DNA of 64,000 nucleotides from Fluviicola sp. (GTDB lineage Bacteria > Bacteroidota > Bacteroidia > Flavobacteriales_D > Crocinitomicaceae): the NCBI RefSeq assembly GCF_039596395.1, contig NZ_JBCNJT010000002.1, positions 1,116,001-1,180,000 on the forward strand, written 5' to 3'. Position 1 is the stretch's first letter, and each line of letters opens with the position of its first letter. The position numbers were made by a program, and so were the translations under genes. The notes below the pieces were generated by a model. That model saw only the letters and a list, made by a program, of their open reading frames with translations, did no database searches and had not been told where the DNA came from. Shown piece after piece: positions 1 through 64,000 of this stretch.

Positions 1-1
1 C

Positions 2-1477
2 AAATTGCTGGAAGACAACAAACAGGAGATCAACAAATACATTTTTTCCCACAACCTGAAGAAAATAGATAGTTTGCAGGTCATTGGCTATGCAGATTCT
101 ACCGGGAAGAAACGACTGAATATGCGCCTTTCTCACAAACGGGCGGATAAAGTCAAAGAATATTTGGTTAAGATCCTTCCTGCAAAAACTCCGGTTTCCA
201 GCTTTGCCCGCGGAGAAGAAAATGCACTTCGCAATCCCAATGATAATCACAGGAGGGTCGAAATCCATTTGTTTTATGCCGGAAAACTGGTGGAAGATTC
301 TACCGAATTGTACGAATACTTCGGAAATACGAAAACCTGCTTTGTGCTTTCTGATTCGGTGATGAAGAATTGCAACATTATCCGCTTCAATGACGGCAGG
401 AGCAATATGGTAATCCTGGAAATGGAACCACATTTATTCTCCAGGAACCAGGTTTATTACACACTCACGAAAGGTTCCCAATATGCGAAAATCATTAAGT
501 GGAAGCTGGAAATGAGCGGAGAAGGCTGGTGGCGCCACGAGCGTTACAGGGCGCGAATTAAGGAAGCCGACTTTGAATCTTACGGGGTCTTGACAAAGAA
601 AAAAGTCCATGCCGACTATAACGAATGCATTGTCTGTGACAAAGATATGAATGCCCCGCTGAAATTGAAATCGGAGCTTTTGCCGGAAGTCTACATCATG
701 CAGCATTTACAGTTGCGAAAGAAAATGCTAGAGGGAGAATACCTGCTGATCGTTCCGCAGGATTATGTTTCGCCTTCCAGGTCCTATTATTTCGATAAAA
801 ATTACGACCGGCCGATCGAATGGCATACCAAATTCGGGATACGCAACAGGCCCTATTATTTTGCAAGCGTTCCGGCTGAATATTTGAAAAACAAAGATTG
901 GAACGTTTATTCCAATCGCTCAACCTGCATTCCGTCGGGAGATTCGTTGAAAATCAATTATCCGCTGGATACCCTGGGCCCGCATCAATGTTTACCGGAA
1001 TCAAGAGGCGGATTGAATGCGCTCGAATACGGACTCGAAGCAACTTACTGGAATTACGATTTCCGTGCGGCGGCCATTTCCGGGTATGCGCAATATACGG
1101 GCACGCGTTTCGAGTACAGCCTAAACCTTGGAGTGGATCTGAAAGCACGGTTCCAGGCAATGCTCGAAACAGATTACCTGATCTTTTCCTTCGACCCTTA
1201 CAAGCAGACGTTTATCGGGAATGCAAACCGCTCATTGATCCATGATTTTCACCCCACATTGGCGGCTTACGCGGGAACCAATCTCACATTCATCAGTGAT
1301 CGTCCGAACGCCGGACTGATCCACGCTTTGTACATCGGCGCGGCTTACAATAACAATCCCTTTTCGCTGTCATTCGACCGGTTTTACACCAACCTCGGGG
1401 TCTGCACCAATTACCTGAATTCCGGAGGACTGAATTTCTCCCTGTATTTGCAGGTTGGCGTGAAATTTAAAATGTAA
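2..1477 (+). CDS. OmpA-domain envelope protein, 5' partial
   Basis: The reading frame is open to the left edge, so the N-terminus is missing; the first in-window candidate start is only a TTG. Residues of about 10-90 resemble the OmpA C-terminal peptidoglycan-binding fold: a YADSTG segment, then RLSHKRADKVKEYL, and an N-D-N-H-R-R-V-E ending typical of that domain. The rest (about 400 residues) I do not recognise; its last 120 residues alternate aromatic and polar residues and end in LQVGVKFKM, which fits outer-membrane beta strands. The likely role is an outer-membrane protein that touches the cell wall. The OmpA call is firm; the C-terminal barrel is an inference. Confidence 0.6.
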   Translation, partial: KLLEDNKQEINKYIFSHNLKKIDSLQVIGYADSTGKKRLNMRLSHKRADKVKEYLVKILPAKTPVSSFARGEENALRNPNDNHRRVEIHLFYAGKLVEDSTELYEYFGNTKTCFVLSDSVMKNCNIIRFNDGRSNMVILEMEPHLFSRNQVYYTLTKGSQYAKIIKWKLEMSGEGWWRHERYRARIKEADFESYGVLTKKKVHADYNECIVCDKDMNAPLKLKSELLPEVYIMQHLQLRKKMLEGEYLLIVPQDYVSPSRSYYFDKNYDRPIEWHTKFGIRNRPYYFASVPAEYLKNKDWNVYSNRSTCIPSGDSLKINYPLDTLGPHQCLPESRGGLNALEYGLEATYWNYDFRAAAISGYAQYTGTRFEYSLNLGVDLKARFQAMLETDYLIFSFDPYKQTFIGNANRSLIHDFHPTLAAYAGTNLTFISDRPNAGLIHALYIGAAYNNNPFSLSFDRFYTNLGVCTNYLNSGGLNFSLYLQVGVKFKM

Positions 1478-1483
1478 AATATA

Positions 1484-1513
1484 GGTAGGGGTGAAAAATT
1501 TTCCACCCCTACC
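1484..1513 (+). terminator. hairpin after the OmpA-domain gene
   Basis: A perfect 10-bp inverted repeat (GGTAGGGGTG / CACCCCTACC) with a 10-nt loop starts 7 nt after the stop codon. No clear T-tract follows, so it may stabilise the 3' end rather than act as a strong intrinsic terminator. Confidence 0.5.
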
Positions 1514-1541
1514 CGGAATGATAAAAGCATTCGCTTTTTCT

Positions 1542-1549
1542 TATCTTTG
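1542..1549 (+). promoter_or_regulatory. -7 box TATCTTTG for the aldehyde dehydrogenase gene
   Basis: An exact match to the Bacteroidota primary-sigma -7 consensus TANNTTTG lies 19 nt before the ATG. No good TTTG -33 element sits at the expected distance. Confidence 0.5.
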
Positions 1550-1568
1550 CAATGAAAAATAGAAAACA

Positions 1569-3011
1569 ATGATTCGTCTTCAAAACTTTATCAACGGAGA
1601 ATTACTTGCACCGGTTAAGGGGCAATACATCGATAATTACGAACCGGCAACCGGTAAAGTTTATGGAGAAATTCCGAATTCTACGGAAGAAGATGTAGAA
1701 CTGGCGGTTCAGGCTGCTGAAAAAGCATTCCCGATCTGGTCGAATATGACCAATGAAGAGCGCGGTGCCATCATGATGCGTATCAGTTTGGGTATTGAAA
1801 AGCGCATGGATGAATTTGTGGCTGCAGAATCCCGCGATAACGGAAAACCGCTTTCATTGGCGGCGCATGTGGATATTCCGCGCGCGGTTTCCAATTTCCA
1901 TTTTTTCGCCACGGCAGTGGAGCACTTTGCTTCCGAATCGCATTACATGGAAGGAATGGGAATCAACTATACAACCCGCAAGCCGATCGGAGTAGTCGGA
2001 TGTATTTCACCGTGGAACCTTCCCCTGTATTTGTTTTCCTGGAAAATTGCCCCGGCTTTGGCTTCAGGTAACTGCGTGATTGCAAAACCTTCTGAAATTA
2101 CACCATATACTGCATACTTGTTGAGTGAAGTAGTAAAAGAAAGCGGTATGCCAGCAGGTGTTCTGAATATTATTCACGGATTGGGCCAACATGCCGGAGA
2201 TGCGATTGTGAAACACCCGAAAATCAAAGCCATTTCATTTACCGGCGGGACGAAAACAGGTGAATACATTGCGCGTACTGCCGGACCGATGTTCAAGAAG
2301 TTGTCTCTGGAATTGGGCGGAAAGAACCCGAATATCATTTTCGCGGATTGTGATTTTGATGAAATGATCAAAACCACGGTTCGTTCTTCCTTTGCCAACC
2401 AGGGACAAATCTGTTTGTGCGGATCACGTATTTTCATTGAACGAACCATTTACGAAAAATTCAAAACGGCTTTTGTAGAACGTGTCAACCAATTGACGGT
2501 TTCCAATCCTTCCGATCCGAATGCGAAAATGGGCGCTGTTGTTTCCAAACCACACATGGAAAAAGTGCTTTCTTACATCGAATTGGCCAAAGAAGAAGGA
2601 GGAACAATCCTGACAGGAGGAAAACGCGTGATCCTGGATGCTCCTTACAACGAAGGGTATTACATCGCTCCGACCGTGATCGAAGGTCTTTCATATGACT
2701 GCAGAACGAACCAGGAAGAAATTTTCGGGCCGGTGGTGACAATTACTCCTTTCGATACCGAAGAAGAAGTGTTAATGATGGCGAATAGCACCGTTTACGG
2801 ACTTAGTGCCACTATTTGGACATCCGACCTGAAAAGAGCGCACAGAACCGCAGATAAAGTACAGGCTGGGATCGTTTGGATCAACTCCTGGCTGGTTCGC
2901 GACTTGAGAACACCATTTGGTGGAGTAAAAGCTTCCGGAGTAGGAAGAGAAGGCGGTTGGGAAGCACTGCGTTTCTTTACCGAAGCGAAGAATGTGTTTA
3001 TTCCTTATTAA
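1569..3011 (+). CDS. Aldehyde dehydrogenase, 2-aminomuconate/2-hydroxymuconate semialdehyde type
   Basis: NAD(P)-dependent oxidation of an aldehyde to an acid. The 480-residue protein is a full-length ALDH. The catalytic Cys282 lies in NQGQICLCGSR, the general base Glu248 in LELGGK, and the cofactor-binding Lys173 in IAKPSE. The Q-I-C-L-C sequence around the nucleophile is characteristic of the ALDH8 / 2-aminomuconic semialdehyde dehydrogenase branch, which acts in kynurenine or meta-cleavage pathways. No other gene of such a pathway is adjacent, so the substrate is inferred from the motif only. It stands alone, with its own -7 box upstream and a convergent gene downstream. Confidence 0.8.
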   Translation: MIRLQNFINGELLAPVKGQYIDNYEPATGKVYGEIPNSTEEDVELAVQAAEKAFPIWSNMTNEERGAIMMRISLGIEKRMDEFVAAESRDNGKPLSLAAHVDIPRAVSNFHFFATAVEHFASESHYMEGMGINYTTRKPIGVVGCISPWNLPLYLFSWKIAPALASGNCVIAKPSEITPYTAYLLSEVVKESGMPAGVLNIIHGLGQHAGDAIVKHPKIKAISFTGGTKTGEYIARTAGPMFKKLSLELGGKNPNIIFADCDFDEMIKTTVRSSFANQGQICLCGSRIFIERTIYEKFKTAFVERVNQLTVSNPSDPNAKMGAVVSKPHMEKVLSYIELAKEEGGTILTGGKRVILDAPYNEGYYIAPTVIEGLSYDCRTNQEEIFGPVVTITPFDTEEEVLMMANSTVYGLSATIWTSDLKRAHRTADKVQAGIVWINSWLVRDLRTPFGGVKASGVGREGGWEALRFFTEAKNVFIPY

Positions 3012-3035
3012 AATTAGGATTATATACAGGTTCAA

Positions 3036-4382
3036 TTATCTTTTATTTTTCCCCCGTTTGATCAAACTTGCAACCTCGAATTCGAGCGAGCCATAAACCT
3101 CTTTTTTCTTCAGGGAATCAATGCGGAAAAGCACATCTGTTCCACGGTAATTCCACAGACCACTGCAGGAAGAACCGGTTGTTATTTTCGGGGATTTCCC
3201 GGCAGTATAGGCACTGATGCTTTTCGGAAGAATATTGAGTGTTAGCGGTGGAGAAAACAGGAAGTGGTAGTGTTTTCCCTGCTTGGTCACAATTCCCTTC
3301 GTAAAGAGCGCCGCAACCAGTTTCTGGCCGTTCTCATTCACCGAAAACAGAAGAGAATATCCCGGAACGGCTACTTTATTCACTTTCCGGACTTCTACCG
3401 GGTTGAATTCTTCGTCGTAACCGATTTCAACGACCTCTTCATTAATCAGCTGTGTACCGCCTTCCTGGAAGGATAAATCGCCATCCCAGGCTTCAAAAAA
3501 TGTAGAGGTAGGAAAACTCACTTTTTTCCCGAGATCAAGAATCCATTTGTAAAGCGGCCCGCTCGGATCTTTTTTAAATTCGGAGATATCCAGGTGAATA
3601 TCCAGTGCTTTCGTAGAATGTTTGCTTCTTTCAAAGCTCATTCCCGATTCCTTTTCTTTTATTTTAAGCGGTTTGCTGGAATGCAGGTATGTTTTCAGCT
3701 TGATATTGAGCGAATCACTGTCATGTGCGCACAAAGCATAATCCAACCCGAATTTTTTCAATCGCGGGGAATGCGAATAAAGTACGATGTCTTCGTCTTT
3801 GAATACCGGGTTCTTCAGGAATTTCTCCCAGGAATTTTCAATGTCTCCTTCGTGCGCAAAAATAGCTTTCCCGATGCGCCTTTTGATCTTGGTCCCTTTG
3901 TAAACCAGCAGGTAATCCTTGTCGTAGAAAATGTAGAGGCCGAGGTCTTTGATTTTCTTGACTTTCCGGTTGTAAACCACCGTGTCGGAAACGTGAATGT
4001 ACTGTTCAAGGCGGTTCAACCCGTTTTGGATTTTGGAACTGTCAATCACTGTTACAAAGGTTCCCCATTCGTCTTTTCCGTTGGAGAAAAAATAACCTGT
4101 ACTTTGGATATCGATCCCGATTCCTTTTGCCTGACCCAGTAAAAAGTCGTAAGTCATGTACTCCCTGAAAGGAACTTTGTTCTTAAACATCAGCGAGTTT
4201 GTTTCCTTGGCGATGTTCAACAAGTTGTACCTTCCTACCACTTCACTTTCGGGAAGACGATCCAGGAGGCTTGGGGGCGGGTCACCGGCAAACAGGCGCG
4301 GACGGATATAAAGAAACAACGCCAATGCTGCGCACAGCAATGCGATTAACATAACTTTATTTCCAACCCCTTCTGCTTTCAT
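3036..4382 (-). CDS. Membrane-anchored envelope protein of unknown function
   Basis: I do not recognise a named family. The 448-residue protein starts with a short basic stretch and one hydrophobic helix (about residues 9-26), then a large soluble part that probably faces the periplasm. It begins 1 nt after the stop of the upstream 632-residue protein, so the two are almost certainly co-transcribed. Both carry an early sequence about a conserved function 'at a named step or threshold' of similar style (LPESEVVGRYNLLNIAKET here, IPKDAVTVFSLNNISILQK there), which suggests they are distant paralogs or partners. Function unknown. Confidence 0.55.
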   Translation of the reverse strand: MKAEGVGNKVMLIALLCAALALFLYIRPRLFAGDPPPSLLDRLPESEVVGRYNLLNIAKETNSLMFKNKVPFREYMTYDFLLGQAKGIGIDIQSTGYFFSNGKDEWGTFVTVIDSSKIQNGLNRLEQYIHVSDTVVYNRKVKKIKDLGLYIFYDKDYLLVYKGTKIKRRIGKAIFAHEGDIENSWEKFLKNPVFKDEDIVLYSHSPRLKKFGLDYALCAHDSDSLNIKLKTYLHSSKPLKIKEKESGMSFERSKHSTKALDIHLDISEFKKDPSGPLYKWILDLGKKVSFPTSTFFEAWDGDLSFQEGGTQLINEEVVEIGYDEEFNPVEVRKVNKVAVPGYSLLFSVNENGQKLVAALFTKGIVTKQGKHYHFLFSPPLTLNILPKSISAYTAGKSPKITTGSSCSGLWNYRGTDVLFRIDSLKKKEVYGSLEFEVASLIKRGKNKR

Positions 4383-4383
4383 T

Positions 4384-6282
4384 TTATCTCGTTGTGGATA
4401 TCAGGTAAGCGGTGTTCACTAAATCCAATAAATATTTTCCTGCGTTGTCGAAAGTGCCGTCAAAGCTATACGTCAGGTTGTAGGTTGTTTTCTGGCGGGA
4501 TGTTTTGGAAGAAATTACTTCCACTTCTCCTTTTTTACCTTTCATGGATGCCAGGATATCAAAACGGTGATCGTTCAGGATGGATTCCGGAAGACGATTG
4601 ATCATGTCTCCCAGGTTCATATATCCGTAAATAGAACCGCTTTTCACTGCATTTTTCACTTGTTTTCCGGCAATAGCATCTGCTCCGTATCCGTTGGAAT
4701 GGTTTTTCGCCAGATCTTCGTCATTGGTGAAGATGAACAACCCGTTTTTATTGATCATGTACAAAGGCACTGAATTCAGGATCGCTTCTTCGTATACCCA
4801 GTAATCGCCCATGTTCTTGAACTGGGAAGTAATGCGCGACATGTGTTTCAGGATCTTGTTCGGGATATCCGGACGGCCTGTTGTAAACCCTAAAGTGAAA
4901 ACCGGCATGTCTTCTTCCGACTCGATTTCTTTTTCACCGTATTCGAATGTTTCTTCGTCGTAGAAGAACTCCACACGTTTTGTTTTCACCCGTTTGATCC
5001 CGTTGAAGGTACCGAACATACTTCCTTTGTAGGTATTGAAAACCTCGTCGGTGTTGATGAAATCGTTCAATAATTCAATCGTCAGTACATTTGCTGAAAT
5101 ACGTGCATTTTTCTCTTCGCTCAGGATCGGCATGATCACTTCATACGCTTTTTCATAGCCTTTCTTCAAATCGATCTTGTAAGTAAAGAATCCGGTATTG
5201 TTTTTCGGGATGTATTTCAACACATTTTTATCGAATTTGGCACTGTTCAGTTCCTCGTAGATACTTCCCAGCCCGTTACCATAGTTTGCTTCTATCTTTA
5301 GATCAATGGATTTCTGGTTCAAAACGATATCGCCCAGCATGACATTCCCCGTGTACAATTCGTTCAGGTCACGGTACAGATCCGGGAACATGGCTTGCAG
5401 GTAGAACAAACTATTTGTGTTTTTGAAATTACGGCTGTTATCCAGGTAAAAAATCCCGTCTGAAGGATGAGTCAACTGAGCAGCCAAACGCGCATCCTGT
5501 GCTTTCAGGTTTACTTTCTTTGCGAAAAGTTCTTCGGTAATCAGTTCCAGCCGTTTGCGGGAATATTCCGATTCGATGCTGTCGCGCAATTCGTAATAAT
5601 TCTTGAACAGATCACTTGTTTCGTCCACAGCTATCGGTGTTTCGTCCACTTCTTCTTCAATGATTTCTTCTACTTCATCGCCTTCCTCGTTCATAGTCGG
5701 ATCGTCATCTGTCAGTTCTTCCTCATCGTAATCACCCATCTGTTCTTCGTCGAAGTACTCATCTTCATACCATGGAAGTTCAAATCCACGGGAAGTCCAG
5801 ATAGAATCGGTGATTTCAGTCAGTTTTTCCTGGTCCGTATCCACGCGGATCAACAAGCCCACATTTCCCTGGATCATCAAATGATTGAAGTAATTGTTGT
5901 AGTATTCCGTTCCTGCAACCAAACTTTCTTTGCGGTCGAAATCATCGAAAACCGTAAACAATTTTTCTTTGTCCGTAATCCCGAAAGTAAAGCCCGAAAT
6001 TTCGAATTCGGGGTTCTTTCCGTAGAAAATATTCATCTTCTGGTTAAAATCGATCCCGGCATCTTTCAGGGTTTTTCCCTGGGTAGAACCGTCGAATAAT
6101 TCGGACTGCAATTCGGTCATGAAATCGTAGGAAACCAATTCATCCATGGAAACCTTCTGAAGAATGGAAATATTGTTCAGGCTAAAGACCGTAACGGCAT
6201 CTTTAGGAATGATATCTTCTGATTTCTGCCCCCATGAAATTGCTCCCAAAAGGGTGATCGGAATTAAGATTTTAATTTTCAT
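4384..6282 (-). CDS. Secreted protein with acidic linker, possibly DUF4836-like
   Basis: The 632-residue protein has a signal peptide of about 18 residues ending in SWG-Q. The mature N-terminus (IPKDAVTVFSLNNISIL) and the general layout resemble the DUF4836 proteins common in Bacteroidota, an assignment I hold loosely. Residues of about 175-225 form a very acidic low-complexity linker rich in Glu and Asp, splitting the protein into two halves. It is first in a two-gene unit with the downstream 448-residue protein. Its role is unknown; the acidic stretch could bind cations or act as a flexible spacer. Confidence 0.6.
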   Translation of the reverse strand: MKIKILIPITLLGAISWGQKSEDIIPKDAVTVFSLNNISILQKVSMDELVSYDFMTELQSELFDGSTQGKTLKDAGIDFNQKMNIFYGKNPEFEISGFTFGITDKEKLFTVFDDFDRKESLVAGTEYYNNYFNHLMIQGNVGLLIRVDTDQEKLTEITDSIWTSRGFELPWYEDEYFDEEQMGDYDEEELTDDDPTMNEEGDEVEEIIEEEVDETPIAVDETSDLFKNYYELRDSIESEYSRKRLELITEELFAKKVNLKAQDARLAAQLTHPSDGIFYLDNSRNFKNTNSLFYLQAMFPDLYRDLNELYTGNVMLGDIVLNQKSIDLKIEANYGNGLGSIYEELNSAKFDKNVLKYIPKNNTGFFTYKIDLKKGYEKAYEVIMPILSEEKNARISANVLTIELLNDFINTDEVFNTYKGSMFGTFNGIKRVKTKRVEFFYDEETFEYGEKEIESEEDMPVFTLGFTTGRPDIPNKILKHMSRITSQFKNMGDYWVYEEAILNSVPLYMINKNGLFIFTNDEDLAKNHSNGYGADAIAGKQVKNAVKSGSIYGYMNLGDMINRLPESILNDHRFDILASMKGKKGEVEVISSKTSRQKTTYNLTYSFDGTFDNAGKYLLDLVNTAYLISTTR

Positions 6283-6415
6283 AAATGGATGAATGAACGG
6301 ATTCTACACGAAAGTAAAATCATTTTTTGAATTGAAATACCGATTTGGTTTATCAACGGGTATTTGGTTGATAACTTGTGTTAAAATGCCTGCTTTTTTG
6401 AGCAATCCGCGGAAA

Positions 6416-7075
6416 CTAGTTGGAAACAACGAAGGTGCTTTTCAGGATAGAAGGGTTTGTTCCTACTGAAAAGGTATTCGACTCGATCAGGCCTGCTACT
6501 TTCGACGGGGAAATTTTTGCCTGTGCGTTATCGCATTTTACAATCGGTTTATCAAAGCGGGAAACGCAGGTATATTTTCCTTTTTTGAGTTTTTCCTGGT
6601 CTTCCGCTTTCATTTTCTGGATGACGCTTTGAAAATTCGGAACAACACGGGTCAGGGTTTTTCCATCCCAGGTCAGCCAGTTCTCATTCAGAGCAGGATC
6701 GCTTTTGTCTTTGACTTCCTCTTTGATAATTTCGCGAATGCCGCTTTGCAGGTCCGAAACCGATTCGAAATCGACATAGATCTTGAAAATAAAATTGTCG
6801 TAATCGGATTCTACACGCACGTTGGAAATGCCTTCTTTTTCCTCGAGCTTATTGCGGTAATATTCTATTTTCTCCTTGATTTCCGGGAGTTTGGGAACGC
6901 GTTTTCCATCCACACTATCCAATGCAAGGATCGAATTGATCTTTACTTTGCTCGCGCTCATGTTCACGGTATACTTATAGGTACCGCTACCATCTGCGTG
7001 AAGGGTGATATCATCCCAAATGTCCACACAGGAAGAAAGTACAAGAATCAGAAACCCAATCAGAAAAATACGCAT
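6416..7075 (-). CDS. Small lipoprotein of unknown function
   Basis: A 219-residue protein with a short signal sequence and a clear lipobox (VLSSC, Cys16), so it should be lipid-anchored in the envelope. The residues just after the lipid anchor (ITLHADGSGTYKYTVNMS) are often found in Bacteroidota lipoproteins of unknown role. The rest is mixed alpha/beta with no motif I recognise. It is flanked by a 133-nt gap to the gene before it on the same strand and by the LD-carboxypeptidase gene on the other side, and may be transcribed on its own. Confidence 0.6.
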   Translation of the reverse strand: MRIFLIGFLILVLSSCVDIWDDITLHADGSGTYKYTVNMSASKVKINSILALDSVDGKRVPKLPEIKEKIEYYRNKLEEKEGISNVRVESDYDNFIFKIYVDFESVSDLQSGIREIIKEEVKDKSDPALNENWLTWDGKTLTRVVPNFQSVIQKMKAEDQEKLKKGKYTCVSRFDKPIVKCDNAQAKISPSKVAGLIESNTFSVGTNPSILKSTFVVSN

Positions 7076-7143
7076 AAGTCAATTTTCAAGTGCAAAAATA
7101 CAGAACTGGACGAAGCAAAAACAGTACCAACTAAGAAATCTTT

Positions 7144-8037
7144 CTATTGGACGAAAGAAATGTGGTTTTCCGTAACTTCAAATGTGGCTTCCCGTCCGCA
7201 AATAAAAGCCCGGTTGTCGTTTATATGGCCCACGGGTGCATCGAATGCAATTGGAAACGAACGGTATTTGGTGTGTTCGAGGATCAGTTCTTCCACATTC
7301 CATGCCGTTGGAGTTGCTGTGTCCTTCATGTCGGTCATTCCTCCAACGATCAATCCTGCAATGCGGTCAAATACACCTGCATACCTGAAAGCCCAAAGCA
7401 TGCGGTCCAAATGATAAACCTGTTCACCGATGTCTTCAATAAACAAAATGGTGTGGGCATAATCCGGGGAATAGGGTGTTCCCAGCAGCGAATAGAGGAT
7501 TGACAGGTTTCCACCGACTACATTTCCGGTTGCAATTCCCGCCTTATTCGATGCATTTGGTTGCCAGTTGTATTCGTTTGGTTTTCCCTGAAGGACATTC
7601 ACCAAAGATTCCAGCGATTCGGGAGTGTTTTCCCGGAAATTTAGCGGCATGCTGGTATGAGCCGTTTCAATTCCCAGTTTCAGTCCGAGGCAATGGAAAT
7701 TGGTAATGTCCGAAAATCCAAGCAACCACTTCGGTTCGCGAAGCAGGTTTGCCCAGTTTACCGTATCAAACAAACGGATTGCACCGTAACCGCCCCGGTT
7801 GCAAACAATTGCTTTAACGTCCGGGTGATCAATTGCCCACTGCAAGTCGGCAGCGCGTTCCATATCCGTCCCGGAAAAATAACGGTATTCACTGGCTGCA
7901 CGCGAACCTACAAGTACGTTGAAGCCTTGCTCTTCAAAATACGCTTTTGCGAAGTCAATGTATGTTGCTTCAATAGCTTTTGCGGGAGAAACCAATGCAA
8001 TTGTATCGCCGGGAACCAATTTTGGAGGACAAATCAT
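7144..8037 (-). CDS. LD-carboxypeptidase, peptidase family S66
   Basis: The enzyme cleaves the terminal D-alanine from tetrapeptides of murein, a step in cell-wall recycling. All parts of the S66 catalytic set are visible: nucleophile Ser109 in GFSDIT, Glu201 in IEDIGE and His271 in APVGHIND. The length of 297 residues is normal for the family. There is no signal peptide, so it acts in the cytoplasm like LdcA. It lies alone between a lipoprotein gene and a strong bidirectional terminator. Confidence 0.9.
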   Translation of the reverse strand: MICPPKLVPGDTIALVSPAKAIEATYIDFAKAYFEEQGFNVLVGSRAASEYRYFSGTDMERAADLQWAIDHPDVKAIVCNRGGYGAIRLFDTVNWANLLREPKWLLGFSDITNFHCLGLKLGIETAHTSMPLNFRENTPESLESLVNVLQGKPNEYNWQPNASNKAGIATGNVVGGNLSILYSLLGTPYSPDYAHTILFIEDIGEQVYHLDRMLWAFRYAGVFDRIAGLIVGGMTDMKDTATPTAWNVEELILEHTKYRSFPIAFDAPVGHINDNRAFICGREATFEVTENHISFVQ

Positions 8038-8085
8038 ACCCTAAAGGTAATTGAAAATGGAAAATGTTAAAATTGAAAAGATCAA

Positions 8086-8123
8086 AAAAAGTAGGCCTGC
8101 GATTAATCGCAGGCCTACTTTTT
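8086..8123. terminator. perfect 38-nt palindromic bidirectional terminator
   Basis: Two perfect 19-nt arms flank the centre, with a GC-rich core (GTAGGCCTGCGATT) bounded by A5 and T5. It sits 10 nt beyond the stop of the anti-sigma gene and can serve transcripts from either strand. Confidence 0.85.
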
Positions 8124-8132
8124 GAATATTGA

Positions 8133-8996
8133 TTAACCGTTGATTGGGCCCATCACCACCATTTTTTCCATAGTTGGTGTCGGGCTTCCGCCCATTTTTT
8201 CTAGGGTTATGGCAAAAGCCGTAATGTTTTGAGCGTTTACATCGAAAGGTTCGGTCATTTGTTCCACTTCATCGTAGTTGAAAAGACCCACTGAAACCGG
8301 TTTTCCGTCAGCGATTACCCACAACTGGTATTGCATGTTTGCCGGTGGCGGAGTAATCTTTTCTGCGTGCATTACTGCCTTCTTCATGTCTGTGTTCCAC
8401 ATGACTTTTACCGTCGCTTCCGGTTCCATAGCCGTTCCGGTCATTTTAACCGTACGCACGCTTTCTGCAGCCAATACTTCCTGAACCGTTTGTAAATGGT
8501 CCTTCTCAATAGTCATTGCCTGAAGGATCTGATCATTTTTCAACTGGTCTTTTTCCATGGAAGCGATGATGTTATCCATGCGTTTTACTTCGCGGTTGGA
8601 TAAGAACCAAAGTGCACCGATCCCGATTACCAGGATCACAGATGCGGCTGCCATCATTTTCCACATCGGGCTTACTCCTATGATTTCAGGAGCAGTATTC
8701 AAAGCGACAATTTTTGCTTCGGTCTTTTTCTCAGGGGCTTTTTCCTGTGGCGTTTCTGCAATGGCTTTTAACAGAGATGCACGAACAGAAGGATCCGGTG
8801 CCTGAGCATTTTCAAGCATCATTTCCTCGCAGCGTTTCTGAACGCGGATAAACTCGGCCTGAATTTCAGGGTAGATTTTAGACAGGCATGCCACTTCCTG
8901 AACTTCCTGTGGGGAAGCAAGACCGAGCGTTACCGACTCCAAAATTCCTGACGCTATGTATTCGTTTATATCCACAATATCAATAATGTAAACCAT
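8133..8996 (-). CDS. Anti-sigma factor, RskA-type
   Basis: It holds the partner ECF sigma factor inactive at the inner membrane. The 287-residue protein has a cytoplasmic N-terminal part (ASGILESVTLGLAS, typical of Bacteroidota anti-sigma proteins), one membrane helix at about 114-133, a short coiled stretch, and a C-terminal RskA-like domain (MQYQLWVIADGKPVSVGLF). The ORF overlaps the end of the sigma gene by 31 nt, which suggests translational coupling. The signal it senses cannot be read from the sequence. Confidence 0.85.
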   Translation of the reverse strand: MVYIIDIVDINEYIASGILESVTLGLASPQEVQEVACLSKIYPEIQAEFIRVQKRCEEMMLENAQAPDPSVRASLLKAIAETPQEKAPEKKTEAKIVALNTAPEIIGVSPMWKMMAAASVILVIGIGALWFLSNREVKRMDNIIASMEKDQLKNDQILQAMTIEKDHLQTVQEVLAAESVRTVKMTGTAMEPEATVKVMWNTDMKKAVMHAEKITPPPANMQYQLWVIADGKPVSVGLFNYDEVEQMTEPFDVNAQNITAFAITLEKMGGSPTPTMEKMVVMGPING

Positions 8997-9559
8997 TTCC
9001 TCAACTCCATCATGGCCATACGCGAACGCGTTTTCACAGTTCCGAGCGGAAGGTCCAGCTCATCTGCTACTTCTTGTTGTGTATAGCCTTTGAAGTACAA
9101 GTACTCAATCATTGTTTGCTGTTCAGCAGGAAGGCGTTCCACCAATTGTCTCAAACCGATGGCACTCACATTCTGTTGAACTGTTGTTGAGCTATTTACG
9201 GTCGTTTCCAGAATTTGGATTTCGGACTTACCTTCTTTTTTTAATTTTCGTAACGCGTCAATAGATGTATTGCGGGCAATGTTGAGCATCCAGGTGAAAA
9301 AACTTCCTTTCGTATCGTCATACATTTGAATGTTTTTCCAGACTTTGATAAAAGTGTCCTGAAGTACATCCTGAGCAATTACTTCATCGGTAATAAACCG
9401 GTTGATCACGCCGTTGATAGCACCTGAATAGCGGTCATAGACTTCGCCGAAAGCGTTCTGGTTTCCCGCTTTTACCTTTTGAACCAAGTCATTAATCTCT
9501 ATGCTATTCAATGAATCCAACAGAACGAATTTAATGAATAAAATTAATTCAAAATCCAA
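8966..9559 (-). CDS. ECF-family RNA polymerase sigma factor
   Basis: A sigma-70 family protein of 197 residues with region 2 at about 30-100 (QDVLQDTFIKVWKN and the WMLNIARN segment) and region 4 at about 135-190, with a helix-turn-helix ending in GTVKTRSRMAMMELRK. The anti-sigma gene overlaps it downstream, which matches SigK/RskA-like pairs. The first 15 or so residues are unusually hydrophobic, so the true start may be an internal codon nearer to SIEINDLV. Its regulon is unknown; autoregulation is usual for such pairs but no matching promoter was identified. Confidence 0.88.
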   Translation of the reverse strand: MDFELILFIKFVLLDSLNSIEINDLVQKVKAGNQNAFGEVYDRYSGAINGVINRFITDEVIAQDVLQDTFIKVWKNIQMYDDTKGSFFTWMLNIARNTSIDALRKLKKEGKSEIQILETTVNSSTTVQQNVSAIGLRQLVERLPAEQQTMIEYLYFKGYTQQEVADELDLPLGTVKTRSRMAMMELRKWFTLLILWI

Positions 9560-9676
9560 AATGGAAAATATCGGGAGGTTAATTACAGATATGATTGGTA
9601 GGTACTCGATGCATCACGTCCCCACAGACATCCATTATAGCTGAGATGGATCTGCTGAAATCCAGCAGGAAATTAG

Positions 9677-9684
9677 TACCTTTG
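9677..9684 (+). promoter_or_regulatory. -7 box TACCTTTG upstream of ileS
   Basis: An exact TANNTTTG match 38 nt before the ATG of ileS. A -33 TTTG is not evident at 19-22 nt upstream. I looked for a T-box leader in 9560-9722 and did not find one. Confidence 0.5.
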
Positions 9685-9722
9685 CATCTGTTTGAAAATT
9701 ACCTTTAATCGATTTAAAGTTT

Positions 9723-12700
9723 ATGAGTCAGAAGTATAACGAGTATTCAGGACTGAATTTGCCGAACGTTGCGCAATCAGTTCTTGAAAAGTGGAAAAAT
9801 GAGCGCGTTTTTGAAGCTTCCATCTCGACAAGAGAAGGGGCGGAGCCGTTTGTTTTCTTTGAAGGGCCGCCATCAGCAAACGGGCTGCCGGGTATTCACC
9901 ACGTAATGGCTCGCTCGATTAAAGATATTTTTTGCCGCTACCAAACGCTGAAAGGAAAACAGGTAAAGCGTAAAGCCGGTTGGGATACGCACGGCCTTCC
10001 TGTGGAATTAGGTGTGGAAAAAGAACTGGGAATTACCAAAGAAGACATCGGGAAGAAGATCTCGGTGGACGATTATAACAAGGCATGCCGGGAGGCGGTG
10101 ATGCGCTACACGGATATCTGGAACCGTTTGACGGAAGAAATGGGGTATTGGGTCGATATGGATGATCCGTACATTACCTATGATCCGAAATACATGGAAT
10201 CAGTTTGGTGGTTGCTTGGCCAGTTATACGAAAAGAATTTACTGTACAAAGGATATACGATCCAGCCGTATTCACCGATGGCGGGTACGGGGCTTTCCTC
10301 TCACGAGTTGAACCAGCCGGGTTGCTACCGCGATGTGAAAGATACGACGGTTGTGGCACAGTTTAAAATAAAAGATGGGCAAGAATTGCCGTTCCATGAC
10401 AATGTAGGTACGCAAGGCATTGCGTACCTACTTGCATGGACAACAACTCCGTGGACTTTGTCTTCAAACACCGCTTTGTGTGTGGGCCCGAATATCGAAT
10501 ACGTATTGGTTTCGACATTTAATCCTTATACGCATGAACCGATCCAGGTTGTTTTGGCGAAAGACCTCCTTTCCGCACATTTCGGAAAAGGATTTGTTGC
10601 TGTTGAAACAGAAGCTGAATTGAGCAGCTACGAAGCAGGGGCAAAACAAATCCCGTTTGTGGTACTTGGTTCGTGCAAAGGTTCTGACCTGGTCGGAATC
10701 CGTTACGAACAACTGTTGCCGGGCGCATTACCGTATGAAAATGCGGATCAGGCTTTCCGTGTTATTTCCGGAGATTTCGTAACGACCTCGGATGGTACGG
10801 GAATCGTGCACATTGCGCCTACTTTCGGTGCGGATGATGCGCGCGTGGCTGCAGAATCAGGAGTTCCTGCGATGCTTGTTCTGGATGAGAAAGGTGTTCC
10901 GGTTCCTTTGGTGGATTTACGCGGACGTTTCCGCCCGGAAGTTTCCGATCCGCTTTTCGGTTTGGGAGGTGAATATGTGAAAGCAGATTACCTGACAGAC
11001 GAAGAAACGGAAGCTGAATTTCAAAAACAGCGCGCAGGATTGAAGTCTGTGATCCCGGATTTGAAAGCATACATGTCGGTGGATGAGCGCATTGCTCTGA
11101 AACTGAAAATCGAGAACAAAGCATTTAAGATCGAGAAATACGAACACAGTTACCCGCATTGCTGGAGAACAGATAAATCCGTTTTGTACTATCCGCTGGA
11201 TTCTTGGTTTATCAAAGTGACCAACGTGAAAGAGCGCATGATTGCTCTGAACAATACGATCAACTGGAAACCGGCTTCTACAGGAAGCGGGCGTTTCGGG
11301 GAATGGTTGAAAAATGCCAACGACTGGAACCTTTCCCGTTCCCGTTATTGGGGAATTCCGATCCCGATCTGGTCAACAGAAGACGGTGATGAGCGCGTTT
11401 GTATTTCGTCCGTAGAACAATTGAAAGCGGAATGCGAAAAAGCGGTTTCGGCTGGTTTCATGACTGCAAACCCGTTGGAAGGATTTAAACCGAATAATTT
11501 CTCGAAGGAGAACTACGCACAAATCGATCTGCATAAAAATTATGTGGATGAAATTACACTGGTTTCTGCTTCCGGAAAGCCGATGAAGCGCGAAAGTGAT
11601 CTGATCGATGTGTGGTTCGATTCGGGAGCGATGCCGTATGCACAATGGCATTATCCGTTCGAGAATAAAGAATTGATTGACAATAACCGCTCGTATCCTG
11701 CAGATTTTATTGCGGAAGGGGTGGACCAAACGCGCGGATGGTTCTACACGTTGCATGCAATTGCTACGATGTGTTTTGATTCGGTGGCCTACAAGAATGT
11801 TGTTTCCAACGGGTTGGTACTGGACAAGGACGGACAGAAAATGTCCAAGCGTTTAGGAAATGCCGTAGATCCGTTTGAAACCTTGTCGAAATACGGTCCG
11901 GATGCGACGCGCTGGTACATGATTACCAATGCGCAGCCGTGGGACAACCTGAAGTTCGATACAGATGGAATTTCGGAAGTGCAGCGCAAATTCTTCGGAA
12001 CGCTTTACAACACGTATTCATTCTTTGCATTGTATGCAAACATTGACGGGTTTAATTATTCGGAAGCAGAAATTCCGTTGGAAGAGCGTCCGGAAATCGA
12101 CCGCTGGATTTTGTCGAAACTGAATTCATTGATTGCTCAGGTAGATGAGGCTTATGCTTCTTTCGAACCGACGAAAGCAGGCCGTTTGATCCAGGATTTC
12201 GTAACGGATCAGTTGTCGAATTGGTATGTACGCCTTTGCCGCAGACGTTTTTGGAAGGGTGATTACGAAGCAGATAAGATCTCGGCATACCAAACATTAT
12301 ACACCTGTCTGGAAGCAGTTGCGATCATGGGTTCACCGATTGCACCGTTCTATCTGGATCAGTTATTCTCGGATCTGAATGAGCTTTCGGGCCGTCATCC
12401 GGTGAATTCGGTTCATTTGGCATTCTTCCCGAAATCGAACACAGACCTGATCGATTTGGAACTGGAAGCACAAATGGAAATTGCTCAGAACGTTTCTTCT
12501 CTGGTACTCGGATTGCGTGCGAAAGAGAAAATCCGTGTGCGTCAGCCGCTTCAAAAGATCATGGTTCCTGTTCTGAATGCCCAGTTTGCTAAAAATATCG
12601 AGCACGTTCAGGCATTGATCCTTTCAGAAGTGAATGTGAAAGAACTGGAATTGCTGGATGCATCGAATAATGTCTTTGTGAAATCCATCAAAGCCAATTT

Positions 12701-13202
12701 CAAGACCATCGGGCCGAAATACGGAAAACAGATGAAGTCTATTGCTGCTTTGGTAGCACAAATGGACCAGGATGGTATTGCGCAAATCGAGCAAAACCAA
12801 GGCTGGAGAGGACAAGTTGACGGAGAAGAAGTAATCCTTGACTTGAGCGATTTTGAAATCCGGGCGGAAGACATTCCGGGATGGTTGGTTGCGTCTGAAA
12901 ACGGGTTGACCGTTGCTTTGGATTCGACTATTACCGAGTCTTTGCGTATGGAAGGAGTTGCCAGGGAATTGGTGAACCGTATCCAGAACCTGCGCAAGGA
13001 TTCCGGATTGGAGGTTACGGACAAAATCCGTTTAACACTCAAATCTTCCGAATTCATCCAGCTTGCAGCAGAAGCAAATAAGCAGTTTATCTGTGATGAG
13101 GTTCTGGCAACGGATTTAAAGATCACTTCCGATTCTTTCGAAGGACTTTCTACAGATATAGAAGAAGATGCGGATACATTGATCCGTGTGGATAAGATCT
13201 GA
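9723..13202 (+). CDS. ileS: Isoleucyl-tRNA synthetase, type 2, with GIHH signature
   Basis: Charges tRNA-Ile. The 1159-residue protein has the class I catalytic core, the CP1 editing domain (about residues 200-400, with GWDTHGLPVE before it) and KMSKR at 706-710. The long C-terminal part, without the zinc finger of the usual bacterial enzyme, marks the eukaryote-like IleRS2 type. The class I signature reads G57-I-H-H60 (in ANGLPGIHHVMA) instead of HxGH, that is, the first and third residues are exchanged. As I recall from published work, this GXHH exchange defines IleRS2 enzymes that are hyper-resistant to mupirocin; resistance here is therefore an inference. It is the only ileS in the window and looks intact. 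Confidence 0.95.
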   Translation: MSQKYNEYSGLNLPNVAQSVLEKWKNERVFEASISTREGAEPFVFFEGPPSANGLPGIHHVMARSIKDIFCRYQTLKGKQVKRKAGWDTHGLPVELGVEKELGITKEDIGKKISVDDYNKACREAVMRYTDIWNRLTEEMGYWVDMDDPYITYDPKYMESVWWLLGQLYEKNLLYKGYTIQPYSPMAGTGLSSHELNQPGCYRDVKDTTVVAQFKIKDGQELPFHDNVGTQGIAYLLAWTTTPWTLSSNTALCVGPNIEYVLVSTFNPYTHEPIQVVLAKDLLSAHFGKGFVAVETEAELSSYEAGAKQIPFVVLGSCKGSDLVGIRYEQLLPGALPYENADQAFRVISGDFVTTSDGTGIVHIAPTFGADDARVAAESGVPAMLVLDEKGVPVPLVDLRGRFRPEVSDPLFGLGGEYVKADYLTDEETEAEFQKQRAGLKSVIPDLKAYMSVDERIALKLKIENKAFKIEKYEHSYPHCWRTDKSVLYYPLDSWFIKVTNVKERMIALNNTINWKPASTGSGRFGEWLKNANDWNLSRSRYWGIPIPIWSTEDGDERVCISSVEQLKAECEKAVSAGFMTANPLEGFKPNNFSKENYAQIDLHKNYVDEITLVSASGKPMKRESDLIDVWFDSGAMPYAQWHYPFENKELIDNNRSYPADFIAEGVDQTRGWFYTLHAIATMCFDSVAYKNVVSNGLVLDKDGQKMSKRLGNAVDPFETLSKYGPDATRWYMITNAQPWDNLKFDTDGISEVQRKFFGTLYNTYSFFALYANIDGFNYSEAEIPLEERPEIDRWILSKLNSLIAQVDEAYASFEPTKAGRLIQDFVTDQLSNWYVRLCRRRFWKGDYEADKISAYQTLYTCLEAVAIMGSPIAPFYLDQLFSDLNELSGRHPVNSVHLAFFPKSNTDLIDLELEAQMEIAQNVSSLVLGLRAKEKIRVRQPLQKIMVPVLNAQFAKNIEHVQALILSEVNVKELELLDASNNVFVKSIKANFKTIGPKYGKQMKSIAALVAQMDQDGIAQIEQNQGWRGQVDGEEVILDLSDFEIRAEDIPGWLVASENGLTVALDSTITESLRMEGVARELVNRIQNLRKDSGLEVTDKIRLTLKSSEFIQLAAEANKQFICDEVLATDLKITSDSFEGLSTDIEEDADTLIRVDKI

Positions 13203-13219
13203 TTTTAAAAGAATAAATT

Positions 13220-13245
13220 AAAAGGCCTTCATTTGAGGGCCTTTT
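13220..13245 (+). terminator. intrinsic terminator of ileS
   Basis: AAAAGGCC pairs with GGCCTTTT across a 10-nt loop, followed by Ts, 18 nt after the ileS stop. Confidence 0.8.
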
Positions 13246-13303
13246 TCCAACTAACCGGAGCAATTTTCCGTTCAGGACAATAACCATAATAAATCAAAAA
13301 ACC

Positions 13304-14962
13304 ATGGTAAACAGATTACTAGTTATCTTTTTTCTTTTCTGCTCAACAATCTATGCACAGGATTTGGGGTGGACTATTTCCAATGAGGGTGCAACATCGA
13401 ACGGATCTTATGTGGAAATAGATGCTGCCGGAAATGTTTATGTATATGGAAGTTTTTCGGATAGCGTGGATTTGGATCCATCTGCAGGAGTTGCACAATA
13501 CACTACTATTAATTCAGTAACTGAACCCTATCTGGCAAAATATGATCGCTCCGGGAATTATTTGTGGTCTAAAAAAATGACGGGTTTTCTGCCCCAGGGC
13601 AGTGAACGGGATTTAATGGTGCTTGATTCACAGGGAAATATTTTGCTTGCTGTGAATTTTCAAGATTCGCTGGTTGATTTGAATGATAGTACTTATTACT
13701 CTTTGGCCGGTTCTCGGGACATGGGAATTCTGAAATTAGACGGAAATGGAAATCAGTTATGGTTTAAGCTTGTACAAAGTAGTTCAAACGAGTGGTTCCA
13801 TTTTATTGATAACGATAATCAGGATCACCTTTTGTTGAGCGGATCATTCACCGGAGCTTTGGATGTTGATCCTGGTTCCGGTACCGAAATCATTTCGCCT
13901 GACAGCTATGTAGGAAACTTCCTCTTGAAGCTGGACGAATCGGGAGCATTTGAATGGGTTAGGACCTGGAATGAAGGAATAGGTGTATCGGACCTGGTAA
14001 TTGATACTTCCCGGAATATCTGGATTACCGGTAGTTTCATGGATACGGTCGATTTAGATCCATCTGCGGGTGATTTCACGGTGCAGAATCCGTCGAGTAA
14101 TCCACAGTCTTTTGTCTTGAAATTAACCCCGGACGGAAATTTTACGTGGGCAAAAACAATTGTAAGCACGATTCTGGCTTATTCGGACAGAATAGCCTTA
14201 ACTGCAAACAATGAAGCAATAATCGGAGGACGTTATCAGGGCATGGTACAAATGGGTTCCGAAACCTATAATTTGCCCAACAATTTGAATGCGTATTTGT
14301 TGAAGCTCGATGAAAACGGTACGGTGCAATGGTCTCGTAACATCCAATGCCAGGGAGTTAATTCAATCTCGGAAATAAAAGTCTTAAGTGATGGAACCAT
14401 CTTATTTTTAGGGAGCTTTTATGACACGACTTACTTTATGGCGCCAACTACCGGCTTGCAACTGATTCCGAATAATCCCTACGATACGTATTGTGCCTGG
14501 TACAACAGTGCCGGAGACGTAAGATGGGCAACGCGTTTTGAGGGAACCGGGGGCATATTAGTGATGGATCTTGCAAAAGATTCGGGGGATACCGTAGTAA
14601 TGACCGGATTTTACACCGGCGATTTTGATTTTAACCTGGGACCTGCAGTAGAAGCCGAAACAACTCAAAGCTATTACCACGGTTTTGTAAAGAAAATGTA
14701 TTTCGATAAACTGATTTCCCTGGGAATCGAAAAGAAGAAAAGCATACAAATCTCCTATTCAAATCCTGTGAATGATCGTTTATTATACCAATCAGATTCA
14801 AAAATTGAGAAAGCATCTGTTTTTTCCCTGAATGGCTCATTAGTCAGAGAAATAAATGCTCCCGCAGGAGAGATTGATTTTCAGGGAATTGAATCAGGGA
14901 TGTATTTGGTTCATTTCGAATCCGGTGAGGGAATAGTTACAGCAAGAATTGTTCGTTTATAA
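13304..14962 (+). CDS. Secreted T9SS cargo with SBBP-like repeats
   Basis: A 552-residue exported protein with a signal peptide ending near STIYAQ. The body consists of repeated beta units with DAAGNVYVYGSF, KYDRSGN and DLDPSAG motifs, the pattern of SBBP-type beta-propeller repeats. The last 80 residues (NPVNDRLLY, GSLVREINAP, GMYLVHFES) form a type A C-terminal sorting domain, so the protein should cross the outer membrane through the type IX system and be attached or released at the surface. No enzyme motif was seen; a structural or adhesive role is likely. Confidence 0.8.
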   Translation: MVNRLLVIFFLFCSTIYAQDLGWTISNEGATSNGSYVEIDAAGNVYVYGSFSDSVDLDPSAGVAQYTTINSVTEPYLAKYDRSGNYLWSKKMTGFLPQGSERDLMVLDSQGNILLAVNFQDSLVDLNDSTYYSLAGSRDMGILKLDGNGNQLWFKLVQSSSNEWFHFIDNDNQDHLLLSGSFTGALDVDPGSGTEIISPDSYVGNFLLKLDESGAFEWVRTWNEGIGVSDLVIDTSRNIWITGSFMDTVDLDPSAGDFTVQNPSSNPQSFVLKLTPDGNFTWAKTIVSTILAYSDRIALTANNEAIIGGRYQGMVQMGSETYNLPNNLNAYLLKLDENGTVQWSRNIQCQGVNSISEIKVLSDGTILFLGSFYDTTYFMAPTTGLQLIPNNPYDTYCAWYNSAGDVRWATRFEGTGGILVMDLAKDSGDTVVMTGFYTGDFDFNLGPAVEAETTQSYYHGFVKKMYFDKLISLGIEKKKSIQISYSNPVNDRLLYQSDSKIEKASVFSLNGSLVREINAPAGEIDFQGIESGMYLVHFESGEGIVTARIVRL

Positions 14963-15050
14963 GAGAAAAGAACTTAAATCTTTCATATTTCAGGGATTGA
15001 AATACCGGTTACTTCATTTGTCTTAGTAATTTTAAGTCAAAGACCGGGAA

Positions 15051-17081
15051 ATGCAATTGTTTAGAAAAAGCAGAAGGAAAGAACTGGACGAGTTATTCGA
15101 TGATTTTTACAACGAAGCGGATTACACGTCGAACAACCTGGAATTCCTGGTTGACCTGGTTGCTCACTTTCGCCCGGAAAAAATAGACAAAGAGAAACCG
15201 GTTAGCATTCAGCCGCTTTTGGATTACCTGAACGAGCACGCTGTAAGGCGTTACGCGATGGCTGTTTATTTGCGGAATGTATTCAAAAACCGCAAATTCA
15301 CGTCTATTCTGACGGATTCCGGGATAATCCGGGATGCATATTTTCTGCGGGAAGTGCGGGAACGTTTGGCTTCAAAAATATTACCCGAACAACCGGAACC
15401 GGACACGTTACAGTTTTTACTGAACCAGGTTTTTTACAAGCAGAATGACTTTGAGTGGATCCAGGAAATTGCTTTGCCGGAAATCAATGAATTGATCGTA
15501 TTGCTTGATTTAAGTACGATCTACGATGCGGAAGAAGCAAGTCAGCATTCACCGGTCACGGAAATCATCAGCGGGATCAGTTTGCTCATTCAGCGGATCA
15601 GCGGAAGAGCGCTGGAACAGGATGTACTGATCATGGTTCCGGAATACGAAAATGTGGAAAGTCCGTTTGAACTGTTTGAAAAGAAACTGGATATCATCGT
15701 TTCAAAAATTGTTCAGCAACGCCATTTTTCGGTTTCGGCCACAGACCCCGATTTTCAGGATTTGATCCAATTGCTTCAGGGCTGTCACCAGATTATCAAT
15801 ACTGCTTTTGATAACAGTGCGAAGTTTGGTATTTCCATTCGCGTGAACCAGAGTTTGCTGCGTATCCGGCAGCAGCTATTCCGTATAGAAGCATTATTGC
15901 CCTTATTGGCTACGGATTCGAAAGAGGACCAGCGCGATAATTCGATTTACCTGGCGATCCGGCTGATCAAATACAATTGCCGCAAGAACAACATCCGCAG
16001 GTTGATGCTGGATAGTACGCAGACAATCGCTTACGAAGTAACTCAGCATACGGCAAAAACGGGAGAACATTACATTACCGAATCGAAAAAGGAATACCGG
16101 CACATGTTGTTGACTGCCATGGGCGGAGGATTGATAGTGGGTTTTTTGTGTTTGTTCAAAGTAGTACTAAGTAAAGCAGAGGTGAGCGATTTCGGACATG
16201 CTTTATTGTACAGCCTGAATTATGCGTTCGGGTTTATCGTAATCTATTTGCTGGGATTTACCCTGGCAACCAAACAACCGGCCATGACCGCAGCTGCTAT
16301 CGTCAAATCCATTGAGAACAGATTGTCGGATTCGGTCCATGATACCGACAGGCACCGTTCTTTTGCCATTTTATTTTCGCATTTGTTCCGGTCACAGTTT
16401 ATTGCTTTTGTGGGAAATGTGTTCGTGGCCTTTCCGGTTGCCATGCTATTGATCTGGTTGTTGCAGGGAATGGCAGGTTTTCACATCGTGGATGAAGCCA
16501 AAAGCGAACATTTAATGACCGATCTGAATCCCATTGCGTCCTGGGCAATCCTGCATGCGGCGATTGCAGGAGTGTTCCTGTTCCTGGCGGGAATTATTTC
16601 AGGATCGATCTCCAACAAGATCAAGCACAAAAAGATTTACAACCGGGTTAAGGAGCATCCTGTGCTGAAGATTTCCTTAGGAAAAGAGAACGCCAAACGT
16701 TTTGCGGAATGGATTGAAGCAAAATGGGCCGGAGTGGCATCCAATTTCTGGTTCGGAGTATTTCTCGGCTCTACTGCATCAATCGGGATTTTTCTCGGAT
16801 TGAACCTCGATATCCGGCACATTACATTTGCTGCGGGCAACATGGCCCTCGGATTATTTGGCGGTCATTTTGAAATTGGTTGGTATCCGGTTGTGATGGG
16901 AATCATCGGAATAGGAATTATAGGTTTTGTAAATTTCATTGTAAGCTTTGCCCTTTCACTTTGGCTGGCGCTGCGTTCCCGTGATATTCCAATTTCCGAA
17001 CTGAAGTATTTATTCCTTTCCGTTTGGGTATATTTCAGGCAAAAACCACTTGCATTTTTCCTTCCCCTGAAGAATTCTTGA
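15051..17081 (+). CDS. Gcr-like multi-pass membrane protein ('site-specific recombinase' family)
   Basis: A 676-residue protein with a long helical cytoplasmic N-terminal half and a C-terminal half with about six to seven membrane helices (for example around residues 350-370, 385-405, 460-480, 500-525). The sequence pattern fits the gonococcal Gcr family (Pfam SpecificRecomb), a name given from an early genetic test. No catalytic residues of Ser or Tyr recombinases can be seen, and a membrane protein is a poor fit for a recombinase, so the annotated name should not be taken as function. It is transcribed alone. Confidence 0.7.
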   Translation: MQLFRKSRRKELDELFDDFYNEADYTSNNLEFLVDLVAHFRPEKIDKEKPVSIQPLLDYLNEHAVRRYAMAVYLRNVFKNRKFTSILTDSGIIRDAYFLREVRERLASKILPEQPEPDTLQFLLNQVFYKQNDFEWIQEIALPEINELIVLLDLSTIYDAEEASQHSPVTEIISGISLLIQRISGRALEQDVLIMVPEYENVESPFELFEKKLDIIVSKIVQQRHFSVSATDPDFQDLIQLLQGCHQIINTAFDNSAKFGISIRVNQSLLRIRQQLFRIEALLPLLATDSKEDQRDNSIYLAIRLIKYNCRKNNIRRLMLDSTQTIAYEVTQHTAKTGEHYITESKKEYRHMLLTAMGGGLIVGFLCLFKVVLSKAEVSDFGHALLYSLNYAFGFIVIYLLGFTLATKQPAMTAAAIVKSIENRLSDSVHDTDRHRSFAILFSHLFRSQFIAFVGNVFVAFPVAMLLIWLLQGMAGFHIVDEAKSEHLMTDLNPIASWAILHAAIAGVFLFLAGIISGSISNKIKHKKIYNRVKEHPVLKISLGKENAKRFAEWIEAKWAGVASNFWFGVFLGSTASIGIFLGLNLDIRHITFAAGNMALGLFGGHFEIGWYPVVMGIIGIGIIGFVNFIVSFALSLWLALRSRDIPISELKYLFLSVWVYFRQKPLAFFLPLKNS

Positions 17082-17205
17082 CAAGATCAGTAATTGCTGT
17101 ATCAATTGTTAAAAATCAACGTATTTACTCGTTCAAAATGTTAAATTCTTTAGAAATAAGGCACTGATTCCCTATATTCGAGGCACATTAATTTATTAAC
17201 TTACT

Positions 17206-19917
17206 ATGAAAAAATCATTACTGGTTCTCTCGCTTCTGGCGGGAGGTACTTGGAGTTTTGCGCAACAGGGCGCTAAAATGGGGTTAAGTCATGTTTCAAA
17301 TCCTCAACTCAGACAAGTGCCAACTTCTTCCTCACCATCACAGGTTAAAACATTAATTTGTCAGGATACATTGCGGTATCCGCAGGCAAAAGAGCAGATT
17401 TTGGGAACAGACAATTTTTACACATTCAATGCGTACGCATCGGATAACGAGTCGATTTCCCAAACCTATCTGAATTCCGGAAGTTTGACAATTACCGGGA
17501 TTGAATTCTATGGTGCGAAAGCCACAACAGGTGCTGCATCAGTTATCGTAAATGCGGCGATTTACAACGTGAATGCTTCCAATGTACCGACAACCTTAGT
17601 TGGAAGTGGCAATGTTACCATTACTGCTACGGCATACGGTTATCGCTATGTAACTTTCGCTTCTCCGGTTACGGTTACAGGAAATTATGCCATTGTTCTT
17701 ACACCGACCAATGCAAACAGTATTTTGAATTTCTATGTGACGGATCTTGCTCCGGGACAAACTTACGATGAAGACTTTTTACGCTACAAATCCTCTTATT
17801 ACCCGAATTCTGCCGGTGCTTATGTGAGTGTTCCGGTGTTGACAAATGATGCAACGAATTTCCCCGGAAATGGTACAACACTTCCTCCCGGCCCATACAA
17901 TTTTGAATTATTGGCTGGTCCGATCGTGAATTACTCCATCAATACGCAATTCACTACTTCTGCAACTACAGTTTGCCAGGGAACACCGGTTACTTACACA
18001 AACGGAACAACCCCAACGTCAATCCTGGGTAACAGAATGTCGAACTTTAACGTGTTTATGTCTTATTTCGGATTAGCAACGTCGGATTCTACTTACGTCT
18101 ACGATATGGATAACATGTCGCCGTATATCTGGAACGGTACAACGACCTATACACATCCGGCTGCAGGAACTTACGACGTGATGCTGGTAACAATCGGTGG
18201 ATTCTTTAACAGCTGCGTGGACAACACCACACACACCATTACTGTGAACCCTGCACCTGCAGTTCCTACAGTTACGCCTGGCGGGCCAACTGCATTTTGT
18301 CCGGGGGGCAGTGTAGTCCTCACTTCATCTGCTGCTACAGGAAATACCTGGTCAAACGGTGCAACAACCCAATCCATTACAGTAAGCACAGCAGGAACTT
18401 ATACCGTTACGGCAACAGCAACCGGATGTACTTCCGCGGCTTCAGCAGGACAAACAATTACCATTAATCCGTTGGATAATGCTACTTATACTTATCCGAC
18501 CAACTCTATTTGTGATGCTTCTCCAAACCAGATCCCAACTACTTCCGTAGCGGGTACATTCTCTGCTACACCGGCGGGACTGGTATTTGCAAATACTTCA
18601 ACAGGGGAGATCAACGTGGCAGGAAGTACTGCCGGATCTTATTCGGTGACTTATACTACTTCCGGATCTTGTCCGAATACAAGTACTCAAACGGTTGTGA
18701 TTTCAGGAGCTCCGGATGCTACATTTACATACCCGCAAACCAGCTACTGTACGAACGGAACGAATCCTGGCCCGGTATACGGTGCGGGAGCAAGTGCAGG
18801 ATCATTCAGTTCTACTGCAGGATTGGTGATCAATGCTTCTACAGGAGTGATCAATTTAGCTTCCAGTAACGCGGGAACTTATACCGTAACAAATTCGATT
18901 GCTGCCAACGGTTCTTGTCCGGCAGATGCTCAGACATTCAGTGTAACGATCGCTGCTACACCAACTGCTGCTGTTTCAGGTGGCGGAACACAATGTGGTA
19001 CAGGTTCTTTCCCGGTAAACGTTGCTTTGACCGGAGCGGGCCCATGGGATATTACATATTCTGACGGTACAACACCAACAACTGTTACGGGAGTTACTGC
19101 TTCTCCGTATGTAATTACTGCAACTGCAAACGGAACTTATACGGTTTCAAACGTGACCATGGGCGGATGTTCTGCTGCAGGTACAGGAACTGCTTCTGTG
19201 GTATTCAATACAAACCCTACAGTAACATTTACTCCGGTTGGAAACTTGTGTGACAATGCAAGCCCTGTAACATTGAGTGCTTCTCCTGCAGGAGGAATGT
19301 TCTCCGGTTCAACAGGAGTTTCAGGTTCTACTTTTAATCCGGCCGGATTAACAGCAGGTTCAATCACTTTGACTTATAACTATACGGATGCAAACGGATG
19401 TATGGGATCTGCAACTTCTACATTTACTTTGAATGCAGCTCCGACAGCTTCACTTGCAGCATTTACGAATGTATGTATTCAGGATCCGTCATTTGGCCTG
19501 ACTGGAGGTCTTCCAGCCGGAGGAACTTATAGCGGTGCAGGTGTAACAGGAGGAAATTTCGACCCTGCAACAGCTGGAGTAGGTTTGCAAACCATTACTT
19601 ATACGGTAACTTCCAACGGATGTTCAGACGCGATCTCTCAGACAATTACGGTAGAAGATTGTGCAGGAATCGAAGAATTGGCTGATTTCGGATTGGAAGT
19701 TTATCCGAACCCTGCAAATTCGGTAGTGATGATTAAAACCGGAAAAGACGTAACGTTCTCTATGATCTCCGAAGATGGGAAAATGGTTTACCCGGCATCT
19801 TCTTTGTCTATGAATACGGAAACACAATTGGAAGTTTCTCATTTGGCAAAGGGAATCTATTTCCTTCACTTTAGCAATGCTCAGGGAAGCGTTGTAGAAA
19901 AAGTGATCGTTAAATAA
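17206..19917 (+). CDS. Large secreted T9SS protein with Ig-like repeats
   Basis: A 903-residue Thr/Ser/Gly-rich protein with a signal peptide (about residues 1-19, ending in WSFAQ). An N-terminal domain of about 250 residues is followed by several immunoglobulin- or PKD-like units marked by repeated segments such as GTYTVTATAT, AGTYTVTN and GNLCDNAS; conserved Cys pairs occur in each. The C-terminus (VYPNPANSVVMI, then LAKGIYFLHFSN) is a type A T9SS sorting domain. It probably acts at the cell surface, in adhesion or as a matrix protein. The repeats are degenerate at DNA level. Confidence 0.8.
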   Translation: MKKSLLVLSLLAGGTWSFAQQGAKMGLSHVSNPQLRQVPTSSSPSQVKTLICQDTLRYPQAKEQILGTDNFYTFNAYASDNESISQTYLNSGSLTITGIEFYGAKATTGAASVIVNAAIYNVNASNVPTTLVGSGNVTITATAYGYRYVTFASPVTVTGNYAIVLTPTNANSILNFYVTDLAPGQTYDEDFLRYKSSYYPNSAGAYVSVPVLTNDATNFPGNGTTLPPGPYNFELLAGPIVNYSINTQFTTSATTVCQGTPVTYTNGTTPTSILGNRMSNFNVFMSYFGLATSDSTYVYDMDNMSPYIWNGTTTYTHPAAGTYDVMLVTIGGFFNSCVDNTTHTITVNPAPAVPTVTPGGPTAFCPGGSVVLTSSAATGNTWSNGATTQSITVSTAGTYTVTATATGCTSAASAGQTITINPLDNATYTYPTNSICDASPNQIPTTSVAGTFSATPAGLVFANTSTGEINVAGSTAGSYSVTYTTSGSCPNTSTQTVVISGAPDATFTYPQTSYCTNGTNPGPVYGAGASAGSFSSTAGLVINASTGVINLASSNAGTYTVTNSIAANGSCPADAQTFSVTIAATPTAAVSGGGTQCGTGSFPVNVALTGAGPWDITYSDGTTPTTVTGVTASPYVITATANGTYTVSNVTMGGCSAAGTGTASVVFNTNPTVTFTPVGNLCDNASPVTLSASPAGGMFSGSTGVSGSTFNPAGLTAGSITLTYNYTDANGCMGSATSTFTLNAAPTASLAAFTNVCIQDPSFGLTGGLPAGGTYSGAGVTGGNFDPATAGVGLQTITYTVTSNGCSDAISQTITVEDCAGIEELADFGLEVYPNPANSVVMIKTGKDVTFSMISEDGKMVYPASSLSMNTETQLEVSHLAKGIYFLHFSNAQGSVVEKVIVK

Positions 19918-19936
19918 AACCGGTCCATTGATTTTT

Positions 19937-19968
19937 AAAATGCCGTCTTCTCCGGGAGGCGGCATTTT
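19937..19968 (+). terminator. intrinsic terminator of the 903-residue protein gene
   Basis: AAAATGCCG and CGGCATTTT pair across a loop that itself contains the short complement TCTCC/GGGAG, followed by more Ts. Confidence 0.85.
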
Positions 19969-20018
19969 TTGTTGAAAGAGTGAAGGGATTTAAAGCATTT
20001 TCGCTAATTTCGGAATTC

Positions 20019-20897
20019 ATGCCGAAAAAATACGCAGCCATAGATATCGGATCGAATGCAGCTCGATTGCTCATTGGTGAAATCGCCAAGGAAAACGGGC
20101 ATCCGTATGTCAAGAAGATCTCTTATACGCGACTTCCCCTGCGTTTGGGAGGCGAAGTGTTTGATTCCGGAGAGATCAGTGTGAAAAAAGCCGAAGAGTT
20201 CATTAAGACCATGAAAGCTTTCAGCCTCATTGCGGATATTTTTGATGTTTCTGCGATCCGTGCCTGCGCAACGAGTGCAATGCGTGATGCCGGAAACGGA
20301 ACGGAAGTCATACGCCAGATTAAACGGAATACAGGCATCGAAATCGAAATCATCTCCGGAGATGAAGAAGCCCGCCTGATCTTCGGAACGTTTGCGCTGT
20401 TGGATATTGCGCGCTCCGAATCCTATTTGGTGATCGATGTCGGCGGAGGATCAACAGAAATCAACGTATTTGAGCACGGAAAACGTGTGGCAGCCAAAAG
20501 CTTTGATATCGGTACGGTGCGTATGCTCAAAAACAAAGTCGATAAGAAGGACTGGCGCGAACTCAAAGACTGGATCAAAGAGCATGTGGAGGACAATCCG
20601 CATCTGGTCTACGCAACAGGCGGGAATATCAACAAGATCCACAAGATTTTAGGTTTTAAGGAAAAAGCTCCGGTTACTCTGAGAGCCATGAATAAATTGT
20701 ATGCAGAACTGGAGCCGTTAAGTGTGGGTCAACGTATGGATCTCTTCCAGCTAAAGCCCGATAGAGCGGATGTAATTGTTCCGGCACTGGAAATCTTCCG
20801 TTTTTGTATGAATGCGCTTAAATGCAAGGAAATGTACGTTCCCAAGATCGGTTTGTCGGACGGAATCGTTTACGATCTGCATAAGAAGAAAGTGTAA
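20019..20897 (+). CDS. Exopolyphosphatase / pppGpp phosphohydrolase, Ppx/GppA family
   Basis: Hydrolyses terminal phosphates of polyphosphate or of pppGpp. The protein (292 residues from the ATG at 20019) is an ASKHA-fold enzyme with the phosphate-1 loop IDIGSNAARLLIGE at the N-terminus and the phosphate-2 loop VIDVGGGSTEINVF in the middle. This is the single-domain short form common in Bacteroidota. An upstream in-frame GTG at 19980 would add 13 residues, but the family starts right at the glycine-rich loop, so the ATG is preferred. A TAATTTCG near-consensus -7 box ends 7 nt before that ATG, giving a very short leader. Confidence 0.88.
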   Translation: MPKKYAAIDIGSNAARLLIGEIAKENGHPYVKKISYTRLPLRLGGEVFDSGEISVKKAEEFIKTMKAFSLIADIFDVSAIRACATSAMRDAGNGTEVIRQIKRNTGIEIEIISGDEEARLIFGTFALLDIARSESYLVIDVGGGSTEINVFEHGKRVAAKSFDIGTVRMLKNKVDKKDWRELKDWIKEHVEDNPHLVYATGGNINKIHKILGFKEKAPVTLRAMNKLYAELEPLSVGQRMDLFQLKPDRADVIVPALEIFRFCMNALKCKEMYVPKIGLSDGIVYDLHKKKV

Positions 20898-21072
20898 AAT
20901 CAGTATGGAGTGTGAGTTTTGAGTGTGGAATTCTCTACGCTGGGCAAATCTTCCTGTGGTTTTCCGACATTCCTCACATTTTTTAAAAAATGAAATAATC
21001 ACACAACGACCTTAGATTTGAACACAGGTAAGAAACTGTTAAAGATCAACTTTGTATTATAAAAATCAAAGT

Positions 21073-22056
21073 ATGAAAGTTATAGTAACAGGTTCTTTGG
21101 GTCATATCAGCAAACCGCTCGTGAAATTGCTGGTAAGTCAAAACCACGCCGTAACGGTGATTTCCAGCAATGCAGAAAGAACTCCTGAAATTGAAGCGCT
21201 CGGAGCTACGGCGAAAATCGGGAAAGTAGAAGATGCAGCGTTTCTGGTAAGTGCTTTTAAAGGACACGATGCGGCTTATTGCATGCTGCCTCCCTTTCGG
21301 TTTTTCGATGCTGCTGCACCGGATTACAAAAAAGAAGCAGTACAAATCGCTAAAAATTATGTACATGCAATTCAGGAAAATGGTATTCAAAAGGTGGTGC
21401 ATTTGAGCAGCGTGGGTGCAGAAAAGAAAGCGCACACCGGGCTGCTGGTTTTTCATTACCTGGTTGAGCAGGTTTTCAAAGAACTTCCTTCGGAGATTGC
21501 TTTGACGCATATACGCCCGGGTTCTTTTGATTACAATTTGTACGCATTCACTGACATGATCAAAGGTCGGGGATTTTTAGCCGGTTTCGTGGGTAAATTG
21601 ATTACGCTGCGTCATTACGGACTAAAAGGCTTGTTGAAGGGATATAGCGGGATTATTCTTTCCAATTACGGAGCAGCAGATAAAGTGCCCTGGGTTTCTC
21701 CGCATGATATTGCCGAAGCAGTTTCCGAAGAATTGTGTTCCTCCTTCAACGGACGCAAAATCAGGTATGTTGCCAGCGAAGAGCTTACCTGCCAGGAAGT
21801 CGCATCTATTTTGGGAGCGGCAGTCGGTAAACCTTATTTAAAATGGGTACTGATCAGTGATAAACAAATGACTTCAGCCATGAAGCAATTTGGTGCTCCT
21901 CAGAACATTGCGCTCGAATTTACAGAAATGAACAAGGTGATGCACGACGGCAGTGTTTTCGAAGATTATTATAAAAACAGACCGGCTCAGTTGGGAAAGG
22001 TAAAAATGAGGGATTTTGCTCAGGAATTTGCAGTACATTTCAGGAAAGATTCCTGA
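21073..22056 (+). CDS. NmrA-like NAD(P)-binding protein (atypical SDR)
   Basis: A 327-residue Rossmann-fold protein. The N-terminus VIVTGSLGHISKPLVKLL contains the nucleotide-binding loop, and VVHLSSVGAEKK marks the atypical SDR (NmrA-like) group, which includes both reductases and redox-sensing regulators. The ATG at 21073 is chosen over 21052 because it places the Rossmann strand at the N-terminus. The AraC-type regulator gene follows after 24 nt on the same strand, so the pair is probably one unit, and the regulator may control it. The substrate is unknown. Confidence 0.8.
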   Translation: MKVIVTGSLGHISKPLVKLLVSQNHAVTVISSNAERTPEIEALGATAKIGKVEDAAFLVSAFKGHDAAYCMLPPFRFFDAAAPDYKKEAVQIAKNYVHAIQENGIQKVVHLSSVGAEKKAHTGLLVFHYLVEQVFKELPSEIALTHIRPGSFDYNLYAFTDMIKGRGFLAGFVGKLITLRHYGLKGLLKGYSGIILSNYGAADKVPWVSPHDIAEAVSEELCSSFNGRKIRYVASEELTCQEVASILGAAVGKPYLKWVLISDKQMTSAMKQFGAPQNIALEFTEMNKVMHDGSVFEDYYKNRPAQLGKVKMRDFAQEFAVHFRKDS

Positions 22057-22080
22057 TAAAGAATCACCGAATAACTGAAA

Positions 22081-22992
22081 ATGAGTCCATATCACATAAA
22101 AACGATCGAAGAATATCACCGCATTCTGGGAATCGGAGCTCCGGAGCATCCGCTGATCAGTGTGATCAATCTGGAAGAGGTTCCTGCGTATTCGGGAGAT
22201 GAGGCCGTTTCTGTGGTGTTTGATTTCTATATGATCTCATTAAAAGAAACGGTTAGCGGAAACGTGAAGTATAAGTATGGCCAGCAGCAGTACGATTTTG
22301 ATAACGGCATGTTGTTTTTCCTAGCTCCCCGGCAGGTGTTTTCCTTCCAGGCTGAAGAGGGTTTTAAAAGCAAGGGGTGGATGATTTTGATTCACCCGGA
22401 TTTTATGTGGGGAACTTCGCTTGCAAAGACAATCGGTCAGTACGGGTTTTTTGATTATGCGGTAAATGAAGCCTTATTTATTTCTGAAAAGGAAGAACAG
22501 GTACTTGTGCAGTTCATAACGAATATTGAGCGGGAATATCGTGCGAATGTGGATCAGTTCAGCGAACACATTATTGTTTCTCAACTGGAATCTTTATTAA
22601 GTTATTCAGAGCGCTTTTACCAAAGACAGTTCTTTACGCGTAAGATCAGCAATCATGGATTACTTGATCGCCTCGAAAAATTACTGGATGCCAAATTCAA
22701 GGATATTCATCTGGCCGAAGCCGGCATACCTACGGTAAACGATTTGGCAGCTGAACTGAATATCTCTCCGAATTACCTGAGTAATGTACTGAAAGTGACT
22801 ACGGGTTTGAGCACCCAGCAGCACATTCACGGGAAAGTAGTTGAAAAAGCCAAAGAAAAGCTGTCTACTACTGGGCTTACAGTTTCTGAAATAGCTTACG
22901 GGCTCGGTTTCGAGTATACGCAATCTTTCAGTAAGCTTTTTAAGAGCAAAACGGGATTAAGCCCGCTGGAATTCAGGCAGTCTTTTCATTAA
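22081..22992 (+). CDS. AraC-family transcriptional regulator
   Basis: A 303-residue DNA-binding regulator. The C-terminal 100 residues contain two helix-turn-helix units (VNDLAAELNISPNYLSNVLK, then VSEIAYGLGFEYTQSFSKLF with KSKTGLSPLEFRQ), the AraC/XylS signature. The N-terminal 190 residues resemble the cupin-like ligand domain (FDNGMLFFLAPRQ). It probably regulates the NmrA-like gene 24 nt upstream. Its stop codon overlaps that of the convergent phosphatase gene by 4 nt (the palindrome TTAA serves both). Confidence 0.9.
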   Translation: MSPYHIKTIEEYHRILGIGAPEHPLISVINLEEVPAYSGDEAVSVVFDFYMISLKETVSGNVKYKYGQQQYDFDNGMLFFLAPRQVFSFQAEEGFKSKGWMILIHPDFMWGTSLAKTIGQYGFFDYAVNEALFISEKEEQVLVQFITNIEREYRANVDQFSEHIIVSQLESLLSYSERFYQRQFFTRKISNHGLLDRLEKLLDAKFKDIHLAEAGIPTVNDLAAELNISPNYLSNVLKVTTGLSTQQHIHGKVVEKAKEKLSTTGLTVSEIAYGLGFEYTQSFSKLFKSKTGLSPLEFRQSFH

Positions 22993-24770
22993 CCGATCCG
23001 TATTCCAAGAACCGTAATATCGTCTACCTGTTCTAAATCCTCGCTGTACGCAGATTTCCATGCCTCAATGGTTGAATCCAGGATCTTCCCTTGTTCATTC
23101 ATCGGTTTGTGGGCATTTTCTGCCAGGAGGTTCTTGAAGTTACGGCTCATGAATTTTTTCCCTCTTTCACCTCCGAACTGATCGGAATAACCGTCCGTGA
23201 ATAAGTAGAAGACATCGCCTTTATTCGCCACCATTTCGTGATTGGTGAATTCCTTCATATCCGGGTAGATCGCAATCGGGCGCTTATCCGGTTTCAGTTC
23301 TTCCAGCTTGTTGCTTTTCGCAGAAACGATGTACAACGGGTTGTTGGCACCGGACCAGTGACACTTGTATGTTTTGTTGTTGATCAATAAGAGGGAAATG
23401 TCCATTCCGTCCATTTGTTCGCCCTGGATTCCTTTTTGCTGCAAGGAATCAATTACTTTGTCGCGTAATTCATTCAAAATGATGTCTGCGCGCGTTATTT
23501 CCTGCTGTTTGACGATCTCATTCAGCAAGCTGATGCACAACATGCTCACAAAAGCTCCGGGAACACCATGACCGGTACAATCTGCTACTGCAACCAGTGT
23601 CCAGTCGCCTCTGCGGTCCACGAAGAAGAAATCCCCGCTCACGATGTCTTTCGGTTTGTACATCACGAAGAAATCACCCGGAATGGTGCCGCGAATCGTT
23701 TGTTCGTCCGGTAATACCGCATTTTGAATGCGCAATGCATAGCGGATACTATCGGTTAGTTCGAACAGGATCTTTTCGATCTGGTCTTTTTGGCTGCTCA
23801 CAATAGCGTGCTGTTCGGAAAGTTCACGGATTGATTTTTTACGCTGCACAGCATTTCGGTACAAAATATAGGCAATCCCAAGAATCAGTACCAGTACAAC
23901 CAGTGCCATGATGAGAATCACGCGCTGCATGCCCAGTTTTTGCAGCTGTTCGTTGATCTGGCCTTTTTGCGCCTCGATGTTGCGTTTCTGTTCGAATAAA
24001 ATATCTTCCTGGTCTGAAATGGCTTTTGCCTGGTCTTCCAGTTTTTGCGCCTGTTCTTCCAGGATGGTGCCTTGCTCATCGAGCATTTTCATTTTCTCTT
24101 TGAGCGTGAGTTTCTGGTAGTTGATCTTCGCTTTTTGATCCTTAATGGTTTCTTCCTTAGCCGCAACTTTTTCGCGCTCTTTTTCCAGCTTTTCAGTCGA
24201 TTCGTTCAGCAATTCTTCCCACTGAACGGTTCCTTCCATGTATTGCTCGAATTGATTGGTGAGTTTCAACCCGGCTTTTTCCATGTTGGCCTGGTTCACG
24301 GTGAAATCGTCTTTTTTCAGGCGGCCGTTGAAGTTGACCATCACATAATCATCGTCCTTGCACGAATTGGTGATCAAAAGTGTTGGATTTCCTGAAATTG
24401 CTTTGGCAATTTTTTCGATTTTCTTGTTGAACTTTTTATCGACACAAAGCACCTGTGTGGCGCTGATCGCATCCGGACTTTTGAAGTGGACCACGTTGAC
24501 TCTCTTTCCTCTCAGAGAAATTCCCTCGTATTTTTTGCGAAGAATGCTGTAAAACGAAGTATCGCTGTCGAGCACTCCGATTTGAAAAGTCTGGAAAGAA
24601 GCCTGATTTTCCCAGCTTGTATTCAGCATGATCGGATAGAGGCTGGTGGCAACGGATTCGTCGGATCGTGAAAATTGTGCAGAAGCATCCGAAGCAAAAC
24701 TTACGAGTAAAAATGCAAGCAGGTACTTCAATCGCTTAGCGAATGAGCCGTTATAAGGTATACTGTTCAT
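22989..24770 (-). CDS. YfiR-domain / coiled-coil / SpoIIE-type PP2C phosphatase
   Basis: The 593-residue protein (from the ATG at 24770, which starts a signal peptide ending in SDASAQ) has a YfiR-like (DUF4154) periplasmic domain at about 35-170, with FQIGVLDSD, HFKSPD and LLITNS segments. A long coiled coil at about 187-280 follows, then one membrane helix at about 284-304, and a cytoplasmic SpoIIE/PP2C domain (VAVADCTGHGVPGAFVSMLC, FTDGYSDQFGG). In sequence order this is a one-protein signal path: a periplasmic sensor that reaches the phosphatase through the membrane. The target, probably an anti-sigma or anti-anti-sigma partner, is not in the window. An in-frame start 24 codons upstream lacks a signal-like sequence. 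Confidence 0.85.
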   Translation of the reverse strand: MNSIPYNGSFAKRLKYLLAFLLVSFASDASAQFSRSDESVATSLYPIMLNTSWENQASFQTFQIGVLDSDTSFYSILRKKYEGISLRGKRVNVVHFKSPDAISATQVLCVDKKFNKKIEKIAKAISGNPTLLITNSCKDDDYVMVNFNGRLKKDDFTVNQANMEKAGLKLTNQFEQYMEGTVQWEELLNESTEKLEKEREKVAAKEETIKDQKAKINYQKLTLKEKMKMLDEQGTILEEQAQKLEDQAKAISDQEDILFEQKRNIEAQKGQINEQLQKLGMQRVILIMALVVLVLILGIAYILYRNAVQRKKSIRELSEQHAIVSSQKDQIEKILFELTDSIRYALRIQNAVLPDEQTIRGTIPGDFFVMYKPKDIVSGDFFFVDRRGDWTLVAVADCTGHGVPGAFVSMLCISLLNEIVKQQEITRADIILNELRDKVIDSLQQKGIQGEQMDGMDISLLLINNKTYKCHWSGANNPLYIVSAKSNKLEELKPDKRPIAIYPDMKEFTNHEMVANKGDVFYLFTDGYSDQFGGERGKKFMSRNFKNLLAENAHKPMNEQGKILDSTIEAWKSAYSEDLEQVDDITVLGIRIG

Positions 24771-25146
24771 GTCCACGATCAAAAAAATTTGTTCGAAACG
24801 GTTTATGTAAGAGTGTAATTGGCACAAAGGTATGAAAAACAAAAGTTATGGCGGAAAAGTTCTGTAATAAGAAAGGGTTAAATAATCCGGGGTTTTTCTC
24901 TTCTTTTTCGCTTCGATTTAGCAGAAACAGGTGCTAAGCCCGCTTGAAACAGATTCCTTTAAGTTCCGCAATGTGTCTTTAGTAACGATCAGTGAGCGAT
25001 TGAAAGTTAAAATTCACATTATAATGGAATAGTGCAGAGAATCGCTTACTAAAAGTGTTGAATTTCACAGGAATAATTTCGGATACCGTGTCTGTTTAAA
25101 GTCCGGATGATTATTTTTACCCGCTTATCGCATAATTCATTCAATC
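24771..25146. other. intergenic region with one inverted repeat
   Basis: About 376 nt between the divergent phosphatase and beta-lactamase-fold genes. The only structure I see is an 11-bp imperfect inverted repeat, AGTGAGCGATT at 24991-25001 and AATCGCTTACT at 25040-25050, with one G-T position. It could be a hairpin or a regulator site. No gene was found. Confidence 0.4.
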
Positions 25147-26511
25147 ATGAAACAGAAACTTCTTGTATGCTTAATGCTTTTATCTGGTCAGACATTTGCT
25201 CAGCTCAGTGCTCAAAAAACGCGCTTGCTGGATTCGCTGTTCAATCAGCTGAATGAAAATCAGATGTCCATGGGAAGTATCAGCATTTTCAAAGACGGAA
25301 AAGAAGTATACGCGAAGTGTTACGGTATCTCCAACAAGAAAAACGGAACAGACATTCCTGCTTCAAAGGAAAAAACACACTACCGGATCGGGTCAATCAG
25401 CAAAGTTTTTACAGCGTTTTTGATTATGAAATCCGTAGAATCGGGTAAACTTTCCCTGAAACAACCTATTGTGGAATTTTTCCCGGATTTGAATGGAGCT
25501 TCAACAGTTACCATCGAACAATTATTAGTACATAAAAACAAGCTCCCGATATTTCACCGGGTTGATGACCTGGAAGAATTGAGAAAATCAAAAACGGAAA
25601 GCGAACTGATTGCGACGGTAAATAAAGGAAAACCAAATCCGGATAGCTTGAAAACGGTTTACAATAATTTGAACTACATTCTTTTGGGACTTATTGTTGA
25701 AAAAGTGAATGGGGCCGGTTATAATGAGGTATTGAAAAACAGCCTGAATTCACTGGAACAAAAGGAAGTATACGGAACATTCCATTTATTGGATTATCAA
25801 AAGAATGAAGCAAATTCATTTCATATTTCGAATGAGAATTGGGTAGAAGATTACGAGATCCGGGAATGCCCGATTGCGGATGGTTCGGGGTTTCTGCTTT
25901 CCAATCCTCAAACATTGAACACATTTATGTACGCGTTGTTCAATGGAAAGCTGCTGTCTGAAGAAAGCCTTAAACAGATGCTTCCGGCAGGTTCCATGTT
26001 TGGTTACGGATTGATGAAGGCTAATTTTGATGAGCATAAAGGATTCGGTCATACCGGAAGAATTGAAGGATTTACTTCTGCAGCAACCTATTTTACGGAA
26101 GATAAGATCAATGTAGCATTGCTGCAGAACGGAACGGTTTATCCGATGAATGATATTTTAATCCTTGTAGGAGACATTCTGTTTGATAAGCAGGTAGAGA
26201 TTCCGAATTTCAAAAAAGTGACGTTGAGTACCGCAGAAACGGCAGCTTTGCTGGGAACTTATGAGAATGCGGAAGAGGGTTATAAAGTCATTGCAGATCT
26301 TTCAAAAGGACAATTGCGGATCCGTGTTGCCAAAGGAAACGGCTTTATGAATAAAATGATCCTCGAAACATATGCTTTAAGCCCAAGCCGGATTTTCAAT
26401 CCTTCTCAGGGAATTATCTTTGATTTCATCAAACGGAATAACGGAACATATTCCGAATGTGAAATGCGGGTAAACGGTTCCAAATTACCGTTGAAGAAAA
26501 TTTCCGAATAA
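25147..26511 (+). CDS. Serine beta-lactamase-fold hydrolase (class C/DD-peptidase family)
   Basis: A 454-residue exported hydrolase with a signal peptide of about 18 residues (QTFAQ). The active-site motifs are all present: S83-I-S-K86 (SxxK), Y172-N-N174 (YxN) and H302-T-G304 (HTG, equivalent to KTG). These proteins include esterases, D-amino acid peptidases and beta-lactamases; HTG in place of KTG is commoner in esterases and peptidases than in class C enzymes that cleave beta-lactams, so drug resistance should not be assumed. The last 120 residues form an extra domain found in many such Bacteroidota proteins. It is monocistronic. Confidence 0.85.
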   Translation: MKQKLLVCLMLLSGQTFAQLSAQKTRLLDSLFNQLNENQMSMGSISIFKDGKEVYAKCYGISNKKNGTDIPASKEKTHYRIGSISKVFTAFLIMKSVESGKLSLKQPIVEFFPDLNGASTVTIEQLLVHKNKLPIFHRVDDLEELRKSKTESELIATVNKGKPNPDSLKTVYNNLNYILLGLIVEKVNGAGYNEVLKNSLNSLEQKEVYGTFHLLDYQKNEANSFHISNENWVEDYEIRECPIADGSGFLLSNPQTLNTFMYALFNGKLLSEESLKQMLPAGSMFGYGLMKANFDEHKGFGHTGRIEGFTSAATYFTEDKINVALLQNGTVYPMNDILILVGDILFDKQVEIPNFKKVTLSTAETAALLGTYENAEEGYKVIADLSKGQLRIRVAKGNGFMNKMILETYALSPSRIFNPSQGIIFDFIKRNNGTYSECEMRVNGSKLPLKKISE

Positions 26512-26519
26512 GGTTTTTC

Positions 26520-27014
26520 TTAAGGATTCAGCGAAATGGTTTTGGTTTCCTTCTGGAAGGTAATGACCATGTTCTCGCGCGTGATGGATTTGATCACGAT
26601 GCCGTCAAATATTTCCTCGTTGGGATAGATTTTATACATCGTACCGTCGATGGAGATCAATGCCCGCGGTTTTTTGGAAGTGGTTTTCTGTACAAGGCCA
26701 TAATACTTAATGGCAGGCCAGTAGACCGGAGGCTTTTCCTTCTTCTTAGGCGGTTCCGGAGGAGCCAGATTTTCATTGCCGGCGGTTGCAGCAGGTTTCA
26801 CAGCAATGCGGCCGGTTTTCAGAAAAGGATCTGCATAATTCGCTTTTAAATGGAAATTTTTCTTCGGCTGAATATTTTCCAGTTTCATTTCATCGACCTG
26901 TGCCACAGGTACATTTCCTTCCTCTGTAATATTGGAACTGATGCGCACAAACAGTTTGAAGTAGATAAAACCTACCACCACCAATAAAACATATGTGAAG
27001 CGTTTGTTTTTCAA
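26520..27014 (-). CDS. GspC/PilP-like inner-membrane protein of the secretion operon
   Basis: A 164-residue protein with one N-terminal membrane helix (about 8-24), a proline-rich linker (PPEPPKKKEKPPVYWP) and a small C-terminal beta domain. The N-A-D-P-F-L sequence before the linker and the size fit GspC or PilP proteins, which link the inner-membrane assembly to the secretin. It is the last gene of the 13-gene operon, 4 nt after the lipoprotein gene. The GspC/PilP call rests on layout and position, as sequence conservation in this family is weak. Confidence 0.6.
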   Translation of the reverse strand: MKNKRFTYVLLVVVGFIYFKLFVRISSNITEEGNVPVAQVDEMKLENIQPKKNFHLKANYADPFLKTGRIAVKPAATAGNENLAPPEPPKKKEKPPVYWPAIKYYGLVQKTTSKKPRALISIDGTMYKIYPNEEIFDGIVIKSITRENMVITFQKETKTISLNP

Positions 27015-27018
27015 AGGA

Positions 27019-28011
27019 TTATTGTACGGTTATGGTGTTGTAAACTGTAGTCGGAACAGGACCTTCATTCCCTGCTTCATCTATTAATATCACGCGCCAG
27101 TAATACGTTCCGGGAACAATATCGGCGATGGAAACAGAATTGGAAGTACTTGTACCGCTTTTATAAATGGTGGCAAAATTGGCAAAAGTGGATAATTCTA
27201 CTTTTCCGCCTACCGGAGATTGAACGATTCCCACATCGGCCGGTAAATTCCAGTCAAACGTAATGGATCCCGCGGGCGCCGTTCCATTATTCGCAGGTGA
27301 AACCGGTGTTCCGCTTCCAGGATCTGTTTTATCGATGTAAAAAACGCGCTTGGAGTAACTCGTTTCACCGCCTCCGGTCAAATAGGCTTTTACTCCCCAG
27401 GAATAAGCTCCTTCGTTCAATTGCGTACCGTTTAGTGAATTGATGGTCACTGAATTTAACTGATCGGCAATATCCAGCAAGGTTCCGGAAAAGGTTTCTG
27501 TTGCATGCAATTCAAAGGTACAGCTCGAAACGTTGGATAAAGACTGGGTGTTCCAGGAGAAAACTCCCGTGAAATCTTCATTGAAATAAGCTCCGGAAGC
27601 GGGTGAACCCAGCGTAACACTTCCATTGGAACTTCCCTGTGATGTTCCGACCCAAAAGCGTTTGATTGCAGATGGGTTGGAACTGAAACCGGCATTCATG
27701 GCTGTAATGCGGATTTCATACTGTGCAGAATCCAACCCGAAGAAGAAATTGGTGCCGGTCACGATCGAATCCAGCGGAAAGCTTTGGATGTTCCCAAACT
27801 CGGGGCTAACGATCTCAATGCGGTACTTGGTTGCTCCTTCCAGTTCTTCCCATTTGATGTGGACCGGATTTGCGTTGATCGTGGAATTATTGGCCGGAAG
27901 AATCAATACCGGAGTTTCCCCGGAAATGTCTTTCTCGATGAAATCCTTGCATCCGAACAGGCTCAGGGCAACAAAAATCGCCAGTAGCTTAGTGATATAT
28001 CTTTTGTACAT
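27019..28011 (-). CDS. Lipoprotein with fibronectin-type/Ig-like domains in the secretion operon
   Basis: A 330-residue lipoprotein with lipobox SLFGC (Cys21). Three beta-sandwich units follow, each with a P-A-N-N/S-P-A start and a Y-x-W or W-x-V core (for example ILPANNSTINANPVHIKWEELEGATK cut into repeats of about 100 residues). Such FN3-like units usually bind proteins or sugars. It overlaps the PilO-like gene by 23 nt, so it belongs to the secretion operon; I infer an outer-membrane partner of the secretin or a cargo-binding factor. No classical pilotin motif is seen. Confidence 0.6.
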   Translation of the reverse strand: MYKRYITKLLAIFVALSLFGCKDFIEKDISGETPVLILPANNSTINANPVHIKWEELEGATKYRIEIVSPEFGNIQSFPLDSIVTGTNFFFGLDSAQYEIRITAMNAGFSSNPSAIKRFWVGTSQGSSNGSVTLGSPASGAYFNEDFTGVFSWNTQSLSNVSSCTFELHATETFSGTLLDIADQLNSVTINSLNGTQLNEGAYSWGVKAYLTGGGETSYSKRVFYIDKTDPGSGTPVSPANNGTAPAGSITFDWNLPADVGIVQSPVGGKVELSTFANFATIYKSGTSTSNSVSIADIVPGTYYWRVILIDEAGNEGPVPTTVYNTITVQ

Positions 28012-28528
28012 AGTTCTGAATTAATAAGGTAGTTGTTAAATCTGTTTTATTGGTTACCGGATCTTTTTCCGAGCTCATTAAAAAATGGATGAGCCGTGCA
28101 TCTTCAAAAGATCCTTCCAGGGCATATATAAATTTGAGAACGGAAATAAAATCGCCTCTCAGTTCGATCTTAAAGGTATTGATTTTGAAATCAGGATGTT
28201 CAAATCCGTAAACTTCATCGATTTGTTTGACCTCAATTTTGGAAGATCTTTGGGCCAGGAAGTTCAGAAACCCTTGCTGTACTTCTTCCACTGAAACGTT
28301 TTCTTTCCCGAGCAGCTTATTTAACCGGGCCACATTTTTTTGCAGCAATTGAATTTCTTTCTGGGAATTGAGTGCTTCCTGCTTTTTGATTTCCAGTTCG
28401 TTGATGTAATTGTTTGTTTCAATCGTTTTACTGAATGCTCTTTTATAAGATACAGCAAAAAGAAGTACTGCCAGGATCAGCAGCGCCAGGTTCTTTTGTT
28501 TGTAGCTATATTTTTCAAAAAGTGTCAT
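27989..28528 (-). CDS. PilO/GspM-like protein
   Basis: A 179-residue protein with a short cytoplasmic start, one membrane helix (about 14-29), a coiled coil (about 40-75, IELEIKKQEALNSQKE-like) and a C-terminal ferredoxin-like domain. This is the typical layout of PilO/GspM, which pairs with PilN/GspL in the inner-membrane platform. It overlaps the GspL-like gene by 4 nt, matching the L-M order of type II systems. Confidence 0.65.
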   Translation of the reverse strand: MTLFEKYSYKQKNLALLILAVLLFAVSYKRAFSKTIETNNYINELEIKKQEALNSQKEIQLLQKNVARLNKLLGKENVSVEEVQQGFLNFLAQRSSKIEVKQIDEVYGFEHPDFKINTFKIELRGDFISVLKFIYALEGSFEDARLIHFLMSSEKDPVTNKTDLTTTLLIQNYVQKIYH

Positions 28529-29679
28529 TCGCGGATGTGTATGATGATGTGAAAGATTGAATTGCGATCATCCAATCTGGAATAATTGATTACTTCTACA
28601 CTTTGTACCCATTCCTTTTTTTCCAGGTCTTCCATCCAGTCATCGAGGATTTTGCTGTTCAGGGTAATCCCATGAATAATAATCCGGGAATTATCCGTTT
28701 CCACTTTGTGCTTGGGTTTCAGTTGCTGCGCCAATGGAAAAAGCTCCATTTCGGTGAATTGGATGTCTTTGGGAACCGTTACCCCGATTTCATCGGCATA
28801 GTAAGACAGCAGATTACGGGATTGCATTCCGGAGTTTTGGAACAGGACCAGTTTTCGCTGCTTTTCCTGTTTGATGCGGTCAATTACCGCGAAATTATCC
28901 TGGTAACCGGCTATTTCTTCTTCGTAATCAACTGCAACCTGGTTGAGGTGGTTCACCACAAAGTAATTAACGGTCAGCGTAATTAAAAAGAAGCCCAGAA
29001 TACTCAACCCGATAATGCGGAATTGCCTGAAATCTTTGTAATTCGATTTCGTTTTTTGGAAGGTTTCTTCATCAATGGCCTGGTAGAACGGATCCGGATG
29101 CGTATGTTTTTGGAACGTGTAGTTGATAATGGCTTCCGTGTAAGCTGTCAGAACCTGCTTTTCGGATAACTCCTGTTCGTTTTTCGAAAGAATGACCTGG
29201 TCTGCAGTCGGAAAAGCAAGCACATAATCCGATTGGATGGTAGTCAATTTTTCCACTCTAAAAGGCAGGATGGATGGCCCGATGTACAATGCCCAAATGA
29301 ATCCTTTAGCAGCTTCGATCGGTTGCAAAAACTCGTCGATCACATTTTTCCGGGCGAAAGAAACCAAAATAGAACCGGATCGTTCGTAGCTGTTAAAATA
29401 GAATTCGTCTTCTCTTCCCGAAACCAGTAAACGTTCCTTGTAATTCGGTGCATTTTCAACACTGCGAGCCAATATTCCCGCACCTCTCACATGAATGATG
29501 AACGGAATGGTCTTATCCGCTTTTTTCAGGATTTCTTCCATCGATTCAAAAGACACCAGGTCGTGCGCGGTAGTTTGTCCGCTAATAACGGCATAGTGCA
29601 GCAAAGCATTCCCGGAATGATTGTGAATCAAAACCAGGTTGTACTTTTTGGGGGCGCTATGTTGAAAAGGCAATTTCAT
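28525..29679 (-). CDS. GspL/PilM-PilN-like protein
   Basis: A 384-residue protein with a large N-terminal cytoplasmic domain (about 1-210) reminiscent of the actin-like domain of GspL, one membrane helix (about 217-237, ILGFFLITLTVNYFVV), a coiled coil and a small C-terminal periplasmic domain. This is the GspL arrangement: PilM and PilN fused in one chain. It would tie the ATPase to the periplasmic part of the machine. Sequence similarity is weak and the call rests on the layout and the position just after the secretin gene (1-nt overlap). Confidence 0.6.
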   Translation of the reverse strand: MKLPFQHSAPKKYNLVLIHNHSGNALLHYAVISGQTTAHDLVSFESMEEILKKADKTIPFIIHVRGAGILARSVENAPNYKERLLVSGREDEFYFNSYERSGSILVSFARKNVIDEFLQPIEAAKGFIWALYIGPSILPFRVEKLTTIQSDYVLAFPTADQVILSKNEQELSEKQVLTAYTEAIINYTFQKHTHPDPFYQAIDEETFQKTKSNYKDFRQFRIIGLSILGFFLITLTVNYFVVNHLNQVAVDYEEEIAGYQDNFAVIDRIKQEKQRKLVLFQNSGMQSRNLLSYYADEIGVTVPKDIQFTEMELFPLAQQLKPKHKVETDNSRIIIHGITLNSKILDDWMEDLEKKEWVQSVEVINYSRLDDRNSIFHIIIHIRE

Positions 29680-31586
29680 TAATAAGTGACCGTTGGCCGA
29701 ACGATGATGTGCAATTTATACTTTCGCTTCGATTTATTTCTGCTGCTGAATAACCACTTGATAACCGGAACACGCGATAACAAAGGAACTCCTTCACCGC
29801 TGTTGTTGTTTTGTTTTTTATCCAAACCACCCAGCAATACCACGTCTCCGTTCTGAACGCGGATTACCGATTCGAAAGTTTGTTTCGTAGCATTTGGCGG
29901 AGCTGTCGGGTCCACTTTACTCCCGTCGAAATCGTCGTTGGTCAACGTGATATCCATCGTTACATTCCCGTCTGAGGAAACAAAAGGCTTGATTTTTACC
30001 GTCAGGTTCGCATCAACGGATTTCCAGATCTTGGAAGTCAAAACACCCTGGTTGACGACTGTATTCTGGAAATTTACCTGCTGTTCCTGGTAATACGTGG
30101 TTTGCCCGATTGAGACCGTTGCCAAATGACTGCTCAGTGTCGTGATTTTCGGGGTACTTTCCACATCGATCATCCCGTTTGATTCCAGCAATTGAAGGGA
30201 AGCGTAGAAATTTTGAGTTACGGCTCCCAGGTTCACAACACCGAACCCGTTGATGGTGTTCAGAATGTTGTTCAAGGTACTTGCTCCCAGGTTCACGTCC
30301 AGGGTTGGGAAAACAGTTCCACTGGTTACGGTCGGTTTGTCGCCAAGTCCCATTTTCATTCCGGTTTTAACGGTGCTTGATCTTTCTGAGATCAGGATCA
30401 TGACATCGATCTGAACCAAAGGAACTACCACGTCAATGGAAGAAAGGAATGCCCGCAATTCGCTTGCTTTTCTGGCCGGACCCGTTACGATCAATGCATT
30501 CAGTTCGGTAAATTCGTTCACGTCCAGATCCTGCATCAATTCTTTCGGAATAGATGTTTTGACGTTTTCAATGGTCCGGTTTTCCATCCGCACAACTTCC
30601 GTCACGCGAATACCTTCCGATTTGTTTTCCCCGATCAGGAACAATTTGTTGTCTTCTTTGTAAGCGTATTTGGTTCCCACAAAAAGCAGGTCCAGGATTT
30701 CCGGGAAAGTAACATGCTGCAGCTGGAAACTCGCTTTTCCTTCCGGTTTGTTGTAGAAGAAGTAAGGAGTGAGCAATTCCTGGGAAGCATAGCGGATAAT
30801 GTCGGCCATTTCAGCATTGTTAGCAATCAGGTCCAATGTCCCGAATTCGTTTTTCTTGATCTGGATACCGGTTTGCTCAAAATCTGTAGTTGGTTTGAAA
30901 CCGGAGTTAGTTCCTTGCAAAGAACCCGCTTTTTCAGGTTTTGCAGCAAAAATATAGGTAATACCGGTTTCATCTTTTGAACTTTCGAGTCCGTTCGCTT
31001 TTGCAGTCATTTCAATCACCTGGTCGAATGGCCTGTTGAGGAAGTAACCGGTAATCGGTTTGTCACGCACATCCGGAGCGATCACAATGTTTTTATCACT
31101 CAGGTAACTGATTTCCTTCATGACTTTGTATAAACTGTCGTTTTTCAGGTCCACAGACAGGAACTCGTTCGAAGGATTGTATTTTACGTCGATTTTCTTT
31201 TCAAACTTAGGTTGCGGAATTTCCTTGCGGATTTCCCGCTTGGTAATCGCCAGGATATTCCCCACGAACCGGTATTCAACGTCGAAATGCTCGTAAAGGA
31301 ATACCAAAACGTCTTTTACTTTCGCATCGAAGAAATTGTAGGAAACCGCATTGTTCAACGCCGGATCGATGCTGATATTCAGGTTGTTTTCCAGCGCGAT
31401 GGAGTTTACAAGCTCCGAAAGAGGCAAACCTGACACATTCAGTTGAAAGGTGTTGTTCAACCCTTTCGAAGTGAGACTCAAACTATCCAGTTTTGTCCGC
31501 AATACGGGCTCAGTAAAATGTTGAGCGAGCGCAGTTTGTGAACCGGCAAGACAGCATAGAAAGAGGATAAGCAGGTATTTTTTCAT
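29679..31586 (-). CDS. gspD: Secretin (GspD/PilQ family)
   Basis: Forms the outer-membrane channel. The 635-residue protein has a signal peptide ending in ALAQ, an N-terminal STN-type domain (about 45-110, LPLSELVNSIALENNLNISID), two N-domains and the C-terminal secretin domain with VVLLGGLDKK and the closing PLLSRVPVIKWLFSSR, the usual end of the family. Length is normal. It overlaps the gspE stop by 1 nt and the gspL-like start by 1 nt. No pilotin-binding S domain is visible after the secretin core. Symbol given by family. Confidence 0.9.
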   Translation of the reverse strand: MKKYLLILFLCCLAGSQTALAQHFTEPVLRTKLDSLSLTSKGLNNTFQLNVSGLPLSELVNSIALENNLNISIDPALNNAVSYNFFDAKVKDVLVFLYEHFDVEYRFVGNILAITKREIRKEIPQPKFEKKIDVKYNPSNEFLSVDLKNDSLYKVMKEISYLSDKNIVIAPDVRDKPITGYFLNRPFDQVIEMTAKANGLESSKDETGITYIFAAKPEKAGSLQGTNSGFKPTTDFEQTGIQIKKNEFGTLDLIANNAEMADIIRYASQELLTPYFFYNKPEGKASFQLQHVTFPEILDLLFVGTKYAYKEDNKLFLIGENKSEGIRVTEVVRMENRTIENVKTSIPKELMQDLDVNEFTELNALIVTGPARKASELRAFLSSIDVVVPLVQIDVMILISERSSTVKTGMKMGLGDKPTVTSGTVFPTLDVNLGASTLNNILNTINGFGVVNLGAVTQNFYASLQLLESNGMIDVESTPKITTLSSHLATVSIGQTTYYQEQQVNFQNTVVNQGVLTSKIWKSVDANLTVKIKPFVSSDGNVTMDITLTNDDFDGSKVDPTAPPNATKQTFESVIRVQNGDVVLLGGLDKKQNNNSGEGVPLLSRVPVIKWLFSSRNKSKRKYKLHIIVRPTVTY

Positions 31587-32995
31587 TAGATTTCAGTTAG
31601 TATCGGATAGGCTTCTTCCAGGGAAGTTACGCCCGATTTAATTAATTCAAGTGCTTGTTTGTTCAATGTTATAATGTTCCTGTCGATCAGTTTTTGTTCC
31701 ACAGTAGATTCGTTGTTTTTAATGCTTTCCGACAATTCGAAATCGATCGGAATGACCTCATAGATCGCTGTTCTTCCTTTATAACCCGTAAAGTGGCAGG
31801 TGTCACAGCCAACTGCTTCGAACACCTTTTCCGGGATATTTTTTTCGTCAAAAGTTCTGGGCCAATCGAGCGGGGAAGTAGTTACTTCCTGTTTGCAGTC
31901 CAGGCAAAGTTTTCGCAATAAGCGCTGGGCGACAGAGGTGTTGATGGTGCTGGCAATCAGGAAAGAAGGAACTCCCATGTCGATCAAACGCGAAATAGTT
32001 CCCCACGCCGAATTGGTGTGGATCGTTGACAATACCAGGTGGCCGGTTAAGGCGGCACGTATAGCCATTTGAGCCGTTTCTCCGTCGCGGATCTCTCCGA
32101 GCATGATCACATCCGGATCCTGGCGTAAAAAGGAACGAAGTGCGCTTGCAAAGGTCAACCCGATCTGCTCTTTTAGCTGTACCTGGTTGATTCCTTCGAG
32201 TGTATATTCGATCGGATCTTCAACAGTAACAATGTTCCGCTTTTCGTCGTTCAGTTGTTTCAGCGTTGCGTACAAGGTTGTTGTTTTTCCCGAACCTGTC
32301 GGACCGCTGATCAGCACAATTCCATGCGGTTTTTTGATTCCTTCCTGGTAGTTCCGCAAATCGTTTTCGGTGAGTCCAAGTTGTGTAATGTTGATGGAAG
32401 AAGCATCTTTCCCCAAAATACGCATCACGACCTTTTCTCCGTGTAAAGTAGGCAGGATAGAAACCCGGATATCGAAGTTCTCGTATTGGATTCGTCCGTC
32501 CTGCGGCAATCGTTTTTCGGAAATGTCGAGATTGGAACGGATCTTCACTTTGTTGATCAATTCCGAATATTCTGTTTTATCGATCGAATAGCGTTCAATC
32601 AAATGGCCGTCAATCCGGATTCTTACACGTGCACGGTCTTCGTAGATTTCAATGTGAATATCACTGCTTCCCAAATGGTTTGCATCCTGGATAATCCGGT
32701 CCACAAAATCAATATTTGCATTGAAGACCAGTTGTTTTTCCTGGTTCGCTCTCCGGAAAAATTTCCCCAAAGCCCGTTGAATGACTTCGGTAGGCCCTTC
32801 CGTTAATTCCACGTTTTTACCTAATAGGGCGCTCAGTTCTTCCTCTACGTTTGAGAAGTTCTGAGCCTTGTCAACATAGAATCTGGCCACCTGATCCGTG
32901 ATTTCCACCGGAATAACGCGGTAATGCCATGCCAGATCGGATGGAATGACCTGCTGCAATTCGGCAGAAACCTGTATGTTGTTCAAATCACTCAT
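31586..32995 (-). CDS. gspE: Secretion/pilus assembly ATPase GspE/PilB
   Basis: Hexameric motor ATPase of the secretion machine. The 469-residue protein has an N1 domain (about 1-80), Walker A GPTGSGKT at 231-238, the Asp box around EDPIEY (260-264), Walker B DPDVIMLGEIRD at 293-304, the His box GHLVLSTIHTN at 318-328 and a four-Cys zinc site (Cys364, 367, 397, 400). All elements of the GspE/PilB type are intact. It overlaps both neighbours (8 nt with the peptidase gene, 1 nt with gspD). Confidence 0.93.
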   Translation of the reverse strand: MSDLNNIQVSAELQQVIPSDLAWHYRVIPVEITDQVARFYVDKAQNFSNVEEELSALLGKNVELTEGPTEVIQRALGKFFRRANQEKQLVFNANIDFVDRIIQDANHLGSSDIHIEIYEDRARVRIRIDGHLIERYSIDKTEYSELINKVKIRSNLDISEKRLPQDGRIQYENFDIRVSILPTLHGEKVVMRILGKDASSINITQLGLTENDLRNYQEGIKKPHGIVLISGPTGSGKTTTLYATLKQLNDEKRNIVTVEDPIEYTLEGINQVQLKEQIGLTFASALRSFLRQDPDVIMLGEIRDGETAQMAIRAALTGHLVLSTIHTNSAWGTISRLIDMGVPSFLIASTINTSVAQRLLRKLCLDCKQEVTTSPLDWPRTFDEKNIPEKVFEAVGCDTCHFTGYKGRTAIYEVIPIDFELSESIKNNESTVEQKLIDRNIITLNKQALELIKSGVTSLEEAYPILTEI

Positions 32996-33458
32996 ACCAA
33001 ACGGAAAAAGGAGTTACGTTAAAGTGAACCAACAACAGGAACGCGATCGTGCAAAGCGACATATAGCCTGCGTAAGGGATTGATTGCTGCTTTTTGAACA
33101 GAGAAACCACTAAATATCCCAGCAGACTGATAATTGTAGCGGCTGTAAAAAAGTAGATGAAGAACGGAAATCCGAAAAACGGGGTGATGGCCATCAGTAC
33201 CAACACATCGCCCAGTCCGAAGTAATCCCGGAATAAATTACTGGATTTGAAACGGATCCGGACATACACCACTAAAAAGCTGATGAGCATGCTGATGAAT
33301 AGAAAGTTGAACAGGAAATGTTCCCAGTTCAGCGTTTGCCATTTATAGAAAAATCCGCCGATCAGAAGCAAAGGAGGTGTGAACCACCAGATTTCCCGGT
33401 AGCGAAAATCCTGGTAAAGGATCGAAGCCAAAATCACTATGACAGCAATGAGAACCAT
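32988..33458 (-). CDS. gspO: Prepilin peptidase, short form (GxGD aspartic protease)
   Basis: Cleaves the leader peptides of pseudopilins at the inner membrane. The 156-residue protein is nearly all membrane helices. The two catalytic aspartates are Asp17 in YQDFRYREI and Asp84 in GLGDVL (the GxGD motif). It lacks the N-terminal methyltransferase domain of enterobacterial PilD/GspO, as do archaeal-type enzymes, so methylation of the pilins may not occur. The neighbouring pseudopilins share an unusual Ala at position -1, which this enzyme must accept. Confidence 0.85.
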   Translation of the reverse strand: MVLIAVIVILASILYQDFRYREIWWFTPPLLLIGGFFYKWQTLNWEHFLFNFLFISMLISFLVVYVRIRFKSSNLFRDYFGLGDVLVLMAITPFFGFPFFIYFFTAATIISLLGYLVVSLFKKQQSIPYAGYMSLCTIAFLLLVHFNVTPFSVWYE

Positions 33459-33871
33459 TAATCGGGTTGCGTTTCTTTAGGTTGTCCTTCCTGGTCTATT
33501 TCCCAGATATTGAATTTTCCGTCTCCGTTGAAATCCTGTACTGCTTCGGCTTTTGCCTTGAACCCGGACGGAGATGCTTCCACCACCGTGATCCGGTACA
33601 ATGCCGTACCTCCTTCAGTGATCAGTTTGTGCGGAATGTAGTTAATTTCTTTGGTGTCCAGTGAATACTTGGAATATTGCAGGAAATAGGCATATTGCAA
33701 GTTATGGATCATCCGAAGTTCCTGCTGAGCCTCCATACTTTTGGTACGTGTTGCAATACCGCTTTGATTGGGGATCACCAACATCAATAGAATTCCCATG
33801 ATTGCCAAAACAATCAAAATCTCTGCAAGAGAGAAGGCTTTCAGTTTTCTATGTTTATTCAACTTCATCAT
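33458..33871 (-). CDS. gspG: Major pseudopilin GspG-like
   Basis: Main subunit of the pseudopilus. The 137-residue protein has a basic leader ending in KLKA, a cleavage site before FSLAE (Glu at +5), a long hydrophobic helix, a globular domain and, near the C-terminus, the segment DFNGDGKFN resembling the calcium-binding loop of GspG. The -1 residue is Ala rather than the normal Gly. It overlaps gspF by 4 nt and the peptidase gene by 1 nt. Confidence 0.85.
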   Translation of the reverse strand: MMKLNKHRKLKAFSLAEILIVLAIMGILLMLVIPNQSGIATRTKSMEAQQELRMIHNLQYAYFLQYSKYSLDTKEINYIPHKLITEGGTALYRITVVEASPSGFKAKAEAVQDFNGDGKFNIWEIDQEGQPKETQPD

Positions 33872-34956
33872 TTAATGACATTACTTAGGTTAAACATCGG
33901 CAAGTACATGGACACCATAATAACTCCTACTATTAGACCGATAATTACAATGATGGCGGGCTCAATGATGGTCCCGATCATCTTTGTGCGGTATTCAATC
34001 TCATCGTTGTATTGAATGGTTAATCGATGGAAAGTTTGATCTAATTGATTGATTTCTTCGGCGATCTTAATTAGCGAAATTAATCTTTTATCCAGAATTT
34101 CAAACTTACTTAGGCCTTCATGCAGTGAATTTCCCGCCAAAATCTCCTCTTTGGCAGCTGAAATCATTTGCTGCATCGGGTAAAAGCGAATCATTTCGGA
34201 GACCAAATCCAATGCTTTGACCAGCGGAGTTTTTGCCTCGAGCAACAATGCCATACTCTGACAAAAGCGGGCGATGTAGATTTTTTGGATCAGTTTCCCG
34301 AAAATGGGAATTTTAAGAATGAAGTTCCCGCTGAATTTCCGGAACCAGTCTTCGTTTTTCTGCGAGTAAAGGTAAACGCCCGTTCCGATCCCGATCAGCA
34401 GGAACCAGAACATAAACGACCCGAAATTTTCCGATAACCAAACGATTTTCAGCGTTAACCAGGGAAGTTCCTGCCCGAATTGCTTAAATACGTCCTTAAA
34501 CATGGGAACCACGAAGTTCAGCATGAAGTAAAGAACCCCGACCGTGATTGAAAAAACGAATGCCGGATAGGTGAACACACTAACCAATTGTCTTTTCAGC
34601 TTTACCTTCGAAGCAAAGTAGTTGGACAAGGAAAAAAGTACGTTTTTCAGCCTCCCGGATTCCTCACCGATGCGGATACTCTGGTATTCGTAAGGAGTAA
34701 AATGACCCGATTTCTGCATGGACTCGGAAAGGGAATTCCCTTTTATCAGGTCGTCGAGTAAAGTTTCGATGTGGCTGCGTACATTCTTTTTCTCCTGTTC
34801 GTCAATGATCAGCTGAAGTGCCCGACGCATATCAATTCCACTTTCAATGAGCGTGGCAAATTCGCCGTAGAAATGCTCTTTGAATTTATCGTTCAGAGGT
34901 TTCCCCAAAACGATATCCCGCTTTAAAAAACTCGTTTTAGCTACTGCCTCTGCCAT
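33868..34956 (-). CDS. gspF: Inner-membrane platform protein GspF/PilC
   Basis: Couples the ATPase to pilin assembly. The 362-residue protein has two repeated GspF domains (about 30-150 and 230-350, with FATLIESGIDMRRALQ and FCQSMALLLEAKTPLVKAL) and three membrane helices, the family layout. It lies between the minor pseudopilin gene (16-nt overlap) and gspG (4-nt overlap). Confidence 0.9.
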   Translation of the reverse strand: MAEAVAKTSFLKRDIVLGKPLNDKFKEHFYGEFATLIESGIDMRRALQLIIDEQEKKNVRSHIETLLDDLIKGNSLSESMQKSGHFTPYEYQSIRIGEESGRLKNVLFSLSNYFASKVKLKRQLVSVFTYPAFVFSITVGVLYFMLNFVVPMFKDVFKQFGQELPWLTLKIVWLSENFGSFMFWFLLIGIGTGVYLYSQKNEDWFRKFSGNFILKIPIFGKLIQKIYIARFCQSMALLLEAKTPLVKALDLVSEMIRFYPMQQMISAAKEEILAGNSLHEGLSKFEILDKRLISLIKIAEEINQLDQTFHRLTIQYNDEIEYRTKMIGTIIEPAIIVIIGLIVGVIMVSMYLPMFNLSNVIK

Positions 34957-35426
34957 GATTTTTGATTAAAATAAGTGTTGATACTGTTGGTATTCTGTTT
35001 CTGTAACGGATAACTCAATGAAAATGCGGTATTCTTCCATTCCAACTTGAAATCGACCAAAGGATGATGATTCAGTGTTGTTTTTTCAATGGAAAGGGCT
35101 GTTACATCGAATAACGCTGCGTGATTTTTATAGGAACGGCTTAATTTTTCATCGAGTATGCGGTACACAATGGAATCCGAATTACGGAAGCAGGTAAGTT
35201 GATCTTTTGCCAGGTCAAATGAATCTGCCTTTTCCATGTCCTGCCAGAAAGTAGCGCGAAACTGGAAAAACCCGTTCAGTTCATTTTTAATAATGATTTC
35301 CTGCTGCAGGGACCGGTTGAAACTGTTGACCGAAAGGAAGAACAGGGAAATAAAGAGGCCGGTCAGGGAAAGGACAACCGCCAGTTCCAGAATCGAAAAT
35401 GCTTGTATGTTGGTCCGGTTCCTCAT
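34941..35426 (-). CDS. Minor pseudopilin (GspH/I/J-like)
   Basis: A 161-residue protein with a prepilin leader (NIQA), predicted cleavage before FSILE with Glu at +5, and a hydrophobic helix (LAVVLSLTGLFISLFF). The remainder is a small soluble domain with no motif I recognise. It overlaps gspF by 16 nt and the next minor pilin gene by 4 nt, so it should take part in starting the pseudopilus. Confidence 0.75.
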   Translation of the reverse strand: MRNRTNIQAFSILELAVVLSLTGLFISLFFLSVNSFNRSLQQEIIIKNELNGFFQFRATFWQDMEKADSFDLAKDQLTCFRNSDSIVYRILDEKLSRSYKNHAALFDVTALSIEKTTLNHHPLVDFKLEWKNTAFSLSYPLQKQNTNSINTYFNQKSWQRQ

Positions 35427-35764
35427 GGTTTTTTCGGCCAGGTAAATTCCTGTATCCAGTTTGTCTGAATGCTGTTTCTTAATGAAATCTGTTCGGTCTT
35501 TACCGAATCTTTTTGGTCAATCGTTGTTTCGATCGTTGTCAGCTTGTCATTCCAGAGTTTCGGATCGTAAATACTTGAATCCAGCGAATAGGAAGTGAAT
35601 AACAAAGATTGAAATTCGGATTGCTCGATTGTTTCCTGGAATTGTACTGTAGAACGTGCACTTTGAATAAAGAGTCTCGAACCCAATGCAAAACAAATCG
35701 CAATAATGGATAGAGCGATTGCAATTTCAGCGATACTGGAGGCTTTTAGCTTTCTAATTCGCAT
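35423..35764 (-). CDS. Minor pseudopilin, second
   Basis: Starting at the ATG at 35764 gives 113 residues beginning MRIRKLKA, with predicted cleavage before SSIAE (Glu at +5) and a hydrophobic helix. A longer in-frame start 17 codons upstream is unlikely because it would push the leader into the preceding gene. It overlaps the K-like gene by 19 nt. The body is short and unrecognised, typical of minor pseudopilins. Confidence 0.7.
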   Translation of the reverse strand: MRIRKLKASSIAEIAIALSIIAICFALGSRLFIQSARSTVQFQETIEQSEFQSLLFTSYSLDSSIYDPKLWNDKLTTIETTIDQKDSVKTEQISLRNSIQTNWIQEFTWPKKP

Positions 35765-36981
35765 GAAATGATTTTTTTTCGTGAATGATCGGAGATTTCC
35801 AGCCAGGCCGGACAAATAAACTCTTTCGGAAGCCTCTTGGTGGAAATAATGGCATCCAGCAGGTGATTGGTATAGGAGCCTCCGCCAGCAAGCGTCAGGG
35901 TTTCGGAAGTATTTAAGCTACCGATGATTGCTCCGTACGTTTCAGTAATTCCGCAATTAAAAATGATTCCGGCCGCAACGGCATCTTTTTGAATGGTCAG
36001 TTTGGGTTGTTTCCGGAAATCATATTGCTGGGTCGTGAGTAAAATTCCTCCCAATACGGAAGTGTTGTGTCCCAGGTAAACGGAATGCGGTTCATAAGTC
36101 GAACTGGCGGTTTTTTCGTTCATGATCAGGGTACTCGGATAACTCAAAGTCACAGAATCTTCCAACAGGATGCGTTCCGAAGCGTAGGCCTGTAAACTTC
36201 CGGTAAAACCTTGTTTGATGTAAATTTTAGGAGCGATCAGGATTACATTTTTCAACCGGGCCTGCGGATAAACAACCAATGAATCGAAGCTTTGAATGAT
36301 GATTTTTCCCTGGAGCTTTTGCGTTATCGGAATCGCCTCCAAAGACTGATAGTAAATACCTTCCTCCAAAAAACTGACCGTAGTATCTTTCGGTTCAAAA
36401 GGTTTGGAAGTCATGTTGCCGGTAAAGTAGACAGTCGAAATATTTTCAAAGCTTTTGGAAAGATTCAGGTGCAATTCTTTGACATCTTCCACCTTTCCCG
36501 AAATCAGTTCCGGGTTGGTGTAATTTTTCCCTCCGATATACGAACGGTCGACCCGTTTGTTGGGTACATAAACATCTCCTTCAATGAAGGTTTCGCCCCC
36601 GATTTTCAATCCATCGGAACCATTCCGGATAACCAGGGAGGGAATCGATTCTTCAAATTCACTGCCAATCAATGCAGATCGCGTGATGCTGCGCTGGTTT
36701 TTATAGGTTTTACTGGTAATCAGCAAATAAGATCCCCAAAGAGACTTGCGGATCAGGCTGGTATCCCCGCTTAAGTGAATAAAGCGAAGCGAGTCGTTGA
36801 CCTTGACTTTTTGCAGGCCTAATTGAATAGCCTGGCGCGAATCCAATAACAGGTGTTCCTGCCCGGTGTGATGAATTTCAATGCGCTTTTGCGTACTGAA
36901 AATAAAAAAGACACTGGAAGCAAGAAGTCCGATGAATAGTGCAAAAACGATGGCGTACGATATGGCGGAAGCACGAATCAT
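35746..36981 (-). CDS. GspK/PilX-like protein
   Basis: A 411-residue protein with an N-terminal hydrophobic helix (about 8-28) but no Glu at +5, followed by a large exported part rich in beta strands (about 130-380, with V-x-V-P-N and G-x-I-I-x-G segments that suggest a beta-helix). Size and position before the minor pseudopilins fit GspK, the large tip pilin that also lacks Glu5. The sequence is not clearly GspK, so the call rests on context. Confidence 0.5.
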   Translation of the reverse strand: MIRASAISYAIVFALFIGLLASSVFFIFSTQKRIEIHHTGQEHLLLDSRQAIQLGLQKVKVNDSLRFIHLSGDTSLIRKSLWGSYLLITSKTYKNQRSITRSALIGSEFEESIPSLVIRNGSDGLKIGGETFIEGDVYVPNKRVDRSYIGGKNYTNPELISGKVEDVKELHLNLSKSFENISTVYFTGNMTSKPFEPKDTTVSFLEEGIYYQSLEAIPITQKLQGKIIIQSFDSLVVYPQARLKNVILIAPKIYIKQGFTGSLQAYASERILLEDSVTLSYPSTLIMNEKTASSTYEPHSVYLGHNTSVLGGILLTTQQYDFRKQPKLTIQKDAVAAGIIFNCGITETYGAIIGSLNTSETLTLAGGGSYTNHLLDAIISTKRLPKEFICPAWLEISDHSRKKIISCELES

Positions 36982-37898
36982 TCCGTGCGTTTTTTCTTTT
37001 CTTTGGGTTGATCCGGTTCCTTTTGGGTTTTCTCCTTCGGTTTTTTAGACGAATCTTTCGCTGGTTTTTCCGCTTTCGGAGGTTTCGGTTCGCCTGACTT
37101 GTCCTTTTTCTTAAACTTCTTCCAAAACTTCAGTTTTTCCCAGAAATTGCTCATTTTTTGCTTGAACGTAAGCTTTTCCGAACTACCCTTTGCAGTTTTA
37201 GCATCTTCCTTTTTGGTTTTTTCAGGAACCAAAACTCCTTTTTTGTAAACGGTTTTGATCAGGCTGTCATTTTGATCCCGGGCTATTTGCGTACCGTCCA
37301 GCTTGTAATCCGAATAACGGCTTTGAGAAATCAGTTTGCCGGTAGAATCAGCGACAGTAGTTAAAACCGTTTTTTTCTTTTTCAGAATGGTCGTATCCCG
37401 GGCAATGATCTCCGTTTGGTTGGATTTATAGATGATGGTTTTTTGGATCAATCCGTCCTCATTGTAATACAACTGCTTACCGATCTGGGTTCCTTTTGAC
37501 CAGGTTTCCTGGTGAATCAGGATTCCGTTTGGGTTCCAGAATTTCCAGGTTCCATCTTTCAATCCCTTCTTAAAAAGCCCTTTTTCAGCGAGTTGATTGT
37601 TTTTGTAAAAAGACTCGTAATCACCGTTCAAAAGACTTCCGGAACTTCCACCTTGTGTGACCAAAACTTTCTGAGACTTAAACCAGTAGTAGTATTTTTT
37701 CGAATTGTATTTTTTCAGCTGACTATCATCGACATCCAGTACCCGGAATACGATTGATTTGTCATCCTGTTTGATGTGAAATTTATTTTCGATCTCAAAT
37801 TTTTGAGAAAAACCAACGAAAGAATAAAGCAGTGCAAATGCCAGAAAAACAAGACGTTCAGACAATGTGTAGACTGTTAATTTAGTTGATTGGTTCAT
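36978..37898 (-). CDS. MORN-repeat-type protein with Lys-rich tail, first gene of the secretion operon
   Basis: From the ATG at 37898 the protein has 306 residues with a signal peptide ending in GFSQ. Residues of about 90-190 contain MORN-type (toxin-antitoxin-repeat-like) units: YKNNQLAEKGLFKKGLKDGTWKF and similar, each of about 23 residues. The last 90 residues are very rich in Lys, Pro and Glu and probably disordered. Its 4-nt overlap with the K-like gene makes it part of the operon. A role as envelope adaptor or cargo is inferred. An upstream in-frame ATG (37922) is possible but lengthens the signal. Confidence 0.55.
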   Translation of the reverse strand: MNQSTKLTVYTLSERLVFLAFALLYSFVGFSQKFEIENKFHIKQDDKSIVFRVLDVDDSQLKKYNSKKYYYWFKSQKVLVTQGGSSGSLLNGDYESFYKNNQLAEKGLFKKGLKDGTWKFWNPNGILIHQETWSKGTQIGKQLYYNEDGLIQKTIIYKSNQTEIIARDTTILKKKKTVLTTVADSTGKLISQSRYSDYKLDGTQIARDQNDSLIKTVYKKGVLVPEKTKKEDAKTAKGSSEKLTFKQKMSNFWEKLKFWKKFKKKDKSGEPKPPKAEKPAKDSSKKPKEKTQKEPDQPKEKKKRTE

Positions 37899-38081
37899 AT
37901 TTTTTTTGATAAAAGTAGTCAAAATATCAAATGCTTGATTATTTTGAAGCGAACGGTATAATATAGCATATTAGTATTAATAAGCGATTAGATCAAATAA
38001 GACTATAGCAAATGATTTTGAGATCTCACTCTTTTTCCTTCTCCAACCCCTCCTCCCAATTTTATCCCTACCTTTAATCCC

Positions 38082-38756
38082 ATGAAAACCGGGATCGTCC
38101 TTTTAATATGTCTTCTCAGCTTCGGAGCAATTGGCCAGCGAAACAGCAGGGATATTTCCTCTGTGGACCTGATCTACGGTTTCCGGACGTTGAACCGGCC
38201 GATGTTCGGTTCGCAAGTGGAAAAGCGGTACAGCACGTTTTCGGATTTTCAGTGGTTGGCGCCGCTGCAGTATGTGGGCGCTGGACTTACTGTTTTGGGC
38301 GATTCGATTGATACCGGCGGCAAGTACTTTATCGGGAATGCACAGATTTGCGTCTATTTGCCGCAGCGGATTTCCATCAACGACAGCACGACGGCTAAAT
38401 CGGGTGGGTTCAATTTCGGGCTGACGTTTTTGGGACTGGATGCCTTTCCACGGGCAAAGAACTTCGACCTGGTGTTTAACTTCGGGTTTGATGCGGGCCG
38501 TATTTTATTGACGAATCCCGGGATGAAGCAGCGAAACCTGTACTTTGCACCCAAATTGTCGATTCAGCCGAAAGTGAAAATGGGGCCGGTGGCACTTTCC
38601 CTGGTTGCGGAATACGGCTACGATCTCACCAAAGACAAATGGCGGAAAACCTGGTTCGGGCCGGGACATCAAAATAACGTGGCGGCATATTCCAACAAAA
38701 TTGGCGGACTTTCCGGGTTTTCCTGGTTCGTGACCCTGGGCTATGTGCTAAAGTGA
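38082..38756 (+). CDS. Exported protein, probable outer-membrane beta barrel
   Basis: A 224-residue protein with a signal peptide (about residues 1-18, ending AIGQ). The mature part has repeated amphipathic strands and ends in an aromatic-rich stretch (SWFVTLGYVLK), a pattern of outer-membrane barrels. No family was recognised. A TACCTTTA near-consensus -7 box ends 5 nt before the ATG, suggesting a leaderless or very short-leader transcript. Confidence 0.5.
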   Translation: MKTGIVLLICLLSFGAIGQRNSRDISSVDLIYGFRTLNRPMFGSQVEKRYSTFSDFQWLAPLQYVGAGLTVLGDSIDTGGKYFIGNAQICVYLPQRISINDSTTAKSGGFNFGLTFLGLDAFPRAKNFDLVFNFGFDAGRILLTNPGMKQRNLYFAPKLSIQPKVKMGPVALSLVAEYGYDLTKDKWRKTWFGPGHQNNVAAYSNKIGGLSGFSWFVTLGYVLK

Positions 38757-38829
38757 GTGAAGACTCTTGTCACTCCGATTAATTTTTTCATTTTTGGAAA
38801 CGAAACGAGCTTCATTACCCGTGGAAACG

Positions 38830-40125
38830 ATGAAAAAACTGCTTTACCTCTCATTACTACTCTTTTTAATTGCTTGTTCTTCCGAAAAAACAGATGAAGA
38901 ATTGCTCGAGTTGGATCGCATTGCCTTGAACGAGAACCTGGTTTCCGGAAAGGTAGTTCCTTACAAATTCGTCAAACTGATGTTCCGCGGATATGCTTCC
39001 GACGACACAACTTCTACCAAATTCAAAGCATTTAAACGCGATTCGGATAAGCTGGTCCAAAAGATCATGAAACTCAATCGTGCAGATGATTTATCGGTAA
39101 AAGATTACTGGGCCATGTACCAGCTTTACGACCAAATGGATGGGTTCGTCACGCAAACGGATGAAGACGAATTTCCGGTTATCGTAGATGCGTTTCGCAG
39201 GTTTTGGGACGGAACGAAAAGCGCTCATTATTTCAAAGGGAAGGCGAAAGCCGAACAGGAAGCGCGTGAACATGCTTTCCTGACCATTCTGGCTATGACA
39301 AGCAGCAGTTTGGGAACAGAGATCGCGTTATACGAATGCTCGGAAACAGATGTTGAGTTGCTGCCGGATTCGGAATTGAAAGGCGATCTGCGGTTTTTGA
39401 GAGGATTTGTCTTTATGCAGAAAGGTTTCTACTATTTATCTGAAAACGAGTATTCCAATAACCTGGAATGGCTGAAAAAGAATAAAAACCTGGATTTGAG
39501 AGCGACGATCAATTCCATGCAGCTGGGGCAATTTGATCAAAAACAAGCTTATGCGGCATTCCGGGCAATGAACCATTTGTACCGCGGAGTAGACCGCCTG
39601 ATGATGGAACGGGAAATAGATCACGAGCGTGTTTTGGAGGATTTTGAACAGGTATTGAAGGATTGCAAAACGCTGAAAATCGACAACGAAGCGGTTTGGG
39701 CTATTGAAGTCTATGTGCACCTCGAAAAGGGAGAGAACGATAAAGCTATTGCCTCCCTGGAAAAATTAAAGAAAAGCAAGCTGTTGACCGATGATGACAA
39801 AGCGTTGATCGATGAATCCATCGAATACCTGAAGAAAGATGATCCCGAAACGGTTCTGAAAGATGTTTACGATAAGGTATTCATGCTCAAAATTGCAAGT
39901 GCTTTCACGTATAACCGGTTGAAGGATGTAAATACGAACAAATTGCTGAAGAAAAGCAAGACCCCGAATGCATCCAAAATTGCGAAAAAGACGGAAGTGC
40001 TCGAAAATGCAGTGGATCAGATTGATGGCTTCAGCAATGGAGAAACCCTGAAGGAAGCCACGAAGAAAGCCGGTGAAGAAGGAGAAGGGTTGCTGGAAGA
40101 AGCAAAAGAATTATTTGATTTTTAA
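38830..40125 (+). CDS. Lipoprotein with helical repeats, function unknown
   Basis: From the ATG at 38830 the protein has 431 residues with lipobox LLFLIAC (Cys17). The rest is almost all charged helices with short loops, which resembles TPR-like or Sel1-like repeats, though no clear repeat consensus could be counted. The ORF could start earlier (38767) but then lacks the signal peptide. The VOC gene follows at 16 nt on the same strand, so the two may be one unit. Confidence 0.6.
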   Translation: MKKLLYLSLLLFLIACSSEKTDEELLELDRIALNENLVSGKVVPYKFVKLMFRGYASDDTTSTKFKAFKRDSDKLVQKIMKLNRADDLSVKDYWAMYQLYDQMDGFVTQTDEDEFPVIVDAFRRFWDGTKSAHYFKGKAKAEQEAREHAFLTILAMTSSSLGTEIALYECSETDVELLPDSELKGDLRFLRGFVFMQKGFYYLSENEYSNNLEWLKKNKNLDLRATINSMQLGQFDQKQAYAAFRAMNHLYRGVDRLMMEREIDHERVLEDFEQVLKDCKTLKIDNEAVWAIEVYVHLEKGENDKAIASLEKLKKSKLLTDDDKALIDESIEYLKKDDPETVLKDVYDKVFMLKIASAFTYNRLKDVNTNKLLKKSKTPNASKIAKKTEVLENAVDQIDGFSNGETLKEATKKAGEEGEGLLEEAKELFDF

Positions 40126-40141
40126 AGATAAATACAAGGAT

Positions 40142-40504
40142 ATGAGCGAACAAAAAGAACCGAAAGTGACCGGAATAGGAGGAGTTTTCTTCTACACGGA
40201 AAACCTGGATGAAACGAAGAAGTGGTACACCGAGAATTTAGGAATTGAATTCAATGATTGGGGATCGGCGAGCCTGGAATCCCTTCAGTGGAAGCCTTTC
40301 AAAAAAGAAGGAGGCCATTTTAAACCGTCGAAAAAAGAATTCATGATCAATTACAAGGTGCAGAACCTGGAAGGGCTTTTGGAAAAATTCAAAGCAAACG
40401 GCGTAACGGTTTTAGATGACGTAGCGATTTACGATTTTGGAAAGTTCGTACACATCCTGGATGCGGAAGGAACTAAAATTGAATTGTGGGAACCTGCCGG
40501 CTAA
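40142..40504 (+). CDS. VOC (glyoxalase/bleomycin resistance) superfamily protein
   Basis: A 120-residue single-domain protein. From the ATG at 40142 it starts with GIGGVFFYTENLDETKKWYTENLG, the beta-alpha-beta opening of VOC proteins, and ends with FGKFVHILDAEGTKIELWEP, which carries the metal-binding Glu. The substrate cannot be told; members of this type detoxify small electrophiles. A terminator follows at 40532-40559. Confidence 0.85.
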   Translation: MSEQKEPKVTGIGGVFFYTENLDETKKWYTENLGIEFNDWGSASLESLQWKPFKKEGGHFKPSKKEFMINYKVQNLEGLLEKFKANGVTVLDDVAIYDFGKFVHILDAEGTKIELWEPAG

Positions 40505-40531
40505 TGATCGTTTAAAAACCGAATTCACATC

Positions 40532-40559
40532 AAGCATCGCGAAAAGGGATGCTTTTTTT
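40532..40559 (+). terminator. intrinsic terminator of the VOC gene
   Basis: AAGCATC pairs with GATGCTT over a 9-nt loop and is followed by a T-run. Confidence 0.75.
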
Positions 40560-40785
40560 ATTCGCTAATCTTGCCTATAAATGCTTATATGCCTGAAAAA
40601 CAACATTGAAAAGTGAAATTGAACAAGCTACAAGATATCACGCCGAATGAAATAACTTTCAAACAAAAAGTTCGGAATTAAACAGGATGACGCTTGGAAG
40701 CGTGTTAAAAAAACGAATCTGTGCGTATAAACGCTATAAAATTAGTTTTTAAAGTTAAAATTAGGAGAGATCTATAAAATGTACG

Positions 40786-40793
40786 TACTTTTG
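40786..40793 (+). promoter_or_regulatory. -7 box TACTTTTG for the sterol operon
   Basis: An exact TANNTTTG match 24 nt before the ATG at 40818. No clear -33 TTTG was found at the usual spacing. A purine-rich GAGGAAAAG sits just before the ATG. No terminator or second strong -7 box was noticed inside the next nine genes, so this is the best candidate promoter for all of them. Confidence 0.55.
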
Positions 40794-40817
40794 TGCCCTA
40801 CAAAATGAGGAAAAGTA

Positions 40818-41921
40818 ATGATTAGAAGGGTGGCATATTATTCCTTTCATGTGTCTGAGTTGGTTTATCTTATGAAGATGAAGAAAGAGTTTAAACAATT
40901 CAAACCTTCCGAGCATCGTTTGAAAGATTTATCTCAATCCACAGATGATCTAAGTTATTGCTATGAAGCACTTAAGAAAGTGTCACGTTCTTTTGCTGTG
41001 GTGATTCAGCAGTTGCCTGAAGAACTGAAAAATCCTGTTTGTCTGTTTTACCTCGTATTAAGAGGCCTTGATACCATTGAAGATGACATGAACATCGACA
41101 ATTCCATCAAGAAAGAAATGCTGCTTACCTTTGCCGATCGCATCAATAAAGAAGAATTTACCCTTGAAAATGTGGGGGATACCCAGGATTACCAGGATTT
41201 AATGCTTCATTTCGATAAAGTAATCCGCGAATACCGGAAACTCGGGCCGCAATACCAGGAAGTCATTACCGAAATTACGCATGAAATGGCGATCGGGATG
41301 AACAAGTATGCACATGAAACAGTTGGAAGTTACCAGGATTGGGACGATTACTGTTATTATGTTGCCGGATTGGTCGGAATCGGTTTGAGCAGGTTGTTCC
41401 TCGCTTCAAAACTGGAAACCAGCGATAAGTTGGCCAACAAAAGCCTGAGCAATGAAATGGGCTTGTTCCTTCAAAAAACAAACATCATTCGTGATTTTGC
41501 AGAAGATCTGGAGCAGGGGCGTATTTTCTGGCCGGAGGAATCCTGGAAAAATAAAGCGAATACTTTACACGAATTACAGGCAAATGAGGAAAAAGGGCTT
41601 GCTGCATTGAACGAAACCGTGCTAAACGCGCTTGGCCACGTTCCTGCTTGCCTGGAATTTTTGGAATGCCTGGAAAATCAACAAGTCTTCCGTTTTTGTG
41701 CCATCCCGCAATTGATGGCTATTGCAACCTTGAAAGAATTGTACAACAATCCCGATGTTTTACACAAAAATGTAAAAATCAGAAAGGGGAAAACAGCGAA
41801 ATACTTTATCGCTATTCAGGACTTTAACAGTACGAAAAAAGAATTCGTTGCCATTCTGGAGAGTCTGGAGAAACTGGATAAAACAGGTAAAATCAAATCA
41901 ATATTAGCCAAAATTCAATAA
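40818..41921 (+). CDS. Squalene synthase, eukaryotic type
   Basis: Condenses two farnesyl diphosphates head-to-head to presqualene diphosphate and reduces it to squalene. The 367-residue protein matches eukaryotic FDFT1/ERG9 motif for motif: SRSFAVVIQQL, the first Asp motif DTIEDD at 85-90, YVAGLVGIGLSRLF at 181-194, LQKTNIIRDFAED with the second Asp motif at 226-230, and VFRFCAIPQLMAIATL at 290-305. Bacteria normally use the HpnCDE set instead. It lacks the C-terminal membrane anchor of the eukaryotic protein. Start is uncertain: ATG at 40818 (used, with a purine-rich stretch before it) or 40872. It is the first gene of the operon, 1 nt before squalene epoxidase. Confidence 0.93.
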   Translation: MIRRVAYYSFHVSELVYLMKMKKEFKQFKPSEHRLKDLSQSTDDLSYCYEALKKVSRSFAVVIQQLPEELKNPVCLFYLVLRGLDTIEDDMNIDNSIKKEMLLTFADRINKEEFTLENVGDTQDYQDLMLHFDKVIREYRKLGPQYQEVITEITHEMAIGMNKYAHETVGSYQDWDDYCYYVAGLVGIGLSRLFLASKLETSDKLANKSLSNEMGLFLQKTNIIRDFAEDLEQGRIFWPEESWKNKANTLHELQANEEKGLAALNETVLNALGHVPACLEFLECLENQQVFRFCAIPQLMAIATLKELYNNPDVLHKNVKIRKGKTAKYFIAIQDFNSTKKEFVAILESLEKLDKTGKIKSILAKIQ

Positions 41922-41922
41922 G

Positions 41923-43239
41923 ATGAGCACAGGTGAATTTGATATTATAGTCATTGGTGCCGGAGTTGCAGGAGGAGTGTTTGCTGCTTCTCAACCTGCA
42001 GGCACACGCATTTTGGTCGTGGAGCGCGACCTGACAGAACCGGATAGAATTATCGGTGAATTAATGCAGCCGGGCGGAATCCTGGCTTTGAAAGAATTGG
42101 GATTGAGCCATTTGCTGGAAGGCATCGACGCACAGGAAGTCAATGGTTATAACCTGATCAAGGGAAACGAACGTTTTACGATCAACTACGATGAAATCCA
42201 AAAAGGCATCAAAGGAATCGGTTTGAGAAACGGGAAATTCCTGACCAACATCCGCAAGGAACTGGAGAAAAGAGAAAACATTACAGTGGTTCAGGGAAAT
42301 ATCACTCAAATCCTGGAAAAAGATAACACCATCATCGGCGTAAGCTATACGCAGGAAGACGGAACAACGGTTTCCCAATATGCAAAATTGACTGTCGTTT
42401 CCGACGGGCCGATGTCTGTACTCCGCGATAAGTTGAGCAAAGTGAACAAGAAGGTCACTTCTTACTTCATGGGATTGGTACTGAAGGACCTGAATTTGGA
42501 ATTCCCGTCCTACGGTCACATGATCGTTACCAGTGATTTTCCGATCCTGGTTTACCCGATTCACACCAACGCATACCGCATATTAATCGACTATCCGGGC
42601 GGGAAAGCTCCTAAAATGGGTAAAGAGTCAATTGAACGTTTAAAAGAAAGCGTTGTAAAAATATTGCCGGAAGAAATGATCGGTTCATTTTTGAAGGCAC
42701 TGGAAGAAGAATCTTTTAAAGTAATGCCGAACCATTCCATGAAAGGTCAGGCATTCCGCAGGAAAGGTGCCGCACTTTTGGGTGATTCCTTAAATATGAG
42801 ACATCCGTTGACGGGTGGTGGAATGACAGCGACTTTCTCAGATATTCTTTGTCTGAACGGTCAATTGGCTGGAATTGATTTCCAGGATGAAACGAAATTG
42901 GAATCCGCCGTTAATGAATATTATAAAAGCCGGGGAAAAAATGTAGAGACCATCAATATTTTGGCAAACGCTTTGTATGAAGTGTTCACCAATGATGAAT
43001 TGAAGGATGCATGCTTTGAATACTTGCAAAAAGGAGGAGAACAGGCTACAGGCCCGCTTTCCATTCTTTCTGGAATAAACAGGGACAAACAATTCCTGTT
43101 GAAACACTTTTTCAAAGTGGCCATGCAGCACCCGATACATTTTATTACAAAACCGGGTAAACAAATACGCTTATACAAAAATGCCTCACGAATTATTCGT
43201 CCGATTTTAAAGGATGAAGGAGTTCCGGCAATGATCTGA
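41923..43239 (+). CDS. Squalene monooxygenase (epoxidase), eukaryotic-like
   Basis: Converts squalene to 2,3-oxidosqualene with FAD and O2. The 438-residue protein has the FAD-binding motif G12-A-G14-V-A-G17, the ERDLTEPDR...GELMQPGG segment of the ERG1 family, the D161-G162 FAD/NADPH motif and the second FAD motif G287-D-S-L-N-M-R-H-P-L-T-G-G-G-M at 287-301. These are the signature blocks of ERG1/SQLE, not of general monooxygenases. Compared with eukaryotic enzymes it has no N-terminal membrane helix. It lies directly after squalene synthase and makes the substrate of the cyclase at the end of the operon. Confidence 0.93.
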   Translation: MSTGEFDIIVIGAGVAGGVFAASQPAGTRILVVERDLTEPDRIIGELMQPGGILALKELGLSHLLEGIDAQEVNGYNLIKGNERFTINYDEIQKGIKGIGLRNGKFLTNIRKELEKRENITVVQGNITQILEKDNTIIGVSYTQEDGTTVSQYAKLTVVSDGPMSVLRDKLSKVNKKVTSYFMGLVLKDLNLEFPSYGHMIVTSDFPILVYPIHTNAYRILIDYPGGKAPKMGKESIERLKESVVKILPEEMIGSFLKALEEESFKVMPNHSMKGQAFRRKGAALLGDSLNMRHPLTGGGMTATFSDILCLNGQLAGIDFQDETKLESAVNEYYKSRGKNVETINILANALYEVFTNDELKDACFEYLQKGGEQATGPLSILSGINRDKQFLLKHFFKVAMQHPIHFITKPGKQIRLYKNASRIIRPILKDEGVPAMI

Positions 43240-43246
43240 TGATCTG

Positions 43247-44266
43247 ATGGAGAAAATTGAACACGAATCGCTCGAAGCAGCGGACTTAAGAAAAAAGAAT
43301 CATTTGGATTTGGCTTTTGCTTCGCAAAGTGCCCTAACGGATGGTCGTTTTTATTACGAACCGATGTTGGAAGGTCATCCGGAACAAGCGGACATGCCCA
43401 TTCAGCTGGGAAATAAAACGATGCGTTATCCGGTTTGGATTTCAAGCATGACCGGTGGTACCTCTGCAGCAGGCCCGATCAACAAAATGCTGGCAAAAAC
43501 AGCCGGTAAATACGGTTTCGGGATGGGATTGGGTTCTTGCCGGGTGATTCTGGAAGACGATACCTATTTCGATGATTTTAACCTGCGCCCGATTTTAGGG
43601 GATGCATCTCCGCTATACGCCAATGTGGGAATTGCACAGATTGAGCGATTGATTGATAAAGGACAGACCTCGAAGTTAAAGGCATTGGTAAATAAGCTGG
43701 ATGCAGACGGGTTGATCGTACACGTGAATCCGCTGCAGGAATGGTTGCAGCCGGAAGGAGATTTGATTCAGCGTTCTCCGCTTGTTACCATCAAGCAATT
43801 GCTGAACGAAATCGACACGAATATCATTGTGAAGGAAGTAGGCCAGGGATTTGGTCCTGAAAGCATGAGAGAATTGCTGAAATTACCGATTCTGGCACTC
43901 GACTTTGCTGCAAACGGCGGAACGAACTTCTCCAAATTAGAATTATTGCGTAACGAACCATTGAAAGCACATTATGAAGATGTAATTGCTTTGGGGCATT
44001 CTGCTTCCGAAATGGTCGATTTTTTAAATACCGCAATCCAGGAACTGGGATCTGAACGTAAATGTAATAATGTGATTATAAGTGGTGGGATTAAAAACTT
44101 TCTGGATGGTTATTACGTGACCTCCAAAGCAAACATCCCGGCAGTTTATGGTCAGGCAGCGCCATTTTTAAAGTATGCAAATGAATCACAGGAAGCCCTG
44201 GATAACTTTGCTGAAATACAAATAAAAGGCTTATTAATGGCGCAAAAATTTCTAAAAATAAGATAA
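43247..44266 (+). CDS. fni: Isopentenyl-diphosphate isomerase, type 2 (FMN-dependent)
   Basis: Interconverts IPP and DMAPP, giving the starter for prenyl chain growth. The 339-residue protein has the N-terminal KKNHLDLAF segment (a variant of RKxDHI), SSMTGGTSAAG, GMGLGSCR and the C-terminal IISGGIKNFLDG FMN-binding part of the type 2 enzyme. It is unrelated to the type 1 Idi. The stop overlaps the ATG of the HMG-CoA reductase gene by 1 nt. Confidence 0.93.
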   Translation: MEKIEHESLEAADLRKKNHLDLAFASQSALTDGRFYYEPMLEGHPEQADMPIQLGNKTMRYPVWISSMTGGTSAAGPINKMLAKTAGKYGFGMGLGSCRVILEDDTYFDDFNLRPILGDASPLYANVGIAQIERLIDKGQTSKLKALVNKLDADGLIVHVNPLQEWLQPEGDLIQRSPLVTIKQLLNEIDTNIIVKEVGQGFGPESMRELLKLPILALDFAANGGTNFSKLELLRNEPLKAHYEDVIALGHSASEMVDFLNTAIQELGSERKCNNVIISGGIKNFLDGYYVTSKANIPAVYGQAAPFLKYANESQEALDNFAEIQIKGLLMAQKFLKIR

Positions 44267-45576
44267 TGGAATTAATAGAAGGATTCTCAAAAAAGAGCAA
44301 GCAGGAGAAGTTGGAAGCGATTACAAAATTCTTTGAATCGCCTGAGAAAACGATGAAAACGTTTAAAAGTTTTGATCACCCGGAGGCTGCTGTTCAGGAA
44401 GTGATTAATGAGTTTAGTGAAAATACGATTTCGAATTTCCACTTGCCGTACAGCATCGCTCCGAACTTTTTGATCAATGGAAAGACCTTTGCCGTTCCGA
44501 TGGTCATTGAAGAAAGTTCCGTGGTGGCTGCAGCTGCAAACAGCGCGAAATTCTGGTCAGCTTTCGGAGGTTTCCATACAGAAATTGTTGATACCGAAAA
44601 AGTAGGGCAGGTTCATTTCCTGTGGCACGATGACATTCAAAAACTGAATAACCGTTTTGATGAATTAAAGCAATTGCTATTCAGCGGTTCAGAAGATATT
44701 ACCGTAAACATGCGTAACCGCGGTGGAGGCGTTAAAAATATTATTCTGAAAGATCTTTCAGACAAGGAGCCGGGATTGATGCAGCTGTTTGTAACCTTTG
44801 AAACCATGGATTCAATGGGGGCAAATTTCGTGAATTCCTGCCTGGAAAGATTCGCGGATATCTTTAGAAACTGGCATCAGAACCAACCGGAATTTAAAAA
44901 AGACGGACTGGAAATCATTATGTCCATTCTTTCCAACCTGACACCGAATTGTGTAGTGAAATGCTGGGTGGAAACAGACGTGAAAAACCTGGATGGAATC
45001 GTTGCAGGTGTTTCCGGGAAAGAGTTCGCGAAAAAATTCCATACGGCAGTAAGAATTGCGCAGGTAGATCCTTACCGTGCAACCACCCACAACAAAGGAA
45101 TTTACAACGGAATTGATGCAGTGGTATTGGCAACCGGAAATGACTTCAGAGCGGTTGAAGCTTGCGGCCACGCGTTTGCAAGTATGAACGGCGGTTATTC
45201 TTCTTTGACAAACTGTACAATTGAGAACGATATCTTCCGGTTTGAACTGAATTTACCGATCGCATTGGGAGTAGTTGGCGGATTGACGAACTTACACCCG
45301 TTGGTAAAGCTTTCACACGAATTGCTGGATTTCCCGAACGCAAGAGAATTGATGGGAATCGCTGCAGCAGCAGGATTGGCAAACAATTTCGGTGCGGTTA
45401 AATCATTGACAACAACCGGTATTCAGCAAGGACACATGAAAATGCACTTGTTCAATATCATGAACCAGTTGGAAGTGAAAAAAGAAGACCGCGACAAGAT
45501 CGTAGCTTACTTCAAAGACAAGAATGTCTCCGTATCTGCAGTTCGTACCTATGTTGAATCCCTTCAATTAGTATAA
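44266..45576 (+). CDS. HMG-CoA reductase, class II
   Basis: Reduces HMG-CoA to mevalonate, the committed step. The 436-residue protein has the bacterial class II catalytic set: Glu82/83 in PMVIEESSV, Lys277 in TTHNKG, Asp284 in GIDAVV and His390 in QQGHM, with the cofactor-binding segment D182-S-M-G-A-N187. It has no membrane domain, as expected for class II. HMG-CoA synthase and thiolase are not in the window, so they must lie elsewhere. The following gene starts directly after the stop. Confidence 0.93.
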   Translation: MELIEGFSKKSKQEKLEAITKFFESPEKTMKTFKSFDHPEAAVQEVINEFSENTISNFHLPYSIAPNFLINGKTFAVPMVIEESSVVAAAANSAKFWSAFGGFHTEIVDTEKVGQVHFLWHDDIQKLNNRFDELKQLLFSGSEDITVNMRNRGGGVKNIILKDLSDKEPGLMQLFVTFETMDSMGANFVNSCLERFADIFRNWHQNQPEFKKDGLEIIMSILSNLTPNCVVKCWVETDVKNLDGIVAGVSGKEFAKKFHTAVRIAQVDPYRATTHNKGIYNGIDAVVLATGNDFRAVEACGHAFASMNGGYSSLTNCTIENDIFRFELNLPIALGVVGGLTNLHPLVKLSHELLDFPNARELMGIAAAAGLANNFGAVKSLTTTGIQQGHMKMHLFNIMNQLEVKKEDRDKIVAYFKDKNVSVSAVRTYVESLQLV

Positions 45577-46479
45577 TTGACAGTTACTACAGAAAATACA
45601 ATAAGGACCTATAAGGCATCAGGAAAACTGATGCTTTTTGGTGAATACCTGGTTCTGAACGGATCAGATAGTCTGGCCTTTCCTCTGAAATTCGGACAAA
45701 CACTTACCGTGACAAAGTCCGATGAGCTTACCTGGGAAAGTTATGCCAAAGACGGCATGTGGTTTTCTGCTGCTATGAGCAGTGATTTCACCGTGCTTAA
45801 AACCAATAACGAAGAAGTTGCGGAAATCCTGAGACAATTGCTCCTGGTAATCCGTGCGGAAAAACCGGATCTGGATTTCAACCAGGCATTCAAATCAGAA
45901 GCAAATTTCGATTTGAATTGGGGAATCGGTTCCAGTTCTACCCTGATCAGCTTATTGAGCCAATGGTCGGGAGTAGCGGCAAGGAAACTGCTGGATGTGT
46001 CTTTCGGCGGATCGGGATATGACGTGGCTTGTGCAACTGCAGAAGCGGCAATTATTTATGCCAACGGCGAAGTGAAAAAAGAAGTACATCTTCAGGAGTC
46101 GGTGACCAATCAATTGTTGTTTATTTACCTGGGAAACAAGCAAAACTCCCGCGAAGAAATCAAGCGTTTCAAAGACCGGATCGTTACTCAGGAACACATC
46201 GATACCATGAATGCATTGATCTCAAATGCGTTGCAAACAAGCGAAATTGAGGTGTTCGAGCAGCAATTGGACCAATCTGAAGAGTTAATTTCTTCCGTTA
46301 TAGGGACTACTAAATTAAAAGAGCGTTTATTTGCAGATTATCCCTACAGCATCAAATCGTTGGGTGCATGGGGCGGAGATTTTTTTATGGCGACATACAG
46401 AGACCTCCAAACGGCAAAAAACTATTTTGAGGATAAAGGACACGATGTATTATTTACCTACAAGGAATTTATAAAATAA
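45577..46479 (+). CDS. GHMP kinase of the GYDIA type, probable phosphomevalonate kinase
   Basis: The 300-residue protein has an N-terminal KLMLFGEYLVLNG block, the phosphate loop GIGSSS at 116-121 and the family-naming motif GSGYDVA at 145-151 (Val in place of Ile). The start is a TTG placed directly after the stop of the HMG-CoA reductase gene; there is no ATG before the first conserved block, so coupling by re-initiation is likely. The operon has a clear mevalonate kinase and a clear decarboxylase but no classical phosphomevalonate kinase. By elimination I assign that step here; this is an inference, not a motif-based call. Confidence 0.75.
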   Translation: MTVTTENTIRTYKASGKLMLFGEYLVLNGSDSLAFPLKFGQTLTVTKSDELTWESYAKDGMWFSAAMSSDFTVLKTNNEEVAEILRQLLLVIRAEKPDLDFNQAFKSEANFDLNWGIGSSSTLISLLSQWSGVAARKLLDVSFGGSGYDVACATAEAAIIYANGEVKKEVHLQESVTNQLLFIYLGNKQNSREEIKRFKDRIVTQEHIDTMNALISNALQTSEIEVFEQQLDQSEELISSVIGTTKLKERLFADYPYSIKSLGAWGGDFFMATYRDLQTAKNYFEDKGHDVLFTYKEFIK

Positions 46480-47535
46480 ATGGAAACAGACAAGGAACTG
46501 ATGAATAACGTAAAAGTAACGTGGCGATGCCCGTCTAATATTGCAATTGTTAAATACTGGGGGAAAAAGGGAAATCAAATTCCTTGTAATTCCTCCCTGA
46601 GTTTGACATTGTCCAATTCGTTCACAGAAGTTGAGGCCGAATTATCCGACAAAACATCGGATGAAGTGGTTCAGTTATCCTACTTTTTTGAAGGAGCAGT
46701 GAATGAGAAATTCGGTCAACGCGTTGCTAAGTTTTTGTTTGATAACCGCGAATACTTCCCGTTTATCGGTGAGAAAGCGATTACGATCAATTCCTCGAAC
46801 AGTTTCCCGCATTCAGCAGGAATTGCTTCTTCTGCATCTGCTTTCGGAGCTATTTCCCTGGCACTTTTAGACATTGCTTACAGCTTGCAGGGAAAAGAAA
46901 AAGACGCCACTTTTTACACGGAAGCAAGTAATTTGGCCCGATTGGGAAGCGGAAGTGCATCACGCAGTATGTACCCGGCATTTGCACAATGGGGAGAAAA
47001 TGACCAAATCCAAAACTCTTCAAACGAGCATGCGATCGAGATCAAAGACGTACATCCGGTGTTCCAAAACATGAAAGATGCCATTTTGATCATCGAAGAC
47101 GAGCCGAAAAAAGTATCCAGTTCAGTAGGTCACTCGCTGATGAATAATCATCCATATGCAGAAAACCGTTTCAAGCAGGCAAACGAACGCACGGCGGAAT
47201 TGGTGGAAATCCTGAAGACCGGCAACATGGAAGCATTCATTCACCTATGTGAATCGGAAGCATTGACATTGCACGCGATGATGATGACATCTATGGATTA
47301 TTATCTGCTGGTAAAACCGGGAACCATTACAGCAATTGAAAGATTGATGGAATTCCGCAAGGAAAATAATATTCCGGTTTGTTTTACACTGGATGCAGGA
47401 CCGAACGTTCACGTGCTTTATCCGAAGGCTTACGAAGCACAGGTAGAAGAGTTTATCCATAACGGTTTGCGCGACACGTATAAAAAAGTCATTTTCGATC
47501 AGGAAGGGGCCGGACCGACAAAATTGAATAGTTAA
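46480..47535 (+). CDS. mvaD: Diphosphomevalonate decarboxylase
   Basis: Turns mevalonate diphosphate into IPP with ATP. The 351-residue GHMP protein has SNIAIVKYWGKKG near residue 20, the phosphate loop HSAGIASSASAFG at 111-123, SGSASRSMYP at 157-166 and the catalytic Asp305 in LDAGPN. It starts directly after the GYDIA kinase stop (no gap); the internal ATG at 46501 is a possible alternative start. Confidence 0.92.
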   Translation: METDKELMNNVKVTWRCPSNIAIVKYWGKKGNQIPCNSSLSLTLSNSFTEVEAELSDKTSDEVVQLSYFFEGAVNEKFGQRVAKFLFDNREYFPFIGEKAITINSSNSFPHSAGIASSASAFGAISLALLDIAYSLQGKEKDATFYTEASNLARLGSGSASRSMYPAFAQWGENDQIQNSSNEHAIEIKDVHPVFQNMKDAILIIEDEPKKVSSSVGHSLMNNHPYAENRFKQANERTAELVEILKTGNMEAFIHLCESEALTLHAMMMTSMDYYLLVKPGTITAIERLMEFRKENNIPVCFTLDAGPNVHVLYPKAYEAQVEEFIHNGLRDTYKKVIFDQEGAGPTKLNS

Positions 47536-47538
47536 GAA

Positions 47539-48480
47539 ATGGAAAGCGTTCATTCAAAAATTCTGGTGTTTGGAGAATACGGCGTTTTACACAATGGAAT
47601 GGCCCTGACTATTCCGTTCAGTAAATTCTCCGGGGAATTGTGCTACCCTGAAAACGGGGAAGAAAGCGCAATGGCCGTATTGTCGAACAAAGGTATTAGA
47701 GAATTCTTCAAACATATTTTAGAAAATCACACCGACGATACATTCAAACTGAATGTGAACAAACTGTCCAAAGAACTGGACAAAGGATTGTTCTTCAGAA
47801 GTGATATTCCACAAGGTTTCGGACTGGGAAGTTCCGGTGCATTGGTTGCCGCAATATTCCTGCGCTACCTGGAAAAGGCCGGAGATTTCAAAGATGAATT
47901 GAAACATTTGACCATGGATCATATTCAGAGCCTGAAAAGCTATCTGGGAAGCCTGGAAGGGCATTTTCACGGGAAAAGTTCCGGGATTGATCCTTTGAGT
48001 ATCATTATCAATAAACCCTTGTTGCTGAAAGCCAATAAGGAAATCGAACGGGTGGACATTCCTGCTTACGATGAAGCCGGAAAGAATGTCATGTTCCTGT
48101 TGAATACCGGAATAGCACGAAATTCCGAGAAACTGATCAAGCAATTCAACACCGCTTGCGAAAAGGAAGATGTTCAGAAAAAAATGGAAACCAAATTGAT
48201 CGAGTATACCAATGCAGGAATCATGAATTTCCTGAACGGAGATACCGAGAGTTTTTATCAAAATCTGCAGAAATTGGTGAAATTCCAACTGGATGAAATG
48301 CACTACCTGATCCCGGAAAAATACCAGGGAATTGTCAAGCAAGGCCTGGATTCTGAAGATTATTACCTGAAGATTTGCGGTGCCGGCGGTGGCGGATACA
48401 TGATCGGGTTTACTCAAAACTGGGAAAAAACCCAGGAATTATTAAAAGACGAAGAATTAGAAGTTTTCTATAGATTTTAA
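47539..48480 (+). CDS. Mevalonate kinase
   Basis: Phosphorylates mevalonate. The 313-residue GHMP protein has KILVFGEYGVL at the N-terminus, the loop GFGLGSSGAL at 93-102 and the mevalonate-kinase signature SLEGHFHGKSSGIDP, with catalytic Glu140 and Asp151. The C-terminal CGAGGGGYMIG motif is present. It is clearly distinct from the GYDIA kinase 1 kb upstream. Spacing to neighbours is 3 nt on each side. Confidence 0.9.
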   Translation: MESVHSKILVFGEYGVLHNGMALTIPFSKFSGELCYPENGEESAMAVLSNKGIREFFKHILENHTDDTFKLNVNKLSKELDKGLFFRSDIPQGFGLGSSGALVAAIFLRYLEKAGDFKDELKHLTMDHIQSLKSYLGSLEGHFHGKSSGIDPLSIIINKPLLLKANKEIERVDIPAYDEAGKNVMFLLNTGIARNSEKLIKQFNTACEKEDVQKKMETKLIEYTNAGIMNFLNGDTESFYQNLQKLVKFQLDEMHYLIPEKYQGIVKQGLDSEDYYLKICGAGGGGYMIGFTQNWEKTQELLKDEELEVFYRF

Positions 48481-48483
48481 AGT

Positions 48484-49470
48484 ATGACAACAACAACTAC
48501 AATAAAACAGGATTTGGAAATCCAAAGACAGGCAATCGTTCAATTTTTGGAGACATCTGCATTGGAAGGTTTCCCGAGTAATTTGGCGGATTCCACCTAC
48601 CATATCATGACATTGGAAGGAAAGCGTTTGCGTCCGATCATGGTGTTGATGGCTGCACAGGGATTTGGCGTAAGTACTGAAGCTGCTATGTCTGCGGCTA
48701 TTTCAATCGAAGTGTTCCACAATTTCACATTAGTACACGACGATATCATGGACAAAGCTCCTTTGCGAAGAGGAACAATCACGGTTCATGAGAAATACGG
48801 CGTAGATAAAGCGATTGTAACAGGAGATGCGATGTTGCCTCATTCCGTTGGGTTGTTGATCAAAGGAAATGAAGATAAATCAGTGGTTTTGTTGAAAAGC
48901 TTCCTGAAAATGGCTCAGGAAGTAATGGAAGGACAGCAGTACGATATGGAATTCGAAACACAGGACGTAGTAACTGTGGACGAATACATGAACATGATCC
49001 GCCTGAAGACATCTGTACTGTTCGGATGTGCTTGTGAAGTAGGTGCGATTTTGGGGAATGCTTCCGAGGAAGATCAGAAAAAACTATACGATTTCGGATT
49101 GTACACAGGATTGGCATTCCAGATCATGGATGACTACCTGGATACATTCGGGGATGATTCATTCGGAAAACGAATCGGAGGCGATATCCTGCTGAATAAA
49201 AAAACATACTTGCTGATCAATGCCATGCAACACGCCAATGCAGATCAAAAAGCACGTATCACCGAATTATTTGCTGAGAAAAACGAAGAAGCGAAAATCA
49301 GCGGGTTCCAGGCTATTTTTAAGGAAATCGGTGTAGATAAAATCGCTTTGGATAAAATGGAAGAATTGCACGACAAATCTGTTGAAGCGGTGATGTCTTC
49401 CGGGCTTTCCGAAGATGATAAACGAAAAATGATCGAATTGGGCGAAATCATGCTTCGCAGAACAACCTGA
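48484..49470 (+). CDS. Polyprenyl (farnesyl/geranylgeranyl) diphosphate synthase
   Basis: Builds the prenyl chain from IPP and DMAPP. The 328-residue protein has GKRLRP at 46-51, the first aspartate-rich motif D86-D-I-M-D90, RRG at 95-97 and the second motif D216-D-Y-L-D220. The first motif has no 2-residue insertion, and Phe81 lies five residues before it, as in the short-chain archaeal-type synthases. The product length therefore cannot be read safely: squalene synthase downstream in the pathway needs C15, but GGPP is possible. Located just before the cyclase gene (6-nt gap). Confidence 0.88.
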   Translation: MTTTTTIKQDLEIQRQAIVQFLETSALEGFPSNLADSTYHIMTLEGKRLRPIMVLMAAQGFGVSTEAAMSAAISIEVFHNFTLVHDDIMDKAPLRRGTITVHEKYGVDKAIVTGDAMLPHSVGLLIKGNEDKSVVLLKSFLKMAQEVMEGQQYDMEFETQDVVTVDEYMNMIRLKTSVLFGCACEVGAILGNASEEDQKKLYDFGLYTGLAFQIMDDYLDTFGDDSFGKRIGGDILLNKKTYLLINAMQHANADQKARITELFAEKNEEAKISGFQAIFKEIGVDKIALDKMEELHDKSVEAVMSSGLSEDDKRKMIELGEIMLRRTT

Positions 49471-49476
49471 TAAGCG

Positions 49477-51732
49477 ATGAATTTCGATCAAAAAGATCCC
49501 GCTTATTTTTGGGATACCTGGAAGTTTGCTTCGAAAAACGGACAACAAACCTGGCAGTTTGAACTTCCCGAAGAGTTGAGAGGAATCATTCAATCGGATT
49601 CCGATTGGGACAAACCGGAAGGAATGGCTTTTTTAAAAGCATTTGACCGTGCGTTTCTTTTTGACAAGAAAGTCAACCCGAATTCCGCTGACCGGGTCAT
49701 CCGTTATTTGCGCAGGAAGCAAGTCGGAGATCCGGAGATTATCTCATCAGATGGTTCAGGTTCACTCAAAGAAAGAGCATACACGAGCCTGCTGAATGGT
49801 TTTTCGTTTTACGAAACCATGCAGGAACCGGATGGAAATTGGGCAGGTGATTACGGAGGCCCGCTTTTCCTGATCCCGGGATTGGTCATTGCATCTTATA
49901 TGACCGGATCGCCTTTCGAAAGGCCGATGCAGGTTCTGATCAAGCGCAATATCTGGAATCACCAGAACGAAGACGGTGGCTGGGGATTACACATCGAAGG
50001 CCATTCAACCATGTTCGGAACAGTCATGCAATACGTGACTTTGCGTATTTTGGGAGAAGATCTTTCCAATCCGGACATGAAACGCGCACAGGATTGGATT
50101 TTAAGCCACGGTGGCGCAACAAGAGTTCCGCAATGGGGGAAGTTCTACCTGTCGCTGCTGAACGTTTATGAGTGGAAAGGAAATGACGCGCTTTTGCCGG
50201 AAATGTGGAAATTTCCGAAATGGGTTCCTTTTCATCCCGGAAAATACTGGTGCCACAACCGCATGATCTTTTTGCCGATGTCATACTGCTACGGTAAAAA
50301 GGTGAAGGCAGAACTGACTCCGTTACTCAAAGAATTACGAAACGAACTCTATACCACTTCCTATGATTCCATCGACTGGAAAAAAGCACGCAGGGAAGCT
50401 TGTGAAACAGATATTTACAACCCGGTTAGCAAATGGTATCTCCGTTTGAGTGGTATTATAAATGCCTACGAGCGCATCCATTCGAAACGTTTCCGGAAAA
50501 AATCCCTTAAGTACGTAGAAGATTACATCGATTTCGAAGATACTTATACGCGGTACATCAATATTGGCCCTGTAAACCAGGCCATCAACTCCATTTGTGC
50601 GTGGCACAATCACGGGAAAGATTCCGAACAGTTCAAAGGCCACGTAAGACGCTGGAAAGATTATTTGTGGATTGCAGAGGATGGAGCAAAAATGGCGGGT
50701 TATAACGGATCTCAATTATGGGATACTGCATTTGCAGGCCAGGCTTTGATCGAAGCAGATATGGAAACTGCTTTCCCGGAAATGGCTGAGAAGATTTACA
50801 GCTACATCGATACCACCCAAATTGAGCGCAATGCAAAAGATTACGACAAATTCTGGGGGGATGTAACACTCGGATGCTGGCCGTTTTCAACCATTGATCA
50901 CGGATGGGCAATCACGGATTGTACGTCGGAAGGAATGAAAACCGCAGTTTTGTACAACAACAAGGAACACATCAACAAGAAAAACCACATCGGTCTGGAA
51001 CGGTTGAAACCTGCTGTTGACTGGTTGTTAAAGATGCAAAATAAAGACGGTGGTTGGGCATCTTACGAAAGACAAAGAGCTCCGGAATGGATTGAAGTAT
51101 TGAATCCAGCTTTGTTATTCGAGAATATCATGACAGAGGCAAGGTATACGGAATGTTCTTCTGCCTCTATCCAGGGATTAAAAGAATTCACTAAACACCA
51201 CGATTATCGACGGGAAGATATCAAAGTTGCCCTGGAGCGTGGAGCCAAATTCCTGAAATCCAAACAAGATCCGGATGGTTCCTGGTACGGATGCTGGGCG
51301 GTGTGTTACACCTATGGTACCTGGTTCGGAATTGAAGGGTTGTTAACTGCCGGTTCTCCAAGTTACGAAAACGGAACGCCTTCCCCGGAAATCCAAAAAG
51401 GTTGTGAGTTTTTGTTGAGTAAACAACGCGCTGACGGAAGCTGGGGAGAATCTTTCGAATCCTGTGTGCAACATCGCTATGTAGAACACGAAGACGGACA
51501 AATAATCAATACGGCCTGGGCACTTTTGGCTTTAATGAAAGCGAAGCATCCCAACAAAGCAGCTATTGAAAAAGGAATAGAATTTATCCTTTCCCGCCAG
51601 GAAACAAACGGCGATTTTCCGCAGGAAGGAGTTTCAGGCATCTTCAACGGGAATTGTGCAATTACCTACACGGCTTACCGGAATGTTTTCCCTTTGTGGG
51701 CGATAGCGCGTTATTACCGCTGGTATTCCTAA
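49477..51732 (+). CDS. Oxidosqualene cyclase, cycloartenol/lanosterol synthase type
   Basis: Cyclises 2,3-oxidosqualene to a tetracyclic sterol precursor. The 751-residue protein carries the D481-C-T-S-E motif of oxidosqualene cyclases in place of the DxDD of squalene-hopene cyclases, with the partner Cys560 and several QW repeats (for example QDPDGSWYG and QRADGSW). The catalytic pocket has His260 (WCHNRM), Tyr360 (TRYINIGP) and Ile479 (AITDCTSE), matching His257/Tyr410/Ile481 of Arabidopsis cycloartenol synthase; lanosterol synthases have Val or Thr at the last position. Trp415, Trp607 and Phe723 fit known pocket aromatics. It is the last gene, before a strong terminator. Product assignment to cycloartenol is inference. 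Confidence 0.93.
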   Translation: MNFDQKDPAYFWDTWKFASKNGQQTWQFELPEELRGIIQSDSDWDKPEGMAFLKAFDRAFLFDKKVNPNSADRVIRYLRRKQVGDPEIISSDGSGSLKERAYTSLLNGFSFYETMQEPDGNWAGDYGGPLFLIPGLVIASYMTGSPFERPMQVLIKRNIWNHQNEDGGWGLHIEGHSTMFGTVMQYVTLRILGEDLSNPDMKRAQDWILSHGGATRVPQWGKFYLSLLNVYEWKGNDALLPEMWKFPKWVPFHPGKYWCHNRMIFLPMSYCYGKKVKAELTPLLKELRNELYTTSYDSIDWKKARREACETDIYNPVSKWYLRLSGIINAYERIHSKRFRKKSLKYVEDYIDFEDTYTRYINIGPVNQAINSICAWHNHGKDSEQFKGHVRRWKDYLWIAEDGAKMAGYNGSQLWDTAFAGQALIEADMETAFPEMAEKIYSYIDTTQIERNAKDYDKFWGDVTLGCWPFSTIDHGWAITDCTSEGMKTAVLYNNKEHINKKNHIGLERLKPAVDWLLKMQNKDGGWASYERQRAPEWIEVLNPALLFENIMTEARYTECSSASIQGLKEFTKHHDYRREDIKVALERGAKFLKSKQDPDGSWYGCWAVCYTYGTWFGIEGLLTAGSPSYENGTPSPEIQKGCEFLLSKQRADGSWGESFESCVQHRYVEHEDGQIINTAWALLALMKAKHPNKAAIEKGIEFILSRQETNGDFPQEGVSGIFNGNCAITYTAYRNVFPLWAIARYYRWYS

Positions 51733-51757
51733 AACAAGTACGAGACGAAATAGAAAG

Positions 51758-51791
51758 AAAAGAGCATTTAACACCGGTTGAATGCTCTTTT
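51758..51791 (+). terminator. intrinsic terminator of the sterol operon
   Basis: AAAAGAGCATT pairs with AATGCTCTTTT around a 12-nt loop that can extend the stem, then a further T-rich stretch. Being nearly symmetrical it can also end the convergent SRPBCC gene. Confidence 0.85.
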
Positions 51792-51812
51792 CTTTTAAGG
51801 GAAGCGAAAATG

Positions 51813-52307
51813 CTATTTTTTGAAGGTTGGCAATAGTTGGTCCAATTCGTTTAAGGTCATGGTGAATCCGCCCTGGAAGCCCATTTCGATCATTTGCTCC
51901 ATGCGCTCCAGCGATTCGTTGTAAATGGAAATATCCACGCGGGTGATCCCGTTTTCTTCACTAAAGTTAAAATCCCAATTGGAACCGGGAAGGTTCGGAG
52001 TTCCGTCCTTGTCTGCAAAAGCATTCAGGTATTTGAAATTCGTTTTCGGATTAATGGCCGTATATTCCTGGATAGACCAATGCTCCTGGCCTTCGGGGCT
52101 TACCATGGCATAAAACCGCTTTCCGCCAACTTTGAAATCCATGACTTTCGTTCGGGATGTCCAAGGTTTCGGCGCCCACCATTGGTCCAAATATTCTTGT
52201 TTGGTAAATGCGTCCCAAACCAAATCCAGTTCTGCATCAAATTGTTTGTTCACAAATACCATTTTGGAGGATTTGTCAACGGTAAAGTCAAAGAGTAAAT
52301 TTTTCAT
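51813..52307 (-). CDS. SRPBCC (AHSA1-like) domain protein
   Basis: A 164-residue single-domain protein of the helix-grip fold: [30 protein letters not shown] at the N-terminus is typical of Bacteroidota SRPBCC proteins, with WSIQEYTAI and a C-terminal long helix ([14 protein letters not shown]). Such proteins bind small hydrophobic ligands; the ligand is unknown. It is convergent with the sterol operon, so a link to sterols is only a positional possibility. Unusual repeats lie upstream. Confidence 0.88.
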
Positions 52308-52330
52308 TTTTCCTGTTTTTAAACGGTTTG

Positions 52331-52381
52331 AATAGTTTTATGAAACTATTTGGTTGCTAATATATATGCAACTATTCGGTT
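52331..52381. promoter_or_regulatory. probable operator repeats upstream of the SRPBCC gene
   Basis: AATAGTTT-TATG-AAACTATT is a perfect 8-bp inverted repeat at 52331-52350. A second inverted repeat, GTTGC...GCAAC, spans 52353-52372. Direct copies AACTATTTGGTT (52344-52355) and AACTATTCGGTT (52370-52381) differ at one base, 26 nt apart. Two such sites in a row suggest a dimeric repressor, perhaps ArsR-like, but no ArsR gene is next to it. Confidence 0.55.
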
Positions 52382-52502
52382 TCGCAAATTTATTTTCATT
52401 TTTTTGAAAATTTTTGTTGAAAAACCATTGTTTGGAGAAATGAGCGAAGAAAGTCTGAATGAAGTGTGAGCGTAGACTTTACTTCTTCATTACCTTTACG
52501 CT

Positions 52503-53180
52503 ATGATACAACAATATACGCTGGATTTTCTGTCCGATCTAAAAGCAAATAACAACCGGGATTGGTTTCAAACAAACAAAGCAGTTTATGAAAAGGCGCA
52601 TCAAAATGCCATTGCTTTTGCGGATTCCTTACTCGAAAAAATGAGGGTTCATGACTCCATTGAAACAGCATCCGGGAAAGCAAGTTTGTTCCGTATTTAT
52701 GCTGATACGCGCTTTTCAAAAGACAAAGCTCCTTACAAAACGCATTTCGGAATCCGGTTCAGCAGAGCAACAGCCTATTTGCGGGGTGGATATTATTTTC
52801 ACTTGGAACCTGGAAACAGTTTTATGGGCGGCGGATTCTTTTCCCCAGGTCCGGATGATTTAAAACGCATTCGGGAGGATATCAGTTTCAATTACGAAGA
52901 ATGGAAGGAGCTGATAAGTCAGCCCGAGTTTATAGAGACATTCGGGGAACTAAAGGGTGATGGAGTAAAAACAGCCCCAAAAGGTTTTGATAAGGATCAT
53001 CCGGCTATTGAGCTCATCCGGAAAAAGCAATTTATTTTGAGACACCATTTTACGGACAAAGAAGTACTGCAATCAGACTTCGCGGAAAAACTGGATCAAA
53101 CATTCCGGGCACTTCGTCCGTTTTTTGATTATATGAGTGAAGTGTTAACTACAGATTCGAACGGGGAATCGATCTTATAA
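52503..53180 (+). CDS. DUF2461 family protein
   Basis: A 225-residue protein that matches DUF2461/TIGR02453 from the start: LDFLSDLKANNNRDWFQTNK, then FRIYADTRFSKDKAPYKTHFG and GGYYFHLEPG. The function of this widespread family is not known. A TACCTTTA near-consensus -7 box ends 4 nt before the ATG. Confidence 0.9.
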   Translation: MIQQYTLDFLSDLKANNNRDWFQTNKAVYEKAHQNAIAFADSLLEKMRVHDSIETASGKASLFRIYADTRFSKDKAPYKTHFGIRFSRATAYLRGGYYFHLEPGNSFMGGGFFSPGPDDLKRIREDISFNYEEWKELISQPEFIETFGELKGDGVKTAPKGFDKDHPAIELIRKKQFILRHHFTDKEVLQSDFAEKLDQTFRALRPFFDYMSEVLTTDSNGESIL

Positions 53181-53229
53181 GAAAGTCAGTGAATTTGGAC
53201 CGTTGACAATGGTCAAAAAAACGGAAATG

Positions 53230-53450
53230 AAAATCAATGTTTGCGGGAGATTTAAGTTAGTCACCTCCCTCAGATTGAGGAAAATCAGATCGAAACTTCG
53301 AACTCGGATTCCCTTCCTCATTCTCACTCTCCGCTCTCACTCTGAAAGAAAAAAGCATCCGGAGAAAATTTGGTCAGAATGAGAAACAGAATGAAAATGA
53401 GGTAAAAGAAAAAAGCATCATGTTCGTGATGCTTTTTTCTTTTGTGACCC
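53230..53450. repeat. left copy of the tRNA-Arg 3'-flank repeat
   Basis: The core (53297-53450) is 154 nt and differs from the right copy (55021-55174) at one base; weaker similarity reaches back to about 53230. It contains the same perfect hairpin and the last six bases of the tRNA-Arg gene, but the rest of the tRNA is missing here. Confidence 0.85.
53404..53443. terminator. 17-bp hairpin in the left repeat copy
   Basis: AAAAGAAAAAAGCATCA pairs perfectly with TGATGCTTTTTTCTTTT around the loop TGTTCG. It is identical to the tRNA-Arg terminator in the right copy. Confidence 0.8.
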
Positions 53451-53536
53451 TGATGAGAGATGTTTCGAACTATTTGGTGGAAGACTTGACGAGAATTCAG
53501 TAGCAACCCACCTTGTTATCTTTTGTATTTTTTTGC
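53451..53536. other. unassigned spacer
   Basis: Sequence between the left repeat and the tRNA-like element. It has a TTCGAA motif resembling a T-loop at 53464-53469 but no stem forms around it, so I do not call a tRNA. Confidence 0.3.
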
Positions 53537-53668
53537 AGGAAAGGTTGGATTCGAACCAACAGTGTAAAAACTATCAAACGCCCCTTAGAACTCTAGTCTT
53601 AAGCCCCTTGAAACAAGGTCTATTGGAACTTGTTCCAAGGAGGTTGCTCTACCAGTAGCTACTTTCCT
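53537..53668 (-). ncRNA. tRNA-like sequence with an enlarged centre
   Basis: Read on the minus strand, a 7-bp acceptor stem (AGGAAAG / CTTTCCT), a D-arm-like GCTACTGGTAGAGC and a perfect T-arm (GTTGG-TTCGAAT-CCAAC) are present. Between the D- and T-arms lie about 85 nt instead of about 30, with two copies of AAGGGGC and possible hairpins (CTCCTTG/CAAGGGG). No anticodon arm of standard form could be set. The 5' end overlaps the last codons (G-K-stop) of the HEPN-motif gene. It could be a tRNA gene with an insertion, a pseudogene, or a tRNA-like 3' UTR. Confidence 0.4.
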
Positions 53669-54765
53669 AAATTCATTAAAAATTCTTTTATTTCTTCTTT
53701 AGTAATCGTTAATTTAACAAAATTACTATTTAAGTACCCTTTAAATTTAGAATAAAACCTATCAAAATCAGTTGAAAGATTAAAATTACCTTTGTTTTCA
53801 ATTATTCTATCACTTTGGAACGACTCATAAAAATATAATAATAACTCCTTTTCCGTAAAAACGGAGGAAAACATTGAGTCAAGATTGTCAGCTATTTTTC
53901 GAAGAATATTAATGGATTCAATAACTTCTAAATAATTAGAAAACATTAATCTATTTGATTCAAAATCAACATATCGATTGTCTAATCCTTTAATCACATT
54001 CCATTGATGATTTAAAAACTCTCCTTTTTTGCTAATGAAATCGCCAAAAGTACCATTTGCGCGATCATTTGGCTCACGATGAGCAATCACATTTCTTCTT
54101 AACCTAAAATATTCAAGAGTATCGAATAATACCTGAAATGGTATATTGTTTCTATTTAAAATTGTTCCCCAATGTGAACTAACTTCGCAATTTTCATTAC
54201 AAACTCCCAAATTATAAAGAACAGAGTTGACAACTTGATTTGTATTTAAATCAATTAATGATGTAGTTTCTTGAATTTCTTCACGTTCTCTTTCTCTTCT
54301 TGTAACATTGAGAATAATTCCTTTTTTTAAATATTGTTCAACAAGTGTCCTGAGTTTTTCATCCAATTTATCTAAACTATTGGATTGGATTAGCTTAAAT
54401 TCATCAAGCCGTAATTTGATTTTTTTTCCTCTTAAAAATCTTTCTATAGATTGGATTGATGTATAGTATTCTTGTACGAAAATTTCGAGTTGAAGATAAA
54501 TTAATATTAAAGAATTATCATAAATGAACTGGTTTGATTTATTAATTGATTCAGTAATCTCCCTTGTTGTTTTATTGAATTTACCAGAGTAAATATTCGA
54601 GTTGAAAATTTCTCTATTCGCTATTTTTTCTAATGGTTTAGAACCTTTGTAATTCTTTTTAAAGTGTTCTACTTCATTTTCGATTTGTTTTGAACAGAAA
54701 GTATGGTAAATAATACTGTCATTTATTTCTGCAATTCTATTATGGAATTTCTTATAGTGTTTCAT
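53659..54765 (-). CDS. HEPN-motif protein, probable RNase of a defence or toxin system
   Basis: A 368-residue protein, very AT-rich compared with its neighbours, which suggests recent gain. Residues 224-229 read R-N-V-I-A-H within RLRRNVIAHREP, the Rx4-6H motif that forms the catalytic site of HEPN ribonucleases in many abortive-infection and toxin-antitoxin systems; the second part of the protein is all helical, as expected. The first 140 residues are helical with coiled-coil character. I cannot name the subfamily with confidence (MAE_28990/RiboL-PSP-like proteins are the nearest I can recall). No antitoxin partner of normal form is adjacent. It lies between the two repeats. Confidence 0.6.
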   Translation of the reverse strand: MKHYKKFHNRIAEINDSIIYHTFCSKQIENEVEHFKKNYKGSKPLEKIANREIFNSNIYSGKFNKTTREITESINKSNQFIYDNSLILIYLQLEIFVQEYYTSIQSIERFLRGKKIKLRLDEFKLIQSNSLDKLDEKLRTLVEQYLKKGIILNVTRREREREEIQETTSLIDLNTNQVVNSVLYNLGVCNENCEVSSHWGTILNRNNIPFQVLFDTLEYFRLRRNVIAHREPNDRANGTFGDFISKKGEFLNHQWNVIKGLDNRYVDFESNRLMFSNYLEVIESINILRKIADNLDSMFSSVFTEKELLLYFYESFQSDRIIENKGNFNLSTDFDRFYSKFKGYLNSNFVKLTITKEEIKEFLMNLGK

Positions 54766-55020
54766 AAACTAGGATGTGGTTTTCAATCACTAAAATACTC
54801 AGAAAGTGATTTTTCACAAGGCTTTTTCTTGTGAACCTAATGATATATATTCCCAATGATTTTTTAAAGGATTTGAAACTTTTTATCGAATAGAATGATA
54901 CCAGAAAACCCAATTGGATTCGAACGACTCTGATTTGACGAGAAAACACAATAAAATCAATAATTTGCGGGAGATTTCACTTCGCTACCTCCTCCTGAGA
55001 GAGGAAAATCAGGTCAAAGT
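54766..55020. other. AT-rich region upstream of the HEPN-motif gene
   Basis: About 255 nt, with an 8-bp hairpin (TTCACAAG/CTTGTGAA, 54813-54835) close to the start codon, perhaps an operator. A TTCGAA next to a CCAA at about 54915-54930 looks like the T-arm end of another broken tRNA. I see no gene. Confidence 0.4.
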
Positions 55021-55174
55021 TTCGAACTCGGATTCCCTTCCTCATTCTCACTCTCCGCTCTCACTCTGAAAGAAAAAAGCATCCGGAGGAAATTTGGTCA
55101 GAATGAGAAACAGAATGAAAATGAGGTAAAAGAAAAAAGCATCATGTTCGTGATGCTTTTTTCTTTTGTGACCC
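54953..55174. repeat. right copy of the tRNA-Arg 3'-flank repeat
   Basis: Partner of the left copy. The 154-nt core is 55021-55174 and ends six bases into the tRNA-Arg gene; only this copy is joined to a whole tRNA. Confidence 0.85.
55133..55162 (-). terminator. terminator of tRNA-Arg
   Basis: GCATCA/TGATGC with A6 and T6 on the flanks. The complement extends to 17 bp (55128-55167), directly after the tRNA gene on its strand. Confidence 0.85.
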
Positions 55175-55242
55175 CGGAGGGATTCTAACCCCCAACCCTC
55201 AGAGCCGAAATCTGATGCGCTATACAGTTGCGCCACGGAGCC
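55169..55242 (-). tRNA. tRNA-Arg(TCG)
   Basis: 74 nt on the minus strand, no CCA encoded. The acceptor stem GGCTCCG/CGGGGTC pairs with two wobbles, the D-stem GCGC/GCGC is perfect, and the anticodon arm TCAGA-TTTCGGC-TCTGA gives anticodon TCG (reads CGA). The T-arm is GGGGG-TTAGAAT-CCCTC, with a TTA start to the loop in place of TTC, a slight oddity. It ends with A as discriminator. Confidence 0.93.
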
Positions 55243-55285
55243 ATTTCGATTGAGTTCTTCAATCTTCCCCAAAATTAGTTCCTTT

Positions 55286-55319
55286 TTTGACTTCTCTTGC
55301 GATTTTTCCAATAATTTTG
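55286..55319 (+). promoter_or_regulatory. porZ promoter, TTTG-N22-TAATTTTG
   Basis: A -33 TTTG at 55286-55289 and a -7 TAATTTTG at 55312-55319, 22 nt apart: the full Bacteroidota pattern. Transcription would start near 55326 and read porZ. Confidence 0.65.
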
Positions 55320-55352
55320 AAGAGTATGCGTTTATACACCAAAACAAATTTC

Positions 55353-57674
55353 ATGCGAAGTCTTCTTTTAGTCGGTTTAATGGGTTTATCTTCCGCTGCA
55401 TTTGCACAGCTTGGAACAGGTCAGTGGCGTATGCATGTGGCTGCTTCTCAGGCAATTGATGTGGCTTACGGTGACGGACTTGCCATGGCGGCATTGAAAA
55501 CCGGGGTGATCGAATACGACGAAGCCGCAGGTGAAACAAAAATCTACAACGACCAGAACGGACTTTCGGATATTATCGTTTCATGCATTTCTTACGATGC
55601 AGGAACGAAATCTTTTTTCATCGGTTACGACAACGGAAACATCGATCAGCTTTATTCGGATGGAACAATCGTCAATATTCCTGCGGTAAAATTGGCTTCC
55701 ATTACCGGAAATAAGCGGATCAACAGCTTTACCTCGAAAAACGGGAGAGTGTTTGCCGCAACCGGTTTCGCGATCGTTGTGCTCGACCCCAATAAACACG
55801 AAGTAAAAGATACCTACAATCCGTTCGGTGTTCCCAAAAACTACCAATCGGTATTGTTTGTGAACGATTCTATTTATGCAGTTCACAATGACGGAATGGT
55901 CAGGGCGTTTGCGAATAATCCCTTGTTGGGGAATCCGAACAACTGGAGCATAGATACCCGCGTGGACGAACCTGCTTTGGATGTTTCGTATACGAAAGGC
56001 GGGGTTTTAAACAATGAACTTTACATCCTGGCCAAAAAGCAGGCATATGGCGGCGATTCCATTATGAAAGTTACATCCGGCGGATTGCAGGAAGTCATTG
56101 GCCATCAGTTCAATCCCATGGAGATTGTGAACTTCCAGATTGTTAATAATAAGCTGGGAGTAAGCTTTTCGGATTCATACCTGCTGTTTAATGAAGACGC
56201 TTCGATCTTTTTCGGTATTTCCGGATATTCGAATCCTGCTCCGCAAATCCAGTCGGTTACTTTTCAGGGAACCAGCTATTGGATTGCAGACTATAAGAAC
56301 GGATTGGTCAAATACGACCAGTTCGGAACTTCAAAGATTATTTCAAAGGAAGGACCTCCGAAAAATGACTTTTTCAGCATCAACGGATATAACGGGAAAA
56401 TGGTGGTAACTGCCGGAACAATCGACCGGGTTTCATTGAGTTTTAGTACTCCCGGAGCATATACCATGAAAGATGAAGACTGGACTTTGTTCGATTATTC
56501 TACACAACCTACACAGTGGGCGAATGGAGTGTGGGACATAGGTACAGCAGCCATTAACCCGAAAAACGAAGATGAGGTTGCATTGGGCGGATATTGCCAG
56601 AATGGATTGAGCATGGTGAATGGTTCACAAATCACGAATGTTTACGGAGCTTCCAACTCAATCCTGGAGAATACGGCGCTTGGGAATAACATGACGTGTA
56701 TTACTGCTTTGGAATACGATGACGACGGGAACCTGTGGATTGTCAACGGGTACTCTTCCAAAATATTGAAAGTCAAAACAGCAGATGGGAATTGGTATGC
56801 CATGTCAAACAATTCTTTAATTTCCAATGCCTACGCTTCGGAACTGGCAATCGATTACAACGGACATAAATGGGTCGGAGTTTACGGAAAAGGATTGATG
56901 GGCTACAAGGATAACGGAACCATTTCCAATACTTCGGACGATATTATCAAAGTAATGCAAACCGGTGAAGGATCCGGAAACATGCCTTCGGATAACGTAA
57001 CCGCTTTGGCTGTGGATTTCGACAATGAGATCTGGATCGGAACAGATAACGGACTGGCCGTTTTATACAACAGCGCAGGAATCTTTTCTGCCGCCGGAAC
57101 AACAGATGTTTCACGCATTTTGGTTACTTACGACGGGAATGTGGAGCTTTTGCTCGGAAATTCCTACATCTCCGATATTGAAGTGGATGGCGGTAACAGA
57201 AAGTGGATCGGAACGGCTGAATCGGGAATCTTCCTGGTTTCTGCAGACGGTCAGGAAGTGATTGCAAATTACAACAAGGACAATTCACCTATGATCTCCA
57301 ATACGGTTCTGGACATGGAATTCAATCACCTTACCGGGGAGTTGTTCATCATCACCGATAACGGAATGGTTTCTTTCCGCACGGATGCCACATACGAAGA
57401 TCCGGATTATGCTTCAACAACTGTTTTCCCGAATCCCGTAAAGCCTGAATTTACAGGGCCGATTACTATCCAGGGAATTAAGTACGGAAGTGATGTGAAA
57501 ATCACCGATGCAGCCGGGAACCTAGTCTATAAAACTACTTCAAACGGTGGAACTGCAACCTGGAATGGTAAACGACTGACCGGAGAAGCTGTGAGCTCCG
57601 GAGTATATTTTATCTGGACGGCTCCAACGGAAGGAAAAGGGAAGAAAGTAGGAAAAGTAGTTGTTATCCGATGA
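55353..57674 (+). CDS. porZ: Type IX secretion protein PorZ
   Basis: Part of the T9SS cell-surface attachment complex, which delivers anionic lipopolysaccharide to cargo in Porphyromonas. The protein (773 residues from the ATG at 55353, chosen because it starts a signal peptide ending AAFAQ) has two seven-bladed propeller-like regions (for example DVAYGDGLAMAALKTGVIEYD, NGLSDIIVSCISYD, VDFDNEIWIGTDNGLAVLY) and a C-terminal T9SS sorting domain (VFPNPVKPEF ... GVYFIWTAP). The pair porZ-recO is typical of Flavobacteria. ATG of recO overlaps the stop (ATGA). The longer start at 55287 lies inside the promoter. Confidence 0.85.
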   Translation: MRSLLLVGLMGLSSAAFAQLGTGQWRMHVAASQAIDVAYGDGLAMAALKTGVIEYDEAAGETKIYNDQNGLSDIIVSCISYDAGTKSFFIGYDNGNIDQLYSDGTIVNIPAVKLASITGNKRINSFTSKNGRVFAATGFAIVVLDPNKHEVKDTYNPFGVPKNYQSVLFVNDSIYAVHNDGMVRAFANNPLLGNPNNWSIDTRVDEPALDVSYTKGGVLNNELYILAKKQAYGGDSIMKVTSGGLQEVIGHQFNPMEIVNFQIVNNKLGVSFSDSYLLFNEDASIFFGISGYSNPAPQIQSVTFQGTSYWIADYKNGLVKYDQFGTSKIISKEGPPKNDFFSINGYNGKMVVTAGTIDRVSLSFSTPGAYTMKDEDWTLFDYSTQPTQWANGVWDIGTAAINPKNEDEVALGGYCQNGLSMVNGSQITNVYGASNSILENTALGNNMTCITALEYDDDGNLWIVNGYSSKILKVKTADGNWYAMSNNSLISNAYASELAIDYNGHKWVGVYGKGLMGYKDNGTISNTSDDIIKVMQTGEGSGNMPSDNVTALAVDFDNEIWIGTDNGLAVLYNSAGIFSAAGTTDVSRILVTYDGNVELLLGNSYISDIEVDGGNRKWIGTAESGIFLVSADGQEVIANYNKDNSPMISNTVLDMEFNHLTGELFIITDNGMVSFRTDATYEDPDYASTTVFPNPVKPEFTGPITIQGIKYGSDVKITDAAGNLVYKTTSNGGTATWNGKRLTGEAVSSGVYFIWTAPTEGKGKKVGKVVVIR

Positions 57675-58378
57675 AAATAACGGATAAAGCAGTTGTTTTA
57701 TCGCGTTTGCCTTATTCTGAAACCAGTTTAATTGTTAATCTTTTTACCCTTGAATCGGGGTTACAAACTTTCCTGTTCCAGGGAGCCAAAAAGAAAAAGG
57801 GTTTGATCCTGTTTCCCCTGGAATTGGTGGAAATCACTTACTACAAAAGAAACGATAGCAGTTTGTTGAAGCTCACTGAGATGCAGTCTTTGGAACCTTT
57901 GCATCGGCTGCTGGAAAATCCCTTGAAATCGAGTATCGCCTTTTTCGTTTCCGAATTGATGCTGATTTGTTTGCGGGACAATCACCAGGATAAAAAACTG
58001 TTTGCTTTTCTAAGTCGGGAAATTCATTGGTTGAATGAAAGTGAAGAGCTTAGCAATTACCTGATCTGGTTTTTGGCGCAGGTTTCCAAACTGGAAGGAT
58101 TCCAACCCGAAGTACAAAGCAATACCCCGAAGTATTTTGAACTGCAGGAAGGAAAATTCACCAATGAACTGCCTTTTTTGCCTTCATACCTGGAAGAACC
58201 CTGGCTTCATTGGTTAACGGATAGTCTGGAATACGAAAAACTGGATTTCCTGGCGCTTTCTATTCCAAGGGAAGAACGGGTAAAACTGATTGATGCCTGG
58301 CTGGAATATTATCAGTTCCATATAAGCGGTATGCGAAAAATGAAATCCCTGGAAATAATCAGAACCGTTTTTAATTAA
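57671..58378 (+). CDS. recO: DNA repair protein RecO
   Basis: Loads RecA with RecR on single-stranded DNA. The 235-residue protein has the N-terminal OB-fold (KAVVLSRLPYSETSLIVNLFT ... GLQTFLFQGAKKKKG) and the helical C-terminal part, with family-typical length. The four zinc cysteines are absent, as in other Bacteroidota. Translationally coupled to porZ by the ATGA overlap. Confidence 0.9.
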   Translation: MKITDKAVVLSRLPYSETSLIVNLFTLESGLQTFLFQGAKKKKGLILFPLELVEITYYKRNDSSLLKLTEMQSLEPLHRLLENPLKSSIAFFVSELMLICLRDNHQDKKLFAFLSREIHWLNESEELSNYLIWFLAQVSKLEGFQPEVQSNTPKYFELQEGKFTNELPFLPSYLEEPWLHWLTDSLEYEKLDFLALSIPREERVKLIDAWLEYYQFHISGMRKMKSLEIIRTVFN

Positions 58379-58382
58379 ATGC

Positions 58383-58410
58383 GTATGGACGCGATGCATC
58401 GAGTCCATAC
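58383..58410. terminator. hairpin between convergent recO and ABC-F genes
   Basis: GTATGGAC pairs with GTCCATAC over a 12-nt loop containing the palindrome GATGCATC. No T-run, so function as terminator is uncertain. Confidence 0.5.
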
Positions 58411-58418
58411 CGTAAATG

Positions 58419-60053
58419 TTATTTCCGTTCGATTTCTTTCAGGTTTTCCATCTTCTTCGTTGCCAGGAAACCGTTGATGTCATCGAAATGCGTTTTCACC
58501 CGCTTATTCCCGAATTCATAAACCTTGGTTACCAAACCGTCCAGGAAATCCCGGTCGTGGGATACAAGAATCAGCGTTCCGTCGAAAGCGTTCAGGGCAT
58601 CCTTGATGATATCTTTCGTTTTCATGTCCAGGTGATTGGTCGGCTCATCGAGAATCAGCAAATTGACAGGTTCAAGCAGCAATTTAATCAACGCCAGGCG
58701 CGTTTTTTCTCCTCCCGACAATACTTTTACCTTTTTGGTAGAAGAATCTCCGCCAAACATGAAAGCGCCCAGCAAATCTTTTATTTTCGTTCGGATATCT
58801 CCTTCGGCAATGCGGTCGATCGTTTCAAAAATGGTTAATTCTTCATCCAGCAAAGAAGCCTGGTTCTGCGCAAAGTACCCGATCTGAACGTTGTGTCCCA
58901 ATTCCAGGTTTCCTTCGTAGCCGATTTCCTTCATGATTGCCTTTACCAGGGTCGATTTTCCTTCTCCGTTTCTTCCCACAAAAGCCACTTTTTCCCCGCG
59001 TTCGATCGTCACATTTACATCTGAGAATACCGTGTGATCGTCGTATTTTTTTTGAAGATCGGTAATTACTACAGGGTAAGAACCCGAGCGTGGGGCAGGA
59101 GGGAACTTCAAACGCAAAGCGGAATTGTCCACTTCGTCCACTTCAATGATGTCGAGTTTTTCGAGCATTTTTACCCGCGATTGAACCTGCAGTGTTTTGG
59201 AATATGTTCCTTTGAACCGTTCAATGAATTCGGTAGTTTCCGCGATGAACTTTTGCTGTTCTTCGTATTGTTTTTGTTGTTGTGCTCTTCGTTCCTTGCG
59301 CAATTCCAGGTAGTGGGAATACTTGGCTTTGTAATCGTAAATGCGTCCCATGGTTACTTCTATGGTGCGATTGGTAATTGCGTCCACAAAGGCGCGGTCG
59401 TGGGAAATTACCACCACAGCTTTTGCACTGTTCACCAGGAAATCTTCCAGCCACTGAATGGACTCGATATCCATGTGGTTGGTAGGCTCATCCAGTAAGA
59501 TCAGATCCGGTTTTTGAAGCAGGATTTTTGCCAATTCGATACGCATTCTCCAGCCACCGCTGAATTCGGAAGTTGGCCGCGTGAAATCTTCGCGCTCAAA
59601 TCCCATTCCTTTCAGCACCTTCTCCACTTCACCGTCGTAATTGATCTCTTCGATGGAGTAAAACTTTTCGCTGAGTTCGGAAACGCGTTCGATCAGTTTC
59701 ATGTAGTCGTCCGAATCGTAATCCGTACGGACTGTCAATTCCTGGTTCAGGGCTTCGATCTCATCGCGCATGGCGAAAATTCCCGCAAAAGCTTTGCTGG
59801 TTTCTTCGAAAACGGTGCAATTATCTTCCGTCAGCAAGTGCTGGGGCAAATAAGCAATTACGGCGTCTTTGGGAGCAGAAACCCCACCTTTGGTGGCTTT
59901 GTTCACTCCGGCAAGGATTTTCAACAAAGTCGATTTCCCGGCACCGTTTTTACCCATTAACGCGATCTTGTCCGTGTCATTAATGACAAAAGAAACATCA
60001 CTGAATAAAACTTTACCGCTGAATTCTACCGTTACACTGTCTACTGAGATCAT
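58419..60053 (-). CDS. ABC-F family ATPase
   Basis: A 544-residue protein (from the ATG at 60053, the usual start MISVDSVTVEFSG in Bacteroidota) with two ABC domains and no membrane segment. Walker A GKNGAGKST and GRNGEGKST, signatures EFSGGWRMR and VLSGGEKTR, and Walker B LILLDEPTNH and LLILDEPTNH are present in order. These proteins bind the ribosomal E site and act in translation or antibiotic protection. The subfamily (Uup/EttA-like) cannot be told from motifs alone. Upstream in-frame ATG codons (60125, 60080) are less likely. Confidence 0.92.
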   Translation of the reverse strand: MISVDSVTVEFSGKVLFSDVSFVINDTDKIALMGKNGAGKSTLLKILAGVNKATKGGVSAPKDAVIAYLPQHLLTEDNCTVFEETSKAFAGIFAMRDEIEALNQELTVRTDYDSDDYMKLIERVSELSEKFYSIEEINYDGEVEKVLKGMGFEREDFTRPTSEFSGGWRMRIELAKILLQKPDLILLDEPTNHMDIESIQWLEDFLVNSAKAVVVISHDRAFVDAITNRTIEVTMGRIYDYKAKYSHYLELRKERRAQQQKQYEEQQKFIAETTEFIERFKGTYSKTLQVQSRVKMLEKLDIIEVDEVDNSALRLKFPPAPRSGSYPVVITDLQKKYDDHTVFSDVNVTIERGEKVAFVGRNGEGKSTLVKAIMKEIGYEGNLELGHNVQIGYFAQNQASLLDEELTIFETIDRIAEGDIRTKIKDLLGAFMFGGDSSTKKVKVLSGGEKTRLALIKLLLEPVNLLILDEPTNHLDMKTKDIIKDALNAFDGTLILVSHDRDFLDGLVTKVYEFGNKRVKTHFDDINGFLATKKMENLKEIERK

Positions 60054-60135
60054 AATTTTTCTTTGTGGTGAAGCATCCATAATGGGCTGCTTCATCAGAT
60101 TTTGGAAGTGCAAAGGTACTGACAACTTTATACAA

Positions 60136-60169
60136 AAAGCAGGGATGGAAAATTTTCCATCCCTGCTTT
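60136..60169. terminator. perfect 34-nt palindromic terminator
   Basis: Two 17-nt arms with GCAGGGATGG as core, flanked by A and T runs. It ends the minus-strand small membrane protein gene. Confidence 0.85.
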
Positions 60170-60188
60170 CAATTTAGGTAGTAGTTTG

Positions 60189-60470
60189 TCAGATGATGAA
60201 AATGACCAACAGGTCGATAATAAGCGTGACAATGAATGCATTCAGGATCCATCTCATTGGAGCAACTGCTAAAAGTAAACTAAGCGTTGTCATTGTTGGA
60301 ATAACTACTGCGATCAAAGACCATATATGGAGTGCGGCACCGTAATTCATGGCAATACCGCCTAAACATCCTATAATTAATAATGAGATCGCAATCACCC
60401 CGAACCGGTATTGTGTAGCCAGATTTTCGAGTTTCATCCAGGTGCTTTCTTTTATTTTCTGTGTTTCCAT
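60189..60470 (-). CDS. Small two- to three-helix membrane protein
   Basis: A 93-residue protein with hydrophobic helices at about 20-40, 45-65 and 75-93. No family was recognised. The ATG at 60470 gives a normal start. It is separated from the ABC-F gene by a terminator, so it is transcribed on its own. Confidence 0.6.
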   Translation of the reverse strand: METQKIKESTWMKLENLATQYRFGVIAISLLIIGCLGGIAMNYGAALHIWSLIAVVIPTMTTLSLLLAVAPMRWILNAFIVTLIIDLLVIFII

Positions 60471-60535
60471 AACCTTCTGATTTATATGTCAAAGGTCAGA
60501 ATCAACGAATCGGATTAAAATGAGTCAAATCACAA

Positions 60536-60581
60536 AAAAAGTTGATTTATCTCAACTTTTTACTCGACTTGTTTATATTTG
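60536..60581 (+). promoter_or_regulatory. -7 box with a 10-bp inverted repeat upstream
   Basis: TATATTTG (exact TANNTTTG) lies at 60574-60581. An inverted repeat AAAAAGTTGA/TCAACTTTTT at 60536-60561 lies just before it, where a regulator could compete with the polymerase. Confidence 0.5.
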
Positions 60582-60610
60582 ATTTAACAAATAAGTGAAA
60601 AAAGTTGGTT

Positions 60611-61243
60611 ATGAAGAAGGTAAAATTGATGCTAATGTTGGCAACAGTTGTGTTGTTGGCAGGCAATTCCCAGGCCCAGGGGTTTGGAGGAAGTGGAAGC
60701 AGTTATTTGCAGTTAGGTTTAGGTGTAAACCAGCACTATTCCATTTATTCTGATTATGACAGAGCCTATAACACGAATTACGGGGCGCTTAATTTCCAAA
60801 TGGAGTTCGGCGTTCATAAGTATATCGGGCTCGGTTTTATGGTAGGAGGAGAAATCGCAATGCGGGGAGCCGGATATTACTACGGTGGTGTATATGCTCC
60901 GGGTTATTATGCTCCTTCAAATTCTCCGTATTGGAGTGTTGGAGTACCAATCGGATTTATTGCGAATTTTCACTTTTTGCAGCTGATTTCCGATAAAGCC
61001 GGGAAAAATTTTGCAGACCATCTGGACGTTTATGGTGGTTTGAACATCGGTAGCGGTCCCGTTTTCAGAAATGTCCGCGACAAGTATGATAATGATCCTT
61101 ACTACGATTCCCGTGTAGGAGCTTTATTCTTCATCGGGCCACATGTTGGGATCCGTTATTTCCCTAGCGAAAAAGTGGGTATTTATGCAGAAGCAGGTTA
61201 CGGAAAATCATTGATTACCGGAGGGGTAGTTTTCAAAATGTAA
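60611..61243 (+). CDS. Exported outer-membrane beta-barrel-like protein
   Basis: From the ATG at 60611 the protein has 210 residues with a signal peptide ending in NSQAQ. The mature part is rich in Tyr and Gly with alternating strands (FGVHKYIGLGFMVGGEIAMRG, PHVGIRYFPSEKVGIYAEAGYG) and ends in VVFKM, consistent with a small OprF/OmpA-type barrel. No enzyme motif is present. Confidence 0.65.
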   Translation: MKKVKLMLMLATVVLLAGNSQAQGFGGSGSSYLQLGLGVNQHYSIYSDYDRAYNTNYGALNFQMEFGVHKYIGLGFMVGGEIAMRGAGYYYGGVYAPGYYAPSNSPYWSVGVPIGFIANFHFLQLISDKAGKNFADHLDVYGGLNIGSGPVFRNVRDKYDNDPYYDSRVGALFFIGPHVGIRYFPSEKVGIYAEAGYGKSLITGGVVFKM

Positions 61244-61262
61244 TCACAAGTTTTATAAAATT

Positions 61263-61299
61263 AAAAAGGGCGTCCTGGTTTTAACCGGACGCCCTTTTT
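61263..61299. terminator. bidirectional terminator
   Basis: AAAAAGGGCGTCC pairs with GGACGCCCTTTTT over an 11-nt loop between convergent genes. Confidence 0.85.
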
Positions 61300-61314
61300 G
61301 ATTCGTTTATTCTG

Positions 61315-63333
61315 TTACATTTTAATGAATGATTCGGAATACTTTTCTCCGTTCTTCGTTTGGATTACTAAGAAATAACGTCCGCTAGTCAATCCGGCTA
61401 ATGAAAGTTTCGAGTCTTTTTTATCGGTATTGATCACGCGTTCTCCCAATTGTGAGTAAACCTGGATGCTGGAAGCATCTAACAGATCAAAGTTCTCGAT
61501 AGTCAAATAATCCGTTGTCGGGTTCGGAGACAGGATGATTTTCTTCCCGTCAACTTCCAGTAAGCTCAAAGGATGTGAACCTTCAACCACCGTGATCGGC
61601 TCATTGATCGTTGGGTTGTTGATCTGGTCAACATGTCCGGAAGGCCATTTGATAAATAGCGAGTCAATCACCGTTGCAGTTCCCAAACCGAAGTGAGCAT
61701 TCAACGTATTCATGTATCTGAAACCGTCACCGCTTCTGATGTCACGGATTTGTTTTCCCCATGAACCGTAAATCTCTACGCGTGCACCGATTCCATTGTA
61801 ATTACTTTGAATTCCCTGAAGATTGATAGTAATCCAGTTATTCCCGTTCGGATTTGCCATATAAACCGTATTCCCGTTTCTTACATCCAGGAATCCGTCA
61901 TTGTTCAAATCACCAACAGAACCACTTTGAAAGGCATAAACGATCGGGTAGAAGGTCATATCACCGTTTCCGAACATGATTTTGTTTCCGCCTCCCATTA
62001 CGTCCGTATATCCGTCGTTATCGAAATCAAAAGAAACGTGTTCGATGCTTAAGCTCGTGTTTACATCCCATCCGGAACCGGAAGTAATGTCTGTAAATGT
62101 ACCGTCTCCGTTGTTTTTCATCAGGAAGTGCCCGCCGTCATCTGTGGAACTTGCTCCAACCAACGCATCCATCCAACCGTCGTTGTTGTAATCATTCCAT
62201 GCGGAAGACCATGACTGGCTTGGGTTTGCCATTCCGGCAGCTGTAGAAACGTCTGTGAAAACTCCACCACCGTCGTTGCGGTGCAATTCATCGATTTTCG
62301 CAGTGGAAGCACCTCCGCGGCACTTAGCAATGTATAAATCCTGGTCACCGTCGTTATCGTAATCCATCCAGATAGAGCCGTAGTTTCCTCCTTCCGGGTG
62401 ATCACCCAATCCGCCTGTATGGAAAGTCAAATTCCCGCTTCCGTCATTGATGTAATAAACATTCGGATCGATATCGTGGCAGGAAAATGCATCCAGGTTC
62501 CCATCGTTGTTGATGTCCACGAAATTCGTGCGCTGACAGAATACGTATTCCGTACCGGAGATTTCCGTATAAGCCGTTCCTGTTGCATTTGCTTTCATAA
62601 ATGTTACACCCGAACCGCTTCCGTAAAGCATATCGTTGAATCCGTTCTTATCGATATCCCCGATTGCCATACTCCAGGAAGGCTGGAACATAGTAGTGGA
62701 AGTAGGGATGTTTGTTGTAGTGAAAGAACCGTTGGTTTGCTGATACAGGATTTGTACGCTGGAAGAAGATACGGTCACGATATCATCCAAAAAGTCACCG
62801 TTCATGTCTGTTGTTGCCAAACCATAAGTTCCGCTAACTGTCGGGAATGTACTTGCGGTAAAAGTAATCGGAGGTGTCGGAGGCACAACGATCGGGCTTT
62901 CCGTTAGCTTAAAGCTGAACCCGTTGGAAGACCAGCGATTGTCAAAAGCAATGGTATAAGTTGTTCCGCTGGTTACGTTGAAAGTAGCCAAAGAAGTTAA
63001 TCCGCTTCCGCTGTCATCGTCTCCGGTAACACAGGTAAGTGCCCCGCAAACTCCGGAGTAAACATGGAATCGGGTATCGGTTCCGTTTGAAGCCGGAAGG
63101 TCCGTGGTTAAAGTCACGGTATAATCATCGTTGGGAGTGTAGGTATACCACTCACCGGCAGTCTGGCCAGTACCGTTTGTAGTACAAACCAATGTTGGTA
63201 CATCTGTCCCGTCAACAGCCGTAACTACATACGTGGTTGCCGGCATGATCGACAAAGCAGTAGCACAGGTGTTTTGAGCCTGGGAAATTGCCGGGATTCC
63301 CAGCAAAAGGAAAAAAGTAAAATTAATTTTCAT
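61315..63333 (-). CDS. T9SS cargo with FG-GAP/VCBS repeats and ASPIC/UnbV domain
   Basis: A 672-residue secreted protein. Signal peptide ends near SQAQ. The part at about 30-150 is a beta domain with a Cys pair (VTGDDDSGSGLTS). FG-GAP-like repeats with D-x-D/N-x-D-G calcium-binding loops (DMNGDFLDDI, DINNDGNLDAFSC, DYDNDGDQDLYI, DFDNDGYTDV) span about 165-465. The ASPIC/UnbV domain (GIGARVEIYG ... LFIKWPSGHVDQI) follows at about 500-580, then a type A T9SS sorting domain (SPNPTTDYLTI ... GRYFLVIQT). Function in surface binding is likely. Confidence 0.85.
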   Translation of the reverse strand: MKINFTFFLLLGIPAISQAQNTCATALSIMPATTYVVTAVDGTDVPTLVCTTNGTGQTAGEWYTYTPNDDYTVTLTTDLPASNGTDTRFHVYSGVCGALTCVTGDDDSGSGLTSLATFNVTSGTTYTIAFDNRWSSNGFSFKLTESPIVVPPTPPITFTASTFPTVSGTYGLATTDMNGDFLDDIVTVSSSSVQILYQQTNGSFTTTNIPTSTTMFQPSWSMAIGDIDKNGFNDMLYGSGSGVTFMKANATGTAYTEISGTEYVFCQRTNFVDINNDGNLDAFSCHDIDPNVYYINDGSGNLTFHTGGLGDHPEGGNYGSIWMDYDNDGDQDLYIAKCRGGASTAKIDELHRNDGGGVFTDVSTAAGMANPSQSWSSAWNDYNNDGWMDALVGASSTDDGGHFLMKNNGDGTFTDITSGSGWDVNTSLSIEHVSFDFDNDGYTDVMGGGNKIMFGNGDMTFYPIVYAFQSGSVGDLNNDGFLDVRNGNTVYMANPNGNNWITINLQGIQSNYNGIGARVEIYGSWGKQIRDIRSGDGFRYMNTLNAHFGLGTATVIDSLFIKWPSGHVDQINNPTINEPITVVEGSHPLSLLEVDGKKIILSPNPTTDYLTIENFDLLDASSIQVYSQLGERVINTDKKDSKLSLAGLTSGRYFLVIQTKNGEKYSESFIKM

Positions 63334-63365
63334 AATCCTTGGTTTTTAAGTTCATAAATAGGGTA

Positions 63366-64000
63366 TTAGTTGCAGGTTTGTTTCCAATTGATCCATTCTT
63401 CAAGAAGCTGTAAACCTTCTTCGTGAACGATGGTTCTGCCGAGTAGTGGCATGCGTTCGCTCGGAAGGGTAGATCCCAGTCGATAATACATCATCGAGCG
63501 GGCTTTGTCGCTTGGTTTAATGATATAGGCTAGAGTTGAATTGATAAATTCTTCCGGTTCCACACACAAACCTAAGTTAATGGCTTCATCGGTTTCTGAA
63601 AACGCCAGGCGCATCGGGCGGTAGGAGCAGTGTTTTCCTTCGGCGTGACAGTGCGCACAGTTGATGTCCACATAAGAACGAAAGCGTTCGTCAACAGTTT
63701 TCGTCTGGTCCATGTAATTGACTGTAGAGACGATATTTCCCGGAAGGTTATTCTGCAAATACCCGACAGCGATCAATTTTTGCAATTGATTTTGAGTGCC
63801 GCTTTCATAGGCATAATCGATATTCAGGTTCTGAGGTTTGATCCCGATCGGAATAGGCTCGTCGTTGAGTTTGTGACACGTATGACATTCCGTTTGGTTG
63901 GGAATGCGGTAAGCAGTGCTTTTCGGAGTTCCGTTCTGAAGCCAGCTGATATTGGTATAGCTTCCGTTCATATCCAGGTAAGCTTCTGTTTGTTCGGTGT
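63366..64000 (-). CDS. Diheme c-type cytochrome-like protein, 5' partial
   Basis: The frame is open through the right edge, so the N-terminus is missing; the visible 200 residues start upstream of MNGSYTNISW without a stop. Two heme-binding CxxCH motifs are present: CHTCH at about residue 28 after the in-window Met and CAHCH at about 106. The pattern fits the SO_2930 diheme cytochrome family, which I recall from Shewanella and Bacteroidota genomes. The 33-nt gap to the FG-GAP gene suggests that the two may be cotranscribed. Confidence 0.75.
   Translation of the reverse strand, partial: TEQTEAYLDMNGSYTNISWLQNGTPKSTAYRIPNQTECHTCHKLNDEPIPIGIKPQNLNIDYAYESGTQNQLQKLIAVGYLQNNLPGNIVSTVNYMDQTKTVDERFRSYVDINCAHCHAEGKHCSYRPMRLAFSETDEAINLGLCVEPEEFINSTLAYIIKPSDKARSMMYYRLGSTLPSERMPLLGRTIVHEEGLQLLEEWINWKQTCN

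Follow-up and report, generated by a model that had tools for sequence, protein, structure and literature searches.

The locus described here raises the question of why a bacterium should hold the genes of the mevalonate pathway and those of sterol synthesis side by side, and which part of its isoprenoid metabolism they serve. The window (the whole stretch of 64,000 nt of Fluviicola sp. DNA that was analysed) contains nine ORFs at 40818-51732, all on the + strand, separated in order by 1, 7, -1 (the only overlap, of 1 nt), 0, 0, 3, 3 and 6 nt. The initial annotation had described nine same-strand genes with gaps of at most 7 nt, which is confirmed together with the positions of the ORFs; its view that they make up one module in a member of Bacteroidota, which starts at HMG-CoA and ends with a cyclised sterol precursor, is supported by both the gene families and their order. 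The host of the module is a freshwater bacterium.

The first gene (40818-41921) codes for squalene synthase of the single-enzyme, eukaryote-type model (TIGR01559, 387.5 bits, cut-off 286.75; PF00494, 171.3) and the second (41923-43239) for squalene epoxidase, a monooxygenase (PF08491, 245.6 bits, cut-off 20.1). They are followed by a divergent type 2 isopentenyl-diphosphate isomerase (IDI2, 43247-44266), which reaches 176.9 bits (E 5e-52) with TIGR02151, below the curated cut-off of 281.3, and has no Pfam match at E<=0.001. Class II HMG-CoA reductase (HMGR, 44266-45576) scores over the cut-off of its model (TIGR00532, 274.9 against 259.95; PF00368, 290.1). Diphosphomevalonate decarboxylase (MVD, 46480-47535) is matched by PF22700 and PF18376 and falls narrowly short with TIGR01240 (170.5, cut-off 171.35); among PDB entries, its profile matches (diphospho)mevalonate decarboxylases best (3lto with 182.6 bits). 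The next product (47539-48480) is likely mevalonate kinase (MVK): it scores 80.8 bits with TIGR00549, below the cut-off of 163.05, and its best PDB match by profile is the mevalonate kinase of S. aureus (2x7i, 46.9 bits), while structure comparison does not separate the kinase types (Z 21.2 for 8tfo, 21.1 for 3k17, 21.0 for galactokinase and 20.8 for 3gon). The eighth gene (48484-49470) encodes a short-chain prenyl diphosphate synthase (PF00348, 229.8, cut-off 27) for which no NCBIfam model reaches its cut-off. Its translation carries Phe five residues ahead of the first DDxxD, and we presume the chain-length rule to apply, by which it is likely farnesyl diphosphate synthase. The last gene (49477-51732) codes for an oxidosqualene cyclase (OSC) of cycloartenol-synthase type (TIGR01787, 656, cut-off 322.7).

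Function of the remaining gene (45577-46479), coding for a GHMP kinase of the GYDIA family (NF040656, 278.8, cut-off 225), is less obvious. It adjoins the HMGR gene in 20 of 21 genomes that have HMGR, and the best VIA row of its AlphaFold model (pLDDT 91.8) is phosphomevalonate kinase of S. pneumoniae (3gon, Z 25.9). In Foldseek, mevalonate kinases rank first and phosphomevalonate kinase 20th; the sequence profile gives 51.3 bits for mevalonate kinase 1kkh versus 19.0 for 3gon. A literature search on GYDIA returned publications which, by their titles, concern other subjects. From its position and the one structural ranking, the enzyme is probably a phosphomevalonate kinase.

With these assignments, the class II reductase would reduce HMG-CoA to mevalonate, which mevalonate kinase, the GYDIA enzyme in the role of phosphomevalonate kinase, and finally diphosphomevalonate decarboxylase would convert to IPP. 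The type 2 isomerase and the prenyl synthase would then yield farnesyl diphosphate, from which squalene synthase, squalene epoxidase and the cyclase would make squalene, 2,3-oxidosqualene and cycloartenol in turn. Judged from sequence, we consider it highly probable that the nine genes represent one co-oriented unit for the conversion of HMG-CoA to cycloartenol, a sterol of plant type, with a mevalonate branch that is most likely a second line dedicated to sterol.

The same nine genes occur in identical order, unbroken, in 10 other genomes, and in three more as far as contig ends show; the run is therefore not a product of chance. Same strand, short gaps and conserved order, the usual marks of an operon, are all found in it. 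Directly 5´ of the ATG, the window can be aligned over 73-149 nt, at 75-87%, with eight of the nine other carriers compared, G140 being the exception. Further upstream there is mostly no alignment among the carriers; G096 shares 1.8 kb more. The comparison includes the near-identical G104 and G129 and leaves out the g5 and g4 carriers. The conserved segment (40700-40817, + strand) is a possible promoter of the nine-gene unit and contains a TAnnTTTG element (TACTTTTG, 40786-40793), found at -29 to -40 in 9 of 10 carriers; in Bacteroidota, such a motif can be read as a promoter element. The gaps and the conserved upstream segment suggest that the nine genes are under common control, presumably on a single transcript.

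The cyclase also scores over the cut-offs of PF13243 (202.6) and PF13249 (161.4), and its profile matches human lanosterol synthase 1w6k at 682.3 bits. The catalytic aspartate D481 lies in TDCTSE, aligned with human DCTAE, and Y409, H475 and I479 correspond to Y381/H449/I453 in human numbering (Y/H/I triad). The initial annotation left the end product open. This can be narrowed down, as F. taffensis RW262 (G046), which has the same operon and the same triad in its cyclase, yields cycloartenol: GC-MS of its lipid extract in 2016 gave cycloartenol only (PMC4919349). The product is thus already known from a close relative and is not new. Formation of another triterpenol by the window cyclase, be it lanosterol, parkeol or an arborinol-like pentacycle, is very improbable. 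It is favoured by the score with TIGR03463, 657.9 bits, which is below the cut-off of 851 yet the highest among the five models listed; we do not take this cut-off as defining, because the cyclase of the measured cycloartenol producer is 87% identical. It is favoured further by close relatives with the same operon, whose cyclases carry Y/H/V, so that product-linked residues change easily in this clade. The identity of the window triad with that of F. taffensis speaks against it, as does the finding reported by Wei et al. 2016 that I453 and cycloartenol went together without exception in the species they tested (PMC4919349). For the sister species, Y/H/V predicts a product other than that of the window cyclase. 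An arborinol-like pentacycle is associated with Eudoraea.

As to later steps, the search for CYP51 proposed along with the initial annotation was carried out on the whole genome and gave no P450, hence no CYP51, which speaks against a eukaryote-like post-cyclase route. The fatty-acid-hydroxylase domain has five matches in the genome. Two of them score low with the model of ornithine lipid hydroxylase OlsE (69.1 and 67.2 bits for a cut-off of 475; NCBIfam, E<=1e-5), the other three match nothing in NCBIfam at E<=1e-5, and one match compared with PDB gave no match there. C-4 oxidation of the sterol in the host may thus occur but finds no support. In F. taffensis, according to Wei et al. 2016, sterol genes downstream of osc have no homologs (PMC4919349).

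The relation of the module to the rest of isoprenoid metabolism was followed in 150 genomes of the host´s family, with IspG as the sole MEP marker searched. OSC was found in 16 of them, HMGR in 21 and IspG in 141; the host´s own IspG lies at G000:C2:931129-932952 (417.6 bits). HMGR is absent from 124 of the 125 IspG genomes without OSC, the one exception being G023, and the mevalonate pathway looks not to be the usual isoprenoid route of this family. All 16 OSC genomes possess both HMGR and IspG (Fisher p 3.5e-20 for co-occurrence of OSC and HMGR among the IspG genomes, uncorrected for kinship), and the operon therefore looks like a second, sterol-linked line. In the window, the mevalonate genes sit together with those for the sterol product, and within its genus HMGR is present in 8/8 OSC genomes, the window´s included. 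Most likely, the mevalonate genes form an additional isoprenoid line that serves the sterol and is present or absent as a block, with flux presumably reserved for sterol and a presumably complete MEP pathway in the host. No description of mevalonate as a non-usual, sterol-linked route in this family was found in the literature searched. The mevalonate genes had been regarded as the host´s supply line; they do appear to feed the module but, by the markers, are probably not the sole route, as IspG is also present.

It is improbable that the operon instead serves isoprenoid synthesis at large, as mevalonate genes do in many Bacteroidota, the sterol genes merely lying beside it and IspG being a remnant. 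Such a role would agree with four HMGR genomes lacking OSC (G013, G078, G135 and the only 59% complete G021), in which IspG has no match, an indication that the mevalonate route can stand in for MEP in the family; MEP in the host is, moreover, gauged by IspG alone. It is opposed by the IspG match in every OSC genome and by the OSC-less genomes of the window´s genus, 6/6 of which have IspG and no HMGR. The dedicated second line in turn needs an entry of carbon. HMG-CoA synthase was said to be missing from the operon, which is right, and none was found genome-wide either; we therefore claim only the part from HMG-CoA onward. The host has an MCC-beta-like carboxyltransferase, a candidate for leucine breakdown, and on this one gene (L102) we hold leucine breakdown to be a plausible source of HMG-CoA, with chances only a little below even. 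Its top matches in PDB are of more than one kind, with a chain labelled propionyl-CoA carboxylase outscoring MCC-beta, and this, along with the need of the pathway for a metabolic entry, lends some weight to a divergent thiolase-fold enzyme which would be missed by HMG-CoA synthase models and make HMG-CoA from acetyl-CoA. Shorter frames in some members of the order (254-331 aa, KAS III-like by length only) with weak PF01154 scores point the same way, and we give this enzyme an appreciable chance, if a lesser one than its absence. Against it, PF01154 finds nothing in the window´s genome at E<=0.001, although the same model matches in archaea and E. coli; PF08540 matches in 2 of the 150 family genomes, one of them over the cut-off, and the G135 synthase as protein query finds only itself among the 150. 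HMG-CoA synthase was thus found in at most 2/150.

Horizontal transfer of the module was assessed by comparing its identity with that of two joined reference proteins, the MCC-beta-like protein and IspG. Between the window and G033, of another genus, the module is 84.4% identical versus 75.2% for the references (MCC-beta alone 81.9%, not far below the module), and between the window and G140, of a third genus, 79.5 versus 71.8. Six pairs within the window´s genus show the reverse, 88.0-89.4% for the module versus 91.1-94.1%. The cyclase tree places G033 among the Y/H/V cyclases of the window´s genus (SH-aLRT 98). For G033, transfer is also favoured at four-fold sites (46.7% vs 35.2%, z 3.9), but the control pair within the genus, window-G046, gives z 2.7 as well; for G140 these sites are saturated (31.6 vs 31.2). 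Transfer between G003 and G025 (90.0 vs 77.8) was rejected, since the signal comes from an unusual IspG (56.1%), with MCC-beta at 95.4% identity. The order of genera is alike in module and reference trees obtained by a quick method, and vertical descent with many losses may account for the distribution. GC content of the module equals that of the rest of the window (43.1%), so composition gives no hint of foreign origin. More speculatively, and rather unlikely in this full form, the block would be a self-contained transferable cassette with its own promoter in MEP bacteria, turning leucine-derived HMG-CoA (no HMG-CoA synthase) into one membrane sterol apart from housekeeping isoprenoid flux and moving between genera; which product each sister species makes would depend on two positions of the cyclase, G/A450 and I/V453 (human numbering).

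What sterols do in bacteria is not settled, and their flux is not easily told apart from that into essential isoprenoids. Should the mevalonate line be dedicated, cells without HMG-CoA reductase ought to lose the sterol yet keep their quinones and cell-wall lipids, and a genus with a cultured type strain would offer a clean genetic test. Close genomes that differ in having the block, or in I453 against V453, lend themselves to comparison. With HMG-CoA synthase missing, the host could be a bacterium whose sterol carbon derives from leucine, which would be of consequence for isotope biomarkers.

The closest known system is that of F. taffensis RW262, with the same nine genes, order and Y/H/I triad; its tags for squalene epoxidase (Fluta_3221) and OSC (Fluta_3214) agree with second and ninth position in the run. 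The window represents a different species, given the 87% cyclase identity and a window GC of 43.1% versus 36.5% for the F. taffensis genome. The sections of Wei et al. 2016 consulted deal with squalene epoxidase, OSC and later sterol genes; mevalonate genes, MEP and HMG-CoA synthase do not figure in them (PMC4919349). Leucine-derived HMG-CoA is described for myxobacteria (PMC7321100) and trypanosomes (PMC5993337), in which leucine carbon can enter isoprenoids or sterols, in myxobacteria via 3-methylglutaconyl-CoA; here, the candidate route is represented by the MCC-beta-like carboxyltransferase gene. Biosynthetic clusters of Streptomyces contain mevalonate genes beside the MEP pathway (reviewed in PMC13001223). 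What they share with our locus is that a further isoprenoid route, in our case a probable one, is sited with the genes for a single product in a bacterium that has the MEP pathway or, here, its marker IspG. In contrast to them, the product here is a sterol, the host belongs to Bacteroidota, no HMG-CoA synthase was found, and the system is known from genes alone. Product-linked mevalonate clusters are thus already known in Streptomyces, and the present locus would be a sterol version, with its own supply line probably beside MEP.

The unit at 40818-51732 (+ strand) consists of nine open reading frames coding for proteins of 300 to 751 amino acids, separated by gaps of 0 to 7 nt with one 1-nt overlap. 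Squalene synthase (SQS), squalene epoxidase (SE), HMG-CoA reductase (HMGR, of class II), GYDIA GHMP kinase, polyprenyl synthase (FPPS) and squalene/oxidosqualene cyclase (OSC) exceed at least one curated cut-off of Pfam or NCBIfam. Diphosphomevalonate decarboxylase (MVD) exceeds that of Pfam and narrowly misses that of NCBIfam; type 2 IPP isomerase (IDI2) and mevalonate kinase (MVK) have the correct best family with scores below the cut-offs. Reading frames and family scores thus confirm the initial annotation, which had named nine closely spaced same-strand genes of these families. Further upstream, at 27019-37922 (- strand), lies a gene run whose domains (secretin, T2SSE ATPase, T2SSF) mark it as a system for type II secretion or of a pilus-like kind; four of its eight scanned proteins lack a Pfam match at E<=1e-5.

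The unit is real and well conserved. Among 150 Crocinitomicaceae genomes, sampled evenly from a larger group, the cyclase is present in 16. All nine genes are contiguous and in the same order in 11 of these, including the source genome (4,635,315 bases, 5 contigs), and the order is kept up to contig ends in three more (G129, G140 and G055, SQS and SE not being seen in the last). The remaining two, G003 and G025, carry IDI2-HMGR-GYDIA-MVD-MVK-FPPS on one contig and, on another, OSC divergent from SQS-SE, plus a further prenyl synthase. OSC is likewise divergent from SQS and SE on a contig of an uncultured Bacteroidetes bacterium (L015, genes named by eye), where no mevalonate-like gene occurs among the four ORFs of at least 150 aa listed from position 3000 on. 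A layout with two separate clusters may thus be the earlier one, from which the nine-gene unit could have arisen by fusion.

Within 4-5 kb on each side, the genes flanking the unit differ even between congeners. Among the genomes compared, the window's upstream neighbours are common only to G096, those of three genomes of genus g5 are common among themselves, and the downstream gene is common only to the window, G080 and G088, with opposite orientation in the latter two. In eight of nine comparisons the unit also retains the 73-149 nt that precede its first ATG, a stretch containing a TAnnTTTG element. The distances between the window and G033, a member of another genus, suggest that the block may have moved after the genera split, and horizontal transfer of the unit seems fairly probable on such sequence comparisons. 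Of the adjoining genes, that at 51813-52307 (- strand) codes for an AHSA1-domain protein and occurs oppositely orientated in G080 and G088; that at 38767-40125 (+ strand) codes for 452 aa with no match in Pfam and, in the genomes compared, has a counterpart next to the unit in G096 alone (81%). The complete genome G088 (locus L002) was submitted under the name Glaciecola amylolytica THG-3.7 (CP034120.1). Its unit is of the Fluviicola type and its genus code is that of the window, and the record name looks wrong.

The end product, which the initial annotation left open, is already known from a relative: cycloartenol is reported by Wei and co-workers as the only product observed in cultures of F. 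taffensis RW262, with SE and OSC tagged Fluta_3221 and Fluta_3214 (PMC4919349), and the F. taffensis cyclase is described as having a Y,H,I motif and grouping with amoebal cyclases (PMC5101207). The genome taken as RW262 (G046), from the same genus as the window, has exactly the window's gene order, SQS-SE-IDI2-HMGR-GYDIA-MVD-MVK-FPPS-OSC. The two are different species, with cyclases 87% identical and a GC content of 43.1% in the window versus 36.5% in RW262; the nearest named relatives are Fluviicola, the cyclase of F. chungangensis being 88% identical. In an alignment including the human enzyme, the window cyclase has Y409, H475, I479 and D481, and cycloartenol is the best prediction for its product.

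At human positions 381/449/453, Y/H/I is found in seven of the 16 cyclases (window, G046, G080, G088, G096, G003, G025) and Y/H/V in nine (G070, G104, G129, G033, G140, G004, G026, G042, G055), and HGW of the I forms corresponds to HAW in the V forms. Three genomes of the window's own genus (G070 and the near-identical G104 and G129) have the same operon with a V-type cyclase. As V453 is associated with lanosterol by the residue rule given in PMC4919349, a different product is predicted for them. Within the genus, cyclases are 82.4% identical when an I form is set against a V form, compared with 87.2% among the I forms and 89.0% for the pair G070 and G104; the cyclase is the only gene of the nine clearly split in this way, the other eight having no such gap.

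Without a phosphomevalonate kinase the pathway would be incomplete. The candidate is the GYDIA kinase, which NCBIfam lists as a hypothetical family, since no other gene is unassigned. It adjoins HMGR in 20 of 21 HMGR genomes and was not seen in 19.9 kb taken from the other, G078. Its predicted model (pLDDT 91.8) is matched best by VIA to S. pneumoniae phosphomevalonate kinase (3gon, Z 25.9, rmsd 2.8, 273 residues), followed by Listeria 3k17 (Z 25.3) and 8tfo (24.7) and, lower, a heptokinase (23.8), a galactokinase (23.2) and mevalonate kinase 1kkh (23.0), all of one fold. Against this assignment, Foldseek places mevalonate kinases on top and phosphomevalonate kinase 1k47 at rank 20, and the sequence profile scores 1kkh at 51.3 bits versus 19.0 for 3gon. 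On balance we consider that the GYDIA kinase is probably the phosphomevalonate kinase.

HMG-CoA synthase had been noted as missing from the operon, and none was found in the source genome with PF01154, PF08540 or the G135 enzyme as query. Across the 150 genomes PF08540 matches only G135, over the cut-off, and G086, weakly; the G135 protein (511 aa) finds only itself, so that both searches detect the enzyme in none of the 16 cyclase genomes. It is possible, if somewhat doubtful, that an unrecognised synthase makes HMG-CoA; PF01154 matches 24 of 199 genomes of the order (21 of them in another family, f3), and the model is therefore able to see Bacteroidota enzymes. Leucine breakdown would yield HMG-CoA directly. 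The source genome holds a carboxyltransferase, L102, resembling the beta subunit of methylcrotonyl-CoA carboxylase (MCC), whose best PDB matches are AccD1 (517 bits), 9tps (506), 9yx0 (503) and MCC-beta (494). The 9tps chain is named propionyl-CoA carboxylase beta, other chains of that enzyme scoring at most 281 bits; L102 is likely, not certainly, MCC. Relatives at E<=1e-140 occur in 138 of 150 genomes, including all 16 with the cyclase, and the gene is about equally common without the operon, so it indicates only that the leucine route may be available. Myxobacteria are reported to incorporate carbon from leucine into isoprenoids (PMC7321100), and leucine, only slightly ahead of an unrecognised synthase, is our tentative candidate for the HMG-CoA source.

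HMGR is found in 21 of the 150 genomes and IspG, the marker of the MEP route, in 141. All 16 cyclase genomes have both, and only one of 125 IspG genomes without cyclase (G023) has HMGR (Fisher p 3.5e-20 among IspG genomes, ignoring kinship). The cyclase genomes spread over five of 24 genera, three of which include both states; in the window's genus HMGR is present in all eight cyclase genomes and in none of six cyclase-less ones, all six with IspG. The most economical interpretation assigns MEP to the cell and the operon to the sterol. Four of the five HMGR genomes without cyclase (G013, G078, G135 and the 59% complete G021) have no detected IspG, and there mevalonate seems to replace MEP; HMG-CoA synthase is detected in G135 and not in the other three. 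The IspG of G025 (L208, G025:C111:24060-25526), on the same contig as its cyclase, is a 509-aa open frame versus about 640-670 in most full-length matches, and is only 56% identical to that of congener G003, the MCC-beta of the same pair being 95% identical.

Three features merit testing: a mevalonate line that seems dedicated to the sterol alongside MEP, the failure to find an HMG-CoA synthase, and the I/V switch in the cyclase. Literature searches for Fluviicola with mevalonate or with cycloartenol returned no description of this unit, an absence limited to those searches. Both isoprenoid routes are given for 2.42% of 4,249 species in PMC13001223, which also describes mevalonate genes in product clusters of Streptomyces that have MEP as well.
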